From the NCBI RefSeq assembly GCF_021172065.1, contig NZ_CP087880.1, positions 310,001 to 374,000 on the forward strand: a stretch of DNA of 64,000 nt, written 5' to 3'. This stretch comes from Pseudocitrobacter corydidari (GTDB taxonomy: Bacteria > Pseudomonadota > Gammaproteobacteria > Enterobacterales > Enterobacteriaceae). Below, in pieces: positions 1 through 64,000 of the stretch (its first letter is position 1; every line of letters starts with the position of its first letter). Position numbers and translations under genes: made by a program. Under the pieces are notes generated by a model that saw nothing but the letters and a program-made list of their open reading frames with translations, searched no databases and had not been told where the DNA came from.

Positions 1-756
1 CGACTAATGGACGATCAGGGGCCACGGGAAGTGGCGCAGGCGGCCCGCGCATTTAATGCGATGCAGGCGCGTATCCAGCGTTATTTGAAAGAACGCACGC
101 AAATTCTCGCCGCAATTTCCCACGACCTGCAAACGCCCATCACGCGGATGAAACTGCGCGTGGAGATGAGCGAGGAGCCGATGCTTCGCGATAAGCTCAT
201 GCAGGATCTCGAGAATATGACGCGGCTGGTACGCGAGGGCATAGCGTATGCCCGAAGCGCTGAACCCTTGCTGGAGCCCACGCATCGGCTCGATCTCAAT
301 GCCTTTCTCGACACCCTCGTTTGCGACTATACGGACACCGGGCAGGTAGTCACCTTCTTGCCCGCCCCAACGATTTCCCCGCTGGAGATCCGGCCGCAGG
401 CGCTACGGCGCATCATGACCAATCTGCTTGATAATGCGCTGAAGTACGGCAGTGAAGCGCAGGTTCATCTGCTTTTGCATGATACGCAGTGGCTGGAAAT
501 TCAGGTGCGGGATAACGGCCCCGGTATTGATGAGGCCGAGCAGGATGCGGTACTACAACCTTTCTACCGTATTGAAAACTCGCGCAATCGCCACACCGGC
601 GGTACCGGGCTGGGGTTGGCGATCGCGGCCCAACTGGCGACGCAGCTTCATGGTCAGTTGCATTTACACAACCATCCCGACGGCGGTCTGGTGGTCACTT
701 TGCGTTTGCCGCGCGTTTTGTATCCTTCTGTATCCTCTTCCTCTCGCGACAACTAA
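1..756 (+). CDS. Sensor histidine kinase, 3' part (5' end outside window)
   Basis: The reading frame is open from base 1, so the N-terminal sensor and membrane parts lie upstream. What remains is the end of a HAMP linker (EVAQAARAFNAMQARI), the H box with the phosphoacceptor His in AAISHDLQTPITR, the N box LLDNALKYG, the G1 box DNGPGI and the G2 box GGTGLGLAIA. This is a complete dimerisation plus HATPase core of the EnvZ/OmpR class. The protein would autophosphorylate and pass phosphate to a response regulator, presumably encoded just upstream and not visible here. A DipZ-type thiol-disulfide gene follows after 99 bp, which hints at an envelope redox or stress signal; that link is inference. 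The stimulus cannot be read from this fragment. Confidence 0.93.
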   Translation, partial: RLMDDQGPREVAQAARAFNAMQARIQRYLKERTQILAAISHDLQTPITRMKLRVEMSEEPMLRDKLMQDLENMTRLVREGIAYARSAEPLLEPTHRLDLNAFLDTLVCDYTDTGQVVTFLPAPTISPLEIRPQALRRIMTNLLDNALKYGSEAQVHLLLHDTQWLEIQVRDNGPGIDEAEQDAVLQPFYRIENSRNRHTGGTGLGLAIAAQLATQLHGQLHLHNHPDGGLVVTLRLPRVLYPSVSSSSRDN

Positions 757-855
757 CGAGACAAAACGGCCTTCCGCCGACACACCCCGCACACATCGAC
801 GCGGTTAAATCGTCTCACCGCCTGATACCCAGGCAACTTAAAGGTGAGGTGAGAT

Positions 856-2034
856 ATGGCTATTATCATTGCGTTTGTCGGCGGCATGCTGACGCTGTTA
901 AGCCCCTGTACGCTGCCTGTTATCCCGTTTTTATTTGCCAGCGTGAAAGGGCAGAAACGTCATCTGGCGGCGATGTTAACCGGGATGGTGCTGATGTTTA
1001 CCCTGGTGTCATCGCTGGTGACCGTGGCCAGTGCCTGGGTGGCTCAGGTTGCCACCGTTGGGCGTTGGCTGGCGTTACTGTTTATGAGCGCGGTCGCGCT
1101 TTCGCTGATATTCCCACGCGTGGCGCAGTGGCTGGCGAAACCGGTGGTGCGGCTGGGCAATCAGGTGAACGATCAAAGCAACCATAATCGTGGGCTCGTT
1201 GCCGCGCTGCTAGCCGGTTTTGCCACCGGCCTGCTGTGGGCACCCTGCGCCGGGCCGGTGCTGGGGGCCATTCTCAGCCTGAGTTTGCTTCAGGAGAGCA
1301 GCGTTTCGGGCAGTGTATTGCTGGCAGCCTACGGAAGCGGCTGCGCGGCGATGCTGGCCCTGTTGTGGTTTGGTGGTAAACGTGTGATGCACTGGCTGCG
1401 GGCAAAAACGGCGGTGGTGGAACGTCTGCGTCAGGGGGCAGGTGTCGCAATGCTGGCGTCGGTGGCGCTGATTGCCACCTGTACTACCAGCGTGCTTCAG
1501 GGTGCCAGTGCGTTTTCACAGCAGCTGGAACAGCGTCTGGTGGGCTTGCTACCTGAACAATCCGTACATTTGCAGCCGGTGGTTGACACCACACCCAGCA
1601 GTCAGCTACCGCCGTTGACGGGCGGGACGGCGTGGATCAATAGCGCGCCGCTGTCTGCTGACTCGCTGAAAGGGAAGGTGGTACTGGTTGATTTCTGGAC
1701 CTTTGACTGCATCAACTGCCAGCACACGTTGCCTCATGTTCGCGAATGGTCGCAGAAATACCCAGGCCTGACGGTAGTCGGCGTACACACGCCTGAATAT
1801 CCCCATGAGAAACAAGAGCATGCGGTAAAGTCGGCGGTGAAAAAATGGCGGCTGAATTACCCGGTGGTGATGGACAATAACTACCGTATATGGAATGCGT
1901 TCGGCAATCAGTACTGGCCTGCACACTACCTGTTTGATGCGCGCGGGCAGCTGCGGTACACCTTCTTTGGTGAAGGTAACTATGCCGAGCAGGAAGCGGC
2001 GATAAAGACGTTGTTACAGGAGAGCCATGCCTGA
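856..2034 (+). CDS. DipZ-type cytochrome c biogenesis/thioredoxin fusion membrane protein
   Basis: This 392-residue protein has an N-terminal multi-pass CcdA/DsbD-like domain with the paired membrane cysteines in LLSPCTLPV (near residue 17) and LLWAPCAGPV (near residue 130). After a linker it carries a C-terminal TlpA/redoxin domain with a CINC active site in FWTFDCINCQHTLPH (near residue 290). The arrangement is that of the DipZ family: electrons pass from cytoplasmic thiols through the membrane domain to a periplasmic thioredoxin fold. Substrates are unknown. The start has a strong Shine-Dalgarno sequence (AGGTGAG). The stop codon lies inside a REP hairpin (2029-2054), so the last residues are encoded by the repeat. 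It follows a histidine kinase gene and is probably controlled by that two-component system, which is inference. Confidence 0.85.
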   Translation: MAIIIAFVGGMLTLLSPCTLPVIPFLFASVKGQKRHLAAMLTGMVLMFTLVSSLVTVASAWVAQVATVGRWLALLFMSAVALSLIFPRVAQWLAKPVVRLGNQVNDQSNHNRGLVAALLAGFATGLLWAPCAGPVLGAILSLSLLQESSVSGSVLLAAYGSGCAAMLALLWFGGKRVMHWLRAKTAVVERLRQGAGVAMLASVALIATCTTSVLQGASAFSQQLEQRLVGLLPEQSVHLQPVVDTTPSSQLPPLTGGTAWINSAPLSADSLKGKVVLVDFWTFDCINCQHTLPHVREWSQKYPGLTVVGVHTPEYPHEKQEHAVKSAVKKWRLNYPVVMDNNYRIWNAFGNQYWPAHYLFDARGQLRYTFFGEGNYAEQEAAIKTLLQESHA

Positions 2035-2312
2035 TGGCGCTGCGCTTATCAGGCCTACCAGTACTGAACCGTAGGTCGGGTAAGGCGCAGCTGCCACCCG
2101 ACAATTAGGCCGCACAATGCCCGACAGAAACGCCGAACCGTAGGTCGGGTAAGGCGCAGCCGCCACCCGACAATTAAGCCGCACAATGCCCGATGGAAAC
2201 GCCTAACCGTAGGCCGGATAAGGCGCAGCCGCCACCCGACAATTAGGCCGCACAATGCCCGGTGGAAACGTCTAACCGTAGGCCGGATAAGGCGCAGCCG
2301 CATCCGGCAATT
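2029..2312. repeat. REP hairpin followed by 69-bp tandem BIME repeat, about 3.5 copies
   Basis: A REP stem (GCCTGAT at 2029-2035 with ATCAGGC at 2048-2054) overlaps the stop codon of the DipZ-type gene. It is followed by direct repeats starting GTAGGYCGG at 2071, 2140, 2209 and 2278, exactly 69 bp apart. The fourth copy is cut short near 2312. Each unit holds a REP-like core (AAGGCGCAGCYGCC) and a shared spacer ending GGAAACGYC. This fills the gap between the DipZ-type gene and the convergent exported-protein gene. Such elements can bind DNA gyrase or IHF and stabilise 3' ends of transcripts. Confidence 0.9.
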
Positions 2313-2382
2313 TCGCTGCTCAGGCTACTGAAAACAGGGGCGAAACGGCGGAAACATCCGCTGCCGTTTCGTCGCTCTTCTC

Positions 2383-2724
2383 TTAATTGAAGGCGACCTT
2401 AATCGGCTGTTCAGAAAGTTTTTGGCAGGCCTTCAGCGTGTGGCTTTTGGCAAAATAGAACATGAACTTATCGCTCTTTGGATGATGCATTAAGGTATCG
2501 CCGTTACTGAATTTGAAATATTCCGTACCGTTGTGTACCTCATGCCCTGAGCCCACATAATAATGTCCCTTCCACAACTCGGAGATGTGTCCAAAGGCAT
2601 GCAGCGTGATTTCGATTAGCCCACGCGAGGGGCATTTCAGCTTCAGTGCTGTCGAGTTGAAATTAAGCGCAAGGGCAGGGGAGGTCAGCGTCGCCAGTGC
2701 AGCAATAAAAAACAATTTTTTCAT
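2383..2724 (-). CDS. Small exported protein of unknown function
   Basis: The predicted 113-residue product starts with a clear Sec signal peptide (MKKLFFIAALATLTSPALA) and is probably cleaved after ALA, leaving about 94 residues. The mature part has two cysteines (LKCPSRG and LKACQKL) that could form one periplasmic disulfide. It is rich in His, Lys and aromatic residues and has no membrane segment or lipobox. I do not recognise the family. A purine-rich stretch with AGGA lies before the start on the minus strand. It stands alone, convergent with the repeat block and downstream of yjdIJ. A periplasmic location is the only safe statement. Confidence 0.7.
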   Translation of the reverse strand: MKKLFFIAALATLTSPALALNFNSTALKLKCPSRGLIEITLHAFGHISELWKGHYYVGSGHEVHNGTEYFKFSNGDTLMHHPKSDKFMFYFAKSHTLKACQKLSEQPIKVAFN

Positions 2725-2874
2725 AGGATTATGTAGGACTTTTCTTATACGGGACGGGCTTTTTACCGTAACGGAAAGTTTACAAAATTGATGTCAGTCA
2801 ACTAAAACGGGGTTTTGATTTCATTAAGGGGAGTTTTTCTTTTTTTTGCGATCTGTGTCGGGGGCAATGAAGGG

Positions 2875-2894
2875 CAGCGCTCCGCAGAGCGCTG
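2875..2894 (-). terminator. Hairpin just 3' of yjdJ, possible terminator
   Basis: CAGCGCTC (2875-2882) and GAGCGCTG (2887-2894) form a perfect 8-bp stem with a 4-base loop, five bases beyond the yjdJ stop on the minus strand. No U-tract follows in that direction, so it may only protect the transcript end. Confidence 0.35.
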
Positions 2895-2898
2895 TAGA

Positions 2899-3171
2899 TT
2901 AGGCGCGAATATCGGCGTATTCCGGGGTGGTATCAAATTCGTGTTTAGCGAAGGGGCACAGCGGAATAATTTTGCGATTCTCGTTACGCATTTTTTCCAC
3001 CACTTTTGCCACCAGTTTCTTGCCAACGCCCTGGCCCTTCAGGCTTGGATCTACATCGGTATGCTCAATAATACTGAGGTGCTCGCCGGTGGGAACAAAA
3101 ACCACTTCCGCCAGTTGATTACCGTCAGCATCGTTAACGTAAAAACGGTTGTTACCTTCCAGAATTTCCAT
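2899..3171 (-). CDS. yjdJ: YjdJ-family small GNAT-like N-acetyltransferase
   Basis: This 90-residue protein matches the YjdJ family of minimal GNAT folds (DUF4442/Gcn5-like, as E. coli YjdJ). It contains the acetyl-CoA-binding pattern [20 protein letters not shown], with the Q/RxxGxG/A signature (GQGVGKK). The C-terminal [16 protein letters not shown] is typical of the family, and its Cys is conserved. The in vivo substrate is not known. It lies 17 bp behind yjdI in the same orientation, as in E. coli, so the two are cotranscribed. In E. coli the pair sits elsewhere, near cadBA, so its placement next to arn is a local rearrangement. Confidence 0.88.
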
Positions 3172-3188
3172 TTTTTTCTCGCTATGGG

Positions 3189-3419
3189 TTATTTGGTACG
3201 GTATTTCAGCGCGCCGCTGGGGCAGGTATCGATGACCTGTTGCACCACGGTGCTCTCTACATTATCGGGCATAATCCACGGTTTGCGCTTCAAATTGAAG
3301 AGCTTGCTGTTGCCACGCACGCAGTTGCCCGAGTGCTGACACAGGGCGGTGTTAAAATAGACGTCGATCTTTTCACCGGTGTAGACCCGGTATCCGGCGT
3401 CGAGAAGTTCTTTATCCAT
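3189..3419 (-). CDS. yjdI: YjdI-family ferredoxin-like (4Fe-4S mono-cluster) protein
   Basis: The 76-residue product is close to E. coli YjdI. It carries the cysteines expected of the Fer4_19 family: one in [15 protein letters not shown], with its second Cys seven residues on, and one in the C-terminal [10 protein letters not shown]. These are consistent with a single Fe-S cluster. Its redox partner and role are unknown. It is the first gene of the yjdI-yjdJ pair, read from a promoter in the 162-bp gap 3420-3581. Size and motif order match the family throughout, so the identification is firm although the function is not. Confidence 0.9.
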
Positions 3420-3581
3420 GACATTGCCTCAATTCAAATAAGAGTACTGGCTGTGCTAATCATAGCCTGTCATGGCATGCGGAGGGAAAGGAATTACTGA
3501 TTGATAGGGGATGAGTTGCTAACAAATATTGCAGCGCTGTCGCAGCTTTTTAAGAATTATTCTCAACTCTGTCATATCGCC

Positions 3582-3827
3582 CTATCGCAACTTTAACGCG
3601 GCCCACGCTTCGGAGGAAAAGCAGACAGAAGAGAGAATCTCAATGGTGCGGTTTTTATTGTTATTAATGTAGTAAGTGGCATTAAGCGTTGGTGTAAGAA
3701 CATCACCTTTGTTAATGCTGAAGGCTGATTTGATTTTAGTAATGGTTTTAATTTTGCCGCATTGGGTGACCACTGAAAAAATATCCTGTTTTTCAGTTTT
3801 TGAGACGTCAATGACCTGCCATTCCAT
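3582..3827 (-). CDS. Hypothetical protein, 81 residues
   Basis: The open frame runs upstream to 3875, but the Met at 3827 (MEWQVIDVSK) is preferred because a GGGGAT Shine-Dalgarno sequence lies eight bases before it on the minus strand. The product has no signal peptide or membrane segment. It is built of short beta-like stretches (FSVVTQCGKIKTITKIKSAF, TLNATYYINNNKNRTIEILS), suggesting a small beta-rich domain. I do not recognise it. The gene is AT-richer than its surroundings and stands alone before the arn promoter region, which suggests an acquired accessory gene. Confidence 0.55.
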   Translation of the reverse strand: MEWQVIDVSKTEKQDIFSVVTQCGKIKTITKIKSAFSINKGDVLTPTLNATYYINNNKNRTIEILSSVCFSSEAWAALKLR

Positions 3828-4080
3828 GCATATATCCCCAAATAATTTGTGTGTTCGTATATTAGCACAGCCCACCAGGGCAAGAGCCTAAACATACGGT
3901 AAATGAGTGAGCGAAACTACTTTTGTCACGCAGTAAATAGTGATCGTGCTCACCAAATAAAATATTCAGGAAAAACATGAGGAAACACAGGAAATAGCAG
4001 AATATAGAATTTCTAAATATATCAAATGGTTGCGTTTTAATACTATTAATTGCAAATAATTTATTTGGATATTTCACTTT

Positions 4081-4097
4081 CTTAATGTTGCGCTAAT
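4081..4097 (+). promoter_or_regulatory. PmrA box of the arn operon
   Basis: CTTAATGTTGCGCTAAT contains two half sites, CTTAAT and GCTAAT, five bases apart. This fits the PmrA consensus YTTAAK-N5-YTTAAK and the box before Salmonella pmrH/arnB. It lies about 90 bp before arnB in an AT-rich stretch (3828-4186) that holds no other convincing gene. It predicts activation by PmrA/PmrB (BasR/BasS) under iron or low-pH conditions, and by PhoPQ if a PmrD exists elsewhere. Confidence 0.75.
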
Positions 4098-4186
4098 ACA
4101 AGCTCTCTATTCTGAACCTCTCCTCCCCGAAAAAGGCATTGCATGTTATGCCATGCGCCGTGGGGCTACGTCAGCGAGTGTTCAAA

Positions 4187-5326
4187 ATGGATGATTTTTT
4201 ACCGTTTTCCCGTCCCTCTATGGGGGATGAGGAGTTTCAGGCGATAAAAGCCGTCTTGCAGTCAGGATGGATAACGACCGGGCCACAAAATCAGGCGTTA
4301 GAAGAGGCATTTTGCGCGCTAACGGGCAATCGATTTGCGATAGCCGTCAGTTCCGCTACTGCCGGAATGCACGTCACCTTGATGGCGCTTGGAATTGGGC
4401 CGGGCGATGAGGTCATCACTCCTTCGCTGACCTGGGTTTCCACGCTGAATATGATTGAGCTGCTGGGCGCTACGCCGGTGATGATTGATGTCGATCGCGA
4501 TAATCTGATGGTCACCGCGCAGGCGATCGAAGCCGCGATTACCCCGCGAACCAAAGCCATCGTGCCGGTGCATTATGCAGGCGCGCCGGTGGATCTCGAC
4601 GCCATTTATGCCGTGGCGCATCGCCACGGTATTGCGGTTATCGAAGATGCGGCTCATGCCGCAGGCACGGCCTATAAAGGCCATCATGTTGGCGGAAAAG
4701 GCACGGCTATTTTCTCGTTTCACGCCATTAAAAACATGACCTGCGCCGAAGGCGGGTTGGTGGTGACCGATGATGAAAACCTTGCCCGACAGATCCGCAG
4801 CCTGAAATTTCATGGCCTGGGCGTGGATGCATTCGACCGACAAACCCATGGCCGCGCCCCGCAGGCGGAAGTGCTCTCGCCCGGTTACAAATATAACCTC
4901 GCCGATATCAACGCCGCGCTGGCACTGGCGCAATTAGCAAAATTGCCGCAGGCCAATCAAAAACGCAGCAACATCGCGCAGCGTTATTTACAGGAACTGG
5001 CCGATACGCCTTTTCAGCCGCTTGCTCTTCCGGCCTGGCCGCATCAGCACGCCTGGCATCTTTTTATTATCCGCGTGGATGAAGCGCGTTGTGGTATCAG
5101 CCGTGACGTATTAATGGAACAGCTAAAAGCGAAGGGAATTGGCACCGGCCTGCATTTCCGCGCGGCGCATACGCAAAAATATTATCGTGAACGTTACCCC
5201 AATCTCGTGCTGCCCAATACCGAATGGAACAGCGCGCGTATTTGTTCCCTTCCTCTTTTCCCGGATATGACTCATGACGACACAACCCGCGTTATTGCGG
5301 CACTCCATCAACTGGCAGGACGTTGA
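4187..5326 (+). CDS. arnB: UDP-4-amino-4-deoxy-L-arabinose--oxoglutarate aminotransferase
   Basis: ArnB is a PLP-dependent aminotransferase (DegT/DnrJ/EryC1 family). It converts the UDP-4-keto-pentose made by ArnA to UDP-L-Ara4N with glutamate as donor, in the cytoplasm. The PLP lysine is K182 in [15 protein letters not shown], and the substrate region [15 protein letters not shown] is intact. The open frame extends upstream to 4139, but starting at 4187 ([13 protein letters not shown]) gives 379 residues, the E. coli length, and aligns with the known N-terminus. It is the first gene of arnBCADTEF, 90 bp behind the PmrA box. arnC starts one base after its stop. Confidence 0.96.
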
Positions 5327-5327
5327 G

Positions 5328-6311
5328 ATGTTTGATGTTACGCAGATAAAAAAAGTGTCGGTGGTCATTCCGGTCTACAACGAGCAGGAGAGTTTGCCGG
5401 AATTAATTCGCCGAACTGATGCGGCCTGCGCCTTACTGCATCGCGACTATGAAATCCTGTTGGTGGACGACGGCAGCAGCGATAACTCTGCCCGCATGCT
5501 GTGCGACGCGGCGGACATGCCGGGCAGCCATGTGGTGGCGGTGCTGCTTAACCGTAACTACGGGCAGCACTCCGCCATTATGGCCGGTTTCAGCCATGTG
5601 ACGGGCGATCTGATTATTACCCTGGACGCTGATTTGCAGAACCCGCCGGAAGAGATCCCCCGGCTGGTCGAAAAAGCCGAAGAGGGCTATGACGTGGTGG
5701 GGACGGTGCGGCAAAACCGCCAGGACACGCTCTTTCGCAAAACCGCGTCAAAAATGATTAACCGCCTGATCCAGCGTACCACCGGCAAAGCGATGGGCGA
5801 CTACGGCTGCATGCTGCGCGCCTATCGCCGCCACATTGTCGATGCGATGCTCAACTGTCACGAGCGCAGCACTTTTATTCCCATTCTGGCGAACACCTTT
5901 GCCCGGCGGGCGATTGAGATCCCGGTGCATCATGCCGAGCGCGAGTTTGGCGATTCGAAATACAGCTTTATGCGGCTTATCAACCTGATGTACGACCTGG
6001 TGACCTGCCTGACGACGACGCCGCTGCGTCTGTTGAGCGTCGTGGGCAGCGTGATTGCGCTACTGGGATTCGGCTTCTCTGTGCTGCTTGTGCTGCTGCG
6101 CCTGATGTTTGGCCCGCAATGGGCGGCGGAAGGGGTCTTTATGCTCTTTGCCGTGCTGTTCATGTTTATTGGCGCGCAGTTTGTCGGCATGGGGCTGTTG
6201 GGTGAATACATTGGCCGCATTTACAACGATGTCCGCGCCCGCCCTCGTTATTTTATTCAACGCGTTATACGTCAGCCTGAAACGGCAACAGATGAGGAAA
6301 ATCAGCCATGA
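5328..6311 (+). CDS. arnC: Undecaprenyl-phosphate 4-deoxy-4-formamido-L-arabinose transferase
   Basis: ArnC is a GT2 glycosyltransferase that moves formylated L-Ara4N from UDP to undecaprenyl phosphate on the inner membrane. The N-terminal half has the GT-A fold motifs [28 protein letters not shown] and [14 protein letters not shown] (DxD-type metal site). The C-terminal half has two membrane helices (around residues 235-260 and 270-295). The frame opens at 5274, but the start at 5328 ([13 protein letters not shown]) matches E. coli ArnC and follows the arnB stop by one base, with AGGA upstream. Length is 327 residues. It overlaps arnA by four bases (ATGA), showing translational coupling. Confidence 0.96.
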
Positions 6312-8293
6312 AAGCAGTTGTTTTTGCCTATCACGATATTGGATGTACGGGTGTTCAGGCGTTGCTTGACGCGAGATATGAAATCGCGGCGATTTTTACT
6401 CACCCGGATAATGCGCAGGAGAATCACTTCTTTGGCTCCGTGGCGCGTCTCGCAGCGGAGCATGGCATTACGGTGTATGCGCCTGACGATGTGAATCATC
6501 CGCTGTGGATTGACCGTATTCGCGCAATGGCCCCGGATGTTATTTTCTCCTTCTATTACCGTAATCTGCTGAGCGATGCCGTTCTCAGCCTTGCGCCTAA
6601 AGGCGGGTTTAACCTGCACGGTTCGTTGCTGCCGAAATACCGGGGACGTGCGCCCCTGAACTGGGTGCTGGTCAATGGGGAACAAGAGACCGGCGTTACG
6701 CTGCATCGGATGGTGAAACGCGCGGATGCGTGGGATATTGTCGCGCAGCAGAAAGTGGCTATCGCTGAGAGTGATAACGCATTGAGCCTGCATCGTAAAC
6801 TGTGTGCGGCTTCGCAGACGCTGTTGCATGATGCGCTGTTACAAATCCACGAAAACCGTACCCATGAGCGCAAGCAGGATGAAAGTCAGGCCACCTATGT
6901 GGGTCGCCGGACGCCGGAAGATGGGCGTCTGGAGTGGGAAAAAACCGCGAACGAGCTACATAACCTGGTTCGCGCCGTCTCTGATCCCTGGCCTGGAGCG
7001 TTCAGCTTTGTTGGGCAGCATAAATTCATCGTCTGGAAATCGCGCGTTCATCCGCAGCCGGTGACGGCACGTGCAGGCACGGTACTTTCCGTTGCACCGC
7101 TGATGATTGCCTGCGGTGAAGGGGCGCTGGAGATCCAAACCGGGCAGACCGAGAAGGGCGTCTACATGCAGGGCGCGCAACTGGCGCAGTCGCTGGGGCT
7201 GGTGACGGGCGCACTGCTGAGCAGTAAGCCGGTAGTGGCGTTAAAACGCCGCACGCGCGTGCTGATCCTTGGCGTGAACGGGTTTATCGGCAATCACCTT
7301 ACCGAACGCTTGCTGAAAGACGATCGCTATGAAATCTACGGTCTGGATATCGGCTCTGACGCCATTGGCCGATTTATGGATTGCCCGCGCTTTCACTTTG
7401 TTGAGGGCGATATCAGCATTCACTCTGAATGGATTGAATACCACATCAAAAAATGTGATGTGGTATTGCCGCTGGTGGCGATCGCCACGCCGATTGAGTA
7501 CACCCGCAATCCGCTGCGCGTCTTTGAGCTCGACTTTGAAGAGAACCTCAAAATTGTGCGTGACTGCGTGAAGTACAACAAACGTATCGTCTTCCCGTCA
7601 ACGTCGGAAGTGTACGGTATGTGTACGGATAAAGACTTCGACGAAGATAACTCTAACCTGGTGGTGGGGCCGATTAATCGTCAGCGCTGGATTTACTCGG
7701 TCTCCAAACAGCTTCTCGATCGCGTGATCTGGGCTTACGGCGAAAAGTCGGGGCTCAAATTTACGCTGTTCCGCCCCTTCAACTGGATGGGGCCGCGCCT
7801 TGATAACCTGAATGCTGCCCGCATTGGCAGTTCGCGCGCCATCACGCAGTTGATCCTGAATCTGGTGGAAGGATCGCCGATTAAACTGATCGAAGGCGGC
7901 AGCCAAAAACGTTGCTTCACCGATATCAGCGATGGCATTGAGGCGCTCTACCGAATTATCGAAAACGAAGATAACCGCTGCGACGGGCAGATTATCAACA
8001 TCGGTAACCCGGACAACGAAGCCAGTATCAAAGAGCTGGCGGAAATGCTGCTTGACTGTTTTGAGCGTCACCCGCTCCGTCAGCACTTCCCACCGTTTGC
8101 CGGATTCCGTGATGTGGAAAGCAGCGATTACTACGGCAAAGGGTATCAGGATGTTGAACACCGGAAACCGAGTATTCGTAACGCCCGACGCTGCCTGAAC
8201 TGGCAACCGGGCATTGCGATGCAGCAAACGGTGGAAGAGACGCTGGACTTCTTCCTGCGCACCGTCGAATTGGGTGGTGACGAACCATCATGA
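6308..8293 (+). CDS. arnA: Bifunctional UDP-L-Ara4N formyltransferase / UDP-glucuronate decarboxylase
   Basis: ArnA has two catalytic domains. The N-terminal formyltransferase (about residues 1-300) uses 10-formyl-THF and retains N102, H104 ([10 protein letters not shown]) and D140 (KRADAWD). The C-terminal SDR domain (about 315-661) oxidises and decarboxylates UDP-glucuronate. It shows the Rossmann motif [10 protein letters not shown] and the active-site segment PSTSEVYGM followed by the YxxxK-type IYSVSKQLL. At 661 residues it is within one residue of E. coli ArnA. It starts in the ATGA overlap with arnC and itself overlaps arnD by four bases, so the operon is tightly coupled. Confidence 0.97.
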
Positions 8294-9192
8294 AAAAAGT
8301 CGGCTTACGCATTGATGTCGATACCTTCAGAGGAACCCGTCACGGGGTTCCTCAACTGCTTTCTGTACTTGCGCGACACAGCGTGCGGGCCAGCTTCTTT
8401 TTTAGCGTCGGGCCTGACAACATGGGCAGGCACCTCTGGCGGCTGGTGAAACCTCAATTCCTGTGGAAGATGCTGCGCTCTCGCGCGGCCTCGCTGTACG
8501 GCTGGGATATTTTACTGGCAGGAACCGCCTGGCCCGGACGTGAAATTGGCGCAGGTAATGAAGCGATAATACGTGAATCAGCGGCTTTTCACGAAGTGGG
8601 GCTACATGCGTGGGATCATCATGCCTGGCAGGCCCGCAGTGGGCGCTGGGGCAACAAAAGGCTGGTCCAGGAGATTGGGCGCGGGTTAGTTGAGCTGGAG
8701 CGCATTCTCGGGGCCGCGGTATCGTGCTCGGCGGTGGCGGGCTGGCGGTCTGATAGCCGCGTTGTGACGGCCAAGGAACCGTTTAATTTTCTCTATAACA
8801 GCGACTGTCGCGGTCATCGTCCTTTCCGTCCACGGCTTGAAAATGGCACGCTCGGGACGGTGCAGATCCCGGTAACACTTCCGACCTGGGATGAAGTAGT
8901 TGGGCGCGAGGTGAGCGCGGATGCGTTCAACGATTATCTGATGAAACGCATTCAACAGGATAAGGGCGTGCCGGTTTATACCATTCATGCCGAAGTGGAA
9001 GGCATTGCCTTCGCCGCGCAGTTTGATGCGTTATTAACACTCGCGCGTGAAAACAACATCCACTTTTGCCCCCTGAGCCAGCTTCTGCCCGATGACATCA
9101 GCAGGCTGCCGGTGGGGAGTATTGAACGCGGTGAAATTGCCGGTCGGGAAGGCTGGTTAGGTGTGGAACATATTATGGAATCGTCTCTATGA
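8290..9192 (+). CDS. arnD: 4-deoxy-4-formamido-L-arabinose-phosphoundecaprenol deformylase
   Basis: ArnD belongs to the NodB/polysaccharide deacetylase (CE4) family. It removes the formyl group from undecaprenyl-phosphate-L-Ara4FN, making transfer to lipid A irreversible. The metal-binding motif [11 protein letters not shown] is at the N-terminus (D9, D11), and the second motif [10 protein letters not shown] is near residue 100. Length is 300 residues, as in the family. It acts on a lipid-linked substrate at the cytoplasmic face of the inner membrane. It overlaps arnA and arnT by four bases each. Confidence 0.96.
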
Positions 9193-10835
9193 AGCCTCGT
9201 TTTTACGCCGCGCTACTGGCGTGCTTGTACGCGCTTTACTATCTCATTCCGCTAAATGGTCGGTTGCTCTGGCAGCCGGATGAAACGCGCTATGCGGAAA
9301 TCAGCCGCGAGATGCTGGCATCGGGTAACTGGGCGGTACCGCATTTTCTGGGGTTACGTTATTTCGAAAAACCGGTTGCCGGATACTGGATCAACAATAT
9401 CGGGCAGTGGTTATTTGGTCACAACAACTTCGCTGTTCGCTTTGGCGGCGTGTTGTCGATAACGCTCACCGGCCTGCTGGTGGCGTGGATGGCCTGGATG
9501 CTGTGGCGCGATAAACGTATTGCAATCCTTTCCGCAGTCATCTTCCTGACTATGTTTCTGGTTTATGGCATCGGCACCTACGCCGTGCTGGACCCGATGA
9601 TCACCCTGTGGCTGGTGCTGGGCATGTGCGGTTTCTGGTATGGCGCTAACGCGCGCATTCGTGCGGAAAAAATCGGTGGTTATCTGCTGCTGGGTTTTGC
9701 CTGCGGCATGGGTGTGATGACCAAAGGATTTCTGGCGCTGGCGGTACCGGTATTAGGCGTCCTGCCGTGGGTTATCGCGGAAAAACGCTGGCGGGAAGTG
9801 CTGACCTGGGGCTGGCTCTCTATCGCGGTTTGCATATTAACGGTACTGCCCTGGGGGTTAACCATCGCCTCTCGCGAACCGGATTTCTGGCGCTATTTCT
9901 TCTGGGTGGAGCATATCCAGCGCTTCGCGCGCAGCGATGCCCAGCATAAAGCGCCCTTCTGGTATTACGTGCCGTTTGTTATCGCCGGGTGTTTGCCGTG
10001 GCTGGCGTTGCTGCCGGGCGCGCTGAAGCAGGGGTGGCGAGGGCGTAAAACCGAGAAAGGGCTTTTGTATCTGTTGGGCTGGGTGGTGATGCCGTTTCTG
10101 TTTTTCAGCATCGCCAAAGGGAAACTGCCCACCTACATTTTGCCTTGCTTCGCACCGCTGGCGATTTTGATAGCGCGTTATGTGCGTGACGCCACGCCCT
10201 TGGTTATGAGGGCTAACGGCATCATCAACCTGGCGGTTGGTGTCTGCGGCGCGCTTGCGGCGTTTCTTGTCTCTCCCTGGGGATGGATGAAACATCCCAT
10301 CTGGCCCTACATTGAGCTTTATAAAAGCATGCTGGCGCTGGTGGCGTTTGGTTTTTGGGCATTGATGGGATGGATGTCATTGAAAAATGGGCGACAGGGA
10401 ACACTGCTGGCCGCCTGTTGTCCGTTGCTGCTGGCTCTACTGTGCGGTTACGCGATTCCTGACCGGGTTGTCGCCAGCAAGCAGCCGCAGTTTATGATTG
10501 ATATTCTGAGTGAAGATCTGCAACCCAGCCGATATGTGTTATCCAACAACGTCGGGCTGGCAGCAGGGTTAGCGTGGGAGCTGAAACGCGCGGATATTCT
10601 GCTTTACGGTGGAAGAGGCGAGTTGCGCTATGGGCTTGGCTATTCGGATGCTAAAGATCGTTTTATCCCTCGTGAAGCGTTCAATGACTGGCTGGCGGCG
10701 CATCGCCAGCAGGGGAGGATATCTCTGGTGTTGCAGGTTAATAGTGGGCAAACCGTGGAGGATTTCGACCTGCCTAAAGCGGATAACGTCTACGTAATGC
10801 CACGCATTATTTATCTGGAGTATCTCCCACAGTGA
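9189..10835 (+). CDS. arnT: Lipid A L-Ara4N transferase (GT83)
   Basis: ArnT is the integral-membrane glycosyltransferase that moves L-Ara4N from undecaprenyl phosphate to the lipid A phosphates on the periplasmic side. This lowers surface charge and gives polymyxin resistance. The N-terminal PMT-like signature [16 protein letters not shown] is present in the first periplasmic loop. It is followed by [20 protein letters not shown] and roughly a dozen hydrophobic segments, then a soluble C-terminal domain from about residue 430. Its 548 residues match the E. coli length closely. It shares four bases with arnE, whose GTG start overlaps the arnT stop. Confidence 0.96.
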
Positions 10836-11158
10836 TAACGATCGTGCTGCTGTTACTGGCAAGCCTGTTGAGCAGTGCCGGGCAGCTGTGTCAGAAACAG
10901 GCCGCGCATCGCGCAGATAAAAAACGGCTGGTGCTCTGGCTGGCGCTTGCCGTCGGGATGCTCGGCGCCGGAATGCTGCTCTGGCTGGTGGTGCTGCAAC
11001 GCGTGCCGGTGAGCCTCGCGTATCCCATGCTAAGCCTGAATTTTGTCTGGGTGACGCTGGCGGCAAAGTTTATCTGGCGCGAAACGGTGACCATGCGGCA
11101 CTGGATAGGCATTGCATTGATTATTCTCGGTATTCTGTTGCTGGGAGGGAATGCGTGA
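10832..11158 (+). CDS. arnE: L-Ara4N-phosphoundecaprenol flippase subunit ArnE
   Basis: This 108-residue protein has the EmrE-like small multidrug resistance fold with four predicted membrane helices. It includes the typical helix-2/3 boundary [17 protein letters not shown]. With ArnF it forms the heterodimer that flips undecaprenyl-phosphate-L-Ara4N to the periplasmic face. It uses a GTG start that overlaps the arnT TGA, and its own stop overlaps the arnF start (TGATG). The GQLCQKQA segment in helix 1 is a family feature. Confidence 0.94.
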
Positions 11159-11538
11159 TGGGGGTTATCTGGGCATTATTGAGCGTGGTTATCGTCAGCA
11201 CATCCCAGCTGGCGCTGCGCTATGCCATGGTGCAACTGCCGCCTGTGGCGTCCCTGCGGCTGTTTTGCAACCATCTTCTGACACTCCAGCCAGGAACGTT
11301 GCCGCTGGTGGCTGGGCTGGTGGGGTATCTTGTATCAATGATCTGCTGGTTTTTAGCTTTGCAGCGGCTGCCTCTTTCCCGTGCCTATGCGCTGATGAGC
11401 CTGAGCTATGTGCTGGTATGGGCGGCGGCGCTAGTGTTACCCGGATGGCATGAATCTTTCTCATGGCTCTCCTTTGCCGGGGTGATGAGTTTGTTTGTCG
11501 GCGTGTTGTTGATATTTTCCCCCGGCCCCAGGGCGTGA
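11158..11538 (+). CDS. arnF: L-Ara4N-phosphoundecaprenol flippase subunit ArnF
   Basis: The product is the second SMR-type flippase subunit, about 126 residues with four membrane helices and the matching motif LPLSRAYALMSLSYVLVW. The ATG at 11158 (MGVIW) lies in the TGATG overlap with arnE and matches the E. coli N-terminus MGL. An in-frame GTG at 11155 would add one residue. It is the last gene of the arn operon; BIME repeats follow directly after the stop. No pmrD or menE follows as in some relatives. Confidence 0.92.
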   Translation: MGVIWALLSVVIVSTSQLALRYAMVQLPPVASLRLFCNHLLTLQPGTLPLVAGLVGYLVSMICWFLALQRLPLSRAYALMSLSYVLVWAAALVLPGWHESFSWLSFAGVMSLFVGVLLIFSPGPRA

Positions 11539-11558
11539 CCCTGGTGACGGGTAAGTCG

Positions 11559-11875
11559 GTAGGCCTGATAAGCGTAGCGCCATCAGGCAGTGTGCCGTGA
11601 ATTGCCGGGAGGCGGCTACGCCTTGCCCGGCCTACGGTTCGGTGTTGCTATCGGGGATTTTTTCGGCGGTAGGCCTGATAAGCGTAGCGCCATCAGGCAG
11701 TGTGCGCGTGAATTGCCGGGAGGCGGCTACGCCTTGCCCGGCCTACGGTTCGGTGTTGCTATCGGGGATTTTTTCGGCGGTAGGCCTGATAAGCGTAGCG
11801 CCATCAGGCAGTGTGCCGTGAATTGCCGGAGGCGGCTACGCCTTGCCCGGCCTACGGTTTGGTGTTGCCATCGAA
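11559..11875. repeat. Tandem BIME, three units of about 110 bp
   Basis: Units begin GTAGGCCTGATAAGCG at 11559, 11669 and 11780, so the spacing is 110 and 111 bp. The extra base in unit 2 is in GTGTGCGCGTG versus GTGTGCCGTG. Each unit contains one REP (GCCTGATAAGCGTAGCGCCATCAGGC), a short spacer, and an inverted REP (GCCGGGAGGCGGCTACGCC...), then GGTGTTGCTATCGG and a T-rich stretch. Units 1 and 2 are nearly identical. The third runs into the 3' end of the next, convergent gene and encodes its last residues. It fills the gap between arnF and the MFS gene. Confidence 0.93.
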
Positions 11876-13221
11876 CGATGTTTCATCGGAATGAAGGCAA
11901 TCACTATCGCGCCGAGCACGAGGAATGCGGCGACCATATAGATTCCGGCGTTGAAACTACCGGTGATATCTTTCATCCAGCCCATCAGCAGTGGCCCCAG
12001 TGCCGCGCCGGTCATCCCGGTAGCGTTAATCACCGCAATCCCCAGCGCGCGCGCCTGAATTGAGATGGATTGATCCGGCGTGGTCCAGAAAATCACCATC
12101 GCGGCAAATGCCCCGGCGGATGCCATCACGATACCGCTGAATTGCAGCATCGGGTTGCTACTGGTTGCCGTCAGTATCCAGCCTGCGGCGGCAAAAAGAT
12201 AAGGCAGCAGCGTGTGGATTTTTCGCTCATTCAACCGGTCGGAACGCTTACTCCACCACACCATGCCAACAATAGTGCAGACCTGTGGAATGGCGCTGAG
12301 TAATCCAATGGTGATGTTATTACTCTCCTGATTAAAACTGCGCAGAATAAGCGGTGTCCAGACGCTTAATGCACTCAGGGTATTGGTCAGGCAAAAATAC
12401 GCCAGCGTGTAGAGCATAATGACCGGCGTAAATAACTCGCGCAGCATACTGCGCTGCGACACCATTGCGCTGCTGATCCCCCGTTGTGATTGTTGAACCG
12501 CGCGTTTATCGGCTTCCAGCATTTCATTCAGACAGGCTTTATCATCGTCGGTCAGCCATTTCGCTTTCGCCGGGGAATCATCCAGCCAGAACCAGACCAC
12601 CAGGCCTAATAATACGGAGGGGAAACCTTCCAGTAAAAATAACCACTGCCACCCCTTCAGGTTTAATAAGCCATCCATATTTAAAATATAGCCTGACGCC
12701 AGCGAACCTAACGCCATGGTTACCGGCATCGCTATCATAAACAAGGCGTTAGCGCGGGCGCGATACTGCGACGGGAACCAGTAGGTTAAATAGAGCAGCA
12801 GCCCTGGCAGGAAGCCCGCCTCGGCGATCCCAACCAGCATTCGCAGTACATACAGGCTATTTGGCCCGGTGGCGAACATGGTCGCCGTCGAGGCAATTCC
12901 CCATACCACCATCAGCACCGCAATCCAGCGTCGGGCACCGACAATCCCTAACATAATATTGCTGGGGATCCCGCAAATCACATACATCACATAAAACAGG
13001 GTGGTTGCCAGACCAAACATGGTGCTGGTTAAACCTAAATCTTTGCCCATCGTTAAACCGGCAAAACCGATATTAATGCGATCGAGGTAAGAGAAGACAA
13101 ATAAAATAAATAAGAAAACAATTAATCGGCGGAATAACTTTTTTATCACCGCTTGTTGTCGCGGGTCCAGTGTATCCTGCGTATCGGAAGGCGGCGATAA
13201 TACGCTCGAAGAATCATTCAT
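11836..13221 (-). CDS. MFS transporter, anion:cation symporter (ACS) family
   Basis: A 12-helix MFS carrier with the ACS-type start of helix 1, FVFSYLDRINIGFAGLTMGKDLGL, and the helix-4/5 segment RMLVGIAEAGFLPGLLLYLTYWFP. Members take up small carboxylates such as tartrate, galactonate, phthalate or hydroxyphenylacetate. The substrate cannot be read from sequence. The open frame extends to 13353, but the Met at 13221 (MNDSSSV) has a GAG element upstream and gives a normal 461 residues. It is divergent from iacR and may belong to the same catabolic locus, for instance as a carrier for indole-3-acetate or a related acid (inference). The last codons (NRRPGKA) and the stop lie in REP DNA. Confidence 0.85.
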   Translation of the reverse strand: MNDSSSVLSPPSDTQDTLDPRQQAVIKKLFRRLIVFLFILFVFSYLDRINIGFAGLTMGKDLGLTSTMFGLATTLFYVMYVICGIPSNIMLGIVGARRWIAVLMVVWGIASTATMFATGPNSLYVLRMLVGIAEAGFLPGLLLYLTYWFPSQYRARANALFMIAMPVTMALGSLASGYILNMDGLLNLKGWQWLFLLEGFPSVLLGLVVWFWLDDSPAKAKWLTDDDKACLNEMLEADKRAVQQSQRGISSAMVSQRSMLRELFTPVIMLYTLAYFCLTNTLSALSVWTPLILRSFNQESNNITIGLLSAIPQVCTIVGMVWWSKRSDRLNERKIHTLLPYLFAAAGWILTATSSNPMLQFSGIVMASAGAFAAMVIFWTTPDQSISIQARALGIAVINATGMTGAALGPLLMGWMKDITGSFNAGIYMVAAFLVLGAIVIAFIPMKHRSMATPNRRPGKA

Positions 13222-13397
13222 GTCGGGCTCCACATTGCAATGTAATATTATTTTGTTAGCAGGCGAATATTTATCATGCTCAGAATGTTTTATTGACAGA
13301 GGCCATCCGAACACGTGCGCTAACGTATAGGTAACAGCCTGATAAGGTGTCAATGGAATCCGTAAAAAATGAGACGGAATTGTTATCTGTGTGGCGT

Positions 13398-13412
13398 TTT
13401 ATGAATCATAAA
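13398..13412. promoter_or_regulatory. Inverted repeat between MFS gene and iacR, possible operator
   Basis: TTTATG-AAT-CATAAA is a perfect 6-bp palindrome with a 3-bp centre, in the 297-bp divergent gap. It sits upstream of both genes and could bind IacR or another regulator. Confidence 0.4.
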
Positions 13413-13456
13413 GTGGGTTTTAGAACATTCATGACAGAGCGAATGCGCGATGATGC

Positions 13457-13485
13457 TATAGCGTGAACTTATAACCCGGTATACT
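13457..13485 (+). promoter_or_regulatory. Putative iacR promoter
   Basis: A consensus-like -10 hexamer TATACT lies at 13480-13485, about 33 bp before the iacR start. The matching -35 region (TATAGC at 13457) is poor, as expected for a regulated promoter. Confidence 0.35.
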
Positions 13486-13518
13486 CAGCGTATCGACGTC
13501 TTTTGACTAAGGAAGCTC

Positions 13519-13992
13519 ATGAGTGCAATCAAAAAAACAGCGGATGTGAAGAGCGCGGATGCGGCTTTTCATCGTGAAGAGTTCCCGTTCTACTGGATTG
13601 TTAACGTCTATGCGCGCTACACCCAGGTGATGGAAGTGACGTTGAAAAAGGTGCAGCTCGACGTTTCGCGCTTTCGGGTGATGATGATTACCCATCAGTA
13701 CGGCAAGGCCAGCATCTCGCAAATTTCTGAATATGCGATGGCGAAAATGCCGACCGTCACCAAAATTGTTGGCCGCCTGCGTGACGATGGGATGGTGACC
13801 ACCGCCAGCAGCGAACAGGATGCCAGGGTGACGGAGGTGATGCTCACGCCTGCCGGAAAGGCGAAAATTGAAGAAGCGCATCGCCTGGCGCAGAAAGTTT
13901 TCGAAAAAGGGTTCAAGGGAATGACGCCCGCGCAGGTGGAAAAAATGAACCTGTCGCTGTCGAAAGTGCTGGGTAACCTCAACGAACTGTAG
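13519..13992 (+). CDS. iacR: MarR-family regulator, IacR-like
   Basis: A 157-residue winged-helix protein of the MarR family. The recognition region is ISQISEYAMAKMPTVTKIVGRLRDDGMVTTASSEQDARVTEVMLTP (written here only in part as KMPTVTKIVGRL and EQDARVTEVMLT), with the D-x-R wing signature in QDARVTE. N- and C-terminal helices would form the dimer. It is adjacent to and codirectional with the iac genes, as IacR is in Pseudomonas and Acinetobacter iac clusters, where it represses until auxin or a derivative binds. That role here is inferred from context. AAGGA precedes the start. A 332-bp gap separates it from iacH, so it probably has its own transcript. Confidence 0.85.
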   Translation: MSAIKKTADVKSADAAFHREEFPFYWIVNVYARYTQVMEVTLKKVQLDVSRFRVMMITHQYGKASISQISEYAMAKMPTVTKIVGRLRDDGMVTTASSEQDARVTEVMLTPAGKAKIEEAHRLAQKVFEKGFKGMTPAQVEKMNLSLSKVLGNLNEL

Positions 13993-14001
13993 CCTCAGAG
14001 G

Positions 14002-14025
14002 GCGATCGTTAAGATTTGTGATCGC
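14002..14025 (+). terminator. Possible terminator after iacR
   Basis: GCGATC (14002-14007) pairs with GATCGC (14020-14025), then GCTAAACTTTTCTTA. A second stem GTCGCC/GGCGAC lies at 14076-14099, ahead of a pyrimidine-rich run. Either could separate iacR from the iacH transcript, but both are weak. Confidence 0.35.
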
Positions 14026-14199
14026 GCTAAACTTTTCTTATAACTCCCTGTAAATCCTATCGTTAATTCTTATCCGTCGCCCTGAGTTTTCACGGCGACT
14101 TTGGTGCGTTTCCCTCTTTTTTCTGCCGTAATTCATCGACATAACGCAATAGCCATATCGAATAAATGGTTATATTTGCGTTATAGGATTGTAAAAATA

Positions 14200-14227
14200 A
14201 CGTGAAATATTACTTGAATATTCACGT
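14200..14227. promoter_or_regulatory. Long inverted repeat before iacH, candidate IacR operator
   Basis: ACGTGAAATATT (14200-14211) is mirrored by AATATTCACGT (14217-14227), differing only by one extra A in the left arm. The centre is five bases. AT-rich palindromes of this size are typical MarR-family operators. It lies about 100 bp before the iacH start, in an AT-rich stretch that should hold the main iac promoter, though I could not place convincing -35/-10 boxes. This is the only strong dyad in the gap 13993-14324. Confidence 0.55.
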
Positions 14228-14324
14228 AAATATCTCATGATTGATTTATCGCCATTCAGGGCAAAAAAGCAGCGATGACTGCTCGCCTGGATGTGATTCA
14301 CTTTTTCTGGTCAAGGTATCAATC

Positions 14325-15446
14325 ATGAAGCCAGTTTTTGAGAGCAATGGTTATGTCGAGCAGTTTACGCTCGGTTCAGGCGAGCTGCGGTTCGCCGTCA
14401 AAGATACGCTGGATATCGCCGGTCACCCGACCCGCGCCGGATGCCCGGCGCTGGCCGATGCGCCGAAAGCGAAGCAGCATGCCCGCATCGTCAAGGTGCT
14501 GCTCAACAGCGGCTGCCAGCTGACGGGCAAAACCACCCTGCACGAACTGGCGTTTGGCGTTACCGGGATCAACCCGTGGAGCGGCACGCCCGTTAATCCT
14601 CAATACCCTACGCTGATTCCCGGCGGTTCGTCGAGCGGCTCCGCAACCGTCGTCGCCAATGGCGATGTCGATTTCGCCCTCGGTACCGACACCGGTGGTT
14701 CGGTCCGAATGCCCGCTGCCTGCTGCGGTGTGCTGGGGCTGAAACCGGGCTATGGCGTGCTCAGCCGCCAGGGTGTATTACCTGCCTACAGCTCACTCGA
14801 TTGCGTCGGTATTTTTGCCCGCGAACCGCGTATTCTGCGCGAAGTGCTGGCCCGCGTGGCGTTACCGGTTGATGCACCGCTGGCGTCTCTGCCCTCGATG
14901 GGCTTTATCTTTGCGGCTCAGCCGGAGATTGACGCCCTGCTGGTGGATGCGCTGGAAGCGTTGGGCATCGCCGCAAACTGCGTGACGCTGCCGCTGTTGG
15001 GCGAAGCGCATCGCGCCGGGCTAACCATCATCAACCGCGAAAACTGGCTGGCATTTAACGCATTGCTGGCAAGCCACGCGGTTTCCCCGGACGTTGCCAG
15101 CCGTATTCAGGCCGGAGAATCCATCACCAGCGAACAGCTCGCCTGCGCGGAAAACGTGCGCGCGCATTTCACCGCTCAGGTGAATGATCTGCTGGAAGAG
15201 ACACCACTGCTGGCATTGGCGACGCTACCGGAACTGCCGCCGACGCTGGAAGAGGCGGAAGATCCGCTTAGCGTGGTGAATCTGACGCGGCTGGTGCGGC
15301 CCTTCAACCTCAGCGGTCATCCGGCGCTCTCGCTGCCGATGGGCGAACTTCAGGGCCGACCCGTCGCGCTACAACTGGTGGCGGGCTTTGGCGAAGAGGG
15401 GCTTCTCGTCCAGGCCGCCGAATGGCTGATACGCCGCCGCCTCTGA
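14325..15446 (+). CDS. iacH: Amidase-family protein of auxin degradation, IacH
   Basis: This 373-residue protein has the amidase signature fold. The catalytic Lys is K26 in FAVKDTLDIAGHPTRAG, the cis-Ser region is PGGSSSGS (residues 99-106), and the nucleophile is S126 in TDTGGSVRMPA. It is shorter than GatA-type amidases, as IacH proteins are. In iac clusters IacH is thought to act on a late ring-opened or lactam-like intermediate on the way from indole-3-acetate to catechol; its exact reaction is not settled. The open frame reaches back to 14241, but the ATG at 14325 has AAGG upstream and matches the family start. It is the first gene of the iac transcript. Confidence 0.85.
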   Translation: MKPVFESNGYVEQFTLGSGELRFAVKDTLDIAGHPTRAGCPALADAPKAKQHARIVKVLLNSGCQLTGKTTLHELAFGVTGINPWSGTPVNPQYPTLIPGGSSSGSATVVANGDVDFALGTDTGGSVRMPAACCGVLGLKPGYGVLSRQGVLPAYSSLDCVGIFAREPRILREVLARVALPVDAPLASLPSMGFIFAAQPEIDALLVDALEALGIAANCVTLPLLGEAHRAGLTIINRENWLAFNALLASHAVSPDVASRIQAGESITSEQLACAENVRAHFTAQVNDLLEETPLLALATLPELPPTLEEAEDPLSVVNLTRLVRPFNLSGHPALSLPMGELQGRPVALQLVAGFGEEGLLVQAAEWLIRRRL

Positions 15447-15551
15447 CGTTTATCGCGTAATAAAACCGTTGAACCGACCACTCAATGCCATTCAGGCGTT
15501 GCGGCATCGTGCACCTTTTTGCCGCCCGCCCACGTTATTCGGGAGTCAGCT

Positions 15552-16679
15552 ATGTCCGTCGTACACGTCCGTGAAGAGCTTGTTCCGTTATTGACCGAAG
15601 TGACCGCGCGCAGCGCCGATTTCGAGCGCCAGCGCCATGTTTCAGACGACATCATCAGCCGCTTTAAACAGGTAGGCGTCTACCGTGCGCTGGTGCCGAA
15701 AATCTACGGCGGGGATGAGTGTTCTCCGGCGCAGTTTTGTGAACTGATTGAGCAAATCGCCACCGCAGACGGCTCGGCAGGCTGGGTCGCCAGTTTTGGT
15801 ATGAGCCCGTTTTATCTCGGCGCGCTGCCGCCGGATACCCTGAAAGAACTCTATCGCAACGGCCCCGATGTGGTGTTTGCCGGGGGCATCTATCCGACGC
15901 ACAACGCGCAACTGGCCGATGGCGGCTATCGCGTAAGCGGACGCTGGTGCTTTGCCAGCGGCAGTATGGGCGCATCGGTGTTTGGCGTCGGCATTCAACC
16001 GGAAGGGGAGAACGCGCTTCCGCGCATGGCGGTGCTGCCGCGCGAAAGCATTCATATCGACCCGGTGTGGGATACGGTCGGGCTGGCGGGAACCGGCAGC
16101 CATGATTTGCTGGTGGATGACGCGTATGTACCGCAGGAGTGGACATTTATTCGCGGCGGGGCGCTGAATCTGGAAGGCCCGCTGTATCGCTATCCGGTGT
16201 TATCGCTCGCCACGCAGGTGCTCTCCGTTGTGGCGCTGGGTGTGGCCCGCGCGGCACTGAATGAAATCTATCAGATTGCCCATCGTCAGCAGTCTGTCAC
16301 CGGCGCGCCGCGCCTGGCCGACCGACCGCAGGCGCAGATGCAAATTGCCCGTTGTGAAGCAGAACTCCGCTCGGCGCGCGCCTGGTTTTACGAGGCTATT
16401 GATGACGTCTGGCAGCGTCTGCTGGTCGGTAATGAGCCGGGCCAGCAGCAGGTCAATGCGCTGCGTCTTTCCTCTACGCACGTCACCCGCGTGGCGGCAG
16501 ACGTTGCCCGTCAGGCGCTGGCGCTTAACGGGATGGGCGGCGTCACCATGACCAGCCCGCTCCAGCGTTATGTGCGCGACACGATGGTGATCACCCAACA
16601 TGCCTTTATGGGCGACCTCTCGTACCTGAACGCCGGTACGGTCTTTTTCGGCGGCAAACCGCTGCCGGGTTATCTCTGA
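15552..16679 (+). CDS. iacA: Indole-3-acetate flavin monooxygenase, IacA
   Basis: A 375-residue protein of the acyl-CoA dehydrogenase-like two-component flavin monooxygenase group (also containing HpaH, IifC and DszC). The N-terminal helical part, the middle beta domain (VSGRWCFASGSMGASVFGVG, and DTVGLAGTGSHDLLVDDAYVP) and the C-terminal four-helix domain (GMGGVTMTSPLQRYVRDT) are all present. IacA starts indole-ring oxidation of indole-3-acetate using reduced flavin from a partner reductase, here most likely IacG. The ATG at 15552 with GGGAG upstream is chosen over the longer frame from 15519. The 105-bp gap after iacH shows no clear terminator. Confidence 0.88.
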   Translation: MSVVHVREELVPLLTEVTARSADFERQRHVSDDIISRFKQVGVYRALVPKIYGGDECSPAQFCELIEQIATADGSAGWVASFGMSPFYLGALPPDTLKELYRNGPDVVFAGGIYPTHNAQLADGGYRVSGRWCFASGSMGASVFGVGIQPEGENALPRMAVLPRESIHIDPVWDTVGLAGTGSHDLLVDDAYVPQEWTFIRGGALNLEGPLYRYPVLSLATQVLSVVALGVARAALNEIYQIAHRQQSVTGAPRLADRPQAQMQIARCEAELRSARAWFYEAIDDVWQRLLVGNEPGQQQVNALRLSSTHVTRVAADVARQALALNGMGGVTMTSPLQRYVRDTMVITQHAFMGDLSYLNAGTVFFGGKPLPGYL

Positions 16680-16699
16680 ATTTCTGAAAGGAGCAACAA

Positions 16700-17050
16700 A
16701 TGAGCCAGAACACATTACGCGTGCTGTTTTGTATCGGTGTGAACCAGAACTTTTTCGATGCGACTCCGGCAGAAGCCAAACAGGTGTGGGGTGCATTCGG
16801 CGTGATGATGAAAGGCATGGAAGAGACGCCGGGCATCCGCGTCATCGGCAACATGGATGACGACCAGTTGATGGTCGGCCCCTCGACCACCGCACCGTGG
16901 ACCACCTACGTGCTGGCGGATGCCGACACCCTGGAAAGTGTTGCGGCGGTCTGCAACCTGTTCCGCACCACGCCGGTCGGTGAAAGCAAGTTGTGGAAGT
17001 ACTGCAAGATTGAAGCGCGCGTGGGCCGCGAACTGATTATTCAGAATTAA
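16700..17050 (+). CDS. iacB: Small iac cluster protein IacB
   Basis: The 116-residue cytoplasmic product corresponds in size and place to IacB of known iac clusters. It has a ferredoxin-like alpha/beta look (VLFCIGVNQNFFDATPAEAK, then TTYVLADADTLESVAAVCNLF), with no signal peptide or recognisable catalytic motif. Its role in auxin degradation is undefined; it could bind an intermediate. It follows iacA by 20 bp with AAAGGAG as ribosome binding site and precedes iacI by 10 bp. Confidence 0.82.
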   Translation: MSQNTLRVLFCIGVNQNFFDATPAEAKQVWGAFGVMMKGMEETPGIRVIGNMDDDQLMVGPSTTAPWTTYVLADADTLESVAAVCNLFRTTPVGESKLWKYCKIEARVGRELIIQN

Positions 17051-17060
17051 GGAGCGGGCG

Positions 17061-17573
17061 ATGAACTCACAGGATGCGCAGCGCTTGCAGCAGCTTGAAG
17101 ATCAGCAGGATGCGCGGGTATGCATCAGCAACTATATGCGCCTGTGCGACCAGCTTGAAACCCCGGCGACCGTGCGGGCGATTGGCGCGCTGTTTACCAC
17201 CAATGCCTGCTGGGAAGGCGTGGGCGAACCGTATGCCACACGCCTTGGCAGGCATGTCGGACGCAACGCCATTGAAAGCATGATGGCCGGTTACGTCAAA
17301 ACGCCCGCGCATTTTGCGATGAACGCCCATTTTCTGTGCTCGGAAGCCCTCATCCAGCAGCCGGATGGCCTGCTTTTCGGGCGCTGGCTGATGCTGCAAA
17401 CCTCCAGTTTTACCGCCGGAGGATCGCATCTCAATGCGGCGGAACTGAACGTGGAGTTTCGCCGCGAAGCCGGTGTGATGCGGATGCACCATTTCACGAC
17501 GCGCAATCTGTTCAGCAGGCCAGTGGATCACTGGCACGCCGCAGATGTGCTGCCTGTACCTGACAATAAATAG
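17061..17573 (+). CDS. iacI: SnoaL/NTF2-like protein IacI
   Basis: A 170-residue protein with the NTF2/SnoaL-like cone fold expected from IVSNYM-type helix 1 (VCISNYMRLCDQLETPATV), the segment FTTNACWEGVGEPYATRLGRHVGR, and C-terminal beta strands (LNVEFRREAGVMRMHHFTTRN). Relatives act as isomerases, dehydratases or dioxygenase beta-like subunits. In iac clusters it is IacI and lies next to the Rieske genes. Its reaction is not firmly known; it may process an intermediate after IacA. AAGGAGCGGGCG precedes the start, and iacC follows after 11 bp. Confidence 0.82.
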   Translation: MNSQDAQRLQQLEDQQDARVCISNYMRLCDQLETPATVRAIGALFTTNACWEGVGEPYATRLGRHVGRNAIESMMAGYVKTPAHFAMNAHFLCSEALIQQPDGLLFGRWLMLQTSSFTAGGSHLNAAELNVEFRREAGVMRMHHFTTRNLFSRPVDHWHAADVLPVPDNK

Positions 17574-17584
17574 AGAGTCGAGCG

Positions 17585-18886
17585 ATGCAGTGTGATAACC
17601 AGATCCCCGTAAAAAATATCGAAGCGAATGTTCCCGACTGCGCGGAAATCGCCGCGCTGGTGCAGTCTGACCGGGTGCATACCTCACTTTATAATTCCGA
17701 GACCCTGTTCAACCTTGAGCTGGACAGGATCTTCAGCAAAACCTGGGTATGGGTGGCGCATACCAGCGAAATTCCGGAAACCGGCAGTTTCAAAACCACC
17801 GAGATAGGCACACAGCCGGTTATTGTCGTGCGCGACCGCAAAGGCAACGTACACACGTTGCTCAACCGCTGCCGCCATCGCGCCGCCACCGTGTGCGAAC
17901 ACCGCACTGGCAAAACCAACAGTTTCGTTTGCCCGTATCACGGCTGGGGCTATGCCCTGGACGGCAGCCTGCGCGGCGTGCCGCACCCGGAAAGCTATGC
18001 CGATCAACTGGAAAAAGGCGAGCTGGGGCTGGTGTCGCTGCGCACCGAACAGTATGCCGGCATGATCTTCGCCACCTTTAATGAGCACATCGAACCGCTG
18101 GAAGATTTCCTCGGCGCCGCGAAAAAGTGGATGGATCTGTTTATGAAGCAGGGTGCGGGTTATCCGATTAAAACCGGCCCGGCGCACCGTTTCCGCTTCC
18201 CCGGCAACTGGAAGATCCAACTGGAAAATACCACCGATGGCTACCACTTCCCGGTCGTTCACCGCTCGTTTTTAAGTTCGGTCGATAAGCAGACCGAAGA
18301 GATGCTCAACTTCGTTGACGGCAGCGGCTACGTGGAAGATCTCGGCAACGGCCATAGCGTGATGGTGATGATCCCGGAACTGGTGGATCTGGAAGCCAAT
18401 CTCGATGCGCCTGTCCCGGAGCGCTTTATCGCGCTGGCCGACGAATTGCGTAAAGACCACGATGAAGATCAGGTGCGGCGTATTGTGCGTGCCGTCGGCG
18501 GTTCCGGCTTTAACCTCAACATTTTCCCCAATATTGCCTGCTCAATGGCGTTCTTCCGCGTGCTGCAACCCGTCTCGGTGAACGAAACCGAAATTCATCA
18601 TGCGGTGATCACCATGGACGGCGGCCCGGAAATTGCCAACCAGGCGCGCCTGCGTCTGCACGAGCATTTCCAGGGGCCGATGGGCTTCGGCACGCCGGAT
18701 GACTCCGAGGCGTGGGAGCGCGTGCAGCGCGGGGCAACGGCGGGCAACGACCTGTGGATCATGCTCAACCGCGGGCTGGCGGGCGAATACCGCAGCGATG
18801 ACGGCCTGCGCAGCGACGTGAGCGCTGAAACGGGGATGCGCGCGGCGTATCAACAGTGGAAAAAACTGATGACGGAGGCGGAATAA
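17585..18886 (+). CDS. iacC: Rieske ring-hydroxylating dioxygenase large subunit, IacC
   Basis: The 433-residue alpha subunit has the Rieske [2Fe-2S] ligands C96, H98 (NRCRHRA) and C116, H119 (CPYHGW). The catalytic domain has D218, H221 and H226 in DGYHFPVVHRSF. The third Fe ligand is probably an Asp in PDDSEAWE near residue 372. It belongs to the anthranilate/benzoate-type alpha3beta3 group. With IacD and the reductase IacF it should hydroxylate an oxidised indole-acetate intermediate on the way to catechol. Its stop overlaps the iacD start (TAATG), so alpha and beta are translationally coupled. Confidence 0.92.
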   Translation: MQCDNQIPVKNIEANVPDCAEIAALVQSDRVHTSLYNSETLFNLELDRIFSKTWVWVAHTSEIPETGSFKTTEIGTQPVIVVRDRKGNVHTLLNRCRHRAATVCEHRTGKTNSFVCPYHGWGYALDGSLRGVPHPESYADQLEKGELGLVSLRTEQYAGMIFATFNEHIEPLEDFLGAAKKWMDLFMKQGAGYPIKTGPAHRFRFPGNWKIQLENTTDGYHFPVVHRSFLSSVDKQTEEMLNFVDGSGYVEDLGNGHSVMVMIPELVDLEANLDAPVPERFIALADELRKDHDEDQVRRIVRAVGGSGFNLNIFPNIACSMAFFRVLQPVSVNETEIHHAVITMDGGPEIANQARLRLHEHFQGPMGFGTPDDSEAWERVQRGATAGNDLWIMLNRGLAGEYRSDDGLRSDVSAETGMRAAYQQWKKLMTEAE

Positions 18887-19365
18887 TGACGCCAGATACG
18901 GTTCTGATTTCCGCGATGGAAATTATCAATCTCGAAGGCGATTTGCTCGATCAGGGCGAGTTCAATGCCTGGCTGGAACTGTGGCAGCGCGATGGCCTGT
19001 ACATCGTGCCAATCGATCCACAGGAGACCGATTTCAAAAATACCCTCAACTACGCCTGCGACGATCACGAAATGCGCGAGCGTCGGGTGAAGCGCCTTTA
19101 CAGCGGTGAGTCTATCTCCACCACGCCGCGCGCCCGCACGTTGCGCACGCTCTCCCGCTTCCGTTTGCTGGCTGGCGAGGGGGACGACATCGTGGTGCGC
19201 GGCGCGCAGTCGCTGTGGGAACACCGCAAAGGCTACAGCCGACACTACGCGGCGGATATCACCTGGCACCTGCAACCGCAGGGCGACAAGTTGCTGATTA
19301 AGCAAAAGGTGATTCGTCTTATCAATAGCGACGATGTGCTGCACAGCATCGGCTACATCCTGTAA
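18886..19365 (+). CDS. iacD: Rieske dioxygenase small subunit, IacD
   Basis: The 159-residue product is a ring-hydroxylating dioxygenase beta subunit with the NTF2-like fold. The early part EGDLLDQGEFNAWLELWQRDGLYIVPID and the middle ERRVKRLYSGESISTTPRARTLRTLSRF region (given here in pieces: LDQGEFNAWLELW; TPRARTLRTLSRF) are typical. It is structural and sets the alpha3beta3 assembly with IacC. The ATG at 18886 overlaps the iacC TAA, and GGAGG lies upstream. iacE starts 10 bp after its stop. Confidence 0.9.
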   Translation: MTPDTVLISAMEIINLEGDLLDQGEFNAWLELWQRDGLYIVPIDPQETDFKNTLNYACDDHEMRERRVKRLYSGESISTTPRARTLRTLSRFRLLAGEGDDIVVRGAQSLWEHRKGYSRHYAADITWHLQPQGDKLLIKQKVIRLINSDDVLHSIGYIL

Positions 19366-19375
19366 GGAGCGCGTT

Positions 19376-20116
19376 ATGACGCAAACCGTATTAGTCACCG
19401 GCGCGGCCGCCGGGCTGGGCAACGTCATCGCCACGCATCTGTTGTCGCAGGGATATCAGGTGGTGCTCTCGGACGTGAGCCTGGCGCGCGCGCAACAGGC
19501 GGCGGACAAACTCGATAATGGCGCGGGCAATGTGCTGGCGCTGGCGCTGGATATCCGCCAGCCGCAGGCGTTTGAGAAGGCGCTACAGGCGATTGAAACC
19601 CGCTTCGGCAGCCTGGAGGTGCTGGTGAACAATGCCGCGCTGACGCTGGCGACACCGGTGATGGAAATTGATGTTGAAGAGTTCGACCAGGTGATTTCAA
19701 CCAATCTGCGCGGCACGTTTGTCGGCTGCCAGACGATTGGGCGCTACTTCGCGAAGAAAGGCTACGGGCGAATTATCAACCTGGCGTCGCTCGCCGGGCA
19801 GAACGGCGGCACGGCCTCCGGGGCGCACTATGCGGCATCGAAAGGCGGCATCCTGACGCTGACTAAAATCTTCGCCCGCGAGCTGGGGAAATCCGGCGTA
19901 ACGGTGAATGCCATCGCGCCGGGGCCGATGGATCTTCCGTCCGTTCACGCGCTGGTGCCGGAAGAGAAAATGGCCGGGCTGTTACAGATGATCCCGGTGG
20001 GTAAACTGGGCGATGCCGAGTTTATCGCTCAGGCCGTGGCGCTGCTGGCTTCACCGCAGGCGGCGTTTGTCACCGGGGCGACCTGGGACATCAACGGCGG
20101 TCTGTTCATGCGTTAA
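19376..20116 (+). CDS. iacE: Short-chain dehydrogenase/reductase, IacE
   Basis: A classical SDR of 246 residues. The cofactor motif is TGAAAGLG (residues 8-15), the NNAA element is at 85-88, and the catalytic triad is S138, Y152 and K156 (HYAASK). The acidic D33 after strand 2 suggests NAD+ rather than NADP+. In iac pathways IacE helps turn the IacA product into dioxindole-3-acetate. The frame opens at 19334, but the ATG at 19376 has AAGGAG upstream and gives the normal SDR start. It is spaced 10 bp from both neighbours. Confidence 0.88.
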   Translation: MTQTVLVTGAAAGLGNVIATHLLSQGYQVVLSDVSLARAQQAADKLDNGAGNVLALALDIRQPQAFEKALQAIETRFGSLEVLVNNAALTLATPVMEIDVEEFDQVISTNLRGTFVGCQTIGRYFAKKGYGRIINLASLAGQNGGTASGAHYAASKGGILTLTKIFARELGKSGVTVNAIAPGPMDLPSVHALVPEEKMAGLLQMIPVGKLGDAEFIAQAVALLASPQAAFVTGATWDINGGLFMR

Positions 20117-20125
20117 GGAGTTGCC

Positions 20126-21058
20126 ATGCTGACACTTCAGATTTTGAAACGCGAGCTTCAGGGGGATGTTGTTCTGCTGACGCTTGCCGATGCAACCGGC
20201 GCTGAACTGCCTGCGTTCACCGCCGGGGCGCACATCGACCTGCATCTGACTGACGATCTGGTGCGCCCATATTCGCTGTGCGGCGATCCGGCAGATCGCT
20301 ACTGCTATCAACTGGGCATTCTCAAAGATAGCCAGTCGAAAGGGGGATCGCTGGCGGCGCACGCGCTTCAGGAAGGTGAATCAGTGAAGGTGAGCCTGCC
20401 GCGCAACTTGTTTGCCCTGGATGAGGGCGCAGCGCACAGCCTATTGATCGGCGGCGGGATTGGCATCACGCCGATGTTGGCGATGGCGGCGGAGCTGCAC
20501 GCCGCCGGGCGCGTGTTTTCGCTGCATTACTGCGCCCGTTCGCGCCCGCAGGCGGCATTTGTTGCCGAACTGGAAAAAGCGCCGTGGGCGGATCGTGTAT
20601 GGCTGCATTTCAGCGATGAACAACGCATTGATTTGCCAGCGGTATTGAGTGATGTACCAGCTAACACCCATGTCTATGTTTGCGGCCCCACGCGGCTGAT
20701 GGAGGCGGTGAGCGAGCAGGCAAACGCCGCCGGTTATGCGGCTGAAAACGTCCATCAGGAGTGTTTCAGCGCGGAGGTTGAAGTGAGCGGAAAGGCGTTC
20801 GACGTGGTGGCCGCAACCAGCGGGATCACCGTGCGGGTGCTGGAAAACCAGACCATTGTCGAGGCGCTGGCGCAGGCCGGGTTGAAGGTGTGCGTCTCCT
20901 GTAAGCAGGGGATTTGCGGTAGTTGCCTGACAGATGTGATTGAGGGCGAGCCGGATCACCGCGACAGCTATCTGACAGACGAGGAGAAAGCCGATGGCGA
21001 CCAGATCCTGCTCTGTTGTTCCCGGGCGAAAAGCGCCCGTCTGATTATCGATCTCTGA
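20126..21058 (+). CDS. iacF: Rieske dioxygenase reductase, IacF
   Basis: The 310-residue reductase has the domain order FMN/FAD-binding (RPYSLCGDPADRY, near residue 50), NAD-binding (LLIGGGIGITPMLAMA, near 107) and C-terminal plant-type [2Fe-2S] ferredoxin (CVSCKQGICGSCLTDV with the last Cys in LLCCSRAKS). This is the phthalate dioxygenase reductase/VanB arrangement. It passes NADH electrons to the Rieske centre of IacC. All four cluster cysteines are present. GGAG precedes the ATG, and it lies nine bases after iacE. Confidence 0.9.
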   Translation: MLTLQILKRELQGDVVLLTLADATGAELPAFTAGAHIDLHLTDDLVRPYSLCGDPADRYCYQLGILKDSQSKGGSLAAHALQEGESVKVSLPRNLFALDEGAAHSLLIGGGIGITPMLAMAAELHAAGRVFSLHYCARSRPQAAFVAELEKAPWADRVWLHFSDEQRIDLPAVLSDVPANTHVYVCGPTRLMEAVSEQANAAGYAAENVHQECFSAEVEVSGKAFDVVAATSGITVRVLENQTIVEALAQAGLKVCVSCKQGICGSCLTDVIEGEPDHRDSYLTDEEKADGDQILLCCSRAKSARLIIDL

Positions 21059-21068
21059 GGATTTCAGC

Positions 21069-21569
21069 ATGAATTTGCAGACCGAGTTTCGTAATGCGAT
21101 GGCGCAACTGGGCAGCGCGGTGTCGGTGATCACCACCGATGGCCCGGCGGGGAAATTTGGCTTTACCGCCTCTGCCGTGTGTAGCGTCACGGATCAACCG
21201 CCGACCCTGCTGGTGTGTATGAACCGCAACTCTTTTGCCAATGCGCACTTCAAGCAAAACGGCGCACTGTGCGTGAACGTGCTTTCCGGCGCGCATCAGG
21301 AGTTATCGGGTATTTTCGCCAATGCGACCCTGCGTTCCGAAGAGCGTTTCGCTTACGACCGCTGGCAGGTGATGGCGAGCGGCGCGCCGGTACTCAGTTC
21401 CGCCGTCGCCAGCTTTGACTGCGTGATTGACGACTGCCATGAAGTGGGCAGCCACACGGTATTTTATTGCCAGGTGCAGGCGATTCGCATCAGCGAGCAG
21501 CCGCGCGGGCTGGTCTATTTTAACCGTCGTTACCATACGGTAGGCGGCGATATTGAGGTGAAAGCCTAA
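21069..21569 (+). CDS. iacG: NAD(P)H:flavin reductase, IacG
   Basis: The 166-residue protein is a HpaC/RutF-type flavin reductase (flavin_reduct domain). It includes GSAVSVITTDGPAGKFGFTASAVCSVT near the start, the NGALCVNVLS segment, and a C-terminal GLVYFNRRYHTVG. It should supply reduced flavin to the monooxygenase IacA as its small component. There is no signal peptide. It follows iacF by 10 bp and is followed 20 bp later by the transporter gene. Confidence 0.9.
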   Translation: MNLQTEFRNAMAQLGSAVSVITTDGPAGKFGFTASAVCSVTDQPPTLLVCMNRNSFANAHFKQNGALCVNVLSGAHQELSGIFANATLRSEERFAYDRWQVMASGAPVLSSAVASFDCVIDDCHEVGSHTVFYCQVQAIRISEQPRGLVYFNRRYHTVGGDIEVKA

Positions 21570-21589
21570 CCCATAGAGGAGCCTGGCTT

Positions 21590-22918
21590 ATGAGCAATAC
21601 CGCAGCAGCACCGCACGACCCAAAGCAAATGCGCAAACTGGTGATCGCCTCTGTTCTGGGCAATGCGCTGGAATGGTACGACTTCTTTCTCTATGGCACG
21701 GCGGCGGCGTTAGTCTTCGGCCCGCTCTTTTTTCCGGTCGGTGGCGACCCGCTACAGGGCACGCTGCTGGCGTTTTCCGGCTTTGCGGTCGGCTTCCTGG
21801 CGCGTCCACTCGGCGGGATTGCTTTCGGTCATTTAGGCGATCGCTACAGTCGTAAGATGACGTTAATTATGACGTTAACGCTGATGGGCGCGACAACCTT
21901 CGTCATCGGCCTGCTGCCGGTTTACAGCCAGATTGGTATCTGGGCGCCGATTTGTCTGATCACCCTGCGCTTTTTGCAGGGCGTGGCTTCGGGCGGTGAG
22001 TGGGGCGGCGGCGTGTTGATGCTGAGTGAAAATGCCCCGGTTTCAAGGCGCGGCTTCTTTACCGCCTGGAGCCAGATGGGCGTGGCTGGTGGGTTCGTGC
22101 TCTCGGCATTCGCTTTTTATCTGGTGCAGAAACTGCCGGAATCCGATTTTATGAGCTGGGGCTGGCGCGTGCCGTTCCTGCTGAGCCTGTTGATTTTTCT
22201 GGTCGGCGTTTATATCCGAAAAAACATTCGTGAAAGTGAGGCGTTTCGCCAGGCTACACCAGAAGAGAAACATGAAAAAATTCCGCTGGTCGTACTGCTG
22301 CGTGAGCATCCAAAAGCGCTGATGCAGGCCATTGCATTGCGCCTGCCTGAGAATGGCGCATCCTATATTTTCTTCACCTTTTCAGTGGTGTACGCCAAAC
22401 ATATTGGTATCTCCACAGACATCATCATCAGTGCGGTGACGTTGGCGATGGTGGTCGAGTTTTTCTCGATTCTGTTCTGGGGCGCGCTTTCCGATCGCAT
22501 CGGTTTGAAGCGTGTTTACTACATTGGTGTCATCGGCCTGCTGGTGATGGCCTTCCCGTTCTTCTGGCTACTTTCCAGTGGCGAATTCAGCGGGATCATG
22601 GTGGCGATGTTCCTCGGTCTGCCCGTCTGCCATGGGGCGATGACGGGGACGCAGCCGTGCATTATGAGCGATTTGTTTCCGGTGCGCGTGCGCTACTCCG
22701 GCCTGGCGCTGGGGCATGAAGTGGGATCTATCTTTTCCGGCGGGCTGGGGCCGATGCTCGCCGTCGCACTGTTAATCGAGTTTGACGCCGCCTGGCCGGT
22801 ATCGCTGCTGCTGATTGCCTATGCGCTACTGGCGTGGATTGCGTTGTGGAGCCTGCCTTCGCAGGAGACACCTGTCCTGAGTCAACCTACAAAAACCTTA
22901 CCCTACAATGAGGTCTAA
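21590..22918 (+). CDS. MFS metabolite:H+ symporter, likely indole-3-acetate uptake
   Basis: A 442-residue carrier of the MHS family (ShiA, KgtP and ProP relatives). It shows the family start ASVLGNALEWYDFFLYGTAAALVF, the loop 2-3 motif GHLGDRYSRK, and RFLQGVASGGEWGGG in helix 4, with 12 predicted helices. These carriers import organic acids with protons. Its position between iacG and catA, with short gaps (20 bp and 3 bp), makes indole-3-acetate or a related aromatic acid the likely substrate. That is inference from context. Confidence 0.85.
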   Translation: MSNTAAAPHDPKQMRKLVIASVLGNALEWYDFFLYGTAAALVFGPLFFPVGGDPLQGTLLAFSGFAVGFLARPLGGIAFGHLGDRYSRKMTLIMTLTLMGATTFVIGLLPVYSQIGIWAPICLITLRFLQGVASGGEWGGGVLMLSENAPVSRRGFFTAWSQMGVAGGFVLSAFAFYLVQKLPESDFMSWGWRVPFLLSLLIFLVGVYIRKNIRESEAFRQATPEEKHEKIPLVVLLREHPKALMQAIALRLPENGASYIFFTFSVVYAKHIGISTDIIISAVTLAMVVEFFSILFWGALSDRIGLKRVYYIGVIGLLVMAFPFFWLLSSGEFSGIMVAMFLGLPVCHGAMTGTQPCIMSDLFPVRVRYSGLALGHEVGSIFSGGLGPMLAVALLIEFDAAWPVSLLLIAYALLAWIALWSLPSQETPVLSQPTKTLPYNEV

Positions 22919-22921
22919 GCA

Positions 22922-23848
22922 ATGTCAGTGAATCCGGTTACTACATCAGAAGTGGAAAAATTACTCGCCGTCAGCAGCGGTTTTCTCTCTCAACAGGGGA
23001 ACGAACGCTTTAAGGAGATCATGCATCACCTGCTGGGCGATATCTGCCAGACCATTAAAAAATTTGATATCAGCGACGAAGAGTTCTGGCTGGCGGTGAA
23101 CTATCTCAACGAGCTGGGCGAGCGCAAAGAAGCGGCGCTGCTGGCGGCGGGGCTGGGGCTGGAGCACTACCTCGACATTCGCGCCGATGAAAAAGAGGCG
23201 GCGGCAGGCAATGAAACAGGCACCCCGCGCACCATCGAAGGGCCGCTGTACGTGGCGAACGCGCCGCTGAGTGAAGGTTTTGCCCGCATGGATGATGGTA
23301 AAGAGCAGGGTGAAATCATGTGGTTACAGGGTGTGGTGAGAGATAAGCAGGGGCGTCCGGTGGCGAATGCCGTTGTCGATATCTGGCACGCCAATACGCT
23401 CGGCGGTTACTCGTTCTTTGATCAATCTCAGAGCGAATACAACCTGCGCCGCCGCGTGCTGACCGACGCCAAGGGGCATTATGCGGTGCGCAGCATTGTG
23501 CCGTGCGGTTACGGCTGCCCACCGGATGGCCCGACGCAGAAACTGCTCAACGGTTTAGGCCGTCACGGCAACCGCCCGGCGCATATTCACTTCTTTGTCT
23601 CCGCGCCGGGTTATAAGCACCTGACTACGCAGATCAACCTCAATGGCGATGCGTACCTGTGGGATGACTTTGCTTTCGCCACCCGTGACGGGCTGATTGC
23701 TGACCCGGTGAAAGTGGACGACGAAGCCGTGGCCTACGAGCGTGGCATTCACCAGCCGCATACGGAAGTGAACTTTGATTTTACGCTGGTAGCGGCGACG
23801 CAGAGTGAAGAGGAAGCGCGCGGGAAGCGAATGCGCGTGAAAGAGTAA
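22922..23848 (+). CDS. catA: Catechol 1,2-dioxygenase
   Basis: A 308-residue intradiol dioxygenase with the N-terminal helical dimerisation domain (about 1-100) and the catalytic beta domain. The Fe(III) ligands are Y163 (GGYSFFD), Y197 (CGYGCPP), H221 and H223 (RPAHIHFF). TPRTIEGPLYVANAP is the family signature. It cleaves catechol, the end product of the iac pathway, to cis,cis-muconate. It starts three bases after the transporter stop, so it belongs to the iac transcript. No muconate cycloisomerase (catB) or muconolactone isomerase (catC) follows. It ends before a strong terminator. Confidence 0.93.
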   Translation: MSVNPVTTSEVEKLLAVSSGFLSQQGNERFKEIMHHLLGDICQTIKKFDISDEEFWLAVNYLNELGERKEAALLAAGLGLEHYLDIRADEKEAAAGNETGTPRTIEGPLYVANAPLSEGFARMDDGKEQGEIMWLQGVVRDKQGRPVANAVVDIWHANTLGGYSFFDQSQSEYNLRRRVLTDAKGHYAVRSIVPCGYGCPPDGPTQKLLNGLGRHGNRPAHIHFFVSAPGYKHLTTQINLNGDAYLWDDFAFATRDGLIADPVKVDDEAVAYERGIHQPHTEVNFDFTLVAATQSEEEARGKRMRVKE

Positions 23849-23893
23849 GCTCACACAGTCGGATTAAATTGCTGATAACGTGCGCGTTCAAAT

Positions 23894-23931
23894 AAAAAGG
23901 CCGAAGAGGGAATAAACTCTTCGGCCTTTTA
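23894..23931. terminator. Bidirectional terminator between catA and the PQQ dehydrogenase
   Basis: AAAAAGGCCGAAGAG (23894-23908) pairs with CTCTTCGGCCTTTTA (23916-23930), loop GGAATAAA. A-run and T-run flank the stem, so it works on both strands and ends both convergent transcripts. Confidence 0.9.
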
Positions 23932-23941
23932 CTGTCAGAAC

Positions 23942-26347
23942 TTAATCTTCCAGCGCGTAAGCGATAATGTCATCGCCTACATCCGGTGAATGGCTGGCGC
24001 CACCTGCGGAAATAACGACATACTCTTTACCGGTTTTCGGTGATTTATAAATCAGCGGCGCGGCAACGGCGCCTACCGGCAGACGGGCGCGCCATAGCTC
24101 TTTCCCGGTTGAGGAGTCGAGTGCGCGCAGGTAGTTATCCTGTGTACCGGCAAAGAAGACCAGGCCAGAGGCGGTGGAGGTTGGGCCACCGAGCGTTGGC
24201 ATTCCCAGCGGAATATGCATGCCGGTTTTCATCCCCAGCGGGCCGGTATCTTCCACTGAACCCATCGGAACCTGCCACACCAGTTGGCGTGTATTCAGAT
24301 CAATGGCGCTCATGGTGCCAAACGGCGGGGTATTACACGGCACGCCCAGCGCAGATTGCAGAATATCGATACGCACACCGCCGTAAGGGCCAGCGACCTG
24401 CGGACGCACGGTGCCCATAAAGCCCGGTACCTCGTCGGTTGAGACGTGGTATTTCGCCATATCTTTCTGACGTACCAGCGACATCCGCAGCGGCATACGC
24501 ATATCGTTAACGAACAGCGTGCCGGTACGTTCATCAATAGTGATGCCGCCCCAGTTCATGCCGCCCAGCAGGCTCGGCCATTCGATATACGGTTTTTCCG
24601 ACGGCGGCGTGAACATGCCCAGATAGGTCGATTCTTTAAAGTCGATACGACAAATCAGCTGATCGAACGGCGTGACGCCCCACATCGATTTCTCGGTCAG
24701 CGGATCAACGCCTAACTGCGGCATGCCCGTAGAGAACGGCTGAGTGGTGGAAAGACGTTCGCCTTCCGCGCCCTGATGCGGTACCGGAATCTCTTCCACT
24801 TTGGTGACCGGTTTCCCGGTACGGCGGTCGAGAACGTAGATTTGCCCGGTTTTGGTGGTCTGAATCAGTACCGGAATTTCTTCGCCTTTTTCGTTCTTCA
24901 TGTGGAACAGAACGGGCTGAGACGGTAAATCGTAGTCCCAGATATCATGGTGAACGGTCTGGAAGACCCATTTAGTTTTACCGGTACTGGCGTCGACTGC
25001 CACCACAGACGAACCGTATTTCTCTTTGGCTTCGTTACGATCGCCGCCCCAGTAATCCGGCGGGCCGTTACCGGTTGGCAGATAAACCAGATTCAGCTCT
25101 TTATCAAAGCCAGGCACCGTCCAGACGTTAGGCGTTTCCAGCGTATAGGCACGTGCTTTTTCCGGGTCAGTAATGTTTTCCGGCTGGCCAACATCCCAGG
25201 CCCAGACCACATCCCCTGTACGCACATCATACGCACGCACGACGCCGGAAGGCTCACCGTGTACGATATCGCGCACCCAGCCGCCAATCACGGCAATGTG
25301 CCCCATGATCATTGGAATAGACGTCGGGTGATAGCGCTTACTGTTTTCCGTATCGCCCATACCCTGTTTCAGGTCGACGCTGCCTTTGTTGCCAAAGCTG
25401 TCGCACAGCTCGCCGGTTTTGGCATTCAGGGCAATCAGACGGGCATCGACGGTCGAGATGACAATACGCTGCGGGCATTGCAGAAGCGCCGGGCTGGATT
25501 TCTCTTCCGCACTCAGCGAGTCATCTTTTTGCGCATCGTAATAACCCACGCCGCGGCAGGTCACGTGTTCAGCGGTCTGCGCGTGCGGATCAAAGCGCCA
25601 GCGGGCTTTACCGGTGTCGGCATCAATAGCCGTTACTACGTTCAGCGGCGTACAGGAATAAAGCGTATCGCCAATTTGCAGCGGCGTATTTTCGTCCACG
25701 CCGATACCTGGGCCGGTTAAGCGACGCCCGGTGTGATACGTCCACGCCACTTTCAGGTCTTTTACATTCTCCGGGGTGATATCTGTGTAGGGCGCATAAC
25801 GCGTACCGGAGGCATCGCGGCCAAAGAACTCCCAGTTGTCACTTTTTGATGCCAGAGTGGGCTCTTTGCCTGCGTGGGTATCGACAATACCATTATGAAT
25901 GCCACCGTGCGGGAAAAACGCCGAGACCAGCGTTGCCAGCAGGGCAACGAAAATCACCGTTGCGCTGCGGTTAGCCGCACGTACCGACGCGCGTTGAACG
26001 GGCAACGTGGTGGTGAGCCACAGGGCGAGCATTAATAAGAGTGCGGGAACCACCAGACGTGGAATCAGACCCCAGTAGCTGAACTGCACTTCATAGAGCG
26101 CCCAGATAAGGGTAAGGACAAAGGTAATAACGGAAAGGGGGAGGGCAAATTTACGGCGCAGCAGGTAGCCTGCGGCGATAATCAGATACGCCAGACCGGC
26201 GACCAGATACCAGGCGCTGCCGCCCAGCGACAGGAGCTTACCGCCCCAGATGGTTAAAAACAGCCCAGTGCCAACACTGAGCAATACGAAGAGTAAGCGG
26301 TAGAGCGTAAAGAACACGCCTCCACCTCTGCTTTTTTGTTCGTCCAT
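23942..26347 (-). CDS. Membrane-bound PQQ-dependent dehydrogenase (glucose/quinate/shikimate family)
   Basis: About 801 residues: five N-terminal membrane helices (residues about 10-140), then a large periplasmic eight-bladed quinoprotein propeller. Family elements are VTCRGVGYYDA, VYLPTGNGPPDYWGGDRNE, QTVHHDIWDYDLPSQP, the tryptophan-docking segment MNWGGITIDE and the end SPKTGKEYVVISAGG. It oxidises a polyol or sugar at the periplasmic face and feeds ubiquinone. It is only moderately like E. coli Gcd and may instead be a quinate/shikimate dehydrogenase. The ATG at 26347 with GGGA upstream is preferred; another ATG lies at 26359. It is convergent with catA, in an aromatic locus. PQQ synthesis genes are not in this window. 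Confidence 0.85.
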   Translation of the reverse strand: MDEQKSRGGGVFFTLYRLLFVLLSVGTGLFLTIWGGKLLSLGGSAWYLVAGLAYLIIAAGYLLRRKFALPLSVITFVLTLIWALYEVQFSYWGLIPRLVVPALLLMLALWLTTTLPVQRASVRAANRSATVIFVALLATLVSAFFPHGGIHNGIVDTHAGKEPTLASKSDNWEFFGRDASGTRYAPYTDITPENVKDLKVAWTYHTGRRLTGPGIGVDENTPLQIGDTLYSCTPLNVVTAIDADTGKARWRFDPHAQTAEHVTCRGVGYYDAQKDDSLSAEEKSSPALLQCPQRIVISTVDARLIALNAKTGELCDSFGNKGSVDLKQGMGDTENSKRYHPTSIPMIMGHIAVIGGWVRDIVHGEPSGVVRAYDVRTGDVVWAWDVGQPENITDPEKARAYTLETPNVWTVPGFDKELNLVYLPTGNGPPDYWGGDRNEAKEKYGSSVVAVDASTGKTKWVFQTVHHDIWDYDLPSQPVLFHMKNEKGEEIPVLIQTTKTGQIYVLDRRTGKPVTKVEEIPVPHQGAEGERLSTTQPFSTGMPQLGVDPLTEKSMWGVTPFDQLICRIDFKESTYLGMFTPPSEKPYIEWPSLLGGMNWGGITIDERTGTLFVNDMRMPLRMSLVRQKDMAKYHVSTDEVPGFMGTVRPQVAGPYGGVRIDILQSALGVPCNTPPFGTMSAIDLNTRQLVWQVPMGSVEDTGPLGMKTGMHIPLGMPTLGGPTSTASGLVFFAGTQDNYLRALDSSTGKELWRARLPVGAVAAPLIYKSPKTGKEYVVISAGGASHSPDVGDDIIAYALED

Positions 26348-26574
26348 TGTGCATCCCATACAAAGTCAGTCGATTGAAGCATTTTTGCTCAGTGGGCTGG
26401 CGCATCATCCTGTTCAGGACGTTAGCCGCCTGAGATCCTGTTGTTATGGTGGGTAATCCGAAGGGGAAGTGCCTGCGCCTACAACGTAAGGAAGTTTATT
26501 TATTTGTAAGATAAATGTAAAACTTATAAGCATTAAATGTATAACAAATAGAGGCGGCGGTGCAGAAAGGACAA

Positions 26575-26604
26575 TGCAGGGAGCCGTGAGGAAGCCTCCC
26601 TGCA
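26575..26604 (-). terminator. Hairpin 3' of pgtP
   Basis: TGCAGGGA (26575-26582) pairs with TCCCTGCA (26597-26604) a few bases past the pgtP stop. On the minus strand it is followed by TTGTCCTTTCTG, a weak U-rich tract. Confidence 0.45.
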
Positions 26605-26616
26605 AGGGGCATGAAA

Positions 26617-28005
26617 TCAAGCGTCAGCGAGTTGAAGAGAGGACGCTTCCTCGGCGTCTTTTTTACGCTGCTGTTCGAGTTCCAGCGCGCCGCGATGTGA
26701 CAGGTAGCAGAACAAAATGCAGCAGACAATCCCACCCATCAGCAGATAAAAACCACCGTGCCAGCCCATTTTATCGACCATCACGCCAAACAGACTGGTA
26801 CCCAGTGAGGCGCCGAAGATGTAGCTCATAAAACCACGCAAACCGACGGCGGAGCCCACAGCAAAGCTGGGCACAATTTCCATGGTTTGCACCGAAGCAA
26901 GAAATTGCGGGACATAAATCAGACAGCCCACGATGGCGGCAAAAACAGTCACCATCAGCAGGGATTCACTTTTCCAGTAGCCGATCAGGCAAATGAAAAT
27001 CAGCGCCATGCAAATCATCGCCAGTGGCATACGACGCCCTTTAAAGAGCTTATCGGATAACCACCCAGCCAGTAGCGTAGAGGGGATCGCGGCCCATTCA
27101 AAAAACAGGAACGCGATGCTCATCTGTTCCTTGGAGAAGTGTTTGACCGTCAGCAGATAAATTGGCAGCCAACTGATCATACCGAATCGCACCATATAGA
27201 CGAAGACATCCACCAGTGAGACGTACCATGCATTCTTATTGCGCAGGACATAGGTGCAGAAAATCTGGAACGCCGTCATATTTTCCGGTGCGCTGACCGC
27301 ATGGCGCGTTTTGAGCACCACTTTTTCTTCCGGCATCATCTCTTCCAGCGCGGGAAGACCTTCCTTACGCGGAGAGCCTTTACCCAGTGCCAGCACAATC
27401 AGTGCAAAAACGACGGCCACGCAGGCCGGGACAATATAGCTGGCGCTTTGCCAGTGCTCGCTGCCCAGTATAGCAAATCCGGCCCCAACGATTGGTGCGA
27501 CAATACCACCGCCTACGTTATGAGAAATATTCCAGAACGCCCCTACGCGCCCACGTTCCCGACGAGGGAACCAGTTGGCAATAGTGATAAAAGAGGGGCC
27601 AACGCCCATCCCCTGAAATAGGCCATTAAGAATAACCAAAGCGGCGAAAATCCAGAAAGCGGTGCTGAAACCAAGGCCTACGTTGACGATGGCGCACAGC
27701 ACCAGACCCGCAGCCATAAATACTTTCGGGCTGGCTTTATCTGCCAGGCTACTCATCACACCCTTACTGATGCCGTAGGCAATAAGCATACAGCTGCTGA
27801 GTAAACCTATCTGCGTCGCGCTGAGATCTAATTGCTCTTTTAAATAGGGCGTCGAGAGGGTGAAGTTATTACGTACGATATAATATGCCAGATAGCCCAA
27901 AAATACGCTAAGCAACGCTTGCATACGGTATCGATTATAGGTTGCCTGAACTTTCTCCGCAGGAACTTTGTCTGCGGATTGTCCTGTTTTAAATATTGAT
28001 AACAT
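26617..28005 (-). CDS. pgtP: Phosphoglycerate transporter
   Basis: PgtP is a 462-residue organophosphate:phosphate antiporter of the UhpT/GlpT MFS group. It takes up 2- and 3-phosphoglycerate and phosphoenolpyruvate across the inner membrane. The N-terminus AYYIVRNNFTLSTPYLKEQLDLS and helix-5 region NWFPRRERGRVGAFWNISHNVGGG carry the two arginines and the signature typical of the family. Identity with Salmonella PgtP is high along the length. It is divergent from pgtCBA, whose products induce it. The C-terminal tail is charged (LELEQQRKKDAEEA). Confidence 0.95.
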   Translation of the reverse strand: MLSIFKTGQSADKVPAEKVQATYNRYRMQALLSVFLGYLAYYIVRNNFTLSTPYLKEQLDLSATQIGLLSSCMLIAYGISKGVMSSLADKASPKVFMAAGLVLCAIVNVGLGFSTAFWIFAALVILNGLFQGMGVGPSFITIANWFPRRERGRVGAFWNISHNVGGGIVAPIVGAGFAILGSEHWQSASYIVPACVAVVFALIVLALGKGSPRKEGLPALEEMMPEEKVVLKTRHAVSAPENMTAFQIFCTYVLRNKNAWYVSLVDVFVYMVRFGMISWLPIYLLTVKHFSKEQMSIAFLFFEWAAIPSTLLAGWLSDKLFKGRRMPLAMICMALIFICLIGYWKSESLLMVTVFAAIVGCLIYVPQFLASVQTMEIVPSFAVGSAVGLRGFMSYIFGASLGTSLFGVMVDKMGWHGGFYLLMGGIVCCILFCYLSHRGALELEQQRKKDAEEASSLQLADA

Positions 28006-28106
28006 ATCGTCACCTGTACTTTTAATTGATATAGACAGCAGGAGTAATCGGCAGAAAGAGTGCGGTAATTACCGTGTGTCTTCAAGTTCATGTAATGTGT
28101 CAAAAG

Positions 28107-28146
28107 TGACTCAAATTAACAGTCTAGAGGGATGTTTTTGACTCAA
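28107..28146. promoter_or_regulatory. Direct repeats TGACTCAA in the pgtP-pgtC gap
   Basis: TGACTCAA occurs at 28107-28114 and again at 28139-28146, 32 bp apart, about three helical turns on one DNA face. Each is followed by an A/T-rich TTA. The 353-bp gap 28006-28358 holds no other gene, so this is a candidate PgtA site for pgtP. Confidence 0.4.
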
Positions 28147-28358
28147 TTATTAATGGGTGAATGACCTGTTATTCTTTTTGATATCAGATTTATCTTCGTC
28201 TTGTGCGGCTATTAACATATTCTGCAACCATCATCTGGTATCCTTATTACGGTTCATCAATGCTTGTGAAGATATCTCCGTATTCGTCAACGTCATGACG
28301 GATAATTGAAAACGGGTAAGTTTTGCCACAATTTTTATTTCGCGGGAAATTGAGATTT

Positions 28359-29630
28359 ATGAGAGGGATCACAATCGTGTTTTGTCACCGGGTCAAAACA
28401 CTCTGCAAAATCGGCGTTTTGTTATCGCTGATTCTGCTTTCCAGGCCGGTGCTGGCGCAGCATGGCGAACTTGTGATGGCGACAACGTTTTCACCCGGCG
28501 CTACCGCGTGGATTATTCAGCGCTGGCAAACGCAGCCTGATTCCGTGACCATCCGGACACTCAACCGTACCAGCGCTTCGCTGGAGCAATTGCTGGATAC
28601 GTCTAACGCTGAGAATGTCGATCTTATTCTGACCTCCTCACCGATGCTGCTACAGCATCTTCAGGAACATCAAAAGCTTGCACCGCTGGAAGACATTCCA
28701 CAGAACAGTCAGCGCCTGGTGCCAGAATCGATTCGCTCCACCTCCGTTGCCGTTGCGATTTCGGGGTTTGGCCTGTTGATTAACCGTTCGGCACTGGCTG
28801 CACGTCATCTTCCCGCTCCCGCCGATTGGGATGATTTGATGCATCCGCGCTACCAGGGTGCTTTGCTGATGAGTAGCCCGTCGAGGTCTGATACCAACCA
28901 TTTGATGATTGAAGCGCTGTTGCAGCAAAAAGGCTGGGCGCAGGGCTGGGAAACGCTACTGGCGAGCGCCGGCAATTTAGTGACGATTTCATCGAGAAGT
29001 TTTGGTGTTGCCGATAAAATTAAGAGCGGGCTTGGCGTCGCCGGGCCGGTTATTGATAACTATGCCAATTTGCTGTTAAACGATCTGCATCTGACGTTTA
29101 GCTATTTCCCACAGTCCGCGGTCTCGCCTACCTATGTGGCGGTGCTTAAGAAAAGCCAGCATGCGGCGGAAGCCAGGCGTTTCATGCGTTACCTGCTCAG
29201 CCCGGAAGGTCAGCGAATCCTGGCTGATGCCAATACTGGTAAATACCCGGTGACACCGCTGAGTTCCGACAACCCCAGAGCCGCGCAGCAGGCCGTGTTG
29301 ATGAATCAGCCGCCGTTGAACTATCGCCTGATACTGAAACGTCAGCAGTTGGTGCAGCGCATGTTTGATACGGCGATTAGCTTTCGTCTTGCACAACTCA
29401 AAGATGCCTGGCGAGCGCTTCACAGTGCTGAAGCGCGCCTTAAACGTCCCTTGCCTGAAATTCGTTCGCTGCTTACTCGTGTGCCGGTTGATGCTGCGAA
29501 CAGTGAAAATGAAGCCTGGCTGGCACAGTTCGATAATAAAAGTTTTGCAGAGCAACAAATGATGGAGTGGCAGCTTTGGTTTCTCAATAACCAACGCCAG
29601 GCAATCAATAAACTGGAAGAGCTGAAATGA
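28359..29630 (+). CDS. pgtC: Phosphoglycerate transport regulatory protein PgtC
   Basis: PgtC is the periplasmic sensing component for pgtP induction. A signal peptide (TLCKIGVLLSLILLSRPVLAQ) is followed by a periplasmic binding-protein-like fold of the iron/thiosulfate-binding (SBP type 2) type: GELVMATTFSPGATAWIIQRW at the start, VDLILTSSPML, and PTYVAVLKKSQHAAEARRFMRYLLSPEGQ. It probably binds phosphoglycerate and signals to PgtB. Start 28359 (MRGITIVF) is chosen because GAGATTT precedes it; the frame reaches back to 28323. It overlaps pgtB by four bases. Confidence 0.92.
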   Translation: MRGITIVFCHRVKTLCKIGVLLSLILLSRPVLAQHGELVMATTFSPGATAWIIQRWQTQPDSVTIRTLNRTSASLEQLLDTSNAENVDLILTSSPMLLQHLQEHQKLAPLEDIPQNSQRLVPESIRSTSVAVAISGFGLLINRSALAARHLPAPADWDDLMHPRYQGALLMSSPSRSDTNHLMIEALLQQKGWAQGWETLLASAGNLVTISSRSFGVADKIKSGLGVAGPVIDNYANLLLNDLHLTFSYFPQSAVSPTYVAVLKKSQHAAEARRFMRYLLSPEGQRILADANTGKYPVTPLSSDNPRAAQQAVLMNQPPLNYRLILKRQQLVQRMFDTAISFRLAQLKDAWRALHSAEARLKRPLPEIRSLLTRVPVDAANSENEAWLAQFDNKSFAEQQMMEWQLWFLNNQRQAINKLEELK

Positions 29631-31636
29631 AGGGTAGGTCGCTTCTGCAACGTTTGCGGCAAATGAGCATCAGTAATAGCCTACGTGGCGCTTTTTTAAT
29701 GGGGGCGCTTCTTACCCTGATTGTCAGCAGCGTTAGTCTTTACTCATGGCATGAACAAAGTTCGCAGATCCGTTATTCACTTGATGAGTATTTCCCGCGT
29801 ATTCATTCTGCTTTTCAGATTGAAGGAAGCTTAAATCTGGCCGTCGATCAGTTAAACGAGTTTTTACTGGCGCCCAACACCACGGTACGTTTACAGCTGC
29901 GAAAGCAGATTATCCAGCAATTAGATAAAATTGAGCGGCTCAGTCAGGGCCTGACGCCCGAGGAGCATCAGCAGCTATCGATGATTTTGCAGGATAGCCG
30001 GAAATTGTTATCCGAGCTGGACAGGGCGCTCTATAACATGTTCCTGGTGCGTGAAAAAGTGAGTGAACTCTCCGCCAGAATTGATTGGCTACATGATGAT
30101 TTTACGACCGAACTTAATTCGCTGGTGCAGGATTTCACCTGGCAGCAGGGAACATTGCTCGATCAAATAGAAACACGGCAGGGTGATACCACACAATATC
30201 TGAAGCGTTCTCGAGAAGTGCAGAATGAGCAACAGCAGGTCTATACGCTCTCGCGAATTGAAAATCAGATTGTTGACGATCTGCGTGACCGCTTAAACGA
30301 ACTTAAATCCGGGAATGACGACGGGATGTTGGTCGAGACACATATTCGTTATCTTGAAAACCTCAAGAAAACGGCAGATGAAAATATCCGCGCGCTGGAT
30401 GACTGGCCCAGCACCATTACGCTGCGACAAACTATCGATGAGCTGCTGGAAATCGGCATGGTGAAGAACAATATGCCTAATACCATGCGTGATTACGTCG
30501 CCGCGCAAAAAGCGCTTATCGATGTCAGCCATACCCGTGAAGCAACGCTGGGGCGATTTCGAATATTGCTTGAGACACAGCTCGGTAATAGCCATCAGCA
30601 AATGCAACGGTTTAATCAGCGAATGGAACAGATTGTGCGCGTGAGCGGCGGATTAATTCTGGTGGCGACATTTCTCGCGCTGTTGCTGGCATGGGCATTA
30701 AACCATTATTTTATTCGATCGCGACTGGTTAAGCGGTTTACCGCGCTGAATCAGGCGGTGGTGCAGATTGGATTGGGTACAACGACGACGGATATCCCCG
30801 TATATGGCCGGGATGAACTTGGGCGAATTGCCGGTTTACTGCGTCATACGCTTGGCTTGTTAAATTCGCAAAAACGGCAACTGGAGCAGGAAATTACCGA
30901 GCGAAAAGCCATCGAAGAGGATTTACGCTCAACACAGGATGAACTGATTCAGACGGCAAAACTGGCAATGGTCGGGCAAACGATGACCACGCTTGCGCAT
31001 GAAATTAATCAGCCACTGAATGCGTTATCGATGTATTTATATACTGCGGGTCGCGCTATTGATATGGGGCAAACCGATCAGGCCAAAACAACCTTGCTTA
31101 AAGGAGAGGGGCTGGTCAGCCGGATTGGCGCCATCATACGGTCATTGCGGCAATTCACGCGGCGTGCCGATCAGGATATAGCGTTAAAGCCCGTCGACCT
31201 AATGCAGACCTTTAATGCCGCCTGGGAATTACTCGCTATGCGCCATAAACCGCAGCAAGCAGTAATGAATCTGCCCGAGAGAAATGCATGGGTGTCCGGA
31301 GAAGATGTTCGCCTGCAACAAGTTCTGGTGAACGTTCTGGCGAACGCCCTTGATGCGTGTCCTGGCGGCGCGGAAATTACCGTAAGCTGGCAAAGAGAGG
31401 GAAACACACTCTGTGTGTTTATTGCCGATAATGGCCCTGGGTGGCCCGAATATTTGCTGCCGACGCTGTTGAAGCCTTTTACGACCAGTAAAGATGTTGG
31501 GCTGGGCATTGGTTTATCGATTTGCGTCTCGCTTATGACGCAAATGGAAGGAGAGCTACGTCTGGCATCGACTTTAACAAAAAATGCCTGCGTGGTGCTG
31601 CAATTTAAAATGATGGAAGTAAATGATGCCGAGTAA
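29627..31636 (+). CDS. pgtB: Phosphoglycerate transport sensor kinase PgtB
   Basis: A 669-residue membrane histidine kinase. It has an N-terminal helix (about 20-40), a long periplasmic helical domain (about 45-340), a second membrane helix (GGLILVATFLALLLAWAL, near 345), a HAMP domain, a coiled coil (SQKRQLEQEITERKAIEEDL), the H box TLAHEINQPLNALSMYL, an N box NVLANALDA and G boxes DNGPGWP and GLGIGLSI. It belongs to the HPK4/DctB-like group. It should respond to PgtC with bound phosphoglycerate and phosphorylate PgtA. It overlaps pgtA by 14 bp. Confidence 0.94.
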   Translation: MKGRSLLQRLRQMSISNSLRGAFLMGALLTLIVSSVSLYSWHEQSSQIRYSLDEYFPRIHSAFQIEGSLNLAVDQLNEFLLAPNTTVRLQLRKQIIQQLDKIERLSQGLTPEEHQQLSMILQDSRKLLSELDRALYNMFLVREKVSELSARIDWLHDDFTTELNSLVQDFTWQQGTLLDQIETRQGDTTQYLKRSREVQNEQQQVYTLSRIENQIVDDLRDRLNELKSGNDDGMLVETHIRYLENLKKTADENIRALDDWPSTITLRQTIDELLEIGMVKNNMPNTMRDYVAAQKALIDVSHTREATLGRFRILLETQLGNSHQQMQRFNQRMEQIVRVSGGLILVATFLALLLAWALNHYFIRSRLVKRFTALNQAVVQIGLGTTTTDIPVYGRDELGRIAGLLRHTLGLLNSQKRQLEQEITERKAIEEDLRSTQDELIQTAKLAMVGQTMTTLAHEINQPLNALSMYLYTAGRAIDMGQTDQAKTTLLKGEGLVSRIGAIIRSLRQFTRRADQDIALKPVDLMQTFNAAWELLAMRHKPQQAVMNLPERNAWVSGEDVRLQQVLVNVLANALDACPGGAEITVSWQREGNTLCVFIADNGPGWPEYLLPTLLKPFTTSKDVGLGIGLSICVSLMTQMEGELRLASTLTKNACVVLQFKMMEVNDAE

Positions 31637-32873
31637 CGAGTTTTCCATTCTGCTGATCGATGATGATGCTGATGTGCTGGATGCCTATACTCTTCTGCTT
31701 GAACAGGCGGGTTACCGCATTTTTGTGTGTAATAACCCGCTGGATGCACAGCAATGGATTCAGAAAGACTGGCCTGGGATTGTGCTCAGCGATGTCTGTA
31801 TGCCGGGATGCTCCGGCATCGATTTAATGACGCTACTGCATCGTGATGATAAACAGTTGCCCATCTTGCTGATTACCGGTCATGGCGATGTCCCCATGGC
31901 CGTAGAGGCGGTGAAAAAGGGGGCCTGGGACTTCCTGCAAAAACCGGTCGATCCCGGTAAATTGCTGACGCTTGTTGATGCTGCCCTACGTCAAAGAAAG
32001 TCGGTTATCGCCCGCCGTTTACGTCACCAACATCGATTACAGGTCGAGGTGGTGGGGCGAAGCGAATGGACGCAGCGCTATCGGCAGCGTCTGGAGCAAC
32101 TCAGTGAAACGGATATTGCCGTCTGGTTTCACGGGGAGGCGGGAACCGGGCGCATGACCGGCGCGCGGTATCTCCATCAATTAGGGCGCAATGCAGATGG
32201 GCCGTTCATCTGTCACGACGTGATGCCTGAAAACAGGGCTGAGTTTCAGGACGTTATTGCCAGAGCTCATGGCGGTACGTTGGTAATAAGTCATCCGGAA
32301 AATCTAGACCGTGAACAGCAATACCAGCTTGCTCAGCTTCAAAGCCTGGAACAGCGTCCGTTCCGTTTGATTGGCATCAGCCACTCTTCTCTGGTTGAGT
32401 TAGCCGCCGCCAATAATATTGTGGCTGAGCTTTATTACTGTTTCGCCATGACGCAAATTTTCTGTCAGCCCTTATCACAGCGCCTGGACGATATAGAGCC
32501 TCTATTTCATTACTATTTAAACAAGGCCTGCCAGCGTCTTAATCATCCTGTACCGGACGTAGGTGCCGAAGTTCTGAAAAGAATGCTGCGTCGGGGGTGG
32601 TCAAATAATATCCGTGAACTGGCAAATGCTGCTGAATTATTTGCGGTCGGCGTGTTGCCACTGGCGGAGGTGGCTAATCCTCACATGCATGTCAGCGAGC
32701 CAACGCCGCTGGATCGTCGCATCGACGAAATTGAACGGCAGATCATTACCGAGGCGTTGAATATTCATCAGGGAAGAATTAACGAAGTTGCGGAGTATTT
32801 GCAAATTCCGCGCAAAAAGCTCTATCTGCGAATGAAGAAGCATGGTCTGAGTAAAGAGCATTACAAGATGTAG
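31623..32873 (+). CDS. pgtA: Response regulator PgtA, NtrC type with degenerate AAA+ domain
   Basis: A 416-residue response regulator: receiver domain (about 7-125) with D57 as phosphoacceptor (IVLSDVCMPG), a sigma-54-type AAA+ region, and a C-terminal Fis-like HTH (HQGRINEVAEYLQIPRKKLYLRMKK). The AAA+ part is degenerate: Walker A reads GEAGTGR without the Lys, Walker B has GGTLVISHP in place of GGTLFLDE, and no GAFTGA loop is present. It is therefore unlikely to activate sigma-54 polymerase and more likely acts as a DNA-binding activator at pgtP with sigma-70. Two ATGs, at 31623 and 31626, are possible starts. The Salmonella protein appears similar. Confidence 0.93.
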   Translation: MMPSNEFSILLIDDDADVLDAYTLLLEQAGYRIFVCNNPLDAQQWIQKDWPGIVLSDVCMPGCSGIDLMTLLHRDDKQLPILLITGHGDVPMAVEAVKKGAWDFLQKPVDPGKLLTLVDAALRQRKSVIARRLRHQHRLQVEVVGRSEWTQRYRQRLEQLSETDIAVWFHGEAGTGRMTGARYLHQLGRNADGPFICHDVMPENRAEFQDVIARAHGGTLVISHPENLDREQQYQLAQLQSLEQRPFRLIGISHSSLVELAAANNIVAELYYCFAMTQIFCQPLSQRLDDIEPLFHYYLNKACQRLNHPVPDVGAEVLKRMLRRGWSNNIRELANAAELFAVGVLPLAEVANPHMHVSEPTPLDRRIDEIERQIITEALNIHQGRINEVAEYLQIPRKKLYLRMKKHGLSKEHYKM

Positions 32874-32905
32874 TGGAACAAAAACGATGGCAGGGAGGGG
32901 ATACA

Positions 32906-32980
32906 TGGTGTCCCCTGCAGGAATCGAACCTGCAACTAGCCCTTAGGAGGGGCTCGTTATATCCATTTAACTAAGGGGAC
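32906..32980 (-). tRNA. argW: tRNA-Arg (anticodon CCT)
   Basis: A 75-nt gene including the encoded CCA (TGG at 32906 on the plus strand). The acceptor arm GTCCCCT pairs with AGGGGAC, the T arm GCAGGTTCGATTCCTGC is perfect, and the anticodon loop CTCCTAA gives CCT, complement of 32945-32947. It matches E. coli argW, which reads AGG and is a well-known phage and island integration site. Here pgtA and yfdC flank it directly and no integrase is present, so the site seems unoccupied. Confidence 0.96.
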
Positions 32981-32981
32981 G

Positions 32982-33034
32982 AAGCGGCACGAGTATAGCG
33001 TTTTTTGCCCTGTCGGGTAAGTCTCGTGCCGCTT
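32982..33034 (-). promoter_or_regulatory. argW promoter region inside a 12-bp inverted repeat
   Basis: AAGCGGCACGAG (32982-32993) and CTCGTGCCGCTT (33023-33034) are perfect inverted copies 29 bp apart. On the minus strand a TATACT -10 element (reverse of AGTATA near 32993-32998) lies just before the tRNA, with TTACCC 17 bp upstream as a poor -35. The dyad thus encloses the core promoter. No T-run follows, so a terminator role for yfdC is doubtful. Confidence 0.55.
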
Positions 33035-33055
33035 AACTGCTCAAAGCATCGCCAT

Positions 33056-33985
33056 TTAGCGCTGTTTTTTCGACATTTTTTCCTGTTCCGCGCGCTGCTT
33101 CTCCTCTTCCTTGCGCTTGTTACTCATATCATTGCGAATTTGCGCGTGGCTCATCAGGGCGAAGATAAAGGTGCCGCCGCAGATGTTTCCGGCAAGAGTG
33201 GGAAGGGCGAAAGGCCAGAAGAATTCGCTCCAGTGCACGGTGCCGTTGAAGACCAGATAGAGAATTTCGACCGAACCGACCACGATATGCGTGGTGTCGC
33301 CCAGTGCGATAAGCCAGGTCATCAGAATAATCACCACGATTTTCGCCGCACCGGCCGCAGGGAACATCCATACCATTGTGGCAATCAGCCAGCCGGAGAT
33401 GATCGCGTTGGCAAACATTTCTCCAGGGCTGTTTTTCATCACGTCCATGCCGATTTTAACAAACGCGTCGCGCGTCTCTTCATCAAATATCGGCATATAC
33501 TCGAACGCCCATGCCGCAACGCCGGTGCCCAGTATGTTGCCTAAAAGCACCACACCCCACAGGCGCATCAACAGACCGAAATTACCCGCGGTCGGTTTTT
33601 GCATGACCGGCAGAACCGCGGTGACGGTGTTCTCTGTGAAAAGCTGCTGGCGCGCCATGATGACAATAATGAAGCCGAAGGTGTAGCCGAGATTCTCCAG
33701 CAGAAAACCACCGGGTACGCCGTCCAGTTGGACGTGAAAAATGCCTTTTGCCAGCAGCGATGCCCCCATTGAAAGCCCGGCGGCGATGGCGGACCACAGC
33801 AGCGCCATGGCGTCGCGCTCTAGCTCTTTTTCGCCATCCTGACGGATATGTTCGTGGATAGCCATCGCGCGCGAGGGAAGGCGGTCTTCGTCTATCTCAA
33901 TTTTCTTCCCGCTTTGCTTCTCTTCGCTTTCGACTTCCAGCTCGTCGCTGTGAGCGTCAATTTTATCGTCTTTGAGGTTGTCCAT
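33056..33985 (-). CDS. yfdC: FNT-family membrane protein YfdC
   Basis: A 309-residue inner membrane protein of the formate/nitrite transporter family. A charged cytoplasmic N-terminus (about 1-60) is followed by six predicted helices and an acidic/basic C-terminal tail (NKRKEEEKQRAEQEKMSKK). The FNT-like segments ANAIISGWLIATMVWM and ALGDTTHIVVGSVEILY are clear. Its substrate is unknown. The ATG at 33985 with AGGA upstream matches the E. coli start; the frame alone extends to 34069. It is separated from mlaA by a 288-bp divergent gap and precedes argW, as in E. coli. Confidence 0.93.
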   Translation of the reverse strand: MDNLKDDKIDAHSDELEVESEEKQSGKKIEIDEDRLPSRAMAIHEHIRQDGEKELERDAMALLWSAIAAGLSMGASLLAKGIFHVQLDGVPGGFLLENLGYTFGFIIVIMARQQLFTENTVTAVLPVMQKPTAGNFGLLMRLWGVVLLGNILGTGVAAWAFEYMPIFDEETRDAFVKIGMDVMKNSPGEMFANAIISGWLIATMVWMFPAAGAAKIVVIILMTWLIALGDTTHIVVGSVEILYLVFNGTVHWSEFFWPFALPTLAGNICGGTFIFALMSHAQIRNDMSNKRKEEEKQRAEQEKMSKKQR

Positions 33986-34273
33986 CGCGTTGTCCTTTTC
34001 TGTACACAAACCTGTTAAAGCGTAGCGGCTTTTGTAACAGTCAGGTCGGGACTTATTCTGAAATGGCAAGAATGGTAACGTTTAATGTCAGCAATTTCGT
34101 TAGAATACAAACCCACGAGACGGCGGTTACCAGGCTAAAATCAAAACAACGAGACCGCGAATATAGACATCATTCGACGTGCTGTTAGAATCGCTCACAC
34201 CTTAACAGGCGGACCCTATGAGTTCCGTCATGGATGGCAATCAGCGATAGCCATAATTAACAGGGAGACACTT

Positions 34274-35029
34274 ATGAAGCTTCGCCTGTCGGCGGTTGCG
34301 CTGGGTACCACACTGCTTGTCGGGTGTGCGAGTTCCGGCACTGAACAGCAAGGGCGGTCAGACCCTCTGGAAGGTTTTAACCGCTCGATGTACAACTTCA
34401 ACTTTAACGTGCTGGACCCTTATGTGCTGCGTCCGGTAGCCGTTGCGTGGCGCGACTATGTTCCGCAGCCTGCGCGTACCGGCCTTGGTAACTTTACCAG
34501 TAACCTGGAAGAGCCCGCCGTGATGGCCAACTACTTCCTGCAGGGCGATCCCTATCAGGGGATGGTGCACTTTACGCGCTTCTTCCTGAACACCATTCTG
34601 GGGATGGGCGGCTTTATTGACGTGGCCGGCATGGCAAACCCGAAACTGCAGCGCGTAGAACCGCACCGCTTCGGCAGTACGCTGGGGCACTATGGCGTCG
34701 GCTACGGCCCGTATATGCAGCTGCCGTTCTACGGAAGCTTTACCCTGCGTGATGAGGGCGGCGATATGGCCGATACCCTGTATCCGGTGCTCTCCTGGCT
34801 GACCTGGCCGATGTCCATCGGTAAGTGGGCGGTGGAAGGCGTGGAAACGCGTGCGCAGTTGCTCGACTCCGATGGCCTGCTGCGTCAGTCCTCCGACCCT
34901 TATATTCTGGTACGTGAAGCGTACTTCCAGCGCCACGACTTTATCGCCAATGGCGGTAAGCTGAAACCGGAAGAAAATCCGAACGCCCAGGCGATTAAGG
35001 ATGATTTGAAAGATATCGATTCTGAATAA
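34274..35029 (+). CDS. mlaA: Outer membrane lipoprotein MlaA (VacJ)
   Basis: MlaA is the outer membrane part of the Mla system that removes phospholipids from the outer leaflet together with OmpC/F and hands them to MlaC. The lipobox is LVGC (Cys18) after a short signal peptide. The mature protein has the family core NRSMYNFNFNVLDPYVLRPVA, VMANYFLQGDPYQGM and FGSTLGHYGVGYGPYMQLPF. Length is 251 residues, as in E. coli. GGGAGA lies before the ATG. A terminator follows, and fadL is convergent. Confidence 0.96.
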   Translation: MKLRLSAVALGTTLLVGCASSGTEQQGRSDPLEGFNRSMYNFNFNVLDPYVLRPVAVAWRDYVPQPARTGLGNFTSNLEEPAVMANYFLQGDPYQGMVHFTRFFLNTILGMGGFIDVAGMANPKLQRVEPHRFGSTLGHYGVGYGPYMQLPFYGSFTLRDEGGDMADTLYPVLSWLTWPMSIGKWAVEGVETRAQLLDSDGLLRQSSDPYILVREAYFQRHDFIANGGKLKPEENPNAQAIKDDLKDIDSE

Positions 35030-35050
35030 ATCGCAAGGTATAGATAAAGA

Positions 35051-35077
35051 AAAGGTGAGCACTGAGGCTCACCTTTT
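35051..35077. terminator. Terminator between mlaA and fadL
   Basis: AAAGGTGAGC (35051-35060) pairs with GCTCACCTTTTTT (35067-35077 and on), loop ACTGAG. Flanking A and T runs make it usable by both convergent genes. Confidence 0.88.
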
Positions 35078-35091
35078 TTATTGGGGAAAAC

Positions 35092-36417
35092 TTAGAAGCG
35101 GTAGTTGAAGTTGGTACCGAACAGCCAGGCTTTTCCTTCAGATTTAAAGGTGTACGGGCCTTCCTGGAATTTAACGCTCTGACCGTGCATGTAGGATACG
35201 CCCACATCGACAGACGCATCTTCATTAAGCGCATAGGTCGTACCGGCGCTCAACCACAGGCGGTCCTGATCCGGAATAGAGATAGAACGGTAGTTAGACG
35301 GAACCGGGCTATCATCGAAGGCGATACCGGTACGGAAGGTCCAGTTATCGTCATAGTAATAGGTGGTACCCAGCGCCAGGCGCCATGCGTCTTTAAAGTT
35401 CTCGTCTTTCTGGAACAGCGTGCCGCTGCTGTTGGTTGCCTTCAGCTCTTCGAACTGGCTCCAGCTGGTGTAGGTTGCGCTATAGTGGATAGCCCACTGC
35501 GGCGCCACACGGTTGTAACCGGAGATTTCCCACATTTCTGGCAGATTCAGCGTCAGAGAACCATTGGTGGTGCTGCCATTGGTGCCTGCCGGAAGGCCGA
35601 AATTACCGAGGATTTGGTTATAGGCTGACGGAAGATCGCTCTTATAATCGCCATCAAAGTCAATTTTCACTTCAGAACGGTAGGTAAAGCCGTAACGGTT
35701 ATTCTTATCGAGCTCAAACAGAATACCGGCATTCCAGCCAAAGCCCCATTCGTCACCTTTCAGGTGCGCAATTTTCGTGTTTGCCGGGATCTGGCTGACC
35801 TGGCCTGCCAGTGCAGGTGGCAGAGCACCAGAACCAGCAACGATCTGACCTAAATCACCCGCGTAGCGGTCGATTTTTGCACGGGCGTAAACTGCGTTAA
35901 AGCCCGCCCCGAAGCTCCACTGAGGGCTCAAACGATAAGCGCCGCTCAGGTTCAGGTTCATTGTTTCGAGGTCAGTCGTACCACCGTACGCGCCAGCGGC
36001 GTAGGTATCGTTAAACTCGGTTGCCAGACCATAGTTAGAGGTAACAGATGCCCCCCAACCGAACTGATCGTTAATCGGCATCACGAAGTGAACGTTTGGT
36101 ACCCATGCGGTAGGCGCAATGTTATCCGCTTTCAGGCTGTTGCCGGTTGGCGAGCGGCCTGAAACGTTTACATCCGGGTCAATATAAACCGCACCGGCAG
36201 AAAACGTCGGGCGATCAAACATCATAATCAGCGCGGGGTTACGGCTGGCGTTGCCTGCATCGTCAGCGATGGCACCTTCACCGGAATAGGCGCGGCCCAG
36301 ACCAGAGGAAGAAAACTCATTAAGCTGGAAGCCTGCAGACCAGGCGTGGGTAGAAACGAGTGCCACTGCGACTGCGAGAGCAGACTTTGTAAACCGGGTT
36401 TTCTGGCTCATGACCAT
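35092..36417 (-). CDS. fadL: Long-chain fatty acid outer membrane transporter
   Basis: FadL is a 14-strand beta barrel with an N-terminal hatch that brings long-chain fatty acids across the outer membrane; it also serves as a phage T2 receptor in E. coli. The signal peptide ends STHAWSA, and the mature start [21 protein letters not shown] matches E. coli exactly in the hatch region, including the NPA motif ([10 protein letters not shown]). The C-terminus FGTNFNYRF ends with Phe, the sorting signal. Length is 441 against 446 residues, with the difference in an extracellular loop near residues 190-215. FadR-like sites lie upstream. Confidence 0.96.
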
Positions 36418-36499
36418 AACCTCATTGAGTTATTTTTATACAAAAAATGTTACATGTAGTAACAGAAGCGCGAAGTGTAGGGGCTGGACTACGTCAGAG

Positions 36500-36537
36500 A
36501 AATCAGACCAGTGACGAGAGTATAGGTCTGACCAGAT
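36500..36537 (-). promoter_or_regulatory. Two FadR-like sites before fadL
   Basis: On the minus strand, ATCTGGTCAGACCTATACT (36519-36537) and CACTGGTCTGATTT (36500-36513) both fit the FadR pattern ANCTGGTCYGAYNTNTT. E. coli fadL also has two FadR operators, so repression lifted by acyl-CoA is expected. Confidence 0.72.
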
Positions 36538-36661
36538 ATGATGTTGCAATATTGTTTCTCAGATTTTACGTATATGATCACCGAAACGGGATCTGGTTAG
36601 CAAATTTGGTGAGGTTGAGCTTCATCTGTTTGGGTGATTTTTGTTTTAGATCATTTTTAAG

Positions 36662-36677
36662 TGTGATTTCGGTCACT
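36662..36677. promoter_or_regulatory. CRP-like site in the fadL-yfcZ gap
   Basis: TGTGA-TTTCGG-TCACT fits the CRP consensus TGTGAN6TCACA at nine of ten bases. It is 107 bp before yfcZ and 245 bp before fadL; either could respond. The rest of the 366-bp gap holds no convincing gene. Confidence 0.55.
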
Positions 36678-36783
36678 TATCCCAATTGGGATAATTAACG
36701 ACTGGAGGGAGCTTTCCGGGGAGCGTAAAATAACGGCATCGTTTATCTGGCACCTTCGCGTGCATATACAGAGGAAATCTACA

Positions 36784-37068
36784 ATGAGTAAATGCAGTGC
36801 TGATGAAACCCCGGTTTGCTGCTGTATGGATGTTGGCACCATCATGGACAACTCCGATTGCACAGCCTCCTATAGCCGCGTTTTTGCAACTCGCGCTGAA
36901 GCTGAAGAAACCCTCGCTGCGCTGACTGAACGCGCGCGTGGTGTTGAATCCGATCCGTGCGTCATCACCCCAGTCTTCAAAGACGTTGAGGGCGGCGTAC
37001 AGATGGATATCGATTTTGTTTTTGCCTGCGAAGCAGAAACGCTGATCTTCCAGCTGGGTCTGCGTTAA
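36784..37068 (+). CDS. yfcZ: YfcZ/YiiS-family small protein
   Basis: The 94-residue protein is nearly identical to E. coli YfcZ. It starts MSKCSADETPVCCCMDVGT, with four cysteines in the first 14 residues, and ends in EAETLIFQLGLR. It has no signal peptide; the function is unknown. The ATG at 36784, preceded by AGAGGAAA, is chosen over 36760. It stands alone between divergent fadL and its own terminator. Confidence 0.9.
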   Translation: MSKCSADETPVCCCMDVGTIMDNSDCTASYSRVFATRAEAEETLAALTERARGVESDPCVITPVFKDVEGGVQMDIDFVFACEAETLIFQLGLR

Positions 37069-37079
37069 TCCATACCAAA

Positions 37080-37105
37080 CGCCTCTGCATCGCAGGGGCG
37101 TTTTC
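37080..37105 (+). terminator. Terminator after yfcZ
   Basis: CGCCTCTGC pairs with GCAGGGGCG (one G-T pair), loop ATC, followed by TTTTCTTTTC. Confidence 0.82.
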
Positions 37106-37185
37106 TTTTCTCCCTCCAGTGTGTTTTAGCTCCCATTTTTCCCTCTCCCTTATTGGCTTAATGTAAAAAATTAGTTAAGACTGTT

Positions 37186-37202
37186 ATCAGGTCCGACCAC
37201 TT
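37186..37202 (+). promoter_or_regulatory. FadR-like operator before fadI
   Basis: ATCAGGTCCGACCACTT matches the FadR consensus with the core GGTCCGACC and lies 29 bp before the fadI start, where it would block transcription until acyl-CoA binds FadR. Confidence 0.7.
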
Positions 37203-37230
37203 TGGTTTTATCTTTTAACAGGGGAGTTTT

Positions 37231-38541
37231 ATGAGTCAGGCATTACCGCTTATCACCCGTCAGGGCGATCGCATTGCCATTGTCAGTGGTTTACGTACCC
37301 CATTTGCCCGTCAGGCCACCGCGTTTCACGGTGTACCGGCGATTGATCTCGGTAAAATGGTGGTGGGCGAAATGCTGGCGCGTAGCGAAATTCCCCCTGA
37401 AATTATCGAACAGCTGGTTTTTGGCCAGGTGGTTCAGATGCCAGAAGCGCCCAACATTGCCCGTGAAATTGTCCTCGGGACGGGGATGAACGTGCATACG
37501 GATGCCTACAGCGTCAGCCGCGCCTGTGCCACCAGTTTTCAGGCAGTGGCAAACGTGGCTGAAAGTCTAATGGCGGGGACTATTCGCGCGGGTATTGCAG
37601 GCGGGGCGGATTCCTCCTCCGTGCTGCCGATTGGCGTCAGCAAAAAGCTGGCGCGGACGCTGGTGGATGCCAATAAAGCGCGTACGCTCGGGCAGCGTCT
37701 GAAACTCTTTTCCCGCCTGAAGCTGCGCGACCTGATGCCGGTTCCCCCGGCGGTTGCCGAGTATTCTACCGGCCTGCGGATGGGCGATACGGCTGAACAG
37801 ATGGCGAAAACGTACCACATCACGCGTGAACAGCAGGATGCGCTGGCACATCGCTCGCATCAGCTGGCAGCACAGGCGTGGGCGGAAGGCAAACTGGCGG
37901 ATGAAGTGATGACGGCCTACGCGCCGCCGTTCCGCGATCCGCTGGAGCAGGACAACAACATACGCGGCACCTCGACGCTGGCGGATTACGCCAAACTGCG
38001 TCCGGCCTTCGACCGTAAACATGGTTCGGTCACGGCCGCCAACAGTACGCCGCTAACCGATGGTGCGGCGGCGGTGATATTAATGACTGAATCGCGCGCC
38101 CGCGAGCTGGGCTTAACGCCGTTGGGTTATCTGCGCAGCTACGCGTTTACCGCCATTGAGGTTCAGCAGGACATGCTGCTCGGCCCGGCGTGGGCCACGC
38201 CGCTGGCGCTCGATCGCGCGGGGCTCACTCTTGCGGATTTAACCCTGTTTGATATGCACGAAGCGTTTGCCGCACAAACGCTGGCGAATATTCAGTGCCT
38301 TGCAAGCGATAGGTTTGCCCGCGACGTGCTGGGCCGTGCTCAGGCTACCGGTGAAGTTGACGAAAGCAAGTTCAACGTGCTGGGCGGATCGATAGCCTAT
38401 GGGCACCCCTTTGCCGCCACTGGCGCGCGAATGATCACGCAAACGCTTAATGAGTTACGCCGCCGGGGAGGCGGTTTTGGCCTTGTCACCGCCTGCGCGG
38501 CGGGTGGTTTGGGCGCGGCAATGGTACTGGAGGTTGAATAA
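37231..38541 (+). CDS. fadI: 3-ketoacyl-CoA thiolase FadI (anaerobic beta-oxidation)
   Basis: FadI performs the thiolytic step of beta-oxidation as the beta subunit of the FadIJ complex, mostly under anaerobic conditions. The nucleophile is C99 in [11 protein letters not shown]. The C-terminal signature [19 protein letters not shown] with its His and the second Cys in [10 protein letters not shown] are present. Length is 436 residues, as in E. coli. GGGGAG lies before the ATG. Its TAA overlaps the fadJ ATG (TAATG), so the two subunits are made in a coupled way. Confidence 0.96.
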
Positions 38542-40691
38542 TGACGACAATATCCGCATTTTCTCTCACCGTTCGCCCGGATAACGTCGCCATAATTACC
38601 ATCGATGTGCCGGACGAGAAAATGAATACCCTGAAGGCTGAGTTTGGCACGCAGGTGCGGGCGATCCTCAAGCAAATCCGCGACAACAAAGCGCTTCAGG
38701 GCGTGGTGATCACCTCTGCCAAACCTGACAACTTTATTGCTGGCGCCGACATCAATATGATTGGCAATTGCGCCAGTGCGCAGGAAGCCGAAGGGCTGGC
38801 ACGGCAGGGGCAGCAGATCATGGCGGAGCTGAACGGTTTGTCGATCCCGGTGATCGCCGCCATTCACGGGGCGTGTCTTGGCGGCGGGCTGGAGCTGGCG
38901 TTGGCCTGTCATGGGCGCGTCTGTTCTGACGACCCCAAAACGGTGCTTGGGTTACCGGAAGTGCAGCTTGGCCTGCTGCCGGGCTCGGGCGGCACCCAGC
39001 GATTGCCGCGCCTGATTGGCGTGAGTACGGCGCTGGATATGATCCTGACGGGCAAGCAACTGCGCGCGCGACAGGCGCTGAAGGTCGGGCTGGTGGATGA
39101 CGTGGTGCCGCAGACCATCTTGCTGGAAGCCGCGGTTGAGCTGGCAAAGCAAGCGCCATCACGCTCACGCCATCTGCCGGTAAAAGAGCGCATTCTCGCG
39201 GGCCCCCTGGGGCGCAATATTCTCTTTACGCTTGCCGGAAAGAAAACTGAGCAGAAAACGCACGGCAACTATCCGGCGACCAAAAAGATTCTGGAGGTGA
39301 TTGAAACCGGGCTGGCGCAGGGCACCAGCAGCGGCTATGACGCGGAAGCGCGCGCGTTTGGCGAGCTGGCGATGACTTCCCAGTCTAAAGCACTGCGGCA
39401 TATTTTCTTCGCCAGTACGGAGATCAAAAAAGATCCGGGCGCCAGCGTCGAGGCCGGGCCATTGCGTGCGGTGGGGATCTTGGGCGGCGGTCTGATGGGC
39501 GGGGGGATCGCCTTCGTGACCGCGACCAAAGGCAAGCTGCCGGTACGTATCAAAGACATCAATGCTAAGGGCATCAACCATGCGCTGAAGTACAGCTGGG
39601 AGCTGCTTGATAACAAGGTGCGTCGCCGCCATATCAAGGCTAATGAGCGTGATAGCCAGCTGGCGTTGATTTCCGGATCGACCGATTATCGCGGGTTTGC
39701 GCATCGGGATCTGGTCATTGAGGCGGTGTTTGAAGATCTGGCGCTGAAACAGAAAATGGTGAGTGAAGTCGAGCAGCAGTGCGCGCCGCACACCATCTTT
39801 GCGTCGAATACGTCGTCGCTGCCGATTGGCGATATTGCCGCCCAGGCGCAACGGCCTGAACAGGTCATCGGCCTGCACTTTTTCAGCCCGGTTGAAAAAA
39901 TGCCGCTGGTGGAGGTTATCCCCCACGCGGCAACCTCTGAACAGACTATCGCCACCACGGTGAAGCTTGCGAAGAAACAGGGAAAAATGCCGATTGTGGT
40001 GGCCGATCGCGCTGGGTTCTATGTAAACCGTATTTTAGCGCCGTACATTAACGAGGCGATACGCATGCTGACCGACGGCGAACGTATCGAAGATATTGAT
40101 AATGCTCTGGTTAAATTCGGTTTTCCCGTTGGGCCTATCCAGCTTTTGGATGAGGTGGGAATTGATACAGGCACCAAAATTATGCCGGTGCTGGAAGCGG
40201 CGTATGGGGATCGTTTCAGCGCCCCTGCAACGCTTATTTCAGCGATTTTGAACGACGATCGCAAAGGCAGAAAAAACGGTCGTGGATTCTATCTTTATGG
40301 TGCAAAAGGGCGTACAAGCAAGAAACAGCCGGATAGCGCAATTTATTCGCTGCCGGGAATGGCGTCGCGTAACAGCCAGCTTTCGCCGCAGCAGATAGCC
40401 GAACGCTGCGTAATGTTGATGCTCAACGAAGCGGCGCGTTGCTTTGATGAACGCGTGATTCGCAGCGCGCGCGATGGCGACATTGGCGCGGTGTTTGGCA
40501 TTGGTTTTCCACCGTTCTTAGGTGGCCCGTTCCGTTATATGGATTCACTGGGTGCGGGTGAAGTGGTTGCCAGATTGCAACGACTGACGACGCAGTACGG
40601 TCCACGCTTTACGCCGTGCGAGGCGTTAGTCGCTATGGCAGAGCGGGGAGAAACTTTTTGGTCTCCCGTGGAAACTGGCTTACAGGCTTGA
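38541..40691 (+). CDS. fadJ: Fatty acid oxidation complex alpha subunit FadJ
   Basis: FadJ combines enoyl-CoA hydratase (N-terminal crotonase domain, [17 protein letters not shown] and [18 protein letters not shown] with the two catalytic acids) and L-3-hydroxyacyl-CoA dehydrogenase. The dehydrogenase part has the Rossmann motif [14 protein letters not shown] near residue 310 and [16 protein letters not shown]. It is 716 residues long against 714 in E. coli. It completes the anaerobic beta-oxidation complex with FadI. It ends with no obvious hairpin, 209 bp before sixA. Confidence 0.96.
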
Positions 40692-40900
40692 GGTCAAAGG
40701 TATATCTTTCGGCGAGTGACGTTGTCCCGGTCAGTCCTGGTTATTTTGTAAACAAAGATTGACTATACTTACGCCATTAAGGTAAAAGACAGCGTTTCAT
40801 TCATTGGATGGATCAGGCACAATGCCCGGCTACCGAAACATCGCAGGTCTCGTTGCCTGCGATAATGATCGGTGCTTCTGTTTAACAAAAGCGGTGCAAT

Positions 40901-41386
40901 ATGCAAGTTTTTATTATGCGTCACGGCGACGCTGCTCTTGAAGCAGCCAGTGACTCGGTTCGTCCTCTTACGGGATGTGGTTGTGATGAATCCCGTCAGA
41001 TGGCAACCTGGCTGAAAGGCCAAAAAGTGGATATTGAACGTGTTCTGGTTAGCCCGTTCCTGCGTGCGGAGCAGACTCTTGATGTGGTAGGGGAGTGCAT
41101 GCACCTGCCCGAAGATGTCGAAGTGCTGCCTGAACTGACGCCATGCGGCGATATCGGTCTCGTCGGCGCGTATCTGCAAGCGCTGGCGAACGAAGGTGTC
41201 GCGTCCGTGCTGGTGATATCCCACCTGCCACTGGTTGGCTACCTGGTCTCTGAACTCTGCCCTGGCGAAACGCCGCCAATGTTCACCACCTCTGCAATCG
41301 CCTGTGTCACGCTGGAAGCTGACGGGATGGGCGTTTTCAAATGGCAAATGAGCCCCTGCAATCTGAAAATGGCGAAAGCGATTTAA
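40901..41386 (+). CDS. sixA: Phosphohistidine phosphatase SixA
   Basis: SixA is a small histidine phosphatase (RHG motif MRHGD with H8). It removes phosphate from histidines of signalling proteins, such as the ArcB HPt domain and the nitrogen PTS. The second Arg (FLRAEQT) and second His (VISHLPLVGYL) complete the active site. Length is 161 residues, as in E. coli. It stands alone after the fad operon; REP DNA follows. Confidence 0.95.
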   Translation: MQVFIMRHGDAALEAASDSVRPLTGCGCDESRQMATWLKGQKVDIERVLVSPFLRAEQTLDVVGECMHLPEDVEVLPELTPCGDIGLVGAYLQALANEGVASVLVISHLPLVGYLVSELCPGETPPMFTTSAIACVTLEADGMGVFKWQMSPCNLKMAKAI

Positions 41387-41404
41387 GATCCTGCCTGCTG
41401 TTGT

Positions 41405-41470
41405 GCCGGATGGCGCTTGCGCTTATCCGGCCTACAGGTATATCCGATCGCGCATAGGCCGCCATCCGAC
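41405..41470. repeat. REP element (BIME) between sixA and smrB
   Basis: GCCGGAT (41405-41411) pairs with ATCCGGC (41425-41431) around GGCGCTTGCGCTT. A decayed inverted partner, CATAGGCCGCCATCCGAC, follows at 41452-41470. It lies between convergent genes. Confidence 0.85.
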
Positions 41471-41480
41471 AATTCCGCGC

Positions 41481-42032
41481 CTACGGCAACTCCGGCGGCA
41501 GCCACTCTTCCACTTCAATCAGCACCAGCAGCGCGGCGTCCCCGCCATACTCTTTCGATGCCTGATGAAATGCCATGACGTGCGGATGCTGCGCCAGCCA
41601 CAGCGGCGTTTGCTGTTTAAGAATATGCTTTCCGTGCCCGTGCATTACGCAGGCGCAAAACACATGTTCGCGGCGACAGGCGGCAATCAGCGCGCCGAGT
41701 TCTTGTTTGGCCTGCTGTTGCGTCAACCCGTGCAAATCCAGAAACAGCTCCGGGGAGTAATCGCCACGGCGCAGTTTTTTCAGCTCGAAATGGCTGACGC
41801 CTTCGCGCACGTACTTTACCGGCCCTTCGCTGTTCAGCAGCGGTTGGAACTCGTCGGAAAAATAGTGGCTGTTGTCTACCTGTTCCTGAATCAGCCGTTT
41901 CACCGGCACTTCACTCACTTTCTTACGTAACGGGCGATGGACAATGGTGTCCTGCTTAATTTTGCGCGTCCCCGTCATCAGTTGCTGAAACAGCGCCTGA
42001 TCCTCCTCGCTAAGCGATGCTTTCTTTTTCAT
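41481..42032 (-). CDS. smrB: Ribosome rescue endonuclease SmrB
   Basis: SmrB (YfcN) cuts mRNA at collided ribosomes in E. coli, which starts rescue by tmRNA. The C-terminal Smr domain shows [17 protein letters not shown] (with the DLH motif) and [12 protein letters not shown] (GHGK-type motif). The N-terminal stretch with basic residues contacts the ribosome. Length is 183 residues. It is divergent from prmB, from which it is separated by 164 bp, as in E. coli. Confidence 0.94.
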
Positions 42033-42196
42033 GGATTCTTCTCATCTGGCATTTCCGTTAGTTTACCTTCTGAATGCGGCGGTTGGCAGTGAAAACGGTT
42101 TTTTCCCTTGTCGCCTGCGCAAGAATGCTGATTTATCGGCGTCTTCGTGGCAAACTAGCCGCCGAATTTACCCCGACGCATGCCCTGGAGAATAAT

Positions 42197-43129
42197 GTGG
42201 ATAAGATTTTTGTCGATGAAGCGGTCAATGAGCTGCAAACCATTCAGGACATGCTGCGCTGGGCGGTAAGCCGTTTTAGCGCGGCCAACATCTGGTACGG
42301 CCACGGCACCGATAACCCGTGGGATGAAGCCGTACAGCTGGTTCTGCCTTCACTCTATCTGCCGCTGGATATCCCCGAAGACATGCGCAGCGCGCGCCTG
42401 ACCTCCAGTGAAAAGCATCGTATCGTTGAGCGCGTGATTCGCCGCGTCAACGAGCGCATTCCGGTCGCGTATCTGACCAACAAAGCCTGGTTCTGCGGTC
42501 ATGAATTTTACGTCGATGAGCGCGTGCTGGTGCCGCGCTCGCCGATTGGCGAATTAATCAACAATAAGTTCGCCGGGCTTATCAACCATCAGCCGCAGCA
42601 CATCCTCGATATGTGCACCGGTAGCGGCTGCATCGCGATTGCCAGCGCCTATGCCTTCCCGGAAGCGGAAGTGGATGCCGTGGATATTTCGCTGGATGCC
42701 CTGGCCGTCGCCGAACAAAATATTGAAGAACACGGCATGATCCACAACGTCACGCCGATTCGCTCAGACCTCTTCCGTGACCTGCCGCAGTTGCAGTACG
42801 ATTTAATCGTCACTAACCCGCCGTACGTCGATGCTGAAGACATGTCCGATCTGCCGAGCGAATACCGCTTCGAGCCAGAGCTGGGCCTCGCCTCGGGTAC
42901 GGATGGGCTGAAGTTGACGCGCCGCATTCTGGCCTGTGCGCCGGATTACCTTGCGGACGATGGCGTGCTGATTTGTGAAGTCGGCAACAGCATGGTGCAT
43001 CTCATGGACCAGTACCCGGACGTACCGTTCACCTGGCTGGAGTTTGATAACGGCGGTGATGGCGTCTTCATGCTGACCAAAGCGCAGCTGGTGGCTGCCC
43101 GCGATCATTTCGCGATTTACAAAGATTAA
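42197..43129 (+). CDS. prmB: Ribosomal protein uL3 glutamine methyltransferase
   Basis: PrmB methylates Gln150 of ribosomal protein L3. The Rossmann-like SAM site is [16 protein letters not shown], and the catalytic motif is [11 protein letters not shown] (NPPY). The frame extends to an ATG at 42074, but the GTG at 42197 ([14 protein letters not shown]) has GGAG six bases upstream and gives 310 residues, exactly as in E. coli. aroC follows after 39 bp, so prmB-aroC-mepA-yfcA-epmC-yfcL form one cluster. Confidence 0.95.
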
Positions 43130-43168
43130 TCCAGCACGCAACAACACAACAACGACAGCGGAGCCGTG

Positions 43169-44254
43169 ATGGCAGGAAATACAATTGGACAACTCTTTCG
43201 CGTAACCACCTTCGGTGAGTCGCATGGTCTGGCACTTGGCTGTATCGTCGATGGTGTGCCGCCAGGTATCCCGTTAACGGAAGCGGATTTGCAGCACGAC
43301 CTCGACCGTCGTCGCCCTGGCACCTCGCGCTATACCACCCAGCGCCGCGAGCCGGACCAGGTGAAAATTCTCTCTGGCGTGTTTGAAGGCGTGACCACCG
43401 GTACCAGCATTGGCCTGCTGATTGAAAATACCGATCAGCGCTCGCAGGATTACGGCGCTATCAAAGATGTGTTCCGCCCAGGGCATGCTGATTACACCTA
43501 TGAACAGAAATATGGCCTGCGCGACTATCGCGGCGGTGGCCGTTCTTCTGCCCGTGAAACCGCGATGCGCGTGGCGGCTGGCGCCATTGCCAAAAAATAC
43601 CTCGCGACAAAATTCGGTATTCAAATCCGTGCGTGCCTGACGCAAATGGGCGAGATTCCTTTGGCGATTAAAGACTGGGAACAGGTTGAGCAGAACCCGT
43701 TTTTCTGCCCGGATCCGGACAAAATCGACGCGCTGGATGAACTGATGCGTGGCCTGAAAAAAGAGGGCGACTCCATCGGGGCGAAAGTGACCGTAGTTGC
43801 TGACGGTGTGCCTGCGGGCTTTGGCGAGCCGGTCTTTGACCGCCTGGATGCCGATATCGCGCACGCACTGATGAGCATCAACGCGGTGAAAGGCGTGGAA
43901 ATCGGCGACGGTTTTGAGGTGGTAAAACTGCGCGGCAGTGAAAATCGCGACGAAATCACCAAAGAGGGTTTCCAGAGCAACCATGCGGGCGGCATTCTGG
44001 GCGGGATCAGCAGCGGTCAGCAGATCGTCGCGAACATCGCCCTGAAACCGACCTCCAGCATTACCGTGCCGGGTAAAACGCTCAACCGCTTTGGTGAAGA
44101 AGTTGAGATGATAACTAAAGGCCGTCACGACCCCTGCGTCGGCATTCGTGCGGTGCCTATCGCGGAAGCGATGCTGGCCATTGTTCTGATGGATCACTTT
44201 ATGCGTCAACGCGCGCAAAACGCCGATGTGACGACCACACTTCCACGCTGGTAA
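43169..44254 (+). CDS. aroC: Chorismate synthase
   Basis: AroC makes chorismate from EPSP with reduced FMN, the last shared step of aromatic synthesis. All three family signatures are seen: [38 protein letters not shown] (given to twenty residues) and the C-terminal [17 protein letters not shown]. Length is 361 residues. The ATG at 43169 follows a GTG at 43166 that would add one Met; GGAG precedes both. mepA begins two bases after its stop. Confidence 0.97.
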
Positions 44255-44256
44255 TC

Positions 44257-45081
44257 ATGAAAAAAACCGTTCTCGCTCTGCTGGCCCTGATGGCCAGCAC
44301 CGCCAGCCTGGCGGCAACGCCGTGGCAAAAAGTTGTTCAGCCGATCCCCGGGAGCGCGCAGTCAATCGGCGCGTTTGCCAATGGTTGTATCGTTGGCGCC
44401 GAAGGGTTGCCGCTGCAATCCAGTACGTATCAGGTGATGCGCACCGATCAGCGTCGCTATTTCGGCCACCCGGACCTGGTGCGTTTTATTCAGCGCCTCA
44501 GTCAGCAGGTGCACAACAACGGCATGGGAACGGTGCTGATTGGCGATATGGGCATGCCTGCCGGTGGGCGTTTTAACGGCGGTCACGCCAGCCACCAGAG
44601 CGGTCTGGATGTCGATATCTTCCTGCAACTGCCGAAAACCCGCTGGACGTCGGCGCAGCTGCTGAAACCGCAGGCGCTGGATCTGGTCGCGGCGGATGGC
44701 AAAAGCATCAATTCGCGCGTCTGGCAGCCGGAAATCGGTAACCTGATTAAGCTCGCCGCGCAGGACAGCGAAGTGACGCGTATCTTTGTGAACCCGGCTA
44801 TCAAGCAACAGCTTTGCCTGGAAGCGGGAAGCGATCGCGACTGGTTACGTAAAGTTCGCCCGTGGTTCCAGCATCGTGCGCATATGCACGTGCGTCTGCG
44901 CTGCCCGGCGAACAGCCTTGAATGTGAAGATCAAGCTTTGCCGCCGGCAGGTGACGGTTGCGGTGCGGAGTTACAAAGCTGGTTCGAACCGCCCAAACCG
45001 GGCGCCACCAAACCTGTGAAGAAGACGCCGCCGCCATTACCGCCTTCCTGCCAGGCGTTACTGGATGAGCACGTACTCTGA
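44257..45081 (+). CDS. mepA: Penicillin-insensitive murein DD-endopeptidase
   Basis: MepA is a periplasmic LAS-type (M74) zinc endopeptidase that cuts peptide cross-links in murein. The signal peptide is [19 protein letters not shown]. The zinc ligands are in [15 protein letters not shown] (His, Asp) and [12 protein letters not shown] (His). Length is 274 residues. The C-terminus is proline- and lysine-rich ([18 protein letters not shown]). Its TGA overlaps the yfcA ATG (TGATG). Confidence 0.95.
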
Positions 45082-45890
45082 TGGACAGTTTTGTTGAGAT
45101 ATTCATGGTGTCCCCCCTCATGCTGGCGGCGCTGTTTTTTATCGCCGCGCTGGCCGGGTTTATCGATTCTTTAGCGGGCGGCGGCGGTTTACTCACCGTT
45201 CCCGCGCTGATGGCGGCGGGTATGTCGCCTGCACAGGCGCTGGCGACAAATAAATTGCAGGCCTGCGGCGGCTCGCTTTCTGCGTCTCTCTATTTTATTC
45301 GCCAGAAGGTGGTGAGTCTGGCCGACCAGAAACTCAATATTCTGATGACCTTTATTGGCTCAATGGCTGGCGCGCTGCTGGTTCAGTATGTGAAAGCGGA
45401 TGTGCTGCGCCAGATTTTACCGCTGCTGGTTATCGGTATTGGTCTGTACTTCCTGTTGATGCCGAAAATCGGTGAAGGCGACCGCGCGCGTCGTCTGCAT
45501 GGCCTGCCATTTGCGCTGGTGGCGGGTGGTTGCGTCGGTTTTTATGATGGTTTCTTTGGCCCCGGCGCGGGGTCATTCTACGCACTGGCGTTTGTCACCC
45601 TGGCAGGCTTCAACCTCGCCAAATCAACCGCTCATGCAAAAGTACTGAACGCCACGTCAAACGTCGGCGGGCTGCTACTGTTTATTCTGGGCGGCAAAGT
45701 TATCTGGGCAACCGGCTTCGTGATGATGGTCGGCCAGTTCTTCGGTGCCCGAATGGGGTCACGGCTGGTTCTCAGCAAAGGGCAATCGCTTATTCGCCCG
45801 ATGATTGTCATCGTCTCGGCGGTGATGAGCGCCAAACTTCTGTATGACAGCCATGGACAGGAAATCCTTCAGTGGTTAGGGATGAATTAA
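45081..45890 (+). CDS. yfcA: TauE/SafE-family membrane protein YfcA
   Basis: A 269-residue inner membrane protein with about eight helices of the TauE/SafE (DUF81) family. The first repeat has FIDSLAGGGGLLTVPALMAAG, and the second has GFYDGFFGPGAGSFYALAFV. Family members export sulfonates or sulfite-like anions, but the substrate of YfcA is unknown. It overlaps mepA and lies three bases before epmC. Confidence 0.92.
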   Translation: MDSFVEIFMVSPLMLAALFFIAALAGFIDSLAGGGGLLTVPALMAAGMSPAQALATNKLQACGGSLSASLYFIRQKVVSLADQKLNILMTFIGSMAGALLVQYVKADVLRQILPLLVIGIGLYFLLMPKIGEGDRARRLHGLPFALVAGGCVGFYDGFFGPGAGSFYALAFVTLAGFNLAKSTAHAKVLNATSNVGGLLLFILGGKVIWATGFVMMVGQFFGARMGSRLVLSKGQSLIRPMIVIVSAVMSAKLLYDSHGQEILQWLGMN

Positions 45891-45893
45891 GTA

Positions 45894-46442
45894 ATGAACG
45901 CAACGCATAACGCGCAGCAGCTGATCGATATTTTCGATAGCTGCTTTGCCGATGATTTTAATACCCGTCTGATTAAAGGCGACGACGAACCGATCTATCT
46001 TCCTGCTGATGCCGATGCGCCCTATAACCGCATTGTCTTCGCTCACGGCTTTTACGCCAGCGCGCTGCACGAGATTTCGCACTGGTGTATCGCCGGAAAG
46101 GCGCGCCGTGAACAGGTCGATTTTGGTTACTGGTACTGCCCAGACGGGCGCGATGCCAAAACGCAGGGGCAGTTTGAAGATGTGGAAGTGAAACCACAGG
46201 CTTTTGACTGGCTGTTCTGCGTAGCGGCAGGCTATCCGTTTAACGTGAGCTGCGACAACCTTGAAGGTGACTTCGAGCCGGACCGCATCGTTTTTCAGCG
46301 CCGCGTGCATGCGCAGGTGATGGAATATCTGGAGAAGGGCATACCTGCTCGCCCGGCCAGATTTATCAACGCATTACAAAACTATTATCAGACGCCGCCG
46401 CTCGCGGCAGAACAATTTCCGTGGCCGGAAGATCTTAACTAA
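45894..46442 (+). CDS. epmC: Elongation factor P hydroxylase
   Basis: EpmC (YfcM) hydroxylates the beta-lysyl-lysine on EF-P after EpmA and EpmB have acted. The 182-residue protein has the family metal-site region [25 protein letters not shown] with its HExxH-like HEISH, and later [21 protein letters not shown]. It is cytoplasmic. It is preceded by yfcA (3 bp) and followed by yfcL (26 bp), as in E. coli. Confidence 0.93.
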
Positions 46443-46468
46443 CGCCACGTTCAAAAAGAGGAAAGAAG

Positions 46469-46744
46469 ATGATCGCCGAGTTTGAATCACGCATTCTGGC
46501 GTTAATTGATGACATGGTGGAGCACGCCAGCGACGATGAACTGTTTGCCAGCGGTTATCTGCGTGGTCACCTGACGCTGGCCGTTGCCGAGCTGGAAGAG
46601 GGCGACGATCACTCGGCTGATGCGGTGTCGCACAATGTGACCCGCAGCCTGGAGAAAGCGATTCAGGCGGGCGAACTGTCGCCACGCGACCAGGCGCTGG
46701 TGCTGGGGATGTGGGAGACGCTGTTCCAGAAGGCGCAGCAGTAA
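46469..46744 (+). CDS. yfcL: YfcL-family small protein
   Basis: The 91-residue acidic, helical protein matches E. coli YfcL over its length ([20 protein letters not shown] at the start, [16 protein letters not shown] at the end). Its function is unknown. GAGGAAAG lies before the ATG. It is the last gene of the prmB-yfcL cluster; REP DNA follows at once. Confidence 0.9.
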
Positions 46745-46749
46745 TTATC

Positions 46750-46819
46750 GCCGGATGGCGCTACGCTTATCCGGCCTACGCTCCGCGATGTAGGCCCGGT
46801 AAGCGCAGCGCCACCGGGC
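46750..46819. repeat. REP pair (BIME) between yfcL and mnmC
   Basis: The first REP has stem GCCGGAT (46750-46756) with ATCCGGC (46769-46775). The second, in opposite type, has GCCCGGT (46794-46800) with ACCGGGC (46813-46819). It separates the convergent genes. Confidence 0.88.
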
Positions 46820-46833
46820 AACACACGCCGCAC

Positions 46834-48834
46834 TTACTTAACCTGCTTCCCCTTCAATAACTTCCTCACCCACAACCGGTTCGGATTCAACGCCGATAAC
46901 GTGCGTGCATCCAGCGGCAGCGGTTCATTGCTCATCTGCGATGCCAGCACTTCCGCCGCCAGCGGGGCGGTACATAATCCGCGTGAGCCCAACCCGCCGA
47001 GCATAAACAGATTCGGGTAGACCGGGGCGGTGGCTGCGATTTCCTGCTCCTCATGCAGTTGGGCATATTGCGCCAGCGTGGCGTCATAGTCCGGTACATT
47101 GCCGAGCATAGGCAGATGATCGCGCGTGGCGCAACGCACGCCAACACGCGCCTCGTTGGCGCTGACGTCCACCTCTTTCGCCCAGTCGGCATCGGGGAAA
47201 CAGTCGATCAACCGCTGGCGATTATGCTGCTGGTCTTCCTCGTTAAAGGCCATCTCCCGTTCGCCACGATGGTAGCTTGCGCCAATGCAGTGATGCTGAT
47301 TGGCCGGGTTTTGCGGCGTCAGGTAACCGTCATAGCACAGCACCTGGCGAAGCTGTGCCAGCGCAGGCCCGGTGGGAATATGGCTCACCTGACCACCAAC
47401 GGCGTACACCGGTAGCATAGCGGTTTGTGGAAGCTGATTAATATTATGCCCGGTTGCCAGCACCACGCTTGCGGCGCAGGCGCTTTCACCATCAGCGAAA
47501 TGCAACTGCCACGCGTCACCCTGTTGTTCCAGCGAGGTGAGGGATCTGTTCCAGTGCACGACCAGCCCTTGCTGCTGGGCCAGCGCCAATACGCCTGCCG
47601 TGAGCTGTGCCGGAGAGAGCCAGCCGCCCGCCGGATACTGAATGCCACCGCAGCCTGTTTCTACGCCGATACTGGCGGCAACGTCCTGCGCGCTCACCGC
47701 GTGTGCCAATGCTTCAGGCAGCCCCAGCAACAGCATCTGCTCGATTTTCTGCTGACTTTTTTCATCCCAGCCAAGCTGGGTAACGCCGCACCACTGATGA
47801 TCAAATGCCACCGGGAGCGAATCATAAAGCCGACGTGCGAAGGTGAACGCTGCCGGGAAGAACGTCTCCAGCGCGGGATCGTGCGCGCTCAACAATGGAT
47901 AAAGCGCCCCCTGACGATTACCGGACGCGCCCTGAGCCGGGGCATCGTCGGCGCAGTAAAGCGTCACCTGCCAACCGCGTCTCAGTAGGGCCAGTGAGAG
48001 CAGGGCGCTGGCAATGCCGCCGCCGATAATCGCGGTTTCGCGCGTGCTGGCGCCGGTGCGGGCAAACCACGGCGCACGCGCGGGAAGTGCGTTCGACTGC
48101 GTCATTTCACCGACCAGCATCTCACGCTTGCGGCCAAAGCCTTTGGTTTTATGCATCGTAAAACCGGCGTCCTGCAACCCGCGACGGACAAAACCCGCCG
48201 AGGTGAACGTGGCCAGCGTGCCGCCGGGCCGGGCCAGGCGCGCCATCGCGGAAAAGAGCTGCGGCGTCCACATATCCGGGTTTTTCGCCGGGGCGAAACC
48301 GTCAAGGAACCAGGCATCTACCTGCTGGTTGAACGAATCATCCAACTGGTCAGTCAGTTCGTTGATATCGCCGAACCATAAATCGAGCGTCACCCGCCCG
48401 CCGTCGAGCAATAAACGGTGGCAGCCCGCCAGCGGCTGCGGCCACTGGGCCTGAAGCTGTTCCGCCCACGGCGCCAGTTCCGGCCAGTGCTGATGTGCTA
48501 AGCGCAGGTCACCTGCGGTGAGCGGGAATTTTTCAAAGCTGACAAAATGCAGCCGTTGCAGCGTCGCCTCAGGATTGGCGAGGCGGAAGGCATCGAAAGC
48601 CTGCCAAAGCGTCAGAAAGTTGAGCCCGGTTCCGAACCCGCTTTCCGCTACCACAAACAGAGGATGCGGATGGGTGGGGAAGCGTGCCTCTAACTGGTTA
48701 CCTCCCAGAAAGACGTAGCGCGTTTCTTCCAGACCATTGTCATTGGAGAAATAGACGTCGTCGAAATCTCGGGAAACAGGTGTACCCTCACTGTTGAATT
48801 CGAGGTTGGCAGATTGTATGGCGTTTTGTTTCAC
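46834..48834 (-). CDS. mnmC: Bifunctional tRNA mnm5s2U wobble-modification enzyme
   Basis: MnmC finishes mnm5s2U34 in tRNAs. The C-terminal FAD-dependent domain removes the carboxymethyl group, and the N-terminal SAM domain methylates the amine. The methyltransferase shows [17 protein letters not shown] and [17 protein letters not shown]. The FAD domain starts with [20 protein letters not shown] near residue 265. The frame runs back to 48936, but the GTG at 48834 ([20 protein letters not shown]) aligns with the E. coli start and gives 666 residues. It is divergent from fabB. Confidence 0.95.
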
Positions 48835-48910
48835 GTAAGTTACTCGTGCGGCAAGGAGTCTGCCGATCTTAGCGATGCGTGCCGGAAGGCGCAAATTTAT
48901 GCATAAATTG

Positions 48911-48944
48911 GCTGATCGGACTTGTTCGGCGTACAAGTGTACGC
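48911..48944 (+). promoter_or_regulatory. FadR and FabR sites of fabB
   Basis: GCGTACAAGTGTACGC (48929-48944) is a perfect palindrome (7-2-7) matching the FabR operator of fabA and fabB. GCTGATCGGACTTGTTCGG (48911-48929) next to it matches the activating FadR site of E. coli fabB. Together they tie unsaturated fatty acid synthesis to acyl-CoA pools. Confidence 0.8.
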
Positions 48945-48994
48945 TATCTTGCCTCTCGAAACTTTAAAATAGTGATGACTTACAGAGGTTATGA

Positions 48995-50212
48995 ATGAAA
49001 CGTGCAGTGATTACTGGCCTGGGCATCGTTTCCAGCATCGGTAGCAACCAGCAGGAAGTCCTGGCATCTCTGCGTGAAGGACGCTCGGGGATCACTTTCT
49101 CTCAAGAGTTCAAAGACTCTGGTATGCGTAGCCACGTATGGGGTAACGTCAAACTGGACACCACCGGCCTTATCGACCGCAAAGTGGTCCGTTTCATGAA
49201 CGATGCCTCTATCTACGCTTACCTCTCTATGCAGCAAGCCGTTGAAGACTCTGGCCTGAAAGCTGAAGATTATCAGAACAACCCGCGCGTGGGCCTGATT
49301 GCAGGTTCCGGTGGCTCCTCTAAAGCGCAGGTATTTGGTGCTGACGCAATGCGTAGCCCGCGTGGCCTGAAAGCGGTCGGCCCTTATGTGGTGACCAAAG
49401 CCATGGGCTCTGCGGTTTCCGCGTGCCTGGCAACACCGTTTAAAATTCACGGTGTGAACTACTCTATCAGCTCTGCGTGTGCCACTTCCGCGCACTGTAT
49501 TGGTAATGCGGTAGAACAAATTCAGCTGGGCAAGCAGGATATCGTGTTTGCCGGCGGCGGCGAAGAGCTGGGCTGGGAAATGGCCTGCGAATTCGACGCA
49601 ATGGGCGCACTGTCTACCAAATTCAACGACACCCCGGAAAAAGCGTCCCGTACGTATGACGCACACCGTGACGGCTTCATCATCGCGGGCGGCGGCGGTA
49701 TGGTTGTTGTCGAAGAGCTGGAACACGCTCTGGCGCGCGGAGCGCATATCTATGCAGAGATCGTGGGCTACGGTGCAACGTCTGATGGCGCTGACATGGT
49801 TGCTCCGTCTGGCGAAGGCGCAGTGCGTTGCATGAAGATGGCGATGAACGGCGTTGATACGCCAATCGACTACCTGAACTCCCACGGTACTTCTACGCCG
49901 GTTGGCGACGTGAAAGAACTGGGCGCTATCCAGGAAGTGTTTGGCAATAACAGCCCGGCTATCTCCGCAACCAAAGCCATGACCGGTCACTCTCTGGGTG
50001 CGGCGGGCGTGCAGGAAGCTATCTACTCTCTGCTGATGCTGGAACATGGTTTTATCGCGCCAAGCATCAACATCGAAGAGCTGGACGAGCAGGCTGCTGG
50101 CCTGAACATCGTTACCGAACCGACCGAGCGTGAGCTGACGACTGTTATGTCCAACAGCTTCGGCTTCGGCGGCACTAACGCAACGCTGGTTATGCGCAAG
50201 CTGAAGGCGTAA
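48995..50212 (+). CDS. fabB: 3-oxoacyl-ACP synthase I (KAS I)
   Basis: FabB elongates acyl-ACP and is needed for unsaturated fatty acids. The nucleophile is C162 in [12 protein letters not shown]; the two catalytic His are in [11 protein letters not shown] and [10 protein letters not shown]. The protein is 405 residues, one shorter than E. coli because the loop [11 protein letters not shown] lacks one residue. AGAGG precedes the ATG. Codon use is strongly biased, as expected for a highly expressed gene. It ends before a strong terminator. Confidence 0.97.
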
Positions 50213-50225
50213 TTGCTGAATGTGA

Positions 50226-50256
50226 TAAAAAAGGAGCCGAAAGGCTCCTTTTTTGT
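50226..50256 (+). terminator. Terminator after fabB
   Basis: AAAAAAGGAGCC pairs with GGCTCCTTTTTT around GAAA, a stable tetraloop hairpin with a T-run. Confidence 0.92.
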
Positions 50257-50413
50257 GCGTTGACATCTTGCTGTTAAAAAAGGCAAAATCTGCCCTCAAC
50301 ACTCAAATATGAGTGCGTAAGCGTTTAACGTCAATCAACGCGCCGACACCCTGATTATCAGGTGGAGGAGGCGTGGTCTATTCCCCGCCTTACTCTGCAT
50401 TCTGGAGTAAAGC

Positions 50414-51592
50414 ATGTCTGAAGTTTCTCAATCTGTTCCTGCATCTTCCGGTAACGGATCGCTGTTCCGTATTGCCTTTGCCGTTTTTCTCACTTACCTG
50501 ACTGTAGGTATTCCGCTGCCCGTCATCCCGCTGTTTGTGCATCAGGAGCTGGGGTATGGCAATACCATGGTTGGTATCGCCGTGGGTATTCAGTTTCTTG
50601 CTACCGTGTTAACGCGCGGCTATGCCGGGCGTCTGGCCGATCAGTACGGTGCGAAGCGTTCGGCGCTTCAGGGGATGGCCGCCTGTGCGCTGGCCGGGGC
50701 GGCCTGGCTTGCGGCGGCACTGTTGCCCGTCGATGCGATGGTGAAGTTTGGCCTGTTGATTGTGGGCCGTCTGATTCTTGGCTTTGGTGAAAGCCAGTTG
50801 CTGACCGGAACACTCACCTGGGGCATGGGGCTGGTTGGCCCAAAACGCTCCGGAAAGGTGATGTCGTGGAACGGAATGGCGATTTTTGGCGCGCTGGCGG
50901 TCGGTGCGCCGCTGGGGCTTTTCCTCAACAGCCATTACAGTTTTGCCACGCTTGCCGTGGTGACGATGCTGTTGCCCGTGGCGGCGTGGGCCTTTAACGG
51001 CAGCGTACGTAAAGTGCCCGCTAACGCAGGGGAGCGGCCTTCGCTGTGGAGCGTCATTGGGCTTATCTGGCAGCCAGGTCTGGGCCTGGCATTGCAGGGC
51101 GTGGGCTTTGCGGTAATCGGTACCTTTGTGTCGCTCTATTTTGCCAGCAACGGCTGGGCGATGGCGGGCTTCACCTTAACGGCCTTCGGCGGCGCGTTTG
51201 TGCTGGTGCGTATTCTGTTTGGCTGGATGCCTGACCGTTTTGGTGGCGTAAAGGTAGCGGTAGGCTCGCTGCTGGTTGAAACGGTGGGTCTGGCGCTGCT
51301 GTGGCAGGCTCCGGATGCATGGATTGCGCTTGCCGGTGCGGCGCTGACCGGCGCAGGTTGTTCGCTGATTTTCCCGGCGCTGGGCGTCGAAGTGGTCAAG
51401 CGGGTACCGCCGCAGGTACGCGGCACGGCGTTAGGCGGCTATGCGGCGTTTCAGGATATCGCGCTCGGTGTCTCCGGCCCGCTGGCGGGGACGCTGGCGA
51501 CAATGGCGGGATATCCTTCCGTCTTCCTCGCCGGGGCGATTTCGGCGCTGCTGGGCATTGTGGTGACGCTCGTCGCGTTTCGTAAAAAGTAA
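50414..51592 (+). CDS. yfcJ: MFS transporter YfcJ
   Basis: A 392-residue 12-helix MFS protein almost collinear with E. coli YfcJ. It shows the loop 2-3 motif [17 protein letters not shown] and [15 protein letters not shown] in helix 5. The substrate is unknown, though relatives export sugars or arabinose-like compounds. GGAG lies before the ATG. In E. coli flk follows; here a GntR gene and an EIIC gene come between. Confidence 0.92.
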
Positions 51593-51609
51593 TGGTGTTC
51601 CTCAGCCCT

Positions 51610-52332
51610 CTATTCCTGAGGGCTGAACTCCGTTTTTCTCGGCAAAAAATACTTCACCTGAAACTCAAACATATTGGTGTACAGAATCGAATAATCGATA
51701 GGGTTGTGCTGCTCGTCGACAGCCTGCGTATGCATTTTGATGATGGGGTCCTGCTGGCTGATTTGCAGTAACTGCGCCAGCTCAGGGGAGGGCAGTGCCG
51801 GGACGATTGACTCATAGCAGCCGTGTATACGGACGCCACACTCATTCTCGATATAGGCAAATTTCGATGTTTTCATGTGCGCCAGCGTCAGGTCAGGAAA
51901 ACGACTGGCGGAAAGCCACGTTTCTTCCATCTGCATCGCCACGTTATCAATAAAGCGCAGTCGTTTAGCGTAGTAAACCTGCTCGCCGTCCTCCAGTTGC
52001 AGACTTTTGGCAATCTCCGCCGAAGGAGTTTGCAGCTCGAAGCGTAAAATCTGACTGGACGGCGTTTTCCCTTCATTGCGCGCAATTTCGGTAAAGCTGT
52101 CGAGGTGGGTGACCGACGCCTGAAAATGTTTATTGCGGATCCAGGTTCCAGCGCCGTGCCGACGCTCAATGAGCCCTTGATCTTCCAGTTCCTTCAGCGC
52201 CTTACGCAGTGTATTGCGCGAGACGCCGTACTGCACGGCTAAGGTTTTTTCCGCCGGAAGAAGGTCGCCCACGCTGTAGAGCGGGCTGTTGATTTTGGCC
52301 TTAAGCTGCCGGGTAATCTCTTTATGAACCAC
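51610..52332 (-). CDS. GntR-family (HutC/UTRA) transcription regulator
   Basis: A 240-residue regulator. The N-terminal winged helix has the GntR signature LPAEKTLAVQYGVSRNTLRK and LEDQGLIERRHGAGTWI. The C-terminal UTRA domain (about 85-235) binds a small effector, often a sugar phosphate. The start is a GTG at 52332 with AGAGG seven bases upstream. It is divergent from the PTS EIIC gene and most likely controls it, with a phosphosugar as inducer (inference from context). It is convergent with yfcJ at 17 bp. Confidence 0.88.
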   Translation of the reverse strand: MVHKEITRQLKAKINSPLYSVGDLLPAEKTLAVQYGVSRNTLRKALKELEDQGLIERRHGAGTWIRNKHFQASVTHLDSFTEIARNEGKTPSSQILRFELQTPSAEIAKSLQLEDGEQVYYAKRLRFIDNVAMQMEETWLSASRFPDLTLAHMKTSKFAYIENECGVRIHGCYESIVPALPSPELAQLLQISQQDPIIKMHTQAVDEQHNPIDYSILYTNMFEFQVKYFLPRKTEFSPQE

Positions 52333-52567
52333 TTTTGAACCTCTGTGTTTGATTTAAAAACATAGGGTTAGCGAAATTTTTAATTCAATTTACCTCGTGA
52401 CGTTCAATTTTATCCTTGTTTTTGAACATCTTTCTGCCCGCTAACTGTGATCCGATGAGTGGTTGAGGAAATTAATACTGATTACAGTTCTCGTCAATTG
52501 CTCTCGCCGGGAAGGTGACGGGGGCAAGGAAATAACCGATCACTCATCAATAAAATAAGGATTCAGT

Positions 52568-53902
52568 ATGAGTCTAATGGACAGCTTTGAGCGCGGGATG
52601 GAAAAGGTACTGGTTCCGATTGCGATCAAGTTAAATTCGCAGATCCACGTTTCCGCGATTCGGGATGCGTTTATATTGTCGTTCCCGATAGTGATGGCCA
52701 GTTCGCTCATCATTCTAATCAACTTTGCCATTCTGTCGCCCGATGGTTTTATTGCCAGCCTGCTGCATCTGGGCACGCTGTTTCCCAATCTTGCCGATGC
52801 GCAGCAAATATTTACACCGGTCATGAATGGTTCGGTGAGTATTATGTCGATCCTGATCACTTTCCTGGTGGCGCGTAATATCGCGATACAGTATCGCCAG
52901 GACGATCTGCTGTGTGGTCTTACCGCGATTGGCGCATTCTTTGTCGTTTATACGCCCTATAAAGTGATTGATGGGCAGACCTATCTGACAACAAAATTTC
53001 TCGGGCCACAGGGGCTTTTTGTGGCGGTGATTGTCGCGTTGATTGCCAGCGAAGTTTTTTGCCGTCTGGCGCGTAACCCGAAAGTCACCATCGCGATGCC
53101 CGACGCCGTGCCGCCTGCGGTGGCGAGATCGTTTAAAGTCTTGCTGCCGATATTCTTCGTGATGATCCTTTTTTCGGTCATGAACTATCTGCTGACCAAA
53201 ATCTCCCCCAACGGGCTTAACGATCTTATTTACACGTTGATTCAGGCTCCTCTGAAAGATATGGGAACCAATATTGTCACCGTCTTAATTCTCGGCCTGG
53301 TCTCTAACTTCCTGTGGGTGATCGGCATTCACGGGCCGAATACGGTGGCGGCAATTCGCGAAACGATTTTCTCGGAAGCGAATCTGGAAAACCTCTCTTA
53401 TGCTGCATCGCACGGCTCAACCTGGGGTGCGCCATATCCTATCACCTGGGTGGGAATTAACGATGCGTTCGCCAACTGCGGCGGCTCGGGCATGACGCTC
53501 GGTCTGTTGCTGGCGATATTTATTGCCTCACGCCGTCAGGATTATCGCGATATGGCAAAAATGGCCTTTGTGCCTGGCCTGTTTAATATCAACGAACCGG
53601 TTATGTTCGGTTTGCCCGTTGTGCTTAACCCCATTCTTATTATTCCGTTTGTACTGGTTCCGTTTATTAATTCCCTGATTGGTTATTTCTTTATTGTGAT
53701 GGAGTTTATTCCGCCGATGGCCTACGCCGTGCCGTGGACCACGCCCGGCCCGCTGATTGCTTTCTTTGCGTCGGGTGGAAACTGGCTGGCTTTATTTGTC
53801 GGGGTATTGTGTTTAGGCGTCTCTACGCTGGTATATCTGCCGTTCGTGATTGCCGCGAATAAAGTGAATATGTCGGCAGCCACGCAATCTGAAAATGAAT
53901 AG
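52568..53902 (+). CDS. PTS EIIC component, cellobiose/diacetylchitobiose type (orphan)
   Basis: A 444-residue membrane permease of the lactose/cellobiose EIIC (CelB) family with about ten helices. The family active-site region GLFNINEPVMFGLPVVLNP contains the conserved NEP motif, and GIHGPNTVAAIRETIF and PWTTPGPLIAFFASGG are typical. It brings in a beta-glucoside-like sugar with phosphorylation, but it needs EIIA and EIIB, which are not nearby. AAGGATT lies before the ATG. The divergent 235-bp gap to the GntR gene should hold the promoter and operator. Confidence 0.9.
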   Translation: MSLMDSFERGMEKVLVPIAIKLNSQIHVSAIRDAFILSFPIVMASSLIILINFAILSPDGFIASLLHLGTLFPNLADAQQIFTPVMNGSVSIMSILITFLVARNIAIQYRQDDLLCGLTAIGAFFVVYTPYKVIDGQTYLTTKFLGPQGLFVAVIVALIASEVFCRLARNPKVTIAMPDAVPPAVARSFKVLLPIFFVMILFSVMNYLLTKISPNGLNDLIYTLIQAPLKDMGTNIVTVLILGLVSNFLWVIGIHGPNTVAAIRETIFSEANLENLSYAASHGSTWGAPYPITWVGINDAFANCGGSGMTLGLLLAIFIASRRQDYRDMAKMAFVPGLFNINEPVMFGLPVVLNPILIIPFVLVPFINSLIGYFFIVMEFIPPMAYAVPWTTPGPLIAFFASGGNWLALFVGVLCLGVSTLVYLPFVIAANKVNMSAATQSENE

Positions 53903-53949
53903 CAGCGCACGTTGTGTAATCTCAAACGGAGGGCGAACTTATTACGGAA

Positions 53950-53986
53950 CGAATGATGATGACGCGGTGATGACCACCATCATTCG
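53950..53986. terminator. Hairpin between EIIC gene and flk
   Basis: CGAATGATG (53950-53958) pairs with CATCATTCG (53978-53986) with a 19-base loop. No clear T-run follows, so it is only a possible terminator for the convergent pair. Confidence 0.35.
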
Positions 53987-54004
53987 CCTGTTGTCATTGC
54001 AGGC

Positions 54005-55009
54005 TTAAAACACCATCCATAACAGCGCCATCACCACGATGACCACAATCAGCATCAGGCCAGGGCGCGCAGAGGCAGATTTATACGCCTCAATAAGCGG
54101 TGCGAACGGGCTGGTGATGGGCTGAACATAACGCACATCCAGCGTGTCCTGCGAACGCTCGACGCGCTTAAGGAACAGCTGATTCAGCAGCGTTTGCACC
54201 TGCGTCATCGTCAGCACCGTCTGTGGCGTAATGTTCCAGTTTTGCTGGCCGTAATCCTTCAGGGCCTGCCATTCGTGCGGCTCCATCGGCTGTTTGAGCG
54301 CGGCCTGCAAGGCATTGAGCGTCGGCGCGGGCTGGGTGCTTAGCGTTTGACGCGCCTGTAACCAGGTCGCCAGCGCTGTAAAATGCTTGGCCGGAATCAA
54401 CTCGCCGGTTTTCACGCCGGAAAGCTCCAGCATCGACTGCCAGATAATCTTGCTCGACTCGCCCGTGGCGGCGGCAAGTTTGGTCACAAGCTGATTCAGC
54501 GTATTGTGTTCGGCTGGCTGCAATGGGCGATCGGTCGCCGGACGCTGCTGCGGTTGCGGAATCGACAGTTGACCGTTTTGCAGCAGCTGCAACACATTTT
54601 TCAGTTGGTCGGGCGTCAACTGGCTCAGCGCTGTTTGCCCGTACTGTTGGCGGATGAAATCGCTCACCGCCTGGCGATTATTACCGTGATTCAACAGTTC
54701 CGTCAGCTGTGACAGGGTTTGCCGGGTGCTGAGATTCTGCTGCGCCGTTTCGAGGCGCTGATTCAGGTTCTGCTCGGCGGCAGGAAAATTACGCGACACC
54801 AGCGGGGCGTCGTTCTTCAACCCCAAATCGTGACGCACGCCAGCCCACACCTGCGCATTCGTTTGTGAGGTTAACGCCATAAGACGCGTGATGAGGCGTT
54901 CAAGTACCGTGCGCTGCTGCGTGGAGAGCGGTTGTTCTCCGGCGACGGAAGTAGTGGTTGAACCTTCCCCCGGAGGGCGCGAGGGCATACCTGAAATGGG
55001 TTGCGTCAT
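54005..55009 (-). CDS. flk: Flagellar assembly regulator Flk
   Basis: Flk (RflH) helps couple flagellar rod and P-ring completion to the export switch and prevents early FlgM release. The 334-residue protein has a proline-rich cytoplasmic N-terminus, a helical middle with Gln-rich stretches (QNLSTRQTLSQLTELLNHGN; KLAAATGESSKIIWQSMLEL) and one C-terminal membrane anchor (PGLMLIVVIVVMALLWMVF). It is similar to E. coli Flk throughout. It is divergent from pdxB by 111 bp. Confidence 0.92.
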   Translation of the reverse strand: MTQPISGMPSRPPGEGSTTTSVAGEQPLSTQQRTVLERLITRLMALTSQTNAQVWAGVRHDLGLKNDAPLVSRNFPAAEQNLNQRLETAQQNLSTRQTLSQLTELLNHGNNRQAVSDFIRQQYGQTALSQLTPDQLKNVLQLLQNGQLSIPQPQQRPATDRPLQPAEHNTLNQLVTKLAAATGESSKIIWQSMLELSGVKTGELIPAKHFTALATWLQARQTLSTQPAPTLNALQAALKQPMEPHEWQALKDYGQQNWNITPQTVLTMTQVQTLLNQLFLKRVERSQDTLDVRYVQPITSPFAPLIEAYKSASARPGLMLIVVIVVMALLWMVF

Positions 55010-55120
55010 GATTTATCCTTAACCTTATTGCTTTACTTAACCAGGAAGTCGAGTATGCCTGGCGGCCAGATTATGGCACACTTCCCCGGTTAACTCTCGT
55101 TCTCAGACAGGTACCGTAAC

Positions 55121-56257
55121 GTGAAAATCCTTGTTGATGAAAATATGCCCTACGCCCGTGAGCTCTTCAGCCGTTTGGGTGAGGTGAAGGCTGTTCCTGG
55201 GCGCCCCATTCCGGTTGCGGAACTGGCGGGCGCCGACGCGCTGATGGTGCGATCCGTCACGAAGGTGAACGAGTCCCTGCTGGCGAATCAGTCGATTAAA
55301 TTTGTTGGCACGGCGACTGCGGGTACGGACCATGTCGATCAGGCGTGGCTTGCGCAGGCGGGCATTGGTTTTTCCGCAGCTCCTGGCTGTAACGCCATTG
55401 CGGTCGTGGAATATGTTTTCTCCTCGCTGCTGTATCTCGCTGAGCGTGACGGTTTCACGCTCACTGACCGTACGGTCGGGATTGTAGGTGTCGGTAATGT
55501 GGGCGGACGCCTGCAAAAACGCCTGGAAGCGTTAGGTGTACGTACGCTGCTGTGCGATCCGCCGCGTGCCGATAATGGCGACGAAGGCGATTTCCGCACT
55601 TTGGATGAACTGGTGCAGGAAGCCGATATTCTGACCTTCCATACGCCACTGTTTAAAGATGGCCCGTATAAGTCGCTGCACCTGGCGGATGAGGCGCTGA
55701 TCCGCCGCCTGAAACCGGGGGCGATTTTAATTAACGCCTGCCGTGGCCCGGTGGTGGATAACGCCGCCTTGTTAAAATGCCTTGAAGCCGGTCAGGACCT
55801 GAGCGTCGTACTCGACGTCTGGGAGCCGGAACCGGATCTCAACCTGGCGCTGCTCGATAAAGTGGATATCGGCACGTCACACATTGCAGGCTATACGCTG
55901 GAAGGCAAAGCGCGCGGCACCACCCAGGTGTTTGAAGCTTATAGCAAGTTTATCGGTCAGGCGCAGCAGGTGGCGCTGGATACGCTGCTGCCGCCGCCGG
56001 AATTCGGCCGCATCACCTTGCACGGTAAGCTCTGCCAGCCAACGCTGAAAAGGCTGGTGCATTTGGTGTATGATGTGCGCCGCGATGATGCGCCGCTGCG
56101 AAAAGTGGCGGGCATTCCGGGTGAGTTTGACAAGCTGCGTAAGAATTACCTTGAGCGCCGCGAGTGGTCGTCGCTGTATGTCCAGTGCGATGACGCAGAT
56201 GCGGCTACGCTTTTGAAAAAGCTCGGGTTTAACGCTGTGCATCACCCAATTCGTTAA
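55121..56257 (+). CDS. pdxB: 4-phosphoerythronate dehydrogenase
   Basis: PdxB oxidises 4-phospho-D-erythronate in pyridoxal phosphate synthesis. It is a D-2-hydroxyacid dehydrogenase with tightly bound NAD. The Rossmann motif is [20 protein letters not shown], and the catalytic region includes [11 protein letters not shown] and the His in [17 protein letters not shown]. The C-terminal dimerisation domain (about 285-378) is present. The start is a GTG at 55121 ([12 protein letters not shown]), which aligns with E. coli; 378 residues. It begins the pdxB-usg-truA series. Confidence 0.95.
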
Positions 56258-56319
56258 GATTATTTCTTTTGTGCCTTGCCCGTCGGCGAGGCACGTCGCT
56301 ATTTCTGGAGTAAATCACC

Positions 56320-57333
56320 ATGTCTGAAGGCTGGAATATTGCCGTACTGGGCGCAACGGGTGCCGTTGGGGAAGCCCTGCTTGAAACACTGGCGGAGCGA
56401 GAGTTCCCGGTAGGTGAGCTCTATGCGCTGGCGCGCAGCGAAAGTGACGGGGAATCTCTGCGCTTTGGCGGGAAAACCGTGCGCGTTCAGGATGCGGCAC
56501 AATTCGACTGGACGCAGGTTCAACTCGCGTTCTTTGCGGCGGGCGTGGAAGCCACGTCCACTTACGTGGAAGAAGCTACCAACTCAGGCTGCCTGGTTAT
56601 TGATTTGAGCGGGATGTTCGCGCTCGAACCAGATGTGCCGCTGGTGGTGCCGGAAGTGAACCCGTTTGTGTTGGCCGATTATCGTAACCGTAACCTGGTA
56701 GCCGTGCCGGACAGCCAGACCAGCCAGCTGCTGGCCGCGCTGAAACCGCTAATCGACCAGGGCGGCCTGGCGCGCATCAACGTGACCTGCCTGCTTTCTG
56801 CCTCATCGCACGGCAAGAAAGCAGTGGATGCGCTGGCAGGGCAGAGTGCAAAACTGCTCAACGGTATTCCGATTGATGATGACGATTTCTTTGGTCGCCA
56901 GCTGGCGTTCAACATGCTGCCGCTGCTGCCAAATCGTGAAGGTATCGTGCGTGAAGAGCAGCGCATCGTCGATCAGACGCGCAAAATTTTGCAGGACGAG
57001 GGCCTGATTATCTCCGCTAACTGCGTTCAGTCGCCGGTCTTCTATGGTCATGCGCAGATGGTCGGATTCGAAGCGATGCGTCCGTTGGCAGCCGACGAAG
57101 CCCGGGATGCTTTCGCTCGTGGCGAAGATGTCGTGCTCTCTGAAGAGAATGAATTCCCGACGCAGGTCAGCGATGCTTCCGGCAGCGCGCATCTTTCTAT
57201 CGGTTGTGTGCGCAATGACTACGGTATGCCGGAACAGGTACAGTTCTGGTCGGTCGCCGATAACGTACGCTTTGGCGGCGCGCTGATGGCGGTGAAAATC
57301 GCTGAAAAATTAGTGCAGGAGTATATGTACTAA
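56320..57333 (+). CDS. usg: Aspartate-semialdehyde dehydrogenase-like protein Usg
   Basis: Usg is a 337-residue homologue of aspartate-semialdehyde dehydrogenase without proven activity. The N-terminal NADP site [20 protein letters not shown] and the central [18 protein letters not shown] are clear. At the place of the catalytic Cys the context differs from true Asd enzymes. It sits between pdxB and truA as in E. coli, and its TAA overlaps the truA ATG (TAATG), so it is translated in step with truA. Confidence 0.94.
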
Positions 57334-58145
57334 TGTCGGAAGTGCAGCAACAGCCCGTCTATAAAATTGCGCTGGGCATTGAGTATGACGGCAGCAAATA
57401 TTATGGCTGGCAGCGTCAGAATGAAGTACGCAGCGTGCAGGAGAAGCTGGAAAAGGCGCTCACGCAGGTGGCTAATGAACCGATTACCGTGTTTTGCGCT
57501 GGCCGCACCGATTCCGGCGTACACGGTACCGGGCAGGTAGTGCATTTTGAAACCACCGCCGATCGCAAAGACGCGGCGTGGACATTGGGTGTAAATGCGA
57601 ATTTACCTGGTGACATTGCCGTGCGTTGGGTGAAACATGTGCCGGAAGATTTTCATGCACGTTTTAGCGCCACGGCTCGCCGTTATCGCTACATCATCTA
57701 CAATCATCGGTTGCGTCCGGCGGTGATGAGCCAGGGGGTGACCCACTATCATCAACCGCTGGATGAAGCACGGATGCACCGTGCCGCCCAGTGTTTGCTG
57801 GGCGAGAACGATTTCACTTCGTTCCGCGCGGTGCAGTGCCAGTCACGCACGCCGTGGCGCAACATTATGCATATTAATGTTGCTCGCTATGGCGCGTATG
57901 TGGTGGTGGATATCAAAGCGAATGCCTTTGTGCATCATATGGTAAGGAATATCGTCGGCAGCTTGATGGAAGTCGGCGCCCAAAACCAGCCAGAGAGCTG
58001 GATTGCTGAGTTGTTAGCCGCAAAAGACAGAACGCTGGCGGCAGCAACGGCGAAAGCGGAAGGTCTGTATCTGGTTTCTGTTGATTACCCGGAACGTTTT
58101 GACCTGCCGCGCGTACCCATGGGGCCGCTATTTTTAGCGGACTGA
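57333..58145 (+). CDS. truA: tRNA pseudouridine(38-40) synthase
   Basis: TruA makes pseudouridine at positions 38-40 of the anticodon arm. The catalytic D60 is in [18 protein letters not shown]. The N-terminal [13 protein letters not shown] and the RNA-binding [18 protein letters not shown] are typical. Length is 270 residues, as in E. coli. It overlaps usg by one base and is followed after 28 bp by dedA. Confidence 0.96.
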
Positions 58146-58173
58146 GAGCAGTTCACAAAGGCTGAAGACAATT

Positions 58174-58833
58174 ATGGATCTGATTCACTTTCTCATTGAT
58201 TTTATTCTACATATTGATGTGCATCTGGCAGAGCTCGTCGCGCAATACGGCGTGTGGGTTTATGCCATTCTGTTTTTAATTCTCTTTTGTGAAACAGGCC
58301 TGGTTGTTACGCCGTTTTTACCGGGGGATTCCCTGCTGTTCGTCGCCGGGGCACTGGCTTCGCTGGGCACCAACGACATCAACGTGCATCTGATGGTTGT
58401 GTTGATGTTGATCGCGGCGATAGCGGGCGATGCGGTGAACTACACCATTGGACGACTGTTTGGCGAGAAACTATTCAGTAACCCGAACTCGAAAATTTTC
58501 CGCCGCAGCTACCTGGATAAAACGCACCAGTTTTACGAAAAACACGGCGGAAAAACGATTATTCTGGCGCGATTCGTACCGATTGTGCGCACCTTCGCAC
58601 CGTTTGTCGCCGGGATGGGGCACATGTCCTACCGTCATTTCGCAGCCTATAACGTGATTGGCGCGGTGCTGTGGGTACTGCTGTTCACCTATGCAGGCTA
58701 CTTCTTTGGCACGATTCCGATGATTCAGGATAATCTTAAGTTATTGATTGTCGGCATTATTGTGGTCTCAATTTTGCCGGGAATTATCGAGATTGTGCGC
58801 CATCGTCGCGCGGCGGCAAAACAAGCGAAGTAA
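58174..58833 (+). CDS. dedA: DedA-family membrane protein
   Basis: The 219-residue inner membrane protein belongs to the DedA/VTT superfamily, linked to undecaprenyl-phosphate and phospholipid flipping and to membrane potential. It has the family pieces [20 protein letters not shown] and the motif [20 protein letters not shown], with conserved arginines and proline. About five helices are predicted. It follows truA in the same direction and is separated from accD by 153 bp, which should hold the accD promoter. Confidence 0.93.
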
Positions 58834-58986
58834 GCGCGAATTCGCGGTTCGACCACTTTTTTGTCCAAAGTTTCGGGCTGTTATGTTTTAATGTGCAACA
58901 TTCATGGTCTGTAAGGGGCAAAAATGGCATTATGCGCCCCTTATGACAAAACTGGCATCGACCAGGTTCAGGCAGAAAGGTTATCA

Positions 58987-59901
58987 ATGAGCTGGATTGA
59001 ACGAATTAAAAGCAACATCACCCCTACACGCAAAGCGAGCATTCCTGAGGGTGTATGGACCAAGTGCGACAGCTGCGGGCAGGTTCTGTACCGCGCCGAG
59101 CTGGAGCGTAACCTGGAGGTTTGCCCTAAGTGTGACCACCACATGCGTATGTCAGCGCGTAATCGCCTGCATAGCCTGCTGGATGAAGGATCGCTGGTGG
59201 AACTGGGAAGCGAGCTTGAGCCCAAAGACGTGCTGAAGTTCCGTGACTCCAAAAAATACAAAGACCGTCTGGCGTCTGCTCAGAAAGAAACGGGCGAGAA
59301 AGATGCGCTGGTGGTCATGAAAGGCACGCTGCACGAAATGCCAGTAGTGGCTGCGGCATTCGAATTCGCCTTTATGGGCGGTTCGATGGGCTCCGTGGTC
59401 GGCGCGCGTTTTGTCCGTGCGGTTGAGCAGGCACTGGAAGATAACTGCCCGCTGATTTGCTTCTCCGCATCCGGCGGCGCGCGTATGCAGGAAGCGCTGA
59501 TGTCGCTGATGCAGATGGCGAAAACCTCTGCGGCGCTGGCGAAAATGCAGGAACGTGGTCTGCCGTATATCTCCGTTCTGACCGACCCGACCATGGGCGG
59601 CGTATCGGCGAGCTTCGCGATGCTGGGCGACCTGAACATCGCAGAACCGAAAGCGCTGATCGGCTTTGCCGGCCCGCGCGTAATCGAACAAACCGTTCGT
59701 GAAAAACTGCCGCCGGGATTCCAGCGCAGTGAGTTCCTGATTGAGAAAGGTGCAATCGATATGATTGTTCGTCGCCCTGAAATGCGCCTGAAACTGGCGA
59801 GCATCCTGGCGAAGCTCATGAATCTTCCGGCGCCACATCCGGATGAAGCCCACGAAAGTGTGGTGGTACCGCCGGTACCGGATCAGGAACCAGAGGCCTG
59901 A
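58987..59901 (+). CDS. accD: Acetyl-CoA carboxylase carboxyltransferase subunit beta
   Basis: AccD is the beta subunit of the carboxyltransferase that makes malonyl-CoA. The N-terminal C4 zinc finger is [11 protein letters not shown] with VCPKCDHHM, and the crotonase-like core includes [19 protein letters not shown] and [16 protein letters not shown]. The frame extends to 58924, but the ATG at 58987 ([10 protein letters not shown]) gives 304 residues, the E. coli length, with AAAGG upstream. A terminator follows before folC. Confidence 0.96.
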
Positions 59902-59907
59902 TAATGC

Positions 59908-59939
59908 AAAGGGCAGGGCCAGACGGCGCTGCCCTTTTT
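59908..59939 (+). terminator. Terminator after accD
   Basis: AAAGGGCAG pairs with CTGCCCTTT around an inner GGCC..GGCG stem, then TTTTG. It lies just before the folC start region, so folC may depend on read-through or its own promoter. Confidence 0.78.
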
Positions 59940-59973
59940 GCTTCTCATCACCGTTAAAGAAATCGCGGGCACC

Positions 59974-61242
59974 ATGGACAACAAACTTATTCCTCAGGCC
60001 ACGTCGCCCCTGGCTACGTGGCTTTCTTATCTGGAACACCTCCACAGCAAAACCATCGACCTCGGTCTGGAACGCGTGGGCGAGGTGGCTGCCCGGCTGA
60101 ACGTGCAGAAGCCAGCGCCATTTGTCTTTACCGTTGCCGGAACTAACGGCAAAGGGACCACCTGTCGGACGCTGGAAGCGATGCTGACTGCGGCGGGCTA
60201 CAAGGTGGGTGTTTACAGTTCTCCGCACCTGGTGCGTTATACCGAACGCGTACGCGTGCAGGGCGCGGAACTCGCAGAAAGCGCGCATACGGCGTCGTTT
60301 GCCGCCATCGAGCAGGCGCGTGGCGATATCTCGTTGAGCTATTTCGAATACGGTACGCTGTCGGCGCTGTGGTTATTTAAACAGGCCGCGCTGGATGTGG
60401 TGATTCTGGAAGTTGGGCTGGGCGGACGACTGGATGCGACGAATCTGGTTGATCCGGACGTGGCGGTCATTACCAGCATCGCGCTGGATCACACCGACTG
60501 GCTGGGGCCGGATCGCGAAAGTATTGGCCGTGAAAAAGCCGGTATCTTCCGCGCCGGGCGTCCGGCCGTTGTGGGTGAGCCGGATATGCCAACAACGATC
60601 GCTGATGTGGCGCGTGAAAAAGGCGCACAGTTGTTACAACGCGATATTGCCTGGCAGTATGGCGTGGACGCAGAAAGCTGGTGGTTTAGCGATGCGACAG
60701 GCCGCCTGAATGCGCTGCCCCTGCCGCAGGTGCCGCAGCCGAACGCCGCCACTGCGCTGGCGGCACTGCGCGCCAGCGGTCTTAACGTCACTGAGCAGGC
60801 GATTCGCGAAGGCATCGCCAGTGCGATTCTGCCGGGACGCTTCCAGACAATCCAGACCTCGCCGCGCGTGATTCTGGACGTCGCGCATAACCCGCATGCC
60901 GCCGCGTATCTCGCCGGGCGTCTCAAATCTGAGCCGCTGACCGGGCGCGTTCTGGCGGTTATTGGTATGCTGCATGATAAGGATATCGCCGGTACGCTGG
61001 CGTGTCTGGAAGGTATTGTCGATAGCTGGTATTGTGCGCCTTTAGAAGGGCCGCGCGGGGCCACCGCTGAAGAGCTGGTGAAACACTTACGCGCAGGAAC
61101 CGTCTACGCCAGTGTGGCGCAGGCGTGGCACGCGGCGATGGCCGATGCCGGGCCAGAAGATACGGTGCTGGTGTGTGGTTCATTCCACACGGTAGCGCAT
61201 GTAATGGAAGAGTTAGACGCGGGGAGAACCGGTGGCAAGTAA
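59974..61242 (+). CDS. folC: Dihydrofolate/folylpolyglutamate synthase
   Basis: FolC adds glutamate to dihydropteroate and to folates. The Mur-ligase ATP site is FTVAGTNGKGTTCRTLEAML, and the second signature LDVVILEVGLGGRLDATN is intact. The C-terminal domain has DVAHNPHAAAYLAGR. The frame opens at 59938, but the ATG at 59974 (MDNKLIPQATSPLATWLSYL) matches the E. coli N-terminus and gives 422 residues. dedD starts with a GTG inside its last codons, an 11-bp overlap. Confidence 0.95.
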   Translation: MDNKLIPQATSPLATWLSYLEHLHSKTIDLGLERVGEVAARLNVQKPAPFVFTVAGTNGKGTTCRTLEAMLTAAGYKVGVYSSPHLVRYTERVRVQGAELAESAHTASFAAIEQARGDISLSYFEYGTLSALWLFKQAALDVVILEVGLGGRLDATNLVDPDVAVITSIALDHTDWLGPDRESIGREKAGIFRAGRPAVVGEPDMPTTIADVAREKGAQLLQRDIAWQYGVDAESWWFSDATGRLNALPLPQVPQPNAATALAALRASGLNVTEQAIREGIASAILPGRFQTIQTSPRVILDVAHNPHAAAYLAGRLKSEPLTGRVLAVIGMLHDKDIAGTLACLEGIVDSWYCAPLEGPRGATAEELVKHLRAGTVYASVAQAWHAAMADAGPEDTVLVCGSFHTVAHVMEELDAGRTGGK

Positions 61243-61933
61243 GTTTCAGAACCGCTTAGTCGGGACAATTGTGCTGGTAGCGCTGGGCGTCATCGTGCTG
61301 CCAGGGCTGCTCGACGGGCAGAAAAAACACTACCAGGATGAGTTTGCCGCGATCCCATTGGTGCCAAAACCGGGCGACCGGGATGAGCCCGATATGCTGC
61401 CGACGGCGACGCAGGCGCTGCCAGCTCAGCCGCCGGAAGGCGCGGCGGAAGAGGTGAGGGCGGGCGATGCGGCAGCACCGTCGCTCGATCCGGGGCGTTT
61501 TGCTGCGGCAAACAATAACGGCATCGATCCTGCGCCGGTGCAGGTGGAACAACCGAAGCCAAAACCCAAGCCGGTTGAGCCGCCGAAACCGAAGCCGCAG
61601 CCAACGCGTGATGTTGCCAGCGAGCAGATCGCCGCCGCGACCGAAACGCCGCCAGCCAAACCGACGCCAGCTGAAAAACCGGCCCCGGAAGGGAAGGCGT
61701 ACGTTGTTCAGCTTGGCGCACTGAAAAACGCCGATAAAGTTAACGAGATTGTCGCGTCGCTTCGCGGTGCTGGCTATCGCGTATACACGTCGCCTTCCAC
61801 GCCGGTTCAGGGTAAAATTACCCGCATCCTGGTGGGGCCTGATGCGTCGAAAGATAAACTGAAAGGCTCGCTTGGCGAGCTTAAGCAGATCTCCGGGCTG
61901 AGCGGGGTGGTGATGGGGTATTCGCCGAATTAA
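61232..61933 (+). CDS. dedD: Cell division SPOR protein DedD
   Basis: DedD is a single-pass inner membrane protein of the divisome. It has an N-terminal anchor (LVGTIVLVALGVIVLPGLL), a long proline- and lysine-rich periplasmic linker (KPKPKPVEPPKPKPQPTRD) and a C-terminal SPOR domain (from about residue 155, KAYVVQLGALKNADKVNEIV) that binds denuded glycan strands at the septum. The start is a GTG within folC. Length is 233 residues, slightly longer than E. coli through the linker. Confidence 0.94.
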   Translation: MASKFQNRLVGTIVLVALGVIVLPGLLDGQKKHYQDEFAAIPLVPKPGDRDEPDMLPTATQALPAQPPEGAAEEVRAGDAAAPSLDPGRFAAANNNGIDPAPVQVEQPKPKPKPVEPPKPKPQPTRDVASEQIAAATETPPAKPTPAEKPAPEGKAYVVQLGALKNADKVNEIVASLRGAGYRVYTSPSTPVQGKITRILVGPDASKDKLKGSLGELKQISGLSGVVMGYSPN

Positions 61934-61960
61934 AGGCGACCTGACCCCTCCATAAGCGAT

Positions 61961-61990
61961 GGCGTTGAACATTTTTTCAGCGCCTTTTTT
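61961..61990 (+). terminator. Terminator after dedD
   Basis: GGCGTTGA (61961-61968) pairs with TCAGCGCC (61977-61984), with one G-T pair, followed by a run of six T. Confidence 0.8.
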
Positions 61991-62015
61991 ATTTTCGCAG
62001 GGAAAGGAAATCCCT

Positions 62016-62031
62016 ACGCAAACGTTTTCTT
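62016..62031 (+). promoter_or_regulatory. PurR box of the cvpA-purF operon
   Basis: ACGCAAACGTTTTCTT matches the PurR consensus ACGCAAACGTTTNCNT and lies about 57 bp before the cvpA translation start, as in E. coli. It predicts repression by PurR with hypoxanthine or guanine. Confidence 0.88.
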
Positions 62032-62087
62032 TTTCTGTTAGAATGCGCCCCGAACCGGATGACAGGGCGTAGCATCGTGGGACACAT

Positions 62088-62576
62088 ATGGTCTGGATTG
62101 ATTACGCCATTATCGCGGTAATAGGTTTTTCCTGTCTGGTTAGCCTTATCCGTGGCTTTGTTCGTGAAGCGTTATCGCTGGTGACATGGGGCTGTGCCTT
62201 CTTTGTCGCGAGTCATTACTACACTTACCTGTCCGTCTGGTTCACGGGCTTTGATGATGAACTGGTTCGCAACGGGATTGCTATCGCGGTACTGTTTATC
62301 GCGACGCTTATCGTCGGCGCTATCGTTAACTACGTTATCGGTCAACTGGTGGAAAAAACCGGTTTGTCGGGAACGGACAGAGTGTTGGGCATCTGCTTTG
62401 GTGCGCTGCGCGGGGTATTAATCGTCGCCGCCATTCTGTTCTTCCTCGATACCTTTACCGGCGTGGCGAAAAGCGAAGACTGGCATAAATCGCAGCTTAT
62501 CCCGCAGTTCAGTTTCATCATCAGATGGTTCTTTGACTATCTGCAAAGCTCGTCAAGTTTCTTGCCCAGGACATAA
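62088..62576 (+). CDS. cvpA: Colicin V production membrane protein CvpA
   Basis: A 162-residue inner membrane protein with four predicted helices (starting VWIDYAIIAVIGFSCLVSLI; then FVREALSLVTWGCAFFVAS). It was first noted as needed for colicin V export, and later linked to envelope stress and bile resistance. Its molecular role is not settled. The C-terminus SSSFLPRT is soluble. It is the first gene of the PurR-controlled cvpA-purF operon. Confidence 0.95.
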   Translation: MVWIDYAIIAVIGFSCLVSLIRGFVREALSLVTWGCAFFVASHYYTYLSVWFTGFDDELVRNGIAIAVLFIATLIVGAIVNYVIGQLVEKTGLSGTDRVLGICFGALRGVLIVAAILFFLDTFTGVAKSEDWHKSQLIPQFSFIIRWFFDYLQSSSSFLPRT

Positions 62577-62609
62577 GTCCTGAGATGTGGCTTAACGAGG
62601 AAAAGACGT

Positions 62610-64000
62610 ATGTGCGGTATTGTCGGTATCGCCGGTGTTATGCCGGTCAACCAGTCGATTTATGATGCGTTAACGGTGCTGCAGCATCGTGGACAGGATG
62701 CCGCGGGCATCATCACCATTGATGCGAACAACTGCTTCCGTTTACGCAAGGCAAACGGGCTGGTCAGCGATGTCTTTGAAGCTCGCCATATGCAGCGTAT
62801 GCAGGGCAACATGGGGATTGGCCACGTGCGCTACCCAACCGCTGGCAGCTCCAGCGCGTCTGAGGCGCAGCCTTTCTACGTCAACTCCCCGTATGGCATT
62901 ACGCTTGCCCATAACGGCAACCTGACCAACGCGCACGAACTGCGTCAAAAATTGTTCGAAGAGAAGCGCCGCCACATCAACACCACCTCTGATTCCGAGA
63001 TCCTGCTGAATATCTTCGCCAGCGAACTCGACAACTTCCGCCATTATCCGCTGGAAGCCGATAACATCTTCGCCGCGATTGCCGCGACTAATCGCCAAAT
63101 CCGTGGCGCTTACGCCTGCGTGGCGATGATTATCGGTCACGGTATGGTCGCCTTCCGCGATCCGAACGGTATCCGTCCGCTGGTGCTGGGCAAACGCGAT
63201 ATTGGCGATGGCCGCACCGAGTATATGGTTGCTTCCGAAAGCGTGGCGCTCGATACCCTGGGCTTTGAGTTCCTGCGCGATGTCGCGCCGGGCGAAGCGG
63301 TGTACATCACCGAGAAGGGTCAGCTCTTCACCCGCCAGTGCGCGGACAACCCGGTCAGCAACCCGTGTCTGTTCGAGTACGTCTATTTCGCGCGTCCGGA
63401 CTCCTTTATCGACAAGATCTCCGTTTACAGCGCGCGTGTGAATATGGGCACCAAACTCGGTGAAAAGATTGCCCGCGAGTGGGAAGATCTGGACATCGAT
63501 GTGGTGATCCCGATTCCGGAAACCTCCTGCGATATCGCGCTGGAAATCGCGCGTATTCTGGGTAAACCGTACCGTCAGGGCTTCGTGAAAAACCGCTACG
63601 TTGGCCGTACCTTTATCATGCCGGGCCAGCAACTGCGTCGTAAATCCGTTCGCCGTAAGCTGAACGCTAACCGTGCCGAGTTCCGCGATAAAAACGTCCT
63701 GCTGGTTGATGACTCCATTGTGCGCGGCACCACCTCAGAGCAGATTATCGAGATGGCGCGTGAAGCAGGGGCGAAGAAGGTATATCTGGCGTCAGCGGCA
63801 CCGGAAATTCGCTTCCCGAACGTTTATGGAATCGACATGCCAACCGCCACCGAACTGATTGCTCACGGTCGTGAAGTTGACGAAATCCGTCAGATAATCG
63901 GCGCAGATGGTCTTATCTTCCAGGATCTGGACGATCTGATCGACGCGGTACGCGCGGAAAACCCGGATATCCAGCAGTTTGAATGTTCGGTGTTTAACGG
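62610..64000 (+). CDS. purF: Amidophosphoribosyltransferase, 5' part (3' end outside window)
   Basis: PurF makes 5-phosphoribosylamine from PRPP and glutamine, the first step of purine synthesis. The N-terminal Ntn-hydrolase domain starts [10 protein letters not shown], with C2 becoming the catalytic residue after Met removal. HRGQDAAGI and GHVRYPTAG are typical. The C-terminal domain has the PRPP motif [17 protein letters not shown]. Codons for 463 of about 505 residues are inside the window. AACGAGGAAAAG precedes the ATG, 33 bp after cvpA. Confidence 0.97.

Follow-up and report, generated by a model that had tools for sequence, protein, structure and literature searches.

Gene clusters of the iac type for catabolism of the auxin indole-3-acetate (IAA) are already known from Enterobacter soli, Acinetobacter, Pseudomonas and other bacteria, and the cluster described here is a further case. 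In the studied systems, as reported in PMC9613470 and PMC7225977, IacA together with IacE converts IAA to dioxindole-3-acetate (DOAA), and IacC, IacD, IacF and possibly IacI lead from there to catechol. The latter source describes the steps from DOAA to catechol as unsettled even in model strains, and the role of IacH is given in PMC11373566 as uncertain, with release of ammonia suggested. A functional iac cluster has been reported in E. soli LF7 (PMC11373566), in which, according to PMC9613470, iacA is required for the conversion of IAA and the locus is repressed by IacR. The same source reports binding of IAA by IacR of E. soli, P. putida, and A. baumannii, and PMC11630574 identifies the structures 7L19, 7KUA, and 7L1I as those of the E. 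soli ATCC BAA-2102, P. putida, and A. baumannii regulators, respectively. Carriers of iac clusters also include Klebsiella pneumoniae and Enterobacter species (PMC12502551). Among the matches listed in a literature search for Pseudocitrobacter together with IAA or iac, none mentioned Pseudocitrobacter, which does not prove absence.

Organization of the cluster and its counterparts in other bacteria

The window, a stretch of 64,000 nucleotides, corresponds to C1:310001-374000 of a single-contig genome of 5,015,040 bases. Its iac cluster extends from the ATG of iacH at 14325 to the end of catA at 23848, exactly the limits given in the preliminary description, and comprises eleven intact open reading frames, all on the plus strand, with Pfam and NCBIfam types that agree with a complete iacHABICDEFG set followed by a symporter gene and catA. 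The first gene, iacH (14325-15446), encodes an amidase (PF01425, 219 bits) and is followed by iacA (15552-16679), encoding a flavin-dependent IAA monooxygenase that is an acyl-CoA-dehydrogenase-like flavoprotein. The small protein IacB (16700-17050) has no family model in Pfam or NCBIfam, and IacI (17061-17573) is SnoaL-like (SnoaL_4, PF13577). The Rieske oxygenase consists of an alpha subunit encoded by iacC (17585-18886; PF00355, PF00848) and a beta subunit encoded by iacD (18886-19365; PF00866), which overlaps iacC by one base. The Rieske cluster motif was found in IacC; an ad hoc motif for its two-histidine iron site gave no match, although Pfam does detect the catalytic domain. After that come iacE (19376-20116), encoding a short-chain dehydrogenase (PF13561), iacF (20126-21058), encoding a ferredoxin/NAD(P) reductase (PF00111, PF00175), and iacG (21069-21569), encoding a flavin reductase (PF01613). 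The last two genes encode an MHS-type metabolite/H+ symporter (21590-22918; TIGR00883, 385.6 bits, below the cut-off of 443.45) and catechol 1,2-dioxygenase, CatA (22922-23848; TIGR02439, 439.5 bits against a cut-off of 392). The two had been described as fused to the iac genes; they do adjoin them, but as separate reading frames. The close spacing noted earlier was confirmed, an initial gap of 105 nt separating iacH from iacA and all later ones, as far as catA, measuring -1 to 20 nt, and judged from this spacing a single transcript from iacH to catA is plausible.

Upstream of the cluster lies the adjoining MarR gene seen earlier, iacR (13519-13992, plus strand), which encodes a MarR-family repressor. 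On the minus strand, divergent from iacR, is a gene for an HpaX-type MFS transporter (11836-13353; TIGR02332 HpaX, 744 bits against a cut-off of 615.4). This gene was absent from the earlier gene list, and its true start may be downstream of the TTG at 13353.

The closest characterized relative is the locus of E. soli ATCC BAA-2102 (L016), with HpaX-type MFS, iacR, iacHABICDEFG, and MHS genes in the same order and on the same strands as in the window, as well as the same operator-like element. It differs in what follows the MHS gene, namely pcaI-pcaJ-pcaD-catB-catC-catA, whereas the window has catA only. Comparison with characterized Iac proteins had been proposed as a check for IacA and IacC, and these are 87% and 92% identical to their E. 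soli counterparts, IacC forming with its adjacent partner IacD (84%) a Rieske pair of the iac type. For the remaining proteins the identities are 82% (IacR), 70% (IacH), 87% (IacB), 77% (IacI), 87% (IacE), 77% (IacF), 86% (IacG), 90% (MHS), 84% (HpaX-like), and 79% (CatA). We take E. soli LF7 to be the strain deposited as ATCC BAA-2102. That the cluster in the window is an orthologue of the characterized E. soli cluster is strongly supported by these comparisons.

The order of genes had been likened to that in Pseudomonas and Acinetobacter. It does agree with the published order in A. baumannii ATCC 19606 and A. lactucae NRRL B-41902, which have the same iacR-iacHABICDEFG content (PMC12502551), and with many of the Pseudomonas loci compared, but not with P. 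putida 1290, where the same ten iac genes, including iacR, are reported in the order iacABCDEFGRHI (PMC11373566). The likeness to Acinetobacter is thus one of published gene order, and by sequence it extends only to IacR of A. baumannii (7L1I, E = 4.8e-19).

For a wider comparison, the best 80 of 304 confirmed named loci (L004-L083) were used, and a gene was counted as present in a locus if a single hit covered at least half of the query. Thirty of these loci (L004-L033) are enterobacterial by their labels, except for L011, labelled Chryseobacterium, which was assigned by similarity. Among these 30, iacR and the nine iac genes in the order HABICDEFG are present in 27, and since the same order of orthologues recurs in so many, a chance arrangement is excluded. 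The exceptions are L006, which starts at a contig end just before iacA, L014, failing for iacH and iacC, and L026, failing for iacH. In 29 of the 30, all except L027, iacG is followed by an MHS gene, and in 24 an HpaX-like gene lies beside iacR, with none found there in L006, L010, L028, L029, L030, and L032. By this comparison, the HpaX-type gene is part of the conserved iac neighbourhood.

In the named collection, the best matches of IacA are those in P. vendiensis, P. faecalis, and an uncultured Pseudocitrobacter (99% each), and the three named Pseudocitrobacter loci are 92-100% identical to the window over the segment from iacR to catA. Compared over the iac region, as distinct from the whole genome, the nearest relatives of the window are thus in Pseudocitrobacter. 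Across the family, IacA was detected (E <= 1e-60) in 17 of 343 sampled genomes, the own genome included, and in 9 of 154 genera; the iac cluster is a minority trait in the family. Its enterobacterial carriers had been described as a few plant-associated species, a description that does not hold for a list including Pseudocitrobacter, Kluyvera, Buttiauxella, Leclercia, Lelliottia, Silvania, and Raoultella.

IacR, its probable operator and the distinction from iad clusters

A MarR regulator of the IacR group is present in the window, with 7L19 as its best match in the PDB (E = 1.5e-79), followed by 7KUA (3e-41) and, more distantly, the A. baumannii structure cited above. The residues of 7L19 are encoded letter for letter in the E. 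soli locus. Tyr44, a residue of P. putida IacR that contacts IAA, corresponds in the alignment to Tyr34 of the window IacR, if the numbering of 7KUA is taken to include a 24-residue tag.

The match to IacR also bears on the second type of IAA-degrading cluster, iad, known from Variovorax and Bradyrhizobium, in which the end product is anthranilate. As reported in PMC9613470, an iacC/D-like Rieske pair and, usually, a MarR regulator are common to both types, so these features of the window would fit either; the same source gives iadA and iadB as the markers of iad clusters and iacA, iacB, and iacI, which iad clusters do not have, as those of iac clusters. All three iac markers are present in the window, together with iacE, iacF, iacG, and iacH, and catA follows. 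Among the assignments made to the reading frames between 11.8 and 24 kb, none was to iadA or iadB. The iad-type MarR structures are matched by the window IacR with E values (8.1e-7 for 7KFO and 4.2e-5 for 7KYM) far behind those of the iac-type 7L19, 7KUA, and 7L1I. A cluster that converts IAA to anthranilate is therefore an extremely improbable reading of this locus.

The spacer between iacR and iacH is 332 nt long and contains an imperfect palindrome, TTACTTGAATATTCACGTAA, at 14210-14229 (no strand assigned). Its core, TTACTTGAANNTTCA, occurs once in each of 30 iacR-iacH spacers, which comprise that of the window and those of 29 of the 30 enterobacterial loci (among the best 80 of 304), L006 having no spacer. 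Measured back from the end of the extracted spacer, the start of the core is 117-118 nt away in 24 of the 30, and 116-188 nt away over all of them. Of the remaining 50 named loci (L034-L083), only L038, a Zoogloea locus, contains the core. Within the own 5.0-Mb genome, the palindrome is the only place with no more than one mismatch to TTACTTGAAWWTTCA (with W for N in the middle). Its symmetry and conservation indicate that the palindrome is probably the operator of IacR.

A wider IacR regulon was also considered and found no support: apart from the palindrome, read on both strands, there was no site with 0-1 mismatch in the genome, and sites with up to two mismatches were no more frequent than for a backwards control (27 against 31). 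A promoter scan of the iacR-iacH spacer gave no sigma-70-like site. Over the region, three promoter-like sites were found, fewer than in shuffled sequences (mean 6.8), and 16 terminator-like sites compared with 14.6 in shuffles.

Catechol genes within the cluster and elsewhere in the genome

The cluster is ordinary for its kind except for its shortened tail of catechol genes. Tails were classified from the genes behind the MHS gene within the extracted DNA of the 30 enterobacterial loci (among the best 80 of 304). The longest, pcaI-pcaJ-pcaD-catB-catC-catA, is present in nine (L012, L016, L017, L020-L024, L026); catA is cut by the locus end in these nine, and is full-length in the six of their genomes that were searched. 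Another nine (L011, L013, L014, L015, L018, L019, L025, L031, L033) have catB-catC-catA, with catB in three pieces in L014. In three Buttiauxella loci (L006, L007, L009) the tail is catB-catA, with no catC found, and three Pseudocitrobacter loci (L004, L005, L008) have catA only, like the window. No tail genes were found in the extracted DNA of the remaining six (L010, L027, L028, L029, L030, L032).

Sixteen of the 30 enterobacterial genomes were searched whole, with a threshold of E <= 1e-60 for CatA. Two copies of CatA were found only in three Pseudocitrobacter and two Buttiauxella genomes, and one copy in the other 11. CatB is present once in each Pseudocitrobacter genome (98-100% identical to the copy on the ben side described below), twice in each Buttiauxella genome, and once elsewhere, with a match cut at a contig end in the genome of L008 and a partial one in that of L014. 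In an unrooted FastTree tree of 23 CatA sequences, 15 that are iac-linked are separated from the other eight with a support of 1.000. As the window CatA groups with the 14 other iac-linked sequences, its gene belongs to the iac lineage, and by comparison with relatives its tail, with catA alone, represents a reduced version of the iac-linked catechol branch. Given these relatives, loss of catB and catC beside the window catA would be a simpler reading than their never having been gained.

The preliminary description placed uptake, ring oxidation, and ring cleavage in the cluster. Ring cleavage is indeed encoded there; the next steps are absent, and catBC and pca genes are found elsewhere in the genome. 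A segment at C1:1254449-1256870 carries catB, catC, and a second catA, all above their family cut-offs, with this CatA 70% identical to that of the window. It is followed by a ben set extending to 1260607, in which BenD exceeds its cut-off and BenA, whose nearest model is TIGR03229, scores under the cut-off of that model (737.7 against 780.95); the names benB and benC were given by position only. Beside catBCA/ben is a divergent IclR-type gene, scoring 279.4, just below the PcaR/PcaU cut-off of 284.75. Another segment, C1:1205898-1210961, contains pcaI-J-F-B-D-C with a PcaR/PcaU-type gene above the cut-off. A route from catechol to central metabolism, expected of iac systems while not strictly defining them, is present in the own genome, with candidate genes for all of the steps that lead from catechol to succinyl-CoA and acetyl-CoA. 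Since the missing steps are encoded elsewhere, the cluster alone would reach cis,cis-muconate and the genome central metabolism.

These trans genes also bear on the reading of the locus as a decaying iac cluster, in which catB and catC have already been lost and the pathway has ceased to function. The series of tails in relatives, from pcaIJD-catBCA through catBCA and catB-catA to catA only, would agree with it, since the tail of the window is reduced by comparison. However, all eleven reading frames are intact, IacC is present at 99-100% identity in each of the four genomes searched for the genus (own included), and catBC and pca functions exist elsewhere in the genome, making decay highly unlikely. 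This reading overlaps in kind with that of a working operon, and the odds of the two need not sum to one.

Proposed function and significance

With high confidence, by analogy with characterized relatives, the locus can be described as an inducible operon by which IAA is degraded aerobically via catechol to cis,cis-muconate. This description draws on what was seen here, namely the identity, order, and orthology of the genes, the conserved element resembling an operator, and the presence of the trans genes, and takes its reactions, substrate, induction by IAA, and single transcript from relatives. IAA would enter via the MHS symporter and/or the HpaX-like transporter, the latter being a candidate second importer of aromatic acids or IAA. 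IacR would occupy the palindrome before iacH and be released upon binding IAA. IacA, supplied with reduced flavin by IacG, would act with IacE and the aid of IacB to convert IAA to DOAA, and IacC-IacD with the reductase IacF, plus IacI/IacH, would convert DOAA to catechol, the ring of which would be opened by CatA. Muconate would then be processed in trans by the products of the ben-side catBC, pcaD, pcaIJ, and pcaF, yielding succinyl-CoA and acetyl-CoA.

Alternatively, IAA might be a minor substrate and the main one a different indole compound, whether indole itself, skatole, indole-3-propionate, or an indole acid from plants, as Iac enzymes of Caballeronia glathei are reported to be used on several indole derivatives (PMC7225977). 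Nevertheless, the closest characterized relative across the whole gene set is an IAA-degrading iac system, the window IacR is orthologous to an IAA-binding regulator of solved structure, and no gene for a later step in the breakdown of IAA is missing, so that a different main substrate appears very unlikely.

Within the preferred reading of an IAA operon, we can speculate that its catA has a second role, as a relay, besides its enzymatic one. With catBC missing from the iac locus, muconate made by the iac pathway, or a product of muconate, would switch on the second locus, perhaps via the IclR/PcaR-like regulator next to catBCA and the ben genes, thereby joining two once separate aromatic pathways as one regulatory chain. 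The series of tails would then mark steps in the break-up of a super-operon, permitted by the second catBCA set. We consider this possible but rather unlikely.

The analysis adds a Pseudocitrobacter-like genome to those with a complete auxin catabolism operon, here with all genes intact, and IacC is present in each of the four genomes searched for that genus, own included. It also points to a short and highly conserved element in the DNA as the probable operator of IacR, an assignment that is easy to test. Among the genomes searched whole for CatA and CatB, the iac branches without catC or catBC belong to lineages with a second catechol branch. By analogy with Acinetobacter (PMC12502551), carriers fed IAA may be inhibited by 5-chloro-IAA.

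Left flank of the iac locus

The left flank of the auxin-degradation (iac) locus is an arn region both in the window (3918-11880) and in L008, the corresponding locus of a third Pseudocitrobacter. In the window, this region carries the gene for UDP-4-amino-4-deoxy-L-arabinose aminotransferase (4139-5326), accompanied by further ORFs that we take to be arnD/T/F-like. Comparison with the window showed that neither L004 (P. vendiensis) nor L005 (P. faecalis) has the arn region at the corresponding place; in both, the counterparts of window positions ~3.9 and 11.88 kb lie no more than 0.3 kb apart.

A tandem array (11557-11873) comprising 2.9 copies of a 111-bp unit with 97% matches sits at the right end of the arn region. 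Another array (2066-2312) consists of 3.6 copies of a 69-bp unit with 92% matches. Both resemble the REP/BIME elements of enterobacteria.

Variation at the catA end

Approximately 0.67 kb of extra DNA, containing an ORF of 165-168 aa, separates catA from gcd in L004 (18334-19000) and L005 (18337-19018); locus comparison showed this segment to be missing in the window and in L008. The Buttiauxella iac loci retain catB as well as catA (7.7-9.8 kb in L006, 17.4-19.6 kb in L007 and L009), with no catC found between the two genes in these three loci.

Doubtful annotations

At window positions 61108-61198, within the ORF at 59938-61242, ARAGORN predicted a tRNA of unknown type whose anticodon has four bases (ggcc); the prediction is probably false. 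An enterobacterial iac locus with an 88% identical IacA (L011) is found on a contig labelled Chryseobacterium sp. 18061, an assembly that is probably mislabelled or contaminated.
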